Source: a virus
Direction: 5' to 3' (one strand)
DNA: 30,014 nucleotides
Virus record (IMG/VR): IMGVR_UViG_3300034072_002192
Span: 1 to 30,014 of that record
Part shown: positions 1 to 30,014 of the stretch, piece by piece
Numbering within the stretch: position 1 is the stretch's first letter
How the letters are laid out: every line of letters starts with the position of its first letter
Notes under the pieces: model-generated
What the model saw: the letters and a program-made list of their open reading frames with translations, nothing else
What the model was told of the DNA's origin: nothing
Databases searched by the model: none
Program-made: the position numbers and the translations under genes

Positions 1-279
1 TCACGCCGCACCTGCGAGCGCCATCAGCGCGACCATGATGATCAGCACCGAGCCCCATGCGCGCCAGCCTGGTCCTTCGTCGGGGAAGCGGCGGTGCGCG
101 TCGGGCTGGGCCAGGTCGTGGCGAAGGTGGATCCGGCCCCAGCGTTCGCGCTCGGCGCGACGAAGGCTGCGGGACACGACGTCCGGTCCGGCGATCGTCC
201 GTGCGGTGACGTTGTGGAGGCGGCCATGCTGGCCAGGCACGCTCTTGGTTGGGCAATTGCGCTTACGGAAGAAGCTCAT
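1..279 (-). CDS. Small phage early protein with C-terminal membrane segment
   Basis: About 92 residues. The N-terminal two thirds are basic and rich in Arg, without a recognised domain. The last 18 or so residues (VLIIMVALMALAGAA) form a hydrophobic segment that could be a tail anchor. The start at 279 is chosen because GGAG lies 7 bases upstream of the ATG; a longer reading back to 540 would run through the neighbouring gene's frame. It is the last visible gene of the leftward early operon that begins with the Cro-like gene, and the operon probably continues beyond the window. Its function is unknown. Position in a phage early operon suggests an accessory lytic or host-takeover role, but nothing in the sequence shows this. 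Confidence 0.55.
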   Translation of the reverse strand: MSFFRKRNCPTKSVPGQHGRLHNVTARTIAGPDVVSRSLRRAERERWGRIHLRHDLAQPDAHRRFPDEGPGWRAWGSVLIIMVALMALAGAA

Positions 280-362
280 TGATGTTCTCCGGTGTGGGCC
301 AGAAGGGCGCAGGCGCAGGGCGATGGGCCGCAGGGTAGGGCGCGCGCGGGTAGAAAGGCGGA

Positions 363-563
363 TCACAACAGCAGCTGCGAGTTGCCGGTGACCGGTGCGG
401 CCATGGCGGCGGTGATGGGGTAGGGGCCGACATAGGCCCGGGCCGGCCCGGCAGGCGGTGCGCAGCATTTGGCGCATCGCTGGCGCCAACCCAGGCCGTT
501 GAGGAACAGTGCCTGCAGCTGTGGCCGCACCTTGCCGCACCCGCCGCAGATTCGTGGGAACAT
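363..563 (-). CDS. Small protein with CxxC zinc-ribbon-like motif, phage early operon
   Basis: About 66 residues starting MFPRICGGCGKVRP. It has Cys pairs CGGC near residue 6 and CAKCC near residue 31, spaced as in a small zinc ribbon or treble-clef knuckle. The remaining half is Pro/Ala rich. It lies 80 bases downstream of the Ogr/Delta-like gene on the same strand. The start is uncertain: ATG at 563 has a purine-rich GGGGGAAG about 15 bases upstream, while a TTG at 608 would add 15 residues. The Cys pattern suggests metal binding and perhaps nucleic-acid contact. No family is recognised and the gene could be a short ORF kept by chance in GC-rich DNA. Confidence 0.45.
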   Translation of the reverse strand: MFPRICGGCGKVRPQLQALFLNGLGWRQRCAKCCAPPAGPARAYVGPYPITAAMAAPVTGNSQLLL

Positions 564-640
564 GGAAACAGGCAAAACTTCCCCCTTCGGCCGCGAACGG
601 CCGTTCAAAAGTCCAACGGTGTTGGGCGGTTCGGGCAGCC

Positions 641-1018
641 CTATGCGGGCGCGAACATGCTCATTTGATCGTCATCTTCCGGACCGTCGCGGCTGGGCGG
701 CAGCACGTGTGGGACGTGTTCGCGCGGGCATTGGGGCAGATCGAGGTCGGGGCGTTCGATCAGGCCAGGGTTGAAGGAATGGACGAAGCTGACCTCCGCC
801 AGGAAGGTATGGCCGCACCCGGTATTGGTGCAGTGGGCGTGCAGGTGCTTCACCTTAGGGGTGAGCCGCACGCTGTGGCGGATGAAGGCCGGCGCGTCGC
901 ACTTAGGGCAGAGCACGAACGCGGATTCGCGTCCCGCCTGCGTACCGCCCGATCGCAGCCGGAACCGCAGGGGCGCCTCGATCAAGAGGGCGCCGGAAAT
1001 CACGCCTTCACCGCTCAT
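641..1018 (-). CDS. ogr: Ogr/Delta-like zinc-finger late transcription activator
   Basis: A 125-residue protein with Cys37-x2-Cys40 and Cys63-x4-Cys68 separated by 22 residues. This is the zinc-binding spacing of P2 Ogr and P4 Delta, which activate phage late promoters by recruiting the alpha subunit of RNA polymerase. P2 Ogr itself is about 72 residues; this protein has an N-terminal extension of about 35 residues and an acidic C-terminal tail. ATG at 1018 is chosen for GGGGA six bases upstream; it overlaps the end of the CII-like gene. In P2 the ogr gene lies next to D, but here it is in the early operon after cro and cII, so late activation would be timed by the early promoter. The family call is firm; the target promoters were not identified. 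Confidence 0.85.
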   Translation of the reverse strand: MSGEGVISGALLIEAPLRFRLRSGGTQAGRESAFVLCPKCDAPAFIRHSVRLTPKVKHLHAHCTNTGCGHTFLAEVSFVHSFNPGLIERPDLDLPQCPREHVPHVLPPSRDGPEDDDQMSMFAPA

Positions 1019-1469
1019 GATGGTTCCCCTTTTCGAGCCGGTCGAGTCCGGCCAGCCCATCAGTGAGGCTGTCGATCGCTTCGTGGATCTCGCTGCGCGC
1101 GCGGTTCACTGCGCGCCGATCCGCACTGACGCCGGCGTCGAGCAGCGCGGCGATCGCCTCGCCGGTCTCCTTGGCTGCCTTGCCTCCCAGCGCGACCAGG
1201 TCGCGATCTGGCGTCTCCCGGCTGGCGAGATCCAACCGCAGCGCATGGAGCCGGTGGAAGGGCGCGTGGTCGCCGCCATGATCGAGAAAGGCGCGGTCGA
1301 GCCGCTCGGCGTCGATCATGCGGATCTTGGTCTCGCAATCATGATCGGAGAGGTAGCGGGCCATCCGCTCGCTGATGCCGAGAATGGCGCCGATCCGGTC
1401 CCAGCCGATCGCGGCGGCGACATTCGTGAGCGTGCGTTCGTAGGTGAGGGGCTCGCGCAGCTTGGTCAT
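1008..1469 (-). CDS. Phage regulatory CII-like protein
   Basis: A 153-residue protein with an N-terminal helix-turn-helix-like region (about residues 12-45, with AAAIGWDRIGAILGISERM) followed by helical sequence. It matches the phage regulatory CII-family proteins found beside P2-like immunity regions. The start at 1469 forms an ATGA overlap with the stop of the upstream Cro-like gene, and the 3' end overlaps the Ogr/Delta gene by 11 bases, so these three genes are one transcription unit. The role is probably DNA binding in the lysis/lysogeny or early-replication decision. CII here is a family label; functional identity with lambda CII is not implied. Confidence 0.7.
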   Translation of the reverse strand: MTKLREPLTYERTLTNVAAAIGWDRIGAILGISERMARYLSDHDCETKIRMIDAERLDRAFLDHGGDHAPFHRLHALRLDLASRETPDRDLVALGGKAAKETGEAIAALLDAGVSADRRAVNRARSEIHEAIDSLTDGLAGLDRLEKGNHHER

Positions 1470-1813
1470 GCTGCAGCGTCCTTCAATTCGGGGATCCCAT
1501 TGAAAGCGACGCGTAATGTGCAGCGATTTAAAGGGCCGACTAACAGGGCAGTGCACTGATCGGCGCCGTGGCGCCGAGAGGCGGCTGCCTCGGTAGCACA
1601 AAGAGGATAGATGTCGGGACGCAGACAATGTCGAGACACGCCCGTCGCCGCCTCGGTGCGCAGCACATACTCGGCAGGCATCTGCTTCAGTCTTTTTATC
1701 CAATAGCAGACGGTTGGTTGAGACACCTCGCAAATTCGGGCGAGCGCGGACTGACCACCAGCGCGCTGGGTCGCGTGTTCGAGAGCCTGGAGCGGATTGG
1801 GACCGGAAACCAT
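1466..1813 (-). CDS. Cro/YdaS-like helix-turn-helix regulator
   Basis: A 115-residue protein. Residues 8-55 (ALEHATQRAGGQSALARICE then VSQPTVCYWIKR) form a YdaS/Cro-type HTH, followed by the family-typical AEYVLRTEAATGVSRHCLRPDIYP. The C-terminal 45 residues are less typical and may be an extension. It is the first gene of the leftward early operon and is divergent from the repressor. A promoter with TTGACC and TATAGC 16 bases apart lies just upstream, and its predicted start site falls at or within a few bases of the ATG at 1813. The mRNA may therefore be leaderless, which agrees with the missing Shine-Dalgarno. The likely role is to repress the lysogenic repressor gene and commit to lytic growth. 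Confidence 0.75.
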   Translation of the reverse strand: MVSGPNPLQALEHATQRAGGQSALARICEVSQPTVCYWIKRLKQMPAEYVLRTEAATGVSRHCLRPDIYPLCATEAAASRRHGADQCTALLVGPLNRCTLRVAFNGIPELKDAAA

Positions 1814-1821
1814 GAATAATG

Positions 1822-1849
1822 GCTATAGAGAAAACTATAGGTCGGTCAA
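1822..1849 (-). promoter_or_regulatory. Early (cro) promoter
   Basis: Read on the minus strand: -35 TTGACC (1844-1849), 16-base spacer, -10 TATAGC (1822-1827). The -10 and spacer are covered by the left CTATAG inverted repeat, so a repressor bound there would block this promoter. Confidence 0.6.
1823..1840. promoter_or_regulatory. Operator-like inverted repeat, left
   Basis: CTATAG, six bases, CTATAG; the symmetry extends one base inward (CTATAGA/ACTATAG). It lies in the divergent repressor/cro interval and overlaps the cro promoter. It is the same half-site as the second copy 48 bases away. Confidence 0.6.
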
Positions 1850-1870
1850 CTCAAATTGCGATGTGGCGGG

Positions 1871-1888
1871 CTATAGAGAGTTCTATAG
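1871..1888. promoter_or_regulatory. Operator-like inverted repeat, right
   Basis: CTATAGA-GAGT-TCTATAG, with perfect 7-base arms. It ends 10 bases before the repressor GTG at 1899, so it could mediate autoregulation of the repressor. It would lie inside the coding region if the repressor began at the upstream ATG at 1812, which argues for the GTG start. Confidence 0.6.
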
Positions 1889-1898
1889 CGTTCTTACC

Positions 1899-2279
1899 GT
1901 GACGGTTGGTGAGAGAATCGCCGAGAGGTTGAAATTGCTCAACATCTCTCAATCTGAGCTGGCCCGGCGGACTGGCTTGGCGCAGCCGACGATCAACGCC
2001 CTTATCAAGCGCAACAAGGTTGGGTCGAAATACCTCCACCGGGTTGCGGCGGAGCTCCTGACCTCGGCCGCCTATTTGACCGGGGAAACGGAAAATCCTG
2101 AACCGGGCTATGAGGTTGCCACTGTTCTTTCTTCGGAAGAACGTGAAATTTTGGACGTGTTGCGGAGCATGTCTGCTCGCGATCGATCCGCATTCATGCA
2201 GGTTGTTCGTTTGATGAGCGGTGGGATTGCAAACGCAGCCTTGGGTGTGGCGAAATGTGATCACGGAGCGGAGGCCTAA
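1899..2279 (+). CDS. Phage lysogeny repressor, short CI/C type
   Basis: A protein of about 126 residues beginning VTVGERIAERLKLLN, with an HTH_3 domain in residues 4-60 (ISQSELARRTGLAQPTINAL is the helix-turn-helix). The C-terminal part (LSSEEREILDVLRSM) is helical and could dimerise. There is no S24/LexA-type peptidase domain and no Ala-Gly cleavage site, so RecA-driven self-cleavage is not expected; this resembles the small P2 C repressor. GTG at 1899 is preferred because upstream starts (ATG 1812, TTG 1797) would place both operators inside the gene. No good Shine-Dalgarno is visible at the GTG. It is divergent from the Cro-like gene and is the key immunity gene of the left module. Confidence 0.8.
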   Translation: MTVGERIAERLKLLNISQSELARRTGLAQPTINALIKRNKVGSKYLHRVAAELLTSAAYLTGETENPEPGYEVATVLSSEEREILDVLRSMSARDRSAFMQVVRLMSGGIANAALGVAKCDHGAEA

Positions 2280-2283
2280 TATT

Positions 2284-2332
2284 CTCTCGCTAGAACGGTC
2301 TCTCGCTAGAACGGTAAATTATAGTTTTACCG
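2284..2332. repeat. Tandem 16-base repeat joined to an inverted repeat
   Basis: CTCTCGCTAGAACGGT occurs twice back to back (2284-2299, 2300-2315). It is followed immediately by CGGTAAA, a 7-base loop and TTTACCG (2312-2332). This lies just after the repressor stop. The hairpin is weak (AT-rich) and has no T-run, so it is more likely a protein-binding site or a replication-slippage product than a terminator. No gene is supported between 2280 and 2518. Confidence 0.6.
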
Positions 2333-2518
2333 CACGGCCTGATTTGGCGCTGATCATTATAAATATTGTAATAGTGACAGCGGGCCTGTCATTTACCAGG
2401 CGGCCTTGTTCGAGGTCTAACTTTCCCGACTGAATGACAGAACGCCTCGCCTGCGTACGGCCGGCTGCCGGGGTGCTGGAAGCCTGGGCAGGGTAGAGTG
2501 CTATACCCCTGCATTGCG

Positions 2519-2815
2519 TCACGCCGCGAGTGGCGTCACGCGGATGTCTCCCGCATGGGTGCGGGCCTGCGCCAGATCGTGGTTGGCCTGCATCCGCATC
2601 AGCGTATCCGCGCTGACGCCGAACAGCTTCTCGAAGCGAATCGCCATTTCGGCACTGATGCCGGCGCCGCCGTTGAGCAGCTTGCTGGCGGCTTGGCGCG
2701 AGACGCCGAGACGCGTCGCCAGATCGGTGACGGATAGGCCGGCGGGTTCGACCAGCTCGCTCGCCAGCCAGCGGCCCGGATGGACCGCGATCGAATGGTG
2801 CATCTTGATCGCCAT
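2519..2815 (-). CDS. higA: HigA family antitoxin
   Basis: 98 residues starting MAIKMHHSIAVHPGRWLASE. It has an XRE-type helix-turn-helix at about residues 20-70 (LSVTDLATRLGVSRQAASKL), then the VSADTLMRMQANHDLAQAR tail typical of HigA. The N-terminal HPG...L motif is the usual HigA signature. It is translationally coupled to the toxin by a TGATG stop/start overlap, with the toxin first, as in higBA operons. It neutralises HigB and represses the operon promoter; a perfect palindrome lies at that promoter. In a prophage it would stabilise the element or act against other phages. Confidence 0.88.
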   Translation of the reverse strand: MAIKMHHSIAVHPGRWLASELVEPAGLSVTDLATRLGVSRQAASKLLNGGAGISAEMAIRFEKLFGVSADTLMRMQANHDLAQARTHAGDIRVTPLAA

Positions 2816-3102
2816 CAGTGATAATCCTCCAGGTCCATGTCCTCCACCTCGTTCGCCGCGTTGACGCGGAAGGTGAGGCGCCAGTTTTTGGTGACCGTAA
2901 GCGACCACATGCCGGCCCGGTCTCCGCTGAGCTTGTGGGCGCCGTAGTTTGGCGGAATCACCAGCTCGTCTTCGTTGGCAATCGCGACGATATAGCCCAG
3001 CATGTTGAGCAGCCTTTCGACGAGGTTTCCAGGGAGACCCTTGGTCTTGCCGGTTTCCGCAAAGTTGCGAAGCGCCTTGTGGCGGATCGAGGCAATTTCC
3101 AT
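2815..3102 (-). CDS. higB: HigB family (RelE fold) mRNA interferase toxin
   Basis: 95 residues starting MEIASIRHKALRNFAETGKT. The C-terminal half has HKLSGDRAGMWSLTVTKNWR and LTFRV, and ends DLEDYH, the RelE/HigB signature including the conserved basic and aromatic residues and terminal D-Y-H. HigB toxins cut mRNA on the ribosome. The start at 3102 fits the usual toxin length; the Shine-Dalgarno is weak. A promoter with TTGACA lies just upstream. The toxin precedes the antitoxin, matching the higBA order. Confidence 0.88.
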   Translation of the reverse strand: MEIASIRHKALRNFAETGKTKGLPGNLVERLLNMLGYIVAIANEDELVIPPNYGAHKLSGDRAGMWSLTVTKNWRLTFRVNAANEVEDMDLEDYH

Positions 3103-3109
3103 AAGGGTA

Positions 3110-3145
3110 GAACTAGTTGCGCTTCTGTCGCGTGTCAAGTGACAC
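3110..3145 (-). promoter_or_regulatory. higBA promoter with HigA operator-like palindrome
   Basis: Minus strand: -35 TTGACA (3133-3138), 17-base spacer, -10 TAGTTC (3110-3115). GTGTCA-AG-TGACAC (3132-3145), a perfect 6-base inverted repeat, covers the -35 box. That placement suits autorepression by HigA or the HigBA complex. Confidence 0.65.
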
Positions 3146-3366
3146 TTTACGTTGTTGCGGCGCCGTGAACTCGCGGCGAGAGCGCGATCGACTTGTGCTG
3201 GGAGGAATCTGCAATTCCCGAGTTCCGGACTGAACGTAAGGTCTTTCCAGGAGACGACATTCAGCGCTCACTAGATCGTCCTCGCACAGCGCCTGCAGCC
3301 GGCCCGATAGCCAACTGTCGGCTCTTGGCGTAGAATCGCGGAGGGCTGCCATCTGCAAATCAGGCA

Positions 3367-3416
3367 TTCGACTATTAGTCGAGAGGTTCCGGGTTTGAAT
3401 CCCGACGGACCCACCA
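3367..3416 (+). tRNA. 3' half of a tRNA (Asn-like), candidate attachment-site core
   Basis: From anticodon stem to CCA everything has tRNA spacing: anticodon arm 3367-3383 (5-bp stem, 7-base loop CTATTAG), 5-base variable loop AGGTT, T arm 3389-3405, acceptor strand 3406-3412, discriminator A and CCA (3414-3416). The upstream 28 bases do not pair with the acceptor strand and the D-loop lacks GG, so no intact tRNA is present. The T loop is TTTGAAT instead of TTCGAAT, and the anticodon would be ATT. This is what an integrase leaves when a prophage uses the 3' end of a tRNA gene. No second copy was found in the window. Confidence 0.5.
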
Positions 3417-3482
3417 CCGAAAGCCGCAGAAATCATAGCTTTTCTGACGCTCGGTACCTCTCTGCACCTGGGCGTTTTACAC

Positions 3483-3514
3483 GCGTTTGGATGTTCCCAT
3501 TTCGTTCCAAACGC
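3483..3514. repeat. 9-bp inverted repeat
   Basis: GCGTTTGGA (3483-3491) and TCCAAACGC (3506-3514) are separated by 14 bases. There is no T-run after it on either strand. It lies about 70 bases downstream of the tRNA fragment and could be an integrase arm site or structural element. Confidence 0.5.
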
Positions 3515-3525
3515 TTCGCGGACGT

Positions 3526-3558
3526 AAAAAGACCCGCCCAACTCGTGCCAGGCGGGTC
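3526..3558 (-). terminator. Rho-independent terminator of the DUF2188/BstA-like operon
   Basis: Minus strand: GACCCGCC, 12-base loop, GGCGGGTC, then TTTTT (plus-strand AAAAA at 3526-3530). It is placed 11 bases beyond the stop of the gene ending at 3570. Confidence 0.85.
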
Positions 3559-3569
3559 GTTTAAAGATT

Positions 3570-3809
3570 TCAGCCCTTTGACTTTTTGGGGTCAGCCGAG
3601 CGGGGGAAGGTACGCTCCTCCTGGATCTGCCCACCCTCCTTCTTGTGGATGCGGACCGATCCACCGCCAGCACCAAGGGCGCCAGCTAGAGCTCCGCCCT
3701 TGGTGGCTTCAGCCTTGGTGTCAAACACGCGCTTAGCGCGGTCTGCCCCCTCCTTCTGAAGCCGCCAGTTGTCGGCCTTCGGATCATGCGTGAGGTGATA
3801 CTTATCCAT
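3570..3809 (-). CDS. DUF2188 family small protein
   Basis: 79 residues starting MDKYHLTHDPKADNWRLQKE. It carries the DUF2188 pattern: N-terminal strand, W-x-L/V-KKEG, FDTKAEA, then VRIHKKEGG and IQEERTFP at the end. ATG at 3809 is chosen over 3824 because AGGAG lies 7 bases upstream. The gene follows the BstA-like gene by 11 bases and is followed by a strong terminator, so the two form a bicistronic unit. DUF2188 proteins are small, common on mobile elements and of unknown function. Partnership with the upstream gene is suggested only by position. Confidence 0.85.
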   Translation of the reverse strand: MDKYHLTHDPKADNWRLQKEGADRAKRVFDTKAEATKGGALAGALGAGGGSVRIHKKEGGQIQEERTFPRSADPKKSKG

Positions 3810-3820
3810 GGTGTCGCTCC

Positions 3821-4792
3821 TCATGCTGCTGTGATGAGCTTAGGCTGAAGCGCCTTGATCGCGAGTTCCGCTACCGATGTAGCAATCTGGCCCTTTGCCA
3901 CTTTGCCCTTGAGGTAGCCGGCAAACTTCCCGCCACCAAGGTACTCCTCTTGCAGCCAAGTGCGATATCGCCCCAAAGCGTCGATCGGATAGCACCAGGA
4001 CTCTTGCGGGTTGCTCTTCGCCTGCGGGTGGCTGTCAGGATAGCGATGCGGATGCTTCCCCCTCGATCCAAACTCCTCCTCGAGGCCACTGCTCACCCAA
4101 TACCCCGACCAAAGCTTGCCGATGCTGATGTCAACAACAAAGTGCTCGTCGATCGGCGCGCCAGCTAGGATCAATTCGTAGACAATGGTGTGAGCTTCAT
4201 TGAAAACGTGAAAAAATCCGGCGGGAGCGGATTGGTAGTTGAGAGCAATCCGCTCGTGCCACTTTTCGAAGCGCTTCATACCCGATGGATCGTAGCCGAC
4301 AGAGCTATAGATCATGTCGCGTAGCTTCGAGCCTGCGAGCATTCGAAAGTTGGAACGAGCTTCTGGCTGGCAGTTAGCCCCAGCGTCGAAGGCATAATAT
4401 TCCAGAACGGCTAGGCAAATCTCCGCCGGGTAGCAGTAGTGTTTGCGGCTATTGTGGAAAAGCTCGACGTGGGCTGCGGTCGCGGTGAAGCCAGCCTGAG
4501 CGAGGATTGACTTGATCGACTTGATCCGAGGTTTGTCTTCGAGCCATTGCGAGCTGATCGTGCCGATATGGGCGTTCTCCACGCCGCAAAGCATCGCTAG
4601 GCCCCGCTGGTTCAGGTATGGGGTGCCATCGGAAAGAACGCCCATACCGACGCCGCCAAGATCCGCATCCTTCTCAATCCCAATCGGTAAAAACCCCTGC
4701 TGCGAGCCGATTTCCTTCGGAGCGGTTTTTGGAGCTAAGATGTTAATTTTGCTAGCCGAAAGGCTGATTTCCCTTTTGTTCTCTAAAGGCAT
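3821..4792 (-). CDS. Two-domain phage protein resembling BstA/KilA-N type
   Basis: 323 residues. After a variable N-terminal 45 residues, residues 50-135 look like a KilA-N or antirepressor-type DNA-binding region (GVLSDGTPYLNQRGLAMLCG, then YPAEICLAVLEYYAF). Residues 175-300 form a second domain with WHERIALNY, KLWSGYW, KHPHRYPDSHPQAKSN, WCYPIDALGRYRTWLQEEYL and GKFAGYLKGKV. This layout recalls BstA abortive-infection proteins of prophages and the P63C class; I cannot run the profile search that would decide. ATG at 4792 has GGAG about 11 bases upstream. It sits in its own operon with the DUF2188 gene and its terminator, outside the late operon, and has lower GC than the structural genes. 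This fits independently expressed lysogen cargo. Confidence 0.5.
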   Translation of the reverse strand: MPLENKREISLSASKINILAPKTAPKEIGSQQGFLPIGIEKDADLGGVGMGVLSDGTPYLNQRGLAMLCGVENAHIGTISSQWLEDKPRIKSIKSILAQAGFTATAAHVELFHNSRKHYCYPAEICLAVLEYYAFDAGANCQPEARSNFRMLAGSKLRDMIYSSVGYDPSGMKRFEKWHERIALNYQSAPAGFFHVFNEAHTIVYELILAGAPIDEHFVVDISIGKLWSGYWVSSGLEEEFGSRGKHPHRYPDSHPQAKSNPQESWCYPIDALGRYRTWLQEEYLGGGKFAGYLKGKVAKGQIATSVAELAIKALQPKLITAA

Positions 4793-4837
4793 TTCGTCGT
4801 ATTCTCCGAGCTGCTCGCTCGAAAGAACTTGACGGCT

Positions 4838-4940
4838 TGTGGGACATTCCCCACACCCTTTAGCTGCGAAACTAGGGCCGCCAAGCTCTTCCGAGCCGGT
4901 CTGAAAAGAGCTCGGCCCCCTGGCAGGGGTCGGGCTTTTT
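4838..4940 (+). ncRNA. Candidate regulatory/leader RNA with alternative hairpins and terminator
   Basis: Three elements occur in order: hairpin TGTGGG/CCCACA (4838-4855), CCGAGC at 4891-4896, and a strong terminator stem 4910-4919/4926-4935 followed by TTTTT (4936-4940). CCGAGC can also pair with GCTCGG at 4910-4915, the 5' arm of the terminator, so the two structures exclude each other, as in an attenuator or antisense-controlled leader. It lies just upstream of the BstA-like gene on the opposite strand. P4-like immunity RNAs and C4 antisense RNAs show comparable logic, but no match to those families can be claimed. No clear promoter was found. Confidence 0.4.
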
Positions 4941-5562
4941 CGTTTGTCGCTTCAAGTGACCAGTGCTTGGGCTTGCCCCTTGGTGCAACCACCACAGATT
5001 GTGCGATCCGCAGTCCGGACACAAGAGCGGAAACAAAACCGGAATGCAACGGCTCGTCGCTAAAACGACTCGGCTTGTGGCGCGCATTACCCAACGCAAA
5101 GCCCGCAACGCACGGACTTTCCTTGCTTCCCGGAAGTGCAAGGGAACAAATCTGGAACTGCAAATAAATTTTGGGGGATGAATCGCGCTCCCTTGCAACA
5201 GGTTATATCAGCGCGGTTATACCCGAATCGAAATGCTCCAATGCGGCAGGATCGAAGGTCGTAACTTACTTCGACGACGGGTGTGCCGCTGGTGACCCTT
5301 GCGATGTGTTCTCGCGGGGCTCCATCGATCCGGCGGGCCTTCTCGCGATTGGCCCTGTCGTAGATCTTTGTTTCTGCCTTTATATTTGGTCGACGGACGC
5401 TCGCGCAAATGCCGGATTCCCGACATCCGCTGGTGTCGGGTGAACCTAAATGTCGAGCGGCGTGTGTGGGTTCACCTTGACGCCGGTGTGCTTCGAATAG
5501 CCCGTCGAAACCGTCGGAGGGAGCTTTGCTAGTCCGAGGAAACTTGTGTTGAGCCTTCACGC
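4941..5562. other. Stretch without a supported gene
   Basis: No reading frame here has a recognisable product or a good start. Two hairpins are visible: CCCGACA/TGTCGGG (5419-5425, 5434-5440) and GGTGAACC/GGTTCACC (5439-5446, 5469-5476). The stretch ends at the left terminus of an IS66 remnant. It could be a decayed mobile-element end or untranslated leader. Confidence 0.5.
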
Positions 5563-5990
5563 GTAAGCGTCCGGCCTGACCCGCATTGCGTGGCGACTTC
5601 TGCTGCGCGAGGCGAGGAGCACTCAGGAGTGTCCTTTCGCACTCCGAACGGAGAGTGCGGATGGGTCGTATGGACGTCATCACCCATGTGGAACGCCGCC
5701 GGCGCTATTCAGACGCTGAGCGGGCCGCTGTGCTGGCGCAATGCGATGCACCGGGGGCCACCATCGTGGGCGTTGCTCGTCAGCTCGGGATGTCGCCCAG
5801 CCTGATCCATGGCTGGCGCAAGCGGCAGCGCGATATGGCGCTGTTGACGAGCGAGCCGCTCCAATTTGTGCCGTATGGCGAAGTGGCGAGCGGCCCCGCT
5901 GCGGCGCCCGTCGTAGCTCTCCGGGGCGCCGAGGTGGCTGCGCAACCCCCTGCCGCGGCGCGCGAGACAGGGGTGCCCTGGCATTGAGTC
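5563..5990 (+). mobile_element. IS66-family insertion sequence remnant (left end)
   Basis: Begins with GTAAGCGTCCGG, the typical IS66 left terminal sequence, about 100 bases before a tnpA-like reading frame. The tnpB and tnpC genes and the right end are absent, so the element is truncated within or after tnpA. The right boundary is approximate. Confidence 0.7.
5661..5987 (+). pseudogene. tnpA: IS66 TnpA (accessory HTH protein), 3'-truncated
   Basis: 108 residues starting MGRMDVITHVERRRRYSDAE, with the IS66 TnpA helix-turn-helix at residues 10-60 (GVARQLGMSPSLIHGWRKRQ). The part after about residue 70 no longer follows the family and lacks the conserved C-terminal strand region (normally about 120-140 residues in all). 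GGAGAG lies 5-6 bases before the ATG at 5661. Without tnpB and tnpC it cannot transpose alone; treat it as a relic marking past rearrangement in this mosaic interval. Confidence 0.7.
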
Positions 5991-6135
5991 GACCCAAAAG
6001 CCCCTTCGTCCGAAAGTGCGTGAAAAGCGGATCGGCAGCTCGCGCCAAATTTACGCCGCAGGGACGTGTGGGATAGCTCACCGGAAGCTGGCACACCGAA
6101 TGACAGCGACAGCTTCCGATCGGCCTTTGACAATG

Positions 6136-6621
6136 CTACCAGCTGGCCTGTCCGGTGACACCAGCGAGCATCGCCTCGGTAGCTGCACAAGGTGGCCCGG
6201 CGAGCATATTTGGCGTCAGCCGCAAGGCGGCTGAACCGCCTGATAAAGCATCCCGACGCTCCCTGAGCTCCACAACATTGAAACTCGTGGCGAAACCTCC
6301 GCGGTAATACCAAACAATGGTGCGATCCTTGAAGATGTAGGCTCGCAGAAATTGACGACGCGGCAAACCCTCCGACGAAGCATCCACCTGATCGAAAGGG
6401 ATGAATTTTTCGCCTGCGTCGGCCATGTTAAGCTTCTGACGATGGAATTCCGCAGCAACAGCCGGAAGCTCACGCAAGGAGAGCACAATGCGAGCAGGCT
6501 GGGAAAGAAGACACCGCGCAGGGACGGGCTCGGGGGGACTTGTTGCAGTGGTTTGAGCTTCACAGCGACTGTGAATGATTGCCAAAAGACCTGCTGTGGT
6601 CGCGATCGCAATTCTTAGCAC
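6136..6621 (-). CDS. Putative exported hypothetical protein
   Basis: About 161 residues. The GTG at 6621 is chosen because GGGGGA lies 6 bases upstream and the product then starts with a basic-hydrophobic segment (VLRIAIATTAGLLAIIHSRC) that looks like a signal peptide or membrane anchor. The mature part includes an LSLRELPAVAAEFHRQKLN stretch and FLRAYIFKDRTIVWYYRGGF, a beta-rich pattern seen in small secreted sphingomonad hypotheticals. No enzymatic motif is visible. It stands alone, divergent from the membrane protein at 6860. It may be host-derived sequence captured next to the phage or a phage moron. Confidence 0.55.
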   Translation of the reverse strand: MLRIAIATTAGLLAIIHSRCEAQTTATSPPEPVPARCLLSQPARIVLSLRELPAVAAEFHRQKLNMADAGEKFIPFDQVDASSEGLPRRQFLRAYIFKDRTIVWYYRGGFATSFNVVELRERRDALSGGSAALRLTPNMLAGPPCAATEAMLAGVTGQASW

Positions 6622-6859
6622 ACCACTTCCCCCGCTTGTATTCCCAAGTCCAGATTCATCGCCCAAATGCCACGTCTTGTAAATGAGGTCTGCTCAGTGC
6701 GTGTTCGAGCCGGCATCGGAATGTTCGTCCTGCCGCTCAACCGATCGGCCGGGCCAAAAGCCGCCGCTGAGTGAGCTTCGACCATTGGATGACCGAAGTT
6801 GGGTGGGGAGCAGACATTCCCGTCGAACGGAGCTACGCTTCCCGCGTGGGAGGTGACGA

Positions 6860-7210
6860 GTGAACAAGGCGCCAGTTGAAGGTCAAACCATATCGAGGAT
6901 GTGGGCATTCTCGACCATGCTAATTTGTATGGCTATCGCCATAGGTATGAATGAAACCGTAGCCAATGGGCATGGCAAAGCCATCTTCTTTGCTCTCTTT
7001 ATGACGGCCTTCATTGCAAAAATTTCCCAAAAATTCATCCGCGAGCGAAGAATAAAAGTATTTTTGATGGGCGTCTTAGCTTTCCATGTTATCCTTGTTT
7101 TCGTCATTCCGAATGACGGCCGTTACCCGGGCGGGTTGCTTTTTCCGGCTGGGATTTTGGATATAATTGTTATGTATTTTCTCTTCCAGCGGGTAGCGAG
7201 AAGCATTTAA
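6860..7210 (+). CDS. Small integral membrane protein, unknown function
   Basis: 116 residues with GTG start at 6860; GGGAGGTGA lies a few bases upstream. Four hydrophobic stretches are visible, at about residues 14-30, 42-55, 66-84 and 93-110, with a basic loop (KISQKFIRERRIK) between the second and third. Base composition is clearly more AT-rich than the flanking phage genes, which suggests separate origin. It lies between the IS66 region and the end of gene D and is transcribed opposite to the late operon. No family is recognised; superinfection-exclusion proteins are often small membrane proteins of this kind, but that is only a possibility. Confidence 0.65.
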   Translation: MNKAPVEGQTISRMWAFSTMLICMAIAIGMNETVANGHGKAIFFALFMTAFIAKISQKFIRERRIKVFLMGVLAFHVILVFVIPNDGRYPGGLLFPAGILDIIVMYFLFQRVARSI

Positions 7211-7439
7211 TCTAGGATTTGGGCAAGAGCGGGCCGGCAGCTTTTGGGCGGGAGCGGACAGGCCGATTTTCCCTGGACGGCCTCGGTCGGACGCTTACCT
7301 TCACGCTGCTATCGGCCGCTGCCGGCCAAAGCGGTCGTTCTCGCTCGCCGATCAGATTGGCTTAAGTTGGTCGGGAGCTGCCGGGTCAATTCAACCTGAT
7401 CGTTCCCACTGCGCTTTCAGTCAGCGTTAACGGCGGTCG

Positions 7440-8432
7440 CTAGGCGCTTTCGAGCCTGAGCCTCTGGGTCATCCCGCGCGCGCTGAAGCTGGTCTCGACA
7501 GATTCGACCAGCCACCCGATCGCGTCGATTTTGCTGTTCCAGCCTGACAGGGTGATCCGCTGGTTGGGCTGGAGCGCGCAGATGGCGCGGGCGAGGTCGA
7601 GTTCGAAACTGTACCCGCCCCGGCTGCGCTTCTTCTTCTCTGCCTCGGCGGCCTGCTGCGCCTCGGCCTCGGTGGCGTAGACGCGCTTCAGTCGCTTGGG
7701 GTTGTCGCCGCCGGTGGAGACGGTGCGGCGCCGGCCGGCGTCCTGGTCGTGCCACTGCGCTTCCACGCCGTCTTTCTGGTCGCGCAAGGCGCGGGTGAAG
7801 CTCCAGCGGCCGCAATCGGCGCGCGTCACGGTATGCGCCGGGATCGCGGCACCGCTGGCGGTGGTGGTGCTGCCGATCGGCATGAACAGCAGCAGTCGCG
7901 CCTTCCACGTCGCCACCGCATCGTAGCGGCTGCCCAGATCCTTCACCAAGGCCATGTCGCTCTTGCCGTGCTGGTCGAGCACCGCGAGCGGCTTCCCCGC
8001 CAGATCGGGGTGAACCTGGGCGGCGATGCCGTGGCGCCTGGCGATATCCGCCAGCACCGCGCCGAGCGTGGTATTGTGCCACGCCCTAGTGCGTCGCTTG
8101 GCATAGGCGCCGGCCAGGTCGGCCGATCGAGCGGTGATCCGGATCTGATCGGGCGGGCCGCTCGCTTCCACCTCGTCCACCTTGAACCGGCCCTTGTCGA
8201 TCAGGCCGAGGCGCACGTCGTCGCCCGACTTCCAGCCCATCGACAGCGCCAGGATCTTGCCGGGTTCGGGTAGCGCTAGCCTACCGTCCGCGTTCTGGAG
8301 CGTGAGGGTCAGCTCGTCCGCTTCACCCCCACGCTTTTCGGTGAGCGTCAGCTCGACGAATCGCGGGTCGATCTTGTCGGCCAGGTCGACGCCGTCGAGC
8401 GTGAGCCGTAGCTGGGCAAGGGCCGCCGTCAT
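7440..8432 (-). CDS. D: P2 gpD-like tail protein (baseplate hub)
   Basis: 330 residues starting MTAALAQLRLTLDGVDLADK, matching phage late control/gpD proteins. These form the hub at the baseplate-tail tube junction (gp27-like fold). Visible features are the N-terminal DPRFVELTLTEKRGGEADEL region, the central YAKRRTRAWHNTTLGAVLADIARRHG section and the C-terminal AICALQPNQRITLSGWNSKI with GWLVESVETSF. The start overlaps the stop of U by ATGA. It is the last gene of the tail operon, as in P2. No obvious terminator was found downstream in 7211-7439, which carries a dispersed repeat but no supported gene. Confidence 0.92.
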   Translation of the reverse strand: MTAALAQLRLTLDGVDLADKIDPRFVELTLTEKRGGEADELTLTLQNADGRLALPEPGKILALSMGWKSGDDVRLGLIDKGRFKVDEVEASGPPDQIRITARSADLAGAYAKRRTRAWHNTTLGAVLADIARRHGIAAQVHPDLAGKPLAVLDQHGKSDMALVKDLGSRYDAVATWKARLLLFMPIGSTTTASGAAIPAHTVTRADCGRWSFTRALRDQKDGVEAQWHDQDAGRRRTVSTGGDNPKRLKRVYATEAEAQQAAEAEKKKRSRGGYSFELDLARAICALQPNQRITLSGWNSKIDAIGWLVESVETSFSARGMTQRLRLESA

Positions 8433-8830
8433 CCGTCGACCCGCTTGAGCTCCATCGCGAAGTCGATGCCGCGCGGGATGCCGCCGGCCAGCACGCCCTT
8501 GTGCGACTGGTCGATCGTCTCGATCCGGAAATCGCCCAGGACCCGGCCGGTGCCGTCCATCAGTGGCCAATGATCGCCGGTGTCGGCCATCTCGATCAGC
8601 GTCTCGATCGCCGAATAGCGCCCGGCGATTTCGGGCACGACCAGGCCGGCGATGGTGATGCTGTCCTCGCCCGGGCCGGCGAACTGGCTGGCGGGGCGGG
8701 CGCCGAAGCGCTCGCTTTGTTCGTGGCGCCAGGTCATCCGGCGCTGCAGATCCTGATAGGGCACGGTGTCCATGCCGAAGACGAACATGCCCAGCGTCAT
8801 CAGGTGGGCGGGGGAGAGGGTGGTGGCCAT
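8429..8830 (-). CDS. U: P2 gpU-like tail terminator protein
   Basis: 133 residues starting MATTLSPAHLMTLGMFVFGM, with the gpU pattern MFVFGMDTVPYQDLQRRMTW near the N-terminus and DFRIETIDQSHKGVLAGGIP and IDFAMELKRV near the C-terminus. gpU caps the tail tube and sheath at the head-proximal end. Its length is close to that of the P2 protein. The gene sits between T and D with overlaps of one and four bases, exactly the P2 order. Confidence 0.92.
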   Translation of the reverse strand: MATTLSPAHLMTLGMFVFGMDTVPYQDLQRRMTWRHEQSERFGARPASQFAGPGEDSITIAGLVVPEIAGRYSAIETLIEMADTGDHWPLMDGTGRVLGDFRIETIDQSHKGVLAGGIPRGIDFAMELKRVDG

Positions 8831-11001
8831 CAGGCGTCCTCGAAACCGCGCCGGCGCTTGCGGTCATTCGCCTTGTCGATCAGTTCCTGCACGCGCCTGG
8901 CGAACGCCTCGGCATCCTCGCCGGGCTGCTGGGTGATGTGGAAATGGTAGGTATCGCCACCACGCTGGGCCGCGGCGGTCGGCGCGGCAGCGGGGAGGGC
9001 GGCCGAGGCGAACGGGGTGAGCGACAGCGCGCCAGCGGCCATCACGCCGCTCGCCATCCTGCCGGCGGCGCGCGCGGGGCCGTGGCGGTTCTGGTCGATG
9101 CCGGCCTCCAGCCCGCCAGCGACGTGCCCGCCCAGCGCCATGAAGACGCGGCTGGGGCTCTTGATGCCGAGATAGTTCTTGAAGGCCGTGATGCCGTACT
9201 TGGCCACCTGGATCAGCTTGTTGGCCATGGCGATCGGGTTGAGGGCGAGCAGCAACCCTTCCATCATCAACGAGCCGATGTTGCGCAGCCAGGCCGGGAG
9301 CGTGCCGAGAAACGCCTTCACGCCGGCGACGCCCGCCTGGAATGCTGCCTTGATCCGATCCCAGTTGCTATAGATCAGATAGGCGGCCAGCCCGACCGCC
9401 GCTGCGATCGCCATGATCGCCAGTACGATCGGATTGCCCAGCATCATGATGCCGGCCTGCAGCGCGCCGCGGCCGAGAAACAGGAACGCGGTGCGCAGCA
9501 GGCCCAGCACCGGCGCGGCCCGGCGGGCCAGCGCGATAATGTTGCCGATCGGGCCGAGAATGGAGCCGAAAGCGATCTGCGCGGCGCCCAGGCCGATCTT
9601 CAACGTGATCAGCGCGGCGGCGCCCTGCATCAGCGTGGTCGCCAGTTCGGGATTAGCCTTCGCCCAATCCGATATCCTCGCCGCCGCCGTCGACAGATTG
9701 CCGATGACCTGTTTGGCGACCGGAAGCAGGGTGGTGCCCAGTGTGATGGCCACGGCGCTCGCCGAGCCCATCAGTTCGCGCCAGCTGACGGTCGCGTCGT
9801 TCGCCATGCGCTGGTCGAACGCTTTGTCGACCAGGCCGCCGGCCGCCGCGATCTTGCCCTGCATCTGAAGGAATAGCTTCTGATCGATGATCAGCTGGCG
9901 GAGCGCGCTCTGCGCCTGCATGTCCTCGAAAATATAGCCGAGCTTCGACAGGTCACCCTTGGTCGCCTTGTTCGTCAGTGCGATCAGCGTCTGGATCGGC
10001 GAAATGCCGGCGGCGGTGCCCTTCTTGATCGCGGCGGGGAGGTCGATCCCGAAATTCTTCTTGAACGCAGCCGTGGTCGCGGGCGAACTCACCTTGGCCA
10101 GCAGGTTTTCGGCGTTGGTGGCCGCCGCCGCGGAATCGCCGGTGCCGCGCCGGATGGTCTCCAGCATGGCGATCAGCTCGGTTGCGCCGCGTGTCCCCGT
10201 CTGGCCCAGCGCCTGCATCTGGGCGGTGAGGCCGGGGAAGGCCGCCGCCATGTCGCGCACTTCGAACGCACCCTGGTTGCCACCCGCCGCCATCATGTCG
10301 AGCAGCTTGGCGGTCTGCGCCAGCGGGATCTTCAGGTTGGAAACGCCCGCATAGACCGCCGAGGCGGCATCGGTCCCCTCCACCTTGAAGGCGGTCATGA
10401 ACTTGCCCATCGGCCCGGCGGCCTTCACCGCCTGCTCGGGGTCCAGGCCCAGGCCGGACAGTGTATCGACCGCCGCCGCCATGTCGGCCGGCAGCAGGCG
10501 CGCGGCGCGCGCCGACAGCACGATGTTGTTCGCCAGGCGCTCGGTCGCCTTGTCGGACAGCTCCGCCTTTTGCTGGATGTCGACCATGACGCTGGAAAAT
10601 TCCGCCGCCTTGGTGACGGCGTAGATCAGCGGCGCGGCAGCGGCGACGCCGCCGGCGACATTCTCGGTTCCCTTGCTGCGCAGCTCGCTCCCGCGCCGCC
10701 GCATCGCCTGGCGATCGGCCTCGATCGCGGCGAGGCGCTGCTCGCGGGCGATGCGGCGCTGCACCTGTTCCAGCTGCTCCATCGCGTGGCGCTGCCGGTT
10801 GATCAGTTCGGTGGCGTTGCCGCTGGTGCGCTCGATCTGGCGCTCATAGTCGGCGATCTCGCGGGTCAGCTTCTTCGCGTCGCCGGCCAGCGCGCGCAGC
10901 GACTTGGAGCCCTTGCCGCCCAGGCCGATGATGTTGCGCAGCGCGCCGGACATTTTGTCGACGCCGACGAAGTTGACCAGCAGGGAAAGCTTGTTGTTCA
11001 C
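8830..11001 (-). CDS. T: Tail tape measure protein (gpT-like)
   Basis: 723 residues starting with GTG at 11001, overlapping the E' stop (GTGA). Residues 40-110 form a charged coiled-coil-like region. Residues 115-330 match the tape-measure core domain (KAAEFSSVMVDIQQKAELSD, then AALDTLSGLGL-like and MAAAFPGLTAQMQALGQTG). Residues 410-580 carry several strongly hydrophobic segments, with AIMAIAAAVGLAAYLIYSNW among them, and the C-terminus has a YHFHITQQPGED segment. The protein sets tail length and is carried in the tube lumen. At 723 residues it predicts a tail slightly shorter than that of P2 (gpT about 815). Confidence 0.92.
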   Translation of the reverse strand: MNNKLSLLVNFVGVDKMSGALRNIIGLGGKGSKSLRALAGDAKKLTREIADYERQIERTSGNATELINRQRHAMEQLEQVQRRIAREQRLAAIEADRQAMRRRGSELRSKGTENVAGGVAAAAPLIYAVTKAAEFSSVMVDIQQKAELSDKATERLANNIVLSARAARLLPADMAAAVDTLSGLGLDPEQAVKAAGPMGKFMTAFKVEGTDAASAVYAGVSNLKIPLAQTAKLLDMMAAGGNQGAFEVRDMAAAFPGLTAQMQALGQTGTRGATELIAMLETIRRGTGDSAAAATNAENLLAKVSSPATTAAFKKNFGIDLPAAIKKGTAAGISPIQTLIALTNKATKGDLSKLGYIFEDMQAQSALRQLIIDQKLFLQMQGKIAAAGGLVDKAFDQRMANDATVSWRELMGSASAVAITLGTTLLPVAKQVIGNLSTAAARISDWAKANPELATTLMQGAAALITLKIGLGAAQIAFGSILGPIGNIIALARRAAPVLGLLRTAFLFLGRGALQAGIMMLGNPIVLAIMAIAAAVGLAAYLIYSNWDRIKAAFQAGVAGVKAFLGTLPAWLRNIGSLMMEGLLLALNPIAMANKLIQVAKYGITAFKNYLGIKSPSRVFMALGGHVAGGLEAGIDQNRHGPARAAGRMASGVMAAGALSLTPFASAALPAAAPTAAAQRGGDTYHFHITQQPGEDAEAFARRVQELIDKANDRKRRRGFEDA

Positions 11002-11129
11002 CGCCCCTTATCTCCGTGCATGTGGTTCCAGCGGCTGATCGCGCGGTCGCGCCAGTCGAGCAGTTCGTCGGCCGAAAGGGAAAGCAGTTCGGACAGCGGC
11101 CAGTGGAAGATGGCGGCAATGTCGGCCAT
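10998..11129 (-). CDS. E': gpE' tail assembly protein (also C-terminal part of gpE+E' fusion)
   Basis: 43 residues from ATG 11129 (MADIAAIFHWPLSELLSLSA, then DELLDWRDRAISRW), matching GpE-family tail proteins. Its frame is open further upstream to the TTTTTTT at 11192-11198. A -1 slip there from gpE gives a fusion of 91 residues of gpE plus 64 residues, about 155 in total, comparable to P2 gpE+E' (142). The ATG overlaps the gpE stop (TGATG), so separate translation is also possible. The fusion probably acts as chaperone for the tape measure protein encoded next. Confidence 0.85.
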   Translation of the reverse strand: MADIAAIFHWPLSELLSLSADELLDWRDRAISRWNHMHGDKGR

Positions 11130-11464
11130 CAGGTCCTCGGCTGATGTTCCGCGATCAGCGTTTCGACCACCTGCCGTTCGGCCTTCGTCATAAAAAAACC
11201 GCGCAGCGTGCCGCCGATCTCGGCCAGGTCCTCGGGCTCGAGGTTTTCCGCCTCGGAGGGCGTGAGCGGCGGTTCGGTGACGCGCGGGATCAGCTTGAGC
11301 AGCGCGGCAACGTCGCTGGTCAGCACTTCCTGCAGGTTGAGGCCGCGCAGCTCGCCCGCCTTGGGCTTGCGCAGGTTGAGTTTCTCGATCGTCGTCTCGC
11401 CGCGCACGATCGGCGCGGACAGGGTGACGGTTTCGAAGCGATTGGCAGCGGGGTTGTCGGACAT
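11129..11464 (-). CDS. E: gpE tail assembly chaperone
   Basis: 111 residues starting MSDNPAANRFETVTLSAPIV, with the gpE-family KLNLRKPKAGELRGLNLQEV region and helical C-terminal half (EPEDLAEIGGTLRGFFMTKA). AGGAG lies about 9 bases before the ATG. The codons for GFFM contain the run GGT TTT TTT ATG, where -1 frameshifting makes gpE+E'. It lies downstream of the tube gene FII after a 120-base gap holding two strong hairpins. Confidence 0.9.
   Translation of the reverse strand: MSDNPAANRFETVTLSAPIVRGETTIEKLNLRKPKAGELRGLNLQEVLTSDVAALLKLIPRVTEPPLTPSEAENLEPEDLAEIGGTLRGFFMTKAERQVVETLIAEHQPRT
11192..11198 (-). promoter_or_regulatory. Programmed -1 frameshift site (T7 run)
   Basis: Minus-strand TTTTTTT in gpE codons 90-91. 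After a -1 slip translation continues YDEGRTAGGR... straight into E' without a stop. P2 uses a T-run slippery site at the same place in gene E. Confidence 0.8.
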
Positions 11465-11497
11465 GGTGCGGGGCTCCTGGTCGCGCGGGGCGGGTTC

Positions 11498-11567
11498 GGG
11501 CCGGGAGGAAAACGAACAAACCTCCCGGCCCTGCCACCGGACGGCGCCCCGCTACTGGACCGTCCGG
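11498..11567 (-). other. Two strong hairpins between FII and E
   Basis: Perfect 11-bp stem GGGCCGGGAGG/CCTCCCGGCCC (11498-11508, 11521-11531; 12-base loop), next to an 8-bp stem CCGGACGG/CCGTCCGG (11537-11544, 11560-11567). There is no T-run, so simple termination is unlikely. They may protect the 3' end of abundant sheath/tube mRNA or reduce read-through. Confidence 0.6.
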
Positions 11568-11584
11568 CGGATCTGGTGGCCAAG

Positions 11585-12094
11585 TCAGCCGGTGAGGATG
11601 TTCATGATCTCGGCATAGCGATCGAAGCCGTCGACCTCGAAAATGCCGTTGATCATGTCGATCAGCACGTCGGTCGTGCCGTCAACGACGCGCCGGTAAT
11701 AGGCGACCGGCAGCGTGTACTTGTGCTCGGTATCGTCGCCGGGCTTGGACTTGCCGAAGTCGATCTCCGAGAAGCGGCCGTTGAGGTAGACTTCGACGCC
11801 CTGCGCGGCGCTGCCGTCGCTGGCGCGATAGGCGCCGACCAGGCGCAGGCCGACGCCGTCGACGCTGGTGGTGCCGAACTTGCGCACCAGCGACGCGACA
11901 TGGCCTGACATGGTGAGCGTGGCCTCCATCGCTTCCAGGCCCTTGTCGACCTTGACCGGCCCCAGCATGCCGCCGGTGCGCAGATCCTCCATCGACAGCG
12001 CGAGCTTCGGCTCTTCGAATTCGGCGATCTCGCCGAGGAAGCCCTCGCCATCGGCATAGGCGTTGATGTTGATAAGCTTGCGGGCGAGACCCAT
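11585..12094 (-). CDS. FII: Major tail tube protein (gpFII-like)
   Basis: 169 residues starting MGLARKLININAYADGEGFL, with the FII-family pattern: N-terminal NAYADGEGF, DLRTGGMLGPVKVDKGLEAM, and a C-terminal VLIDMINGIFEVDGFDRYAE. It polymerises into the inner tube of the contractile tail. AAAGGA precedes the start. It is immediately downstream of the sheath gene, as in P2, and has the size of the P2 protein (172). Confidence 0.95.
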   Translation of the reverse strand: MGLARKLININAYADGEGFLGEIAEFEEPKLALSMEDLRTGGMLGPVKVDKGLEAMEATLTMSGHVASLVRKFGTTSVDGVGLRLVGAYRASDGSAAQGVEVYLNGRFSEIDFGKSKPGDDTEHKYTLPVAYYRRVVDGTTDVLIDMINGIFEVDGFDRYAEIMNILTG

Positions 12095-12119
12095 CGCGCG
12101 ATCCTTTCATTGGGTGCGG

Positions 12120-13298
12120 TCAGCCGAGCTGGTCGGCGAAACCGGCGTAATATTCGTCGCTGCTGACCAGCTCGACGATCGGGTTCTCCAGCGGCGCGGC
12201 CGGCGTGTAGGTGAGCGTGAAGACCGGCTTGCCGGCGGCGAGCTGGGCAGGCGTGTTCTTCGTGGCGTCGAAGGCCACCCGTGCGCCGATCACCTGGCCG
12301 CCCAGCCCGTTGTTCGGCTGTTTCAGCCGGGCGAGGGTGGCGTTGATCTTCTCCAGCAGAGCCTTGACCATGCCGACGGTCATCGGCTTGTCGATGAACG
12401 GGAAGACGATCGACAGGATCAGATCCTGGAGCGCGTAGCTGGTGCGGCGCGCGCTTTCGAACAGGAATTCGGGCTCGGTATCGCCCGCGCAGGTGCGATT
12501 GCCCCAGAACCGCCAGCCATTGTGCTGGATCAGCGTGGTGATGCCGGCATCGTTCAGCACGCCGGCCGTGGTAGAGCTGTCGAGCAGATCCCAGTGCACG
12601 TCCTTGGTGATCGCGGTGATCCCATCCACGACGACGTTGCTGATCGTCTTGTGCCAGCCCTGCTGTTCATCGATCAGCGCGCGAAGGGCGAGAGCCCGCG
12701 CGACGGCGTCGCCGGAGAAGGCGGCCGAGCTGTCCGGCCAGAGCAGCATCAGCTGGCTGGCGCCGAACTGCTGCTTGTAGACCAGGGCCGCCGCTTCGTC
12801 GTCCGCGTGGATGGCGGCGTAGACCATGGCGCGCAGCTTCTTCGCCGCGATCACCAGCGCGGCGGTCACCGCGTGGCTATCGAGCCCGGGAGCGCCGAGA
12901 ATCCGCGGCGTCTTGCCGACGCGCTGCTGGGCGGCGAGCAGGGCCTGGATGCCGGTGTAGCTGTTGCCGGCGACTGCGCCGATCACATTGGCGTCCATCT
13001 CGGTCTGGTCGGCACCAGCCTCGACGCGCACCACGACCAGGACCGGGCTCGCGATCTCGCTGATTGCGGTGAGCGACGGCCGGATCGTGCCGGTCACGCT
13101 GATGGGCAGGCGGGCGAGCGCTGCCTCGATGTCGGTCACGAGCACCGGCGTGTTGAGGGGGAAGGCGGCGTTCAGCACCGTGGTGTCCGCGCCGGCGGTG
13201 GCGGCCGCCGTTACGATCATGCCGATCGTGGACAGCGTCGCGGCCGTGGCGACGGCGTTGCTGGTGGTGCGTTCGTTGATGGTCAGGCCGTGCGTCAT
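12120..13298 (-). CDS. FI: Contractile tail sheath protein (gpFI-like)
   Basis: 392 residues starting MTHGLTINERTTSNAVATAA, very close to P2 FI (396). Sheath features include the central RILGAPGLDSHAVTAALVIA and WGNRTCAGDTEPEFLFESAR with RTSYALQDLI, and the C-terminal tube/sheath-contact segment VFTLTYTPAAPLENPIVELV ending ADQLG. It surrounds the FII tube and contracts at infection. The gene follows W by 9 bases and precedes FII by 25 bases. Confidence 0.95.
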   Translation of the reverse strand: MTHGLTINERTTSNAVATAATLSTIGMIVTAAATAGADTTVLNAAFPLNTPVLVTDIEAALARLPISVTGTIRPSLTAISEIASPVLVVVRVEAGADQTEMDANVIGAVAGNSYTGIQALLAAQQRVGKTPRILGAPGLDSHAVTAALVIAAKKLRAMVYAAIHADDEAAALVYKQQFGASQLMLLWPDSSAAFSGDAVARALALRALIDEQQGWHKTISNVVVDGITAITKDVHWDLLDSSTTAGVLNDAGITTLIQHNGWRFWGNRTCAGDTEPEFLFESARRTSYALQDLILSIVFPFIDKPMTVGMVKALLEKINATLARLKQPNNGLGGQVIGARVAFDATKNTPAQLAAGKPVFTLTYTPAAPLENPIVELVSSDEYYAGFADQLG

Positions 13299-13307
13299 GG
13301 CGGGTCC

Positions 13308-13691
13308 TCAGCTGGAGCGCTTGCCGCCCATCGTGGCGGGCAGGGGGATGGAAAGGGTGGAAGCGGCATTGGCCGCTACGGTGCCGGCGGGGCGATAGGT
13401 CACCGCCGTCACCAGGTTGCCTTCCGCCGGCGTGCCGGTGAGCGCGATCCTGGTGACCTTGCCGATTCCGATCTCGGGTCCCCAGATCCGTAGCGCGATC
13501 GCGCAGGCCGCGCGCATCAGCATGGCGGTGACCGGGGTGAGGGGCTGGTCGATCAGTTCGAACAGCAGCGAGCCATAGTCGCGCCGCATGACCAGGCTGC
13601 CGAGCGGCGTGCCCAGGACATCAGCAGTCGACTGCACCAGGTGGGCGTTGCCGCTGAGAGCTTTTCCGGTGGTGGCGTCCATCCCGTTCAT
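13308..13691 (-). CDS. W: Baseplate wedge protein gpW (gp25-like)
   Basis: 127 residues starting MNGMDATTGKALSGNAHLVQ, with the gp25/gpW signature LGTPLGSLVMRRDYGSLLFE and LIDQPLTPV. It nucleates sheath assembly in the baseplate. In P2, W lies between V and J; here it is separated from V by the thermonuclease and SEFIR genes and is directly followed by FI. The sequence just upstream of the start resembles the leader of J. Confidence 0.92.
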   Translation of the reverse strand: MNGMDATTGKALSGNAHLVQSTADVLGTPLGSLVMRRDYGSLLFELIDQPLTPVTAMLMRAACAIALRIWGPEIGIGKVTRIALTGTPAEGNLVTAVTYRPAGTVAANAASTLSIPLPATMGGKRSS

Positions 13692-13760
13692 GGGCCTGCG
13701 ATGGCGCCAAGGGCGCCGCGCGCGCCAGAGGGGTGGGCAGTAGAGCCGGGGTTTACGCGG
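13692..13760 (-). repeat. Leader of W, similar to leader of J
   Basis: The 54 bases before W (13692-13745) share with the J leader (23770-23822) an ordered set of blocks: GGCGCC, CGCGCGCG, a G-rich GGGG tract and GTAGAG. In both, GTAGAG lies 47-48 bases from the start codon. Likely a duplicated untranslated leader. Confidence 0.5.
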
Positions 13761-14105
13761 TCAGCGCCAGCGGCGCGCGACGCCCTTGGCGATCAGATAA
13801 TCGCCCGCGTCCCGTCCGTCGACTGCCAAGGTCGCGAGCGTGCGCCGATACCGATCGGTGCCGCTGCGCTGGATGGTGACGCGGCCGGAGGCGAGGAAGG
13901 CGGCGAGGGCGTCGCGGCTGCGCTCGGCCAGGGCATAATCGCACCAACCATGGCCGCGCCGGCGGCGGCATTTTGGGCTGCCGCGCATCTCCGGCGCATC
14001 GATGTTGGCGATGCGGACGCGCTCGCCAGCGCAGGTGCGAACGGTGTCGCCGTCGTGAATTGCGGCGAGGCAGAGAGTGGGTGCGATTAGGGCGAGTAAC
14101 AGCAT
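13761..14105 (-). CDS. Secreted thermonuclease (SNase-like)
   Basis: 114 residues with a short hydrophobic leader (MLLLALIAPTLCLAA), then IHDGDTVR, RVRIANIDAPE and DRYRRTLATL. These contain the staphylococcal-nuclease catalytic positions: Asp18/Asp20, Arg31, Asp36, Glu39 and Arg88. The protein should cleave DNA or RNA with calcium outside the cytoplasm. Its length fits a compact SNase domain. It is not part of the P2 core; it lies between V and W next to the SEFIR gene, on the late strand, so it may be expressed at lysis. Possible roles are degrading extracellular DNA or incoming phage DNA in the periplasm. Confidence 0.85.
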   Translation of the reverse strand: MLLLALIAPTLCLAAIHDGDTVRTCAGERVRIANIDAPEMRGSPKCRRRRGHGWCDYALAERSRDALAAFLASGRVTIQRSGTDRYRRTLATLAVDGRDAGDYLIAKGVARRWR

Positions 14106-14395
14106 GGGGCGGCGTTATCGCCGATAAGACCATACCGCGAGATATATCCGCTTATCGTGACGGCGGCTATGCAGTCTGAGGTACCCGCCTCGGCGGGTCC
14201 GCCGGCGTTAACTTCGCCGATGATCGCCGTCGATCTTCGCGGGTGAACCTAGGCATACCACTCTGTGCAAACCAATCGCGCGAACGATCCAAAGTTGCAA
14301 TTCGCCGCCTTGGCCATGATGGCGCAGCTAAGCGGTTCGCTCGGGCTTCTTGATCCGCTGCGGCTAACTTGCGAAGTATCGAACCTGGAGGGACA
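14106..14395. other. Intergenic region between thermonuclease and SEFIR genes
   Basis: Contains the hairpin ACCCGCC-TC-GGCGGGT (14182-14197), the palindrome TATCGCCGATA near 14118, and a distant pair CGATAAG/CTTATCG. It must hold the divergent start signals of both genes, but no convincing -35/-10 pair was recognised. No gene is supported. Confidence 0.45.
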
Positions 14396-15838
14396 ATGAA
14401 CGATAGCGCTGCACCGAACGTCAAGGCTTTCATCTCTTACGCCTGGTCCTCGAATGCTCACGAGGATTGGGTGCTAGATTTGGCAACCCGACTCGCCTCT
14501 GATGGGGTTGAGGTCGTGTTCGATAAGTGGGACCTGCAGGTCGGGCACGACGCTCACGCCTTCATGGAGAAGATGGTCACAGATCCACTTGTAACCAAGG
14601 TCATGATGATCTGCGACCGCATGTACAAGGAGAAGGCGGATGGAAGGATGGGTGGTGTCGGAAAAGAGACTACAATCCTTACCGCAGAAATTTACGAGAA
14701 AACGGAGCAGAACAAGTATGCGGCGATCATTACCGATACCGATGAGCAGGGTAGACGTTACGTCCCGGCCTACTACGGCGGTCGCCAATACATTGACTTC
14801 ACCGACCCATCGAAAGCCGAGATAAAGTACCAGGAACTACTGCGGTGGCTCTTCGACAAACCGAAGCACGTCAGGCCAAAGCTCGGCACTGCGCCATCGT
14901 TTATCACCGACCCCGACGCTGTCGTCACCAGCACCACGTCCAAGTTTAAGGCCACGGAGCATGCGATCAAAACCAATGCGCTCCAAGCAGGCGGTCTCAT
15001 CGCGGATTTCGGGGAAGCGATGGTCGCGGAGTTCCGAGAGGCTAAACCTACTCCCGCCGATGGCGAGCAATTCGACGAGGCTGTACTCCGAGCGGCTGCA
15101 TCGATGCGGCCGGCTATGCGCCATTTTCACGAGCTAGTTCTTGCAGAGGCGCGCTATAGTGGCACGAACTTCAATCGCTTTCTCCGAATCATGGAGCGAG
15201 TCGGTAGTCTAACCTATCGGCCGCGACACGTCATGCAATGGATGGAGCGTGAATTCGACGCGTATCGAATGATGAGCTATGAAGGTTTTTTAGGGCTAAT
15301 AGCTATTCTGATATCGGAACAGCGGTTTGACCTTATTGGCCAAGCCGTCAATCATACGTATCATATTCCGGAACGCGAAACGTGGAATGGGCCTGTTACC
15401 ACAACCTTTGCGGTTTTCAATTCGGACGTCAGTAGCATGAGGGAGCGAAAGCAGCGGCTTGTTTCAAATCGGGTTGATCTCTACGCGGATTTGATTGCTG
15501 ATACTTACAAGCTCAGCTATCCTACTGTGGCAAGTCTAATTGAGGCCGATGTTCTGCTCCATGTGAAGACAATCCTCTCCGACGCAGACGATCAGGAGAA
15601 GTGGTGGTGGCCCAGAATGGTTATCTACTTCCGAGAATTCGGCTTTTTAGACTTATTTGCGCGCTCGGAGTCACTTGCATTTTTTCAGCGCTGGGCAACT
15701 GAAGTTTTTGGTCCTATCAGCGTCGAGGAATTTAGGGAGGCGGTTACAAATCTTCAGCCTCATCGGGGCTATCTTGGAAATCACGTTCCAACGTTAGGAT
15801 CGCTGACGAACTCGAAGAACTTAGGCTCACGTCCATAG
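14396..15838 (+). CDS. SEFIR-domain protein, candidate antiphage defence
   Basis: 480 residues starting MNDSAAPNVKAFISYAWSSN. Residues 10-152 are a SEFIR domain (TIR-like fold): FISYAW at 12-17, VFDKWDLQVG at 41-50, ICDRMYKEKADGRMGGVGKE at 72-91. Residues 153-480 are mostly helical, match nothing I recognise and may sense infection or regulate the domain. GGAGG lies 4 bases before the ATG. It is on the plus strand against the late operon, has visibly lower GC and lies between V and thermonuclease, so it is an inserted cargo gene with its own expression. Bacterial SEFIR proteins (bSEFIR) are known antiphage systems linked to NAD depletion; that activity here is inferred. Confidence 0.8.
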   Translation: MNDSAAPNVKAFISYAWSSNAHEDWVLDLATRLASDGVEVVFDKWDLQVGHDAHAFMEKMVTDPLVTKVMMICDRMYKEKADGRMGGVGKETTILTAEIYEKTEQNKYAAIITDTDEQGRRYVPAYYGGRQYIDFTDPSKAEIKYQELLRWLFDKPKHVRPKLGTAPSFITDPDAVVTSTTSKFKATEHAIKTNALQAGGLIADFGEAMVAEFREAKPTPADGEQFDEAVLRAAASMRPAMRHFHELVLAEARYSGTNFNRFLRIMERVGSLTYRPRHVMQWMEREFDAYRMMSYEGFLGLIAILISEQRFDLIGQAVNHTYHIPERETWNGPVTTTFAVFNSDVSSMRERKQRLVSNRVDLYADLIADTYKLSYPTVASLIEADVLLHVKTILSDADDQEKWWWPRMVIYFREFGFLDLFARSESLAFFQRWATEVFGPISVEEFREAVTNLQPHRGYLGNHVPTLGSLTNSKNLGSRP

Positions 15839-15977
15839 TGCCGATGATTCTCGTCATACAGCGGTACGGGCAGGTCTAGCCGCCAGCGTTGGATACTGTC
15901 GGAAGCTCGTTATGGTCACGTCAGCGCCACCTCCTCGTCGAGCTGACGAAGGACGGTTTAGGATGATCCATGCGGCA

Positions 15978-16550
15978 TCAGATCGCGCCCCCAGTGACGC
16001 CCGACCCAGGTTGGACTTTTTCGTGCTTGTGATCGCGTAGACTGATGGCACTCACTTTGACGTCGCCGGTCGCGCTGGCGTCGCCTTGCACCGAGAGGTT
16101 GCCCTCGATCGTCACCGGGCCGCGCAGGGTGATGCCGCCAGGCGCGTCGATCGCGACGGTGCCGCCGGCGGGCAGGATGGCGGTGAGCGCGTGCGCTTCG
16201 GGGTCGTAGCCGATGCGGGCGCCGTCCGCATATTCGACCAGCTCCGCCAGCGTCGCCCCGGGGGCGGGGAAGGCCTCGCTGTAGATCCCGACCAGCGCAA
16301 CCGCGCCAGCGAGTTGGCCATCGGGCACCAGCACGATCGCCTGCTCGCCGATGCTGGGCGGCGACCAGCTGCGCGTCCGCCCCGCGCGCAGGGCCAACCA
16401 GCGGATCGGCGGCGTCACCGCGCCGCCACCGTCGTCGTCGGGGTCGCCGTAGCGGACGGCGCATTTGCCGGCGGCCAGGTCGACCGTGGCGATCGAGCCC
16501 AGCCGGATCAGCTCGCCCAGGTCTGCGGGGATGTCTTCCTGCTGCCTCAC
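15978..16550 (-). CDS. V: Baseplate spike protein gpV
   Basis: 190 residues with GTG start at 16550 overlapping the Rz stop (GTGA). The OB-fold region (about residues 18-100) has GSIATVDLAAGKCAVRYGD and GEQAIVLVPDG. The C-terminal part is repetitive beta-helix sequence (TVAIDAPGGITLRGPVTIEG, then NLSVQGDASATGDVKV) ending in the LRDHKHEKV motif, whose His-x-His probably binds the iron ion of the spike tip, as in P2 gpV. It pierces the outer membrane at infection. In P2 it follows S; here it follows the lysis genes. Confidence 0.92.
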   Translation of the reverse strand: MRQQEDIPADLGELIRLGSIATVDLAAGKCAVRYGDPDDDGGGAVTPPIRWLALRAGRTRSWSPPSIGEQAIVLVPDGQLAGAVALVGIYSEAFPAPGATLAELVEYADGARIGYDPEAHALTAILPAGGTVAIDAPGGITLRGPVTIEGNLSVQGDASATGDVKVSAISLRDHKHEKVQPGSGVTGGAI

Positions 16551-17107
16551 TTGGCGGCGGCCTCTGCCGGCACCGCGACGCCGGCGGCGATCAGGTCGAG
16601 GGCTTGTTGGTGCATTTCGGCGGCGCGGGCAGCGGCGGCCACAAGCTGTCGATCCTCGACGGCGGGACGGCAAACCAGCTCGGCAGTGGAATCGGGTCGG
16701 TGAAGGCCCGGCTGAGCGGGATCGGGCTGGGGCAGATCGGCGCCGCCGGCGCCACCTCGATCCGCCGGGCATTGCAGGCGGACAGCAGCAGCATCGGCAG
16801 CGCGGCCGACGCGATCGTAATAGGCAGGCGCTTCATGGTCCGATCCTTTGGCGATGGCGGCGGCGATCGTCGCCGGCGCGCGGTTGACGGCGGCCTGGGC
16901 AATGCCGGCCTGTTTGGAGGCGCCCTCCATTTTGGCGATGGTCGCGGTGGCGGCGGCGAGGCGGGCCTTCAGGCCCTCGATCCAGAAGAGACCCTCGATT
17001 CGGATCGTTTGAACGGCGAGCGCCAGCGCCAGGCAGATCGCCACGATCGTGGCGGCGAGCTGGGCCGCGCGTTGGGTGAGCAAGGCGAAGGGGTTCAGGG
17101 TTCCCAA
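16547..17107 (-). CDS. Rz-like inner-membrane spanin
   Basis: 186 residues with an N-terminal membrane segment (residues 18-36, LAATIVAICLALALAVQTI) followed by an Ala-rich helical periplasmic region, as in i-spanins. The start is TTG at 17107, five bases after the endolysin stop; the Shine-Dalgarno is weak and the start could be further in. A second reading frame inside it encodes a lipoprotein of Rz1 type. The pair would fuse inner and outer membranes in the last step of lysis. The C-terminal half is compositionally odd because it also encodes Rz1. Confidence 0.75.
   Translation of the reverse strand: MGTLNPFALLTQRAAQLAATIVAICLALALAVQTIRIEGLFWIEGLKARLAAATATIAKMEGASKQAGIAQAAVNRAPATIAAAIAKGSDHEAPAYYDRVGRAADAAAVRLQCPADRGGAGGADLPQPDPAQPGLHRPDSTAELVCRPAVEDRQLVAAAARAAEMHQQALDLIAAGVAVPAEAAAK
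16591..16836 (-). CDS. Rz1-like outer-membrane spanin lipoprotein, embedded in Rz
   Basis: 81 residues starting MKRLPITIASAALPMLLLSA, with a lipoprotein signal peptide and lipobox LLSAC (lipidated Cys21). The mature part is short and Pro-rich (ICPSPIPLSRAF, PPLPAPPKC), the hallmark of Rz1. It lies wholly inside the Rz gene in another frame, as in lambda. AGGA lies 7-9 bases before the ATG at 16836. It would be sorted to the outer membrane and bind the Rz C-terminus across the periplasm. Confidence 0.82.
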   Translation of the reverse strand: MKRLPITIASAALPMLLLSACNARRIEVAPAAPICPSPIPLSRAFTDPIPLPSWFAVPPSRIDSLWPPLPAPPKCTNKPST

Positions 17108-17111
17108 GACG

Positions 17112-17645
17112 CTACGCCTCGTTGCTGGAGATGGCGGCGTCCGCGGGGACAGCGGCGACCTTGCGGGGAGCGGTGCGGGGCACCCCGGCCGGCCAGCGGC
17201 GCGCGACGCAGCGCGACTTGCCGATCCGCATCACGTTGACGGCGTCGCTCTGGTTGCCGCCCAGGACGTGATAATAGCCGGCATCCTCGGCGACGTAGAA
17301 GCCGACATGGCCGCCGCCTTCGCGCTCGAATACCAGCACCGCGCCGGGGGCAAGCTGGTCAGCGGTGAGCGGCGTTCCCCAGCTCGCCCAGGACTTGGCG
17401 CGCAGTGCGATCTTGGGCGGAGTAATGCCCGCCTGCTTGACGCACCAGGCCGCAAACAGGCCGCACCAGGGCACCGAATCCGCGTTGTACGCGGCGCCCA
17501 GCACGCCGACGCCGAGCCGCGCCGCCCAGCCCATGATGGTGGCACTGTTCGGCACCCCGGGTACCTCGCGCGTGCCGATCAACGCGCGGGCGACGGCGAG
17601 ATAGGGCGGTTCGGCGGTGGCAGGGCGGTTCGGCTGATCGGTCAT
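17112..17645 (-). CDS. Endolysin, TIGR02594/CHAP-like peptidase
   Basis: 177 residues starting MTDQPNRPATAEPPYLAVAR. The central region fits the TIGR02594 class of Cys peptidases: VPWCGLFAAWCVKQAG with nucleophile Cys61, then GGGHVGFYVAE with His113 and a following GGNQSDAVNV. Such proteins cut peptidoglycan peptides. GGGAAAG precedes the ATG. The start overlaps the small membrane gene by ATGA. Lying between holin-like genes and spanins makes it the lysis enzyme. No signal peptide is seen, so release depends on the holin. Confidence 0.87.
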   Translation of the reverse strand: MTDQPNRPATAEPPYLAVARALIGTREVPGVPNSATIMGWAARLGVGVLGAAYNADSVPWCGLFAAWCVKQAGITPPKIALRAKSWASWGTPLTADQLAPGAVLVFEREGGGHVGFYVAEDAGYYHVLGGNQSDAVNVMRIGKSRCVARRWPAGVPRTAPRKVAAVPADAAISSNEA

Positions 17646-17806
17646 GGCTTTCCCTTTCGGCGCGGTCGATCGAAGAGGTGGGTGGCCGCGCGAGAGCCGG
17701 CGGGCTCGATCGCGCGAATGCGGGCGTGGAGGCGGCGTGCGCGCCAATAGCCGAACAGGCAGAGCGCGGCCGAGACGAGCAGCACCAGGGCGAACAGGTC
17801 GGTCAT
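17642..17806 (-). CDS. Small lysis-cassette membrane protein
   Basis: 54 residues starting MTDLFALVLLVSAALCLFGY, one transmembrane segment at residues 3-21, then a strongly basic tail (RARRLHARIR, RPRRKGKP). It overlaps both neighbours by ATGA, so it is translationally coupled within the lysis cassette. A single-TM protein with basic tail could be an antiholin or pinholin-type regulator; no family is recognised. Confidence 0.7.
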   Translation of the reverse strand: MTDLFALVLLVSAALCLFGYWRARRLHARIRAIEPAGSRAATHLFDRPRRKGKP

Positions 17807-18165
17807 TTGGCGCCATCCGTTGCATCCGGGGCGGTAAGGCCGAGGCGCTTGCGGAAGATGGTCTGCAGCGCATCGAGCGCGAAGGCGAAGCCCAGCGCAC
17901 CCATCACCATGGTGGCGATCACCACGCCCCAATCGGGCCATTCCTTCAGCCGTCCGATGCCGAGTGCGATCGTGGCGAAGGCGGGCAGGGCGGACAGTTC
18001 CGAAAAGACCAGCCAGCGGCGCTTGCGCTCCCACAGTCCGAGCGCGGCGGGATCGCGTGGTGGTTCGGGCGCGACGCCGTAGAGCATCCAGCCGAGCCGG
18101 GCGCCGACCATCGCCATGCCGGCGCAGAGTGACCAGAGCCAGAGCAGGATATCTTCGATTTTCAT
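17803..18165 (-). CDS. Putative holin
   Basis: 120 residues starting MKIEDILLWLWSLCAGMAMV. Three hydrophobic segments are visible, at about residues 6-29, 55-72 and 80-102, separated by a charged loop with LWERKRRWLVF, and a basic C-terminus (FRKRLGL). Size, topology and place directly before the endolysin fit a class I holin. AGGAGG lies 9 bases before the ATG. It starts the lysis cassette 28 bases after the fibre gene. Confidence 0.75.
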   Translation of the reverse strand: MKIEDILLWLWSLCAGMAMVGARLGWMLYGVAPEPPRDPAALGLWERKRRWLVFSELSALPAFATIALGIGRLKEWPDWGVVIATMVMGALGFAFALDALQTIFRKRLGLTAPDATDGAK

Positions 18166-18193
18166 AGGTATAAGCCTCCTGGCCCCTCTCGGC

Positions 18194-20623
18194 TCAATTG
18201 TTGTTCCACTTTTCGACAATCGCGTAATAAGTCGCGTTGGTGACGTCGATGGCGGAAGATGTTGGATTGAACACCGTAACATTGACGACGTCATTCGCAC
18301 TTACTCGACCAGAAACAATCAAGTTTCCGTAATCGAGTGAGCATGCGATATTCACCATGTCGCGCATTCTCGCGCCAGGCATCGGGATTTCGAAGCTGGC
18401 ATAATTGAGCGCCGGGATAGGCGGCAGGTTGTATGTCAGCGGGCCGAGTAGCGTCTTGGCCGAATCGCGCCGCCAATAGGTGCCGTCCCACCGCCATCCG
18501 GTCTCACCGCGCGCGGCTTGATATTTGTGGAGGATATCGCCCACCGCCCAGGTGCCGACCGTGAGAGGCAGCACCCATTCGGCGGCGGTTGGGTCGTAGG
18601 TTTCGGATACGCCAACGATAGACCATCCGCCTTCGATGGAAGGGTAGAAGCTGATATTCTGGCTCGCCAGCAGGACGCGTTGGTTCAGATTGCGGTAGTT
18701 GTTCAGGTCGAACCCATCCGCGCTGGCGACCAACTCGTTGAAAACGCCGCCATCCGAAGAGCAATTCTCGATGATGTTTCCAAGAATGGTGGAAGCGACC
18801 GCACGTCGCGCCGTTCCGCTGGTTCCGGTCATGCGGCTATTGCGGATGATGTTCGGCGCCGACTGAACGACAATCGCGTGCGAACCGCCGGCGCCGACTT
18901 CCCAGCTACCGCTTACCTCGAAGCCAGCAATGTCGGGATCGATCGCGACCGGTACCCTCGCCTTCGCGCGGCCGGTGATCACCGTATCGACGGACATGCC
19001 TGGGGCGTTCGGAAACCGGGCATAGACACCGATGCCGGAATCGTTTTCGATATCGACGTTCAGCGTCAGATCGCGCTGGTGCCCACCGGCGAGCGCGTTG
19101 CTGTCGCCGAACTCCATCTTGAGGCCCGACGCGGTCGGATCGCCGAACACACGGACGAACACGTCGAAACGGCTGCGGCAGCAAATCCCTTTGATATTGA
19201 CCAACGCCTCGTTGGTCGGGGTCGTCCGACGTCGCGTGACCGATGCGCGGCAGTCGCAGTCGACTGCATTGAAGAATTCCACGCCGGTGCAGTCCGGATC
19301 CTGGACCGTGGCACTGAGACGCGCGCCGCGACCGAACTGAAGGTGGACAGTATCGTTGCGGTTCGCGGCCGTGATGTTGTTGTCGAGATTATAGACGCCG
19401 GGTCCCACGGCAACGACGTCCACCGATCCGCCGATGATCCCTTCCACCACGCAGACCGCCATGCCGACATCGGTGGCGAGAATGTTGATCCGCGATGCTG
19501 TCCACGAGCGGCCGCGCACCGCCTTGGGGCTGCCTACCGTAGGGCTTGGGCTCGCGGCGACACAGGTCAGGTTGAAGTCGCAGCCATAGATCCAGTTCAA
19601 CTGGATATTCTGCGTTGCCTGATTGGTGTTGCGCGCGCGCGACGTGATGGTGCCGCGACAGTTGGTAGCCCATTCCAGCACGAGCCCGACGCCGGAACTT
19701 TCGCTATCGAGCCAATCGGCATCGATGTTGCTGTCGATCACATAGCGCAGCGTGACGGAGACGTTGCGCAGCTTGAGGCGGGAAAGATCGACCCGCTTTG
19801 GCAACACCTTTGCGGCACTGATCGCGTACAGGGTATCCGTGCCGGTGTTATTGCTGACCGTCTGCGCATCGAGACCATAGGGGATGGACTGATGCAGCTT
19901 GATGACCATGTTGGCGGTGTCCACCGCTCGCACCTGCATCATTGCGGACCAGAGGACATTCCGGCCGCTATTGTCGGTCCAGGCGCCGGGAAGATGGCCG
20001 CTCAGGACGACCCAGTCGCCCGCCGCCAGGGGGCCGGTCAGTTCGGTATAGGCAAATTCCCGAGCGCCGGCTGGAACCGCCGTTTGCGCGGGCGTGATGG
20101 TGGTTCCCGTGTCAACCGATCCGCCGAGCGTGAGCGACACCGGGCTTGCAGCCGTCAACGTCGCATAGTCGATCGCGGTGACGGTGAGGGCGGAGAGCGA
20201 GGCGGCAAGCGCGAAGCTGCCGCCGCCGCCCGCAAACGCGCCGCCCGTGGCAAGCGCACCGGCGGCGCTCGAATAGCGGGAAAGCTGCTTGCCCAGCGCG
20301 TCGACCATCGAGCGCGTGGCGGGGATGCCGATCGGCGTGCCGGCCGCATTGTACCAGGTCAGCGTGCCGGTCTGGTCGCTGATAAAGGTGTTGGGGGCAA
20401 CCGTGGCTGCCACACCGTCGGCGATGGTCGGGTAATAGCGCTGCGCGGTGAAAGCGATGTCGGCGGCGGCTTCCGCCAGCGCCTCGGCATAGGGGGTCGC
20501 CATCCGTTCGAAATAGCCGGCGCCGGAGGTGCGGCGGGTAACGCCCGCCTTCACCACCGGCATCCATTCGGTGCCGTCGACATCGGGGGTCGCGAGGATG
20601 GGCAGATCGCTGATCTTCGCCAT
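18194..20623 (-). CDS. Large tail fibre/spike with beta-helix-like body
   Basis: 809 residues. The N-terminal 60 residues (MAKISDLPILATPDVDGTEW) look like a virion-attachment region, followed by a hinge with Gly-rich AFAGGGGSFALAASL. Residues 250-620 have the irregular Asn/Asp/Val repeats of a right-handed parallel beta-helix, as in spikes that bind or cut capsule polysaccharide. The C-terminal 60 residues (LNYASFEIPMPGARMRDMVN) resemble the closing domain of such spikes. It lies between the tail-assembly-like gene and holin. No catalytic residue can be assigned, so receptor binding and depolymerase activity are both open. Confidence 0.8.
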   Translation of the reverse strand: MAKISDLPILATPDVDGTEWMPVVKAGVTRRTSGAGYFERMATPYAEALAEAAADIAFTAQRYYPTIADGVAATVAPNTFISDQTGTLTWYNAAGTPIGIPATRSMVDALGKQLSRYSSAAGALATGGAFAGGGGSFALAASLSALTVTAIDYATLTAASPVSLTLGGSVDTGTTITPAQTAVPAGAREFAYTELTGPLAAGDWVVLSGHLPGAWTDNSGRNVLWSAMMQVRAVDTANMVIKLHQSIPYGLDAQTVSNNTGTDTLYAISAAKVLPKRVDLSRLKLRNVSVTLRYVIDSNIDADWLDSESSGVGLVLEWATNCRGTITSRARNTNQATQNIQLNWIYGCDFNLTCVAASPSPTVGSPKAVRGRSWTASRINILATDVGMAVCVVEGIIGGSVDVVAVGPGVYNLDNNITAANRNDTVHLQFGRGARLSATVQDPDCTGVEFFNAVDCDCRASVTRRRTTPTNEALVNIKGICCRSRFDVFVRVFGDPTASGLKMEFGDSNALAGGHQRDLTLNVDIENDSGIGVYARFPNAPGMSVDTVITGRAKARVPVAIDPDIAGFEVSGSWEVGAGGSHAIVVQSAPNIIRNSRMTGTSGTARRAVASTILGNIIENCSSDGGVFNELVASADGFDLNNYRNLNQRVLLASQNISFYPSIEGGWSIVGVSETYDPTAAEWVLPLTVGTWAVGDILHKYQAARGETGWRWDGTYWRRDSAKTLLGPLTYNLPPIPALNYASFEIPMPGARMRDMVNIACSLDYGNLIVSGRVSANDVVNVTVFNPTSSAIDVTNATYYAIVEKWNNN

Positions 20624-21084
20624 CAGGCGTCTCCGAAGTTGGGCCAGAGGGGATTGGTCGCGACCGGGAAGTCAGCCAGCGCGCGGTCGTCGGCGGCGGC
20701 GACCAGCTCCTCGATCGTGTTGGACGCGGTGCGGATCGCGTCGATCGCCGAGAAGCGCGCCCGGCCTTCGTCGTTCGGCGCGCGCAGATCGTTGAGCTGG
20801 CGCCAGATCGGGCTGACCAGTTCGATGCGGCGACAGGCCTCGGCCTTGATGGCGCGGACCAGGGCGGCGCGGCGATCGGGCGCCGGGATCACCGCCGGCG
20901 CCGCGATCGGCCCGCCGGTTTCCGGGCAGCACATCAGCGCGCCGCCGGCGGCGAGCTGCGCTATGCAGTCGGCATGCACGCTTGCGTCGACCGGCACCGC
21001 GTCCTCCGGGATCTGGCTGGAAGCATCGGGCAGGTAGAAGCCGCGCGCGGACGGGCTCCACAGGATGGTTGCCTGGTCGATCAT
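20623..21084 (-). CDS. Tail fibre assembly-like protein
   Basis: 153 residues starting MIDQATILWSPSARGFYLPD. The N-terminal part has the phage tail-assembly chaperone look (YLPDASSQIPEDAVPVDASV), the C-terminal part is helical (NTIEELVAAADDRALADFPV, then ATNPLWP). It overlaps H upstream by ATGA and the fibre gene downstream by TGATG. P2 has fibre chaperone G at this place; similarity to G is by position and composition, not clear motif. Confidence 0.65.
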   Translation of the reverse strand: MIDQATILWSPSARGFYLPDASSQIPEDAVPVDASVHADCIAQLAAGGALMCCPETGGPIAAPAVIPAPDRRAALVRAIKAEACRRIELVSPIWRQLNDLRAPNDEGRARFSAIDAIRTASNTIEELVAAADDRALADFPVATNPLWPNFGDA

Positions 21085-22130
21085 GCGATGCCCTCCGCCC
21101 GCCAGTTGACGCCGGACAGCGCGCCTTCGCCGCCGCTGGACGGGTCCTGGATCCAGAGCTGCACCTGGGTGGTGGTGCGGGTGCCGGCGATTTCCTGGAA
21201 GAAATTGTCGTAGTCGCCGCCCGCCGGGATCACGGTGGTCAGCTGCAGATCATAGTCGGTGTTGGCGAAGGCGATCGGGAAGGCGATCGTCACCACCTGC
21301 TGGCCGTTATAGCCTGCCCGGGCCAGGCCGCGCTGGACGAGCGTGCCACCGGGAAACACCTCATAGCCGATAGCGCCGCGCTGCCGGGGCAGGCCGCCAA
21401 ACGCAGCCGGGGTAACCGCCTTGTCGGCTGCCGATGCCGCCTGCAGTTCGGACGCGCTGGCCGGCGTCACCGTCAGGGTGCGATCGTCGCCCAGATCGCC
21501 GCCGCCTGTGACCAGCCCGCCGCCCGTAATGGAGCGGCTGGCGACCGCCGAGATCGCTGCTCCCAGATCGACAATCGCCGACAGGATCGACGCCAGTCTC
21601 GAGCGGAGCGTCGATGGCGTGACGAAGGTCTCGGCATCGTCGCCGGCGTCGGCCGCCGCGTCGACCCGATCCTGCGTCGCGATCTTCGCCACGCCGCGCG
21701 TGGTCTCGGTCGCCGGTGGCCAGGTGAAGATCGCGTCGCCGAACTCGATCGAGGCGGCGAGGTCGCCAGCGAAGCGGACGTCGAAGGCGAACAGCGCGAA
21801 GGCCTGTCCGGCCTTGGACAGGATGTTTTCGCTTTGGCTGTAGGTCGCAAAGAGCGTGCCGTCCGAGAGAAACAGGCCGAAGCCGGAAGCCGACCAGACA
21901 TCGGTGGACGTGTCGTAGACGGTGAGGTGCGCGACGTTCGGCGCGGCGGCCATGCCCGAGGTAATCGGGAGCCGCTTGAACTCACCCGGCAGGCTGGTGA
22001 TCGTCGGCGCCGGATCGAACAGCGCGGCGGTGAGGCCGAGATGGGAAATCACAGTGGGATCGGAGCCGGCCGGCCCCTGCACGGCGGCGGCGCCCGCATC
22101 GGTGAGGTGCAGCACGAGCGGGTTGGCCAT
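21081..22130 (-). CDS. H: Tail fibre protein gpH-like (short)
   Basis: 349 residues starting MANPLVLHLTDAGAAAVQGP. The N-terminal 150 residues match the P2 gpH attachment domain family (LTDAGAAAV and FGLFLSDGTLFATYSQSENI). The middle has a fibre-repeat-like segment (TRGVAKIATQDRVDAAADAG, FVTPSTLRSRL) and the C-terminus ends in a beta-rich tip. P2 gpH is about 669 residues, so this fibre is roughly half as long; the separate 809-residue spike downstream may supply the host-range part. ATG 22130 overlaps the I stop (TGATG). Confidence 0.85.
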   Translation of the reverse strand: MANPLVLHLTDAGAAAVQGPAGSDPTVISHLGLTAALFDPAPTITSLPGEFKRLPITSGMAAAPNVAHLTVYDTSTDVWSASGFGLFLSDGTLFATYSQSENILSKAGQAFALFAFDVRFAGDLAASIEFGDAIFTWPPATETTRGVAKIATQDRVDAAADAGDDAETFVTPSTLRSRLASILSAIVDLGAAISAVASRSITGGGLVTGGGDLGDDRTLTVTPASASELQAASAADKAVTPAAFGGLPRQRGAIGYEVFPGGTLVQRGLARAGYNGQQVVTIAFPIAFANTDYDLQLTTVIPAGGDYDNFFQEIAGTRTTTQVQLWIQDPSSGGEGALSGVNWRAEGIA

Positions 22131-22777
22131 CACGGATGCTCCAGATAGTCGGGGCCGTTGCCGTCCCGGATGGGCTCGCCATTCTCGGTCTGGAGCACGG
22201 CCGCCCAGTTGCGGCTGACATCGAGACTGGCGGCATAGTCGGCACGGCCCAGCGAGCCGGCCATGCCGGCGGCGGCGAGATAAATGGACAGCTGCGCCGA
22301 CACCGTCTGGACGAAATCGAAATGGGCGCGCAGCGGCTTGGCGGCGGCGACATCGCGAATGATGGCGTCGACCACGTCGGCGGTGAGGAAGCTGGGCGCG
22401 ATTTCCGCGGTATCGGCGCGCACTTCGAACCTGTGCGGGCGGCGAGGTGCGGGCATTTCCCACCCCTCGACCACCCGGAGCAGCGGATGGAATCGCGCCA
22501 GCACCTGTTCCACGGCGGCGCGGGTCCCGCGTATCTTGTGCGCGGCGACTGCGCCGGCAACGGCGGTGCGCTTCTGCGCGACCGACCAGTTGGTGTCCCA
22601 ATGGCTGACCGCCCAGCCCCAGGCGAGGAAGGGCAGCAGCGCCTCGGGGCACTGGCCGGGATCGAGCATCGTTGCCAGCGTCGAATAGTCGATCTCGGCG
22701 CGCATCGCGGCCTCGATCGCGCGCATGCCGGCGGTGGCGTTGGGCGGTAGCAGGGAGGTGGCGCGGGCGTCCGTCAC
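22130..22777 (-). CDS. I: Baseplate protein gpI
   Basis: 215 residues starting MTDARATSLLPPNATAGMRA, with the gpI-family pattern LLPFLAWGWAVSHWDTNWSV and the following HKIRGTRAAVEQVL. It joins J in the outer baseplate and contacts fibres. The start overlaps the J stop by ATGA and the gene precedes H, the P2 order. P2 gpI is 176 residues. Confidence 0.92.
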   Translation of the reverse strand: MTDARATSLLPPNATAGMRAIEAAMRAEIDYSTLATMLDPGQCPEALLPFLAWGWAVSHWDTNWSVAQKRTAVAGAVAAHKIRGTRAAVEQVLARFHPLLRVVEGWEMPAPRRPHRFEVRADTAEIAPSFLTADVVDAIIRDVAAAKPLRAHFDFVQTVSAQLSIYLAAAGMAGSLGRADYAASLDVSRNWAAVLQTENGEPIRDGNGPDYLEHP

Positions 22778-23769
22778 CGCTCGGTGCCCCCGAGCGTGAC
22801 GTTGATGCTGGTCGGGTTGCCGATCTGGGCGTCGCTGATCGGGATATCGTCCGCCGGCGAGATCAGGTTGACGCGCTGGACGTTGCCGACGTGCAGCGCG
22901 GCGATGATCGCGGAGCGGGCGACGTCCCGGCCGAGCTTGCGGATGCTGGTGAGGTGGGCGGCAAGCGACGCCCGCGCGGTATCGAGGATCAGCGTCTGAT
23001 CCGGGCCGGCGAAGACGTAGATCTCGGCGACGATCGCGAAGTCGATGCGCTGGGCGGCCTGGACGATCACCCGGTCGGTAAGCGGGCGAACGTCGCCCTG
23101 CAGCGCGGTGTCGACGGCCGCGAGCAGGGCGGCGTCGGCGATGCCGCTGGCGGTGGCGGCCAGGACGGTGACGCGCACGTCGCCGGGCCAGTCGGCGGCG
23201 TCGAGCGCTGCCGTCATCGCCGTGGTGAGCGCCTCCGAGGCGCCGTTCGCCGCCAGGACCTGCAGCACCAGCGCGCGAATGTCCGCCGGGGCGGGTGAGG
23301 TGGCGGTGGCATCGGCGACCGACCCCGACGCGGAGAGCGCGTGATAGATATAGGCCTGCTCGGGGCCGGCCACGCTGAACTGGTGCGGGGCGAGCTGGAT
23401 GCGGCGTTTGTACGCGGCATCGCCTTCCATCACCGCCGGCGCGGTGCCGGTAGCCGGAGTGACCACCAGGCGGGGGCAGTCGACCAGGGCGCCGAGCTGG
23501 TCCAGATCCTCGCCCTCGGCGAAGGCGAGCAGCCGCGCCTTGGCCACCTCGTTGAAGGCCTGGGCGAGGTTGAGCTCGTCATAGCTGTTGGCGAGCAGCA
23601 GCTTGTAGGCGGGGTCGCTTTCGACCAGCGCGTCGAAGGCGGGATACACGCCGACAAGGCGCGCGACCTTGCCGGCCAGGCGCGTCTCGAAATCCGGCTG
23701 CGCTACCAGCGTCGGCGCCGGCAGCGCGGAAAGGTCCACCGAGGGAGAGGAGGCGATCGAACCGACCAT
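22774..23769 (-). CDS. J: Baseplate wedge protein gpJ
   Basis: 331 residues starting MVGSIASSPSVDLSALPAPT, with the gpJ/gp6-like pattern ESDPAYKLLLANSYDELNLA, AEGEDLDQLGALVDCPRL and the C-terminal ISDAQIGNPTSINVTLGG. P2 gpJ is 302 residues. It is the first gene after the arsenic insertion and so must have its own promoter or late promoter upstream; the leader at 23770-23822 resembles the leader of W. Confidence 0.93.
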   Translation of the reverse strand: MVGSIASSPSVDLSALPAPTLVAQPDFETRLAGKVARLVGVYPAFDALVESDPAYKLLLANSYDELNLAQAFNEVAKARLLAFAEGEDLDQLGALVDCPRLVVTPATGTAPAVMEGDAAYKRRIQLAPHQFSVAGPEQAYIYHALSASGSVADATATSPAPADIRALVLQVLAANGASEALTTAMTAALDAADWPGDVRVTVLAATASGIADAALLAAVDTALQGDVRPLTDRVIVQAAQRIDFAIVAEIYVFAGPDQTLILDTARASLAAHLTSIRKLGRDVARSAIIAALHVGNVQRVNLISPADDIPISDAQIGNPTSINVTLGGTER

Positions 23770-23833
23770 GGCCCCGGCATGGCGTGGCGCCCCGCGCGCG
23801 CGAAGGGGGCGGGCGCGTAGAGGGCGGCTCTAC
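23770..23833 (-). repeat. Leader of J with GTAGAG hairpin, similar to leader of W
   Basis: Shares block order and spacing with 13692-13745. It also contains GTAGAG-GGCGG-CTCTAC (23817-23822/23828-23833), a short hairpin. It may carry the late promoter leader for the J operon. Confidence 0.5.
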
Positions 23834-23870
23834 CTTGGACGAAACCGACATATGGGCAATGACCGAAACC

Positions 23871-23885
23871 GGCCCAAAAGCTGCC
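23871..23885 (+). repeat. Dispersed noncoding repeat (GCCCAAAAGCTGCCG)
   Basis: The 15-mer here recurs on the minus strand near 7240 (read CGGCAGCTTTTGGGC on the plus strand) and, with changes, at about 6752-6768 (GGCCAAAAGCCGCCGCT). All copies are intergenic. Probably a genomic repeat of the host lineage. Confidence 0.5.
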
Positions 23886-23953
23886 GCTACCGGCATCTCC
23901 CCTTCAACCAACAAGAGACATCCGACGTCACTAGCTAGCTACGATGCATCCGT

Positions 23954-23966
23954 TATACTGGATATA
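23954..23966 (+). promoter_or_regulatory. ars operon promoter -10 region
   Basis: TATACT lies at 23954-23959, so transcription would start about at the arsR ATG (23966), suggesting a leaderless transcript. The -35 is poor. Palindrome TAGCTAGCTA (23932-23941) and ATCC-8-GGAT around the -10 are possible ArsR sites. Confidence 0.4.
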
Positions 23967-24298
23967 TGGAAAACGAATCAGCCATCGCTGCGCTGGGCGC
24001 CCTTGCCCAAGGAACACGGCTCGACGTATTTCGCCTACTGGTGCGGCACGAGCCGAACGGCATGGCGGCGGGGGAGATCGCCCGCCAGATGGACGTGCCG
24101 CAGAACACCATGTCGGCACATCTCGGCATTCTCGCGCGCGCCGGCCTCGTCTGCTCTGAGCGACAAAGCCGCTCGATCATCTATCGCGCCGATCTGGCGA
24201 GCTTGCGCGCGCTGACGCTCTTTCTCGTCAAAGATTGCTGTGCGGGCAGCGCTGAGTTGTGCGCGCCGCTCGTCGCCGAACTCGCCCCCTGCTGCTGA
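23966..24298 (+). CDS. arsR: ArsR family arsenite-responsive repressor
   Basis: 110 residues starting MENESAIAALGALAQGTRLD. Winged HTH at about residues 8-75, with recognition helix NTMSAHLGILARAGLV. The classic ELCVCDL metal site is absent; instead Cys91-Cys92, Cys99 and Cys109-Cys110 cluster at the C-terminus, as in the ArsR type with a C-terminal arsenite site. It should bind the promoter just upstream and leave when arsenite binds. It is first of five co-oriented genes and is opposite to the phage late genes. Confidence 0.9.
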   Translation: MENESAIAALGALAQGTRLDVFRLLVRHEPNGMAAGEIARQMDVPQNTMSAHLGILARAGLVCSERQSRSIIYRADLASLRALTLFLVKDCCAGSAELCAPLVAELAPCC

Positions 24299-24309
24299 AA
24301 GGACGCGCC

Positions 24310-24738
24310 ATGGCCGTCGACATCATCATCTATCACAATCCCGAGTGCGGCACGTCGCGCAACGCACTCGCCATGATCCGCAATGCCGGCATCGAGCCTC
24401 ATGTCGTCGAGTATCTGAAGACCCCGCCTTCGTGGGCGATGCTGGTCGACCTGATCGCCCGCGCCGGGATCACTCCGCGCGACCTGTTGCGCGAGAAGGG
24501 CACCCCCTATGCCGAGCTGGGCCTGGGCGATCCGTCGCTATCCGACGATACGCTGGTTGATGCGATGATGGTGCACCCGATCTTGATCAACCGGCCGCTG
24601 GTCGTCTCGCCGTTGGGCGTGAAGCTCTGCCGCCCCTCGGAAGAGGTCCTCGACCTGTTGCCCGTCGGGCAGCGCGGTGCGTTCGCCAAGGAGGATGGCG
24701 AACAGGTGGTCGATGCCGCTGGCGAACGGGTGCGCTGA
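24310..24738 (+). CDS. arsC: Glutaredoxin-dependent arsenate reductase ArsC
   Basis: 142 residues starting MAVDIIIYHNPECGTSRNAL, with catalytic Cys13 in the HNPxCGTSR loop and the INRPLVV and LCRPSEEVLDLL segments of the R773-type family, holding the conserved arginines. It reduces arsenate to arsenite, with glutathione and glutaredoxin. Length equals that of the R773 enzyme (141). AAAGGA precedes the start, 11 bases after arsR. It makes the substrate for the pump encoded next. Confidence 0.93.
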   Translation: MAVDIIIYHNPECGTSRNALAMIRNAGIEPHVVEYLKTPPSWAMLVDLIARAGITPRDLLREKGTPYAELGLGDPSLSDDTLVDAMMVHPILINRPLVVSPLGVKLCRPSEEVLDLLPVGQRGAFAKEDGEQVVDAAGERVR

Positions 24739-24742
24739 CGCG

Positions 24743-25822
24743 ATGTCGACGGTTTCCGCGACACGCGACGCTGCACCTGCGCGTCCCGGCATCGGCACCT
24801 TCGAGCGCTATCTGACGCTGTGGGTGGTGCTCTGCATCGCTGCCGGCATCGGCCTCGGGCAGGTGCTGCCGCATGTCTTCGCATCGATCGCAACGGCCGA
24901 GGTCGCGCGGGTCAACCTGATTGTCGCCGTGCTGATCTGGCTGATGATCATCCCAATGCTGCTCAAGATCGACTTCGGCGCGCTCGGCTCGGTGCGCCAG
25001 CACTGGAAAGGCGTCGGCGTCACGCTGTTCATCAACTGGGCGGTGAAGCCCTTCTCGATGGCGGCGCTGGGCACGTTCTTCATCGGCTGGCTGTTCGCGC
25101 CGCTTCTGCCTGCGGGAGAAGGGCCGTCCTACATCGCCGGCCTGATCCTGCTCGCGGCGGCCCCCTGCACGGCGATGGTGTTCGTCTGGTCGAACCTGTG
25201 CGAGGGGGAGCCGACCTACACACTGTCGCAGGTCGCGCTGAACGACGTGCTGATGGTGTTCCTTTTCGCCCCGCTGGTCGGGCTGCTACTCGGCGTGGCG
25301 TCAGTGACGGTGCCATGGGACACGCTGCTGATCTCGGTGCTGCTCTACATCGTCGTGCCGGTGATCGCCGCCCAACTCGTCCGCCGCGCCGTGCTGGCGG
25401 GCGGGGGGCAGGCAGCGCTCGACCGGCTATTAGGCCGCCTCGGTCCCGTGTCGCTTCTCGCGCTGCTGGCGACGCTGGTTCTGCTGTTCGGCTTCCAGGG
25501 CGAGGCGATTGTCGCACAGCCGCTCGTGATCGCGCTCCTGGCGATGCCGATCCTCATCCAGGTCTATCTGAACGCCGGTCTTGCTTATTGGCTGTCGCGC
25601 AGGTTCGGGGTGGCTTGGTGCGTCGCTGCGCCCGCAGCGTTGATCGGCGCGTCCAATTTCTTCGAACTGGCGGTAGCCGCCGCGATCTCGCTGTTCGGGC
25701 TCAAGTCGGGCGCGGCGCTGGCGACGGTCGTCGGCGTGCTGGTGGAAGTGCCGGTGATGCTGTCGGTGGTCTCGATCGTAAAGGCCTCGCGGGGCTGGTA
25801 TGAACGGGGAGCTGCTGTCTGA
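24743..25822 (+). CDS. arsB: ACR3-type arsenite efflux pump
   Basis: 359 residues starting [20 protein letters not shown], with about ten membrane segments. ACR3 hallmarks are [14 protein letters not shown], the segment [20 protein letters not shown] with essential-position Cys142, [13 protein letters not shown], and [11 protein letters not shown] with the conserved Glu. It exports arsenite across the inner membrane by proton antiport. ATG at 24743 is four bases after arsC. The name arsB is by use; the family is ACR3, not ArsB. Confidence 0.93.
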
Positions 25823-26577
25823 TGCCGCTACGCACGCTGAAAGATCCGGACACGCTGCCGGCACTCGATGCCGCCTATATTCATTCCCGGCCGACACTGG
25901 GCCTGGGGCCGCTCGATCCCGCGCCCCGCATCCTGTTGCTATACGGCTCGCTGCGCCAGCGCTCCTTCTCGCGGCTGGCGGTCGAAGAAGCGGCTCGCCT
26001 GCTGCGCCTGTTCGGCGCGGAGACGCGCATCTTCGATCCCTCCACCTTGCCGCTGCCCGACCAAGTGCCCGGCGACGATCACCCAGCGGTCCACGAGCTG
26101 CGCGAACTGGCGATGTGGTCCGAGGGCCAGGTCTGGTGCAGCCCCGAGCGGCACGGCCAGATCACTGGGATCATGAAGGCGCAGATCGACCATCTGCCGC
26201 TGGAAATGAAGGGCATGCGCCCCACACAAGGGCGGACGCTGGCCGTCATGCAGGTGTCCGGGGGCTCGCAGTCGTTCAACGCGGTCAACACGCTGCGCCT
26301 GCTCGGCCGCTGGATGCGAATGTTCACCATCCCCAACCAGTCTTCGATCGCGATGGCCTACAAGGAATTCGACGAGGCGGGCCGCATGAAGCCGTCGAGC
26401 TATTACGACCGGATCGTCGATGTGATGGAGGAGCTGGTGCGCTTCACCGTCCTTCTCCGCCCGCACACGCCGCAGCTGGTCGACCGTTATTCGGAACGCA
26501 AACAGGCGGGCGTGGCCATCGAGCCTGCCACCGATCTGTCGAGCGTTGCCACCGCGCCCCAAGGAAGCCGCGCATGA
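25822..26577 (+). CDS. arsH: ArsH organoarsenical oxidase (NADPH-FMN flavoprotein)
   Basis: 251 residues starting [20 protein letters not shown], with flavodoxin-like FMN-binding loop [10 protein letters not shown] (42-51), then [20 protein letters not shown] and [20 protein letters not shown] typical of ArsH. The enzyme oxidises trivalent methylated and aromatic arsenicals to less toxic pentavalent forms. It overlaps the pump gene by TGATG and the next gene by ATGA, so expression is coupled. Confidence 0.93.
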
Positions 26578-27068
26578 GCGCCGTCTCCGTCCGACCTGCG
26601 ACGGTAGCCGACGCTGCCGGCGTGCACGCCATCTATGCACCCGTGGTGGAGTATACGCCCATTTCGTTCGAAGAGGTGCCGCCGTCGATAGAGGAAATGG
26701 CGGCCCGCATCGAAGCGACGTCCGGCGCGTATCCATATCTCGTCGCGGAGTGCGAAGGCATGGTGGTGGGCTATGCCTATGCCAGCCAGCACCGGACCCG
26801 CGCTGCCTATCGGTGGTCCGTCGATGTCACCGTCTACATCGCCGAGGAAGCAAGGCGATCGGGCGTCGGCAGCGCCCTCTACGCCCGGCTTTTTGCCGAA
26901 CTAGCGGAGCGCGGCTTTCACGCTGCTTTCGCGGGTATCGCATTGCCGAACCCTGGCAGCGTCGCCCTTCACGAGCGGATGGGCTTCCAGGCGCTCGGTG
27001 TTTATCGCGAAGTCGGATCGAAGTTCGGGCGATGGCACGATGTAGGATGGTGGCAGCGGCTACTCTGA
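26574..27068 (+). CDS. arsN: ArsN-like GNAT N-acetyltransferase
   Basis: 164 residues starting [24 protein letters not shown] fold with acetyl-CoA loop RRSGVGSAL (94-102) and the phosphinothricin acetyltransferase look ([52 protein letters not shown]). In ars operons such proteins are ArsN1, which acetylates arsinothricin, an arsenic-containing antibiotic, and the related phosphinothricin. Last gene of the operon; only a weak hairpin (27073-27089) without T-run follows. Confidence 0.85.
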
Positions 27069-27189
27069 AGTAAGGCGCGGCTTCAGCGCCCTATCCCCGG
27101 AGCTGCGCCAAAAGCTGCAAGACAGTTTTCCCACCCCGTTTTCGTCACTCAGCCAGCTTGGCAAGAGCGGACGTAGATCGAGTTTACAT

Positions 27190-27672
27190 CTATCGGTTTC
27201 CAGGATCGAGCAGGTCCGACGCGATTTGCAGTGCGGTGTTGCGATCGTCATCCGAGAAGCCGAGCAGGCGCCGCACCGGATATTTCGCGCGGATGGTGCG
27301 GCCGTCGCGCAGGCGGCCGACGCGATCGGTTTCGCCGAACTGGTGGACGGCGGCGACGCGGTCGATCGCGGCGGAGGCCGGCGCGATCTCGACGCCATCG
27401 GCGTCGGCGGTGAGCCGCCAGGACTTGGCAACACGCAGCCGCCGGAACATGCGCGTGCCCGCCTTCTTCCGAACGCGACCGCGTTCATTCACCGACGCCT
27501 TGCGCGGCCGCATTGAGCCGCCATCCGGCTCCACATTGGCGGCGATGCGCAGCAGATTGGCGCGGCGCAGGGCCTGACCGAGCTTGAAGGCAGCGGCCCG
27601 CCGGCGGCCTGGTTCCATGCCCTGCAGGATCCGGCCGAACCAGCGCTCAAATTCGGCCAGATCCTCGGCCAT
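27190..27672 (-). CDS. S: Tail completion/virion morphogenesis protein gpS
   Basis: 160 residues starting MAEDLAEFERWFGRILQGME, with the gpS-family RRAAAFKLGQALRRANLLRI and PVRRLLGFSDDDR near the C-terminus. It is needed for tail completion. P2 gpS is about 150 residues. It overlaps the R-distal frame by TGATG. It is the last phage gene before the arsenic operon, which lies tail-to-tail 121 bases away. Confidence 0.9.
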   Translation of the reverse strand: MAEDLAEFERWFGRILQGMEPGRRRAAAFKLGQALRRANLLRIAANVEPDGGSMRPRKASVNERGRVRKKAGTRMFRRLRVAKSWRLTADADGVEIAPASAAIDRVAAVHQFGETDRVGRLRDGRTIRAKYPVRRLLGFSDDDRNTALQIASDLLDPGNR

Positions 27673-27977
27673 CAGAAGGGCAGATCGTCAATGTCGACGC
27701 CGGCGAGGTTGGGCACCGGCACTACGCCGCCCAGGCCGTCTTCGTCGGTGAACAGCGGCGCGGGCTCGGGCAGATAGGCGAGGCTATCGCCGGCGGGCTG
27801 CGCGGTGACGCCGACATTCTGCACCATCTGGATCTTGACCAGGACATCGGCGGTCGCGTTGTCGAGAATGTCGACGTCGAAGTTGAAGCATTCCCGGCCC
27901 GGGTTGAGCAGCTCGGGCTGGTTGGCGCGCGCCCAGCGGAACAGCGCCAGGGCGAGTACGGCGACGTCCGACGCCAT
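27672..27977 (-). pseudogene. R: gpR tail completion protein, C-terminal part after in-frame stop
   Basis: 101 residues from ATG 27977 (MASDVAVLALALFRWARANQ, then PELLNPGRECFNFDVDILDN and VKIQMVQNVGV). This is the C-terminal two thirds of gpR. The N-terminal third is the preceding frame, in the same reading frame and separated only by TAA at 27978-27980. The joined length (157) matches P2 gpR (155). Either R is inactivated by one nonsense change, or the TAAATG stop/start lets ribosomes restart and the two pieces work together. Confidence 0.7.
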
Positions 27978-28145
27978 TTACACGATCAGCACATTCGCTT
28001 CAAAACGGAAGGCGAAGTTCTCGGTGGTGGTGCCGAGGCTCTGGCCGGCGCCGCGCTCGATCCAGATACGCAGGTTCTCCGGGCTGCGCGCCAGTTCGGG
28101 CAAGGCGGCGGTGATGCCGACGCGGAGCGTGTCGAGCTTCAGCAT
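27978..28145 (-). pseudogene. R: gpR tail completion protein, N-terminal part
   Basis: 55 residues starting MLKLDTLRVGITAALPELAR, matching the gpR N-terminus (P2: MLKPDSLRRALTDAV). It ends FRFEANVLIV followed by TAA, directly adjacent to the ATG of the C-terminal part in the same frame. The start is one base after the X stop. The segment is conserved, with no other damage, so the stop looks recent or tolerated. Confidence 0.75.
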
Positions 28146-28146
28146 G

Positions 28147-28359
28147 TCAGTCCCAGAGCTGCACGGTTTCGGTGACGGCGGGCGCGAGCGCGGCCGTATC
28201 GGGCAGGGTGACGACGGTGCCGGCGGGCAGCTTCGGCCCCTTGGCCGCCAGGCCTGGGTTGAGCGCCAGCACCTGTTCGGTGACGTTGCGGGTGCGGCCG
28301 AGGATCCGCCAGCAGATCGCGTCTACCGTTTCGCCCGCGCGGGCGGTCGCCGTGGTCAC
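28147..28359 (-). CDS. X: Tail protein gpX (LysM-like)
   Basis: 70 residues starting MTTATARAGETVDAICWRIL, with LysM-like AGETVDAICWRILGRT and LNPGLAAKGPKLPAGTVVTL and ending VQLWD, the gpX family signature. It is a minor tail protein. Size equals that of P2 gpX (67). It overlaps L by ATGA. Confidence 0.92.
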   Translation of the reverse strand: MTTATARAGETVDAICWRILGRTRNVTEQVLALNPGLAAKGPKLPAGTVVTLPDTAALAPAVTETVQLWD

Positions 28360-28847
28360 AGCAGTTCCACCATGTTGCGCGCTACCGCCGGCCCGCCGAT
28401 GCTGCGCAGATCGGCCACGGCGGCGAGCGCGCGGCGCCGCAGTTCGTCGCTGGTCAGATCCTTCTCTTGTGAGCGATCGAGCCCCTGGTCGGTGGCGGTG
28501 ACGTCGCGATAGTCCGCGGCGATATCGGCGCCGGCGAAATAGCGGACGATGCGCTGCCAGAGCAGCACCGCATAGTTCTGCCCGTTGAGCTGCTGCGCCG
28601 TCACGTCGGCGAGCTGGGCGACGCCGGCGGCGGCGTGGGCCGATCGCCAGTCGGCCAGCTCGCGCAGGGCATGCACCATGCCGCCTTCGATCGCTTCGGT
28701 CAGGCGCGGCGTAGTGACCACGCCTTCGCCCAGGCGCAGCCGATCACGCACGTCCGCAAGCGCGATCGGCGGGAACCAGCCATCGGCCACCACCTGCGCC
28801 GCAGCGGGCTCCGGGATCGGTACGGGCGAGGAGATGAGGCCGGTCAT
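28356..28847 (-). CDS. L: Head completion protein gpL
   Basis: 163 residues starting MTGLISSPVPIPEPAAAQVV, with the gpL pattern DGWFPPIALADVRDRLRLGE, a middle LREL..WRSAHAAAG region and a C-terminal AVADLRSIGGPAVARNMVEL. It completes filled heads before tail joining. P2 gpL is 169 residues. It overlaps the upstream small gene by ATGA. Confidence 0.92.
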   Translation of the reverse strand: MTGLISSPVPIPEPAAAQVVADGWFPPIALADVRDRLRLGEGVVTTPRLTEAIEGGMVHALRELADWRSAHAAAGVAQLADVTAQQLNGQNYAVLLWQRIVRYFAGADIAADYRDVTATDQGLDRSQEKDLTSDELRRRALAAVADLRSIGGPAVARNMVELL

Positions 28848-29146
28848 GGCTGCGTCCGTTCGAAGCGGATCGGCTTATCCATGTCGAAAACGGCGATGAT
28901 CGGTCCCCACCCCTGGAACTGACCGTGTTCGATCGTTCCCAGGAAGCCATTCAACACACCCAAGAACCCGGCGGTAAAGCCATCCCCTTGGAAAGCGCAT
29001 TGGACGCTGGGGTGCTGGGCCAGCTGGACGTTGCAGGGAAAGTGACCGCGGACGAGCGCGGCCATAAAGTCTGGATCGAGGGTCGCCAGATCGTTCAGGA
29101 ACGCGATTACGTCATCCGCTTCAGGCCGGATCGGCATCGGTCTCAC
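28844..29146 (-). CDS. Small phage-associated protein between M and L
   Basis: 100 residues starting MRPMPIRPEADDVIAFLNDL. The order of motifs, FLNDLATLDPDFMAALV, then PCNVQLAQHPSVQC, then GFLGVLNGFLGTIE and WGPIIAVFD, matches a family of small uncharacterised proteins found in many phages. P2 has no gene here. It overlaps L by ATGA and so belongs to the head operon. Function is unknown. Confidence 0.75.
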   Translation of the reverse strand: MRPMPIRPEADDVIAFLNDLATLDPDFMAALVRGHFPCNVQLAQHPSVQCAFQGDGFTAGFLGVLNGFLGTIEHGQFQGWGPIIAVFDMDKPIRFERTQP

Positions 29147-29165
29147 TCTCCTTCGTCACCTAACC

Positions 29166-29228
29166 GGGGGGTGGGGATGGCTGGTCGGTTCGACCGCAAG
29201 CGATCGACGGCCAGGCCATCCGCCCCCC
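29166..29228 (-). other. Long imperfect hairpin between M and the next gene
   Basis: GGGGGG (29166-29171) with following GGGATGGCTGG pairs with GGCCAGGCCATCC and CCCCCC (to 29228): about 18 bp with a two-base bulge and a loop that contains TCGGTTCGACCG. There is no T-run. Possible mRNA processing or stability element. Confidence 0.5.
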
Positions 29229-29249
29229 GGACGCGGTGGGGCGTTCGGT

Positions 29250-30014
29250 TCATTTCGTCTTGTCGGGCGCCGGATCGGACAGCGCCTTCAGCTGGCGTTC
29301 CAGCGTGCGGATGTCGGTCTTCACGCCGACATTGCTGTCGAGCGCGAGCGCGCGCTGCAGCTGCTCGATCGCCTGTTCGGTATAGGCGGCCTTGCCGCCG
29401 GCGGGGGCGTTGTCTGCGGTGGGATCGAACGCCTCGGCCTTGCGCGCGTAGCTGCGGCCGATCGCCTTGTGCAGCTTGGCCTTGGCCTGGTCGGGCATGT
29501 CGAAGCCGTCGACCAGCGCCAGCACCTGCAGCAGGTGATCGTGGCTGATCATCTCGGCCTGGGCGAGCGACAGTTCGGCGAAGCTTTCGGCGACAAAACA
29601 GGCGGCGGTGCGGTTGTAGCGCTCGGGCAGCACCAGGCCGAAGCGCAGCACATGGGCGGCGATGCGCAGCGCATAGTCGAAATCGCGATAGTCGATCGCC
29701 CAGATCAGGTTGGTAACCAGGATCTCGTCCTGGGCGGCGGCGCCGGTGTCGCCGGCGATCAGCACGCCTTCCACCCAATCGGCGAACGCCTTGGCCATCT
29801 CCGCCTTCATCGGGTTGCGCGCCTCGATGCTGGCGACGTCGGCGAGCGTGCGGAGATTGTCGTGGAGCAGCACGCGCAGGCCCGCATATTCGTGGCCGGC
29901 GGCGGTGTCCGCTGGCAGCTCCGCCGGCGCGTCGGCGATGGTGGCGGGCGCGGCGGTGCCGGCGCTCTGCTGGGCGCGGACCAGTTGCTGGTGACGGCGG
30001 AACGGGCTGACCAT
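29250..30014 (-). CDS. M: Terminase small (endonuclease) subunit gpM
   Basis: 254 residues starting MVSPFRRHQQLVRAQQSAGT, complete with ATG at the window edge. The gpM pattern is visible: N-terminal SPFRRHQQ, AFADWVEGVLIAGDTGAAAQ then DEILVTNLIWAIDYRDFDYA, MPDQAKAKLHKAIGRSYARK, and AIEQLQRALALDSNVGVKTD. It matches P2 gpM (247 residues), part of the enzyme that cuts cos ends and packages DNA. Upstream head genes N, O, P and Q would lie beyond the window. Confidence 0.93.
   Translation of the reverse strand: MVSPFRRHQQLVRAQQSAGTAAPATIADAPAELPADTAAGHEYAGLRVLLHDNLRTLADVASIEARNPMKAEMAKAFADWVEGVLIAGDTGAAAQDEILVTNLIWAIDYRDFDYALRIAAHVLRFGLVLPERYNRTAACFVAESFAELSLAQAEMISHDHLLQVLALVDGFDMPDQAKAKLHKAIGRSYARKAEAFDPTADNAPAGGKAAYTEQAIEQLQRALALDSNVGVKTDIRTLERQLKALSDPAPDKTK

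Follow-up and report, generated by a model that had tools for sequence, protein, structure and literature searches.

A divergent bSEFIR gene inserted in the tail operon of a P2-like prophage, between V and W

The bSEFIR system (PADLOC PDLC03957) consists of a single gene; PMC12926258 credits its description to Millman et al. (2022). SEFIR is listed among the modules that deplete NAD+ (PMC12774641; PMC12926258), and PMC10884400, citing Stokar-Avihail 2023, states that a phage major capsid protein is recognised by a SEFIR system. Rousset et al. (2022; PMC9122126) place the defence hotspot of E. coli P2-like phages at A-Q and that of Vibrionaceae at cI-integrase. Here we analysed a viral record of 30,014 bases, the whole of which is called the window. 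A large part of a P2-like temperate phage lies on its minus strand, with genes for head completion, X, R, S, J, I, tail fibre, lysis, V, W, sheath, tube, E, tape measure, U and D. The host of this prophage was probably a sphingomonad bacterium.

A gene at 14396–15838 (+) starts with ATG and runs for 480 codons without an internal stop. A Shine-Dalgarno-like GGAGGG was read directly from the sequence 5' of the ATG (14387–14392, +). The 251 bp upstream contained no consensus sigma-70 site, in a scan that is weak for GC-rich alphaproteobacteria. Promoter and terminator scans of the window gave no clear excess over shuffled sequences, and no Rfam match was found within it.

The encoded protein matched the PADLOC bSEFIR model over residues 8–475 (E 3.4e-87) and PHROG 11745 over residues 7–457 (E 3e-110), which agreed with the original prediction of a defence-related protein. 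Single-sequence searches of genome and viral contigs with the window protein returned no relative; alignment-based searches succeeded, and a seven-member alignment query recovered 320 encoded relatives in genomes (80 kept) and 74 in viral contigs. Filtering at <80% identity left 119 sequences, window included, with a median length of 479 aa (5–95% range 473–491), and an architecture of ~479 aa was common to at least 118 diverse relatives. All 103 full-length relatives in one alignment matched both PADLOC bSEFIR and SEFIR. The nearest homologue found came from an Erythrobacter MAG (54% identical), followed by one from Sphingomonas (43%). Judged by sequence, the window gene is a bSEFIR member, ordinary for its family though divergent.

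We consider it very probable that this gene is a single-gene, NAD-depleting bSEFIR system of abortive infection, that it is a moron of a temperate P2-like phage whose host was probably a sphingomonad, and that it works by the following steps. We infer that the protein would be made in the lysogen and that this copy would be active. Its helical C-terminal domain (residues ~166–480) would detect part of an invading phage, probably one of its structural proteins. Recognition would then let the SEFIR domains (residues 10–152) come together as an active NADase, in which Glu91 is the presumed catalyst. As NAD+ falls, the cell would stop or die before the intruder matures.

The gene had been predicted to be prophage-carried and to lie on the plus strand, with lower GC, between V and W, and the surroundings bore this out. 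It is antisense to the tail operon. On one side lies the baseplate gene V (PF04717, E 9.5e-10), whose ORF as listed covers 15978–16772 (−); the gene probably starts further downstream, near 16540, and V homology to most relatives begins at ORF residue 79. On the low-coordinate side lie an SNase-like nuclease gene (13761–14105, −; PF00565, E 3.4e-08) and then the gp25-like baseplate wedge gene W (13308–13691, −; PF04965; phrog_43, E 7e-28). The sister phage L163 (87–89% nucleotide identity) is continuous across window positions 9544–14144 and 15977–23127 and has an empty site at the bSEFIR position. Therefore, bSEFIR is a clean cargo insertion of ~1.83 kb (14145–15976), flanked by the stop codon of V and by the SNase-like gene. 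The insert encodes one gene, as expected of a single-gene system, and no shared partner gene was noticed in the relatives' neighbourhoods examined. An apparent 21-bp overlap between blastn ends was considered as a target-site duplication and rejected after it failed a shuffle test. The small SNase-like gene between V and W is retained in many close relatives (L163, L166–L170, L183) and missing in others.

The phage carries other cargo as well. A BstA homologue was found at 3821–4792 (−) (PADLOC PDLC02356, E 9.5e-110; PHROG 6287, E 2.4e-77); BstA is known as an abortive-infection protein of prophages with self-immunity (PMC8585504), and the searches made did not find it in the sister phage (L163/L188). 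A DUF2188 ORF (3570–3824) adjoins this homologue. An arsenic-resistance operon at 23966–27068 (+), between phage genes J and S, comprises ArsR, ArsC, ACR3, ArsH and an ORF assigned by eye as GNAT-like. Its site is empty in the sister phage L163, and the counterparts of window positions 23835 and 27203 meet within ~11 bp in L187. Next to the repressor region, two adjacent ORFs at 2519–3138 (−) look like a HigB/HigA toxin-antitoxin pair by eye. An ORF at 5586–5987 (+) resembles the IS66 accessory TnpA (NF047595, E 2e-16, below the curated cut-off) and may be what is left of an IS within the prophage.

The presence of further cargo (BstA, the ars operon) on a temperate phage raises the alternative that bSEFIR benefits the prophage itself, as a maintenance toxin, for instance, or by excluding close relatives only, and is not a defence against unrelated phages. 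PMC9122126 lends this some weight, as some P2-like cargo excludes other P2-like phages too. We nevertheless regard it as unlikely, because no antitoxin partner was seen in the insert and homologues of the same length were widespread in bacterial and archaeal genome contigs and also occurred on plasmids.

Defence by NAD+ depletion would depend on the SEFIR domain (14423–14851, +). The original prediction of this domain at residues 10–152 was confirmed by profile searches: residues 10–128 matched SEFIR PF08357 (E 4.6e-14; 53.4 bits against a cut-off of 23), and residues 12–148 matched TIR_2 (2e-13), again above the curated cut-off. An AlphaFold2 model built with 103 sequences (whole-protein pLDDT 91.7) contained an alpha/beta domain at ~9–152 and helices from ~166 to 480. 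The SEFIR domain resembled the prokaryotic SEFIR structures 5y8e/5y8f both in sequence (E 6.6e-31, ~40% identity) and in fold (TMt 0.86–0.88). The modelled fold also matched IL-17R/ACT1 assemblies (9ot1: IL-17RA/RB/ACT1) and TIR NADases, including SPARTA and SARM1.

Conservation within the domain was strong. E91, D43, W17, M57-E58 and G87 were invariant in all 119 divergent sequences, and D52, R84 and G89 were retained in almost all of them. Glu91 (codon 14666–14668, +) sits in a GGVGxE motif and has the same spacing from the preceding valine as the glutamate of the TIR xWVxxE motif; this equivalence was read by eye, as the profile alignment of SEFIR with sphingomonad TIR domains spanned residues 9–80 only and E91 lies beyond. 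Because Glu91 is invariant and shares this spacing, it is the likely catalyst in our reading. In eukaryotes, SEFIR domains signal by assembling, and the resemblance to the IL-17RA/RB/ACT1 assembly could mean that the domain is non-enzymatic, a scaffold that recruits another effector as in IL-17 signalling. Such a role is very unlikely for the window protein, given the single-gene insert with no partner seen, the invariant glutamate at the TIR-NADase position, and the NAD+ depletion reported for bacterial SEFIR systems (PMC12774641, PMC12926258).

The composition of the gene is sharply unlike that of its flanks. The GC content of the ORF is 52.4%, against 68–71% in the flanking phage genes, and its GC3 is 59%, against 91% (sheath, J). 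A tree of 146 sequences placed the window gene with the Erythrobacter MAG and Sphingomonas genes (support 99–100), away from most P2-carried copies, which suggests that sphingomonad hosts were the source of its capture. A single origin of the P2-carried bSEFIR genes was rejected, since the tree needs several gains; together with the grouping of the window gene among sphingomonad genes, this makes the capture look independent. bSEFIR is rare in the family of the Sphingomonas genome, being present in 4 of 299 genomes.

The odd composition, in a record that is a single viral contig, could also be read as an assembly chimera, or the gene as a decayed passenger without function. Either is highly improbable. 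Both flanks of the insert are intact, with the stop codon of V on one side and the start of the SNase gene on the other. The ORF is likewise unbroken and retains the residues that are invariant in the family; its nearest homologues belong to the bacterial order inferred for the phage's host; and other phages carry cargo at the same junction. As in the original prediction, the gene would protect the lysogen, to judge from its family.

The second half of the protein (residues 166–480; 14891–15835, +) is presumed to be its sensor or regulator. The original prediction described a long helical region here, and structure prediction agreed: residues 158–480 alone gave a confident model (pLDDT 92.4, pTM 0.90) of a single all-helical domain. 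No significant fold match to this domain was obtained in PDB or BFVD, and PDB fold searches found no solved structure of a bSEFIR C-terminal part. The PDB hits were of low probability (designed armadillo repeats, further helical proteins), and no fold was assigned from them.

The same prediction had called this region unrecognised and possibly a new type of sensor. The first description holds for Pfam, as no recurring family was found in the C-terminal half among the 103 aligned relatives; it does not hold for PADLOC bSEFIR and PHROG 11745, which cover the region and which the C-terminal half alone still matches (1.3e-08 and 1e-36, respectively). This half is 48% identical to that of the Erythrobacter MAG relative, 35% to that of the Sphingomonas relative, and 14–48% to relatives across the bSEFIR family. 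Since the same C-terminal region is present in all full-length relatives and lies inside both models, sequence comparison indicates that it is the standard second half of bSEFIR and not a novel fusion. That a new sensor type was fused to SEFIR in this prophage is thus hardly credible, for all that neither a Pfam family nor any solved or viral fold matches the region, when every full-length relative carries it (103 of 103 aligned), the Erythrobacter MAG and Sphingomonas genes among them, and these relatives spread over many phyla.

With the C-terminal half as the presumed sensor of an ordinary bSEFIR protein, the trigger may not be the same as in the tested SEFIR system, because this half is so weakly conserved across the family. 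Its fold is family-wide and without a structural relative, and solving the C-terminal domain of one member would reveal how bSEFIR senses phages.

P2-like phages are repeated carriers of bSEFIR, and the window gene adds a divergent member to the prophage defence repertoire. Among the 74 viral contigs with a bSEFIR relative, 31 were P2-like, as called from at least two structural gene matches and with near-identical copies included in the counts. In 25 of these 31, bSEFIR lay beside the portal gene, at the A-Q site. Klebsiella phage ST15-OXA48phi14.1 likewise has bSEFIR at the A-Q/portal side. Two loci, L108 and L111, carry it antisense and directly upstream of V. On a Pseudomonas luteola plasmid (NZ_CP044087.1, 98112–111392), bSEFIR was seen beside the portal gene, a DNA adenine methylase and HicAB of a P2-like element. 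This element, in a record filed as a plasmid and with a replication initiation gene nearby, is a possible phage-plasmid.

We also examined what other phages carry between V and W. The sample comprised 113 loci with both genes, some contigs being counted twice, and came mostly from a search for sheath proteins similar to that of the window. The V-W gap was <100 bp in 81 of the 113 loci and at least 800 bp in 10 distinct records besides the window. A SIR2 protein occupied the junction in L255 (3138–5385; PDC-S65, E 2e-186), and a TIR-AAA protein in L263 (7854–9607; PDC-S59, E 2e-16). The junction of L167 (954–7628) held an AriA-like AAA ATPase (1e-56), AbiTii (1.1e-36) and SRAP. Related phages carried V-W cargo in L251 (2229–4357) and L164 (3768–7628); the cargo among related phages includes four antisense ORFs, one with a weak HEPN signal, plus genes of unknown function. 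Several cargo proteins had no family match at all. In both L218 (4536–5354) and L271 (8153–8971), an antisense ORF of 272 aa lay in a 1543-bp gap between V and W, one copy being in a sphingomonad genome and one in a viral contig. Neither copy matched PADLOC, the L218 copy had no PHROG match, and the L271 copy had no Pfam match.

Among loci sampled by sheath similarity, V-W is thus a junction with variable accessory genes, some of them of defence type. We put forward tentatively, as a possibility rather than the expected outcome, that V-W of sphingomonad P2-like prophages is an undescribed defence hotspot, apart from A-Q, that has repeatedly gained single-gene effectors of NAD-consuming type (bSEFIR, TIR-AAA, SIR2). 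Cargo that runs against the late tail operon, like the bSEFIR gene here, could be silenced by late transcription at induction, which would spare the prophage its own suicide gene. This junction offers a specific target in the search for more defence genes.

Compared with the A-Q hotspot (cos side) of Rousset et al. (2022; PMC9122126), the window phage is alike in being a P2-like prophage that carries an accessory defence gene open to exchange. It differs in location: A-Q runs from gpA to the portal gene gpQ, whereas the window gene lies at V-W, in the baseplate/tail operon, a site that the available part of that account does not mention. PHROG 11745 matches the window protein over its full length and bears the label of unknown function; the link to bSEFIR comes from PADLOC. 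The SEFIR domain is like that of the BcSEFIR crystal structures 5y8e/5y8f, the chains of which hold the SEFIR domain only. Compared with the single-gene bSEFIR system itself (PDLC03957), the window protein is alike in its full-length match, length, domain order and invariant SEFIR residues; it differs in being a divergent copy, 54% identical to the nearest homologue, and in being carried inside a tail operon.
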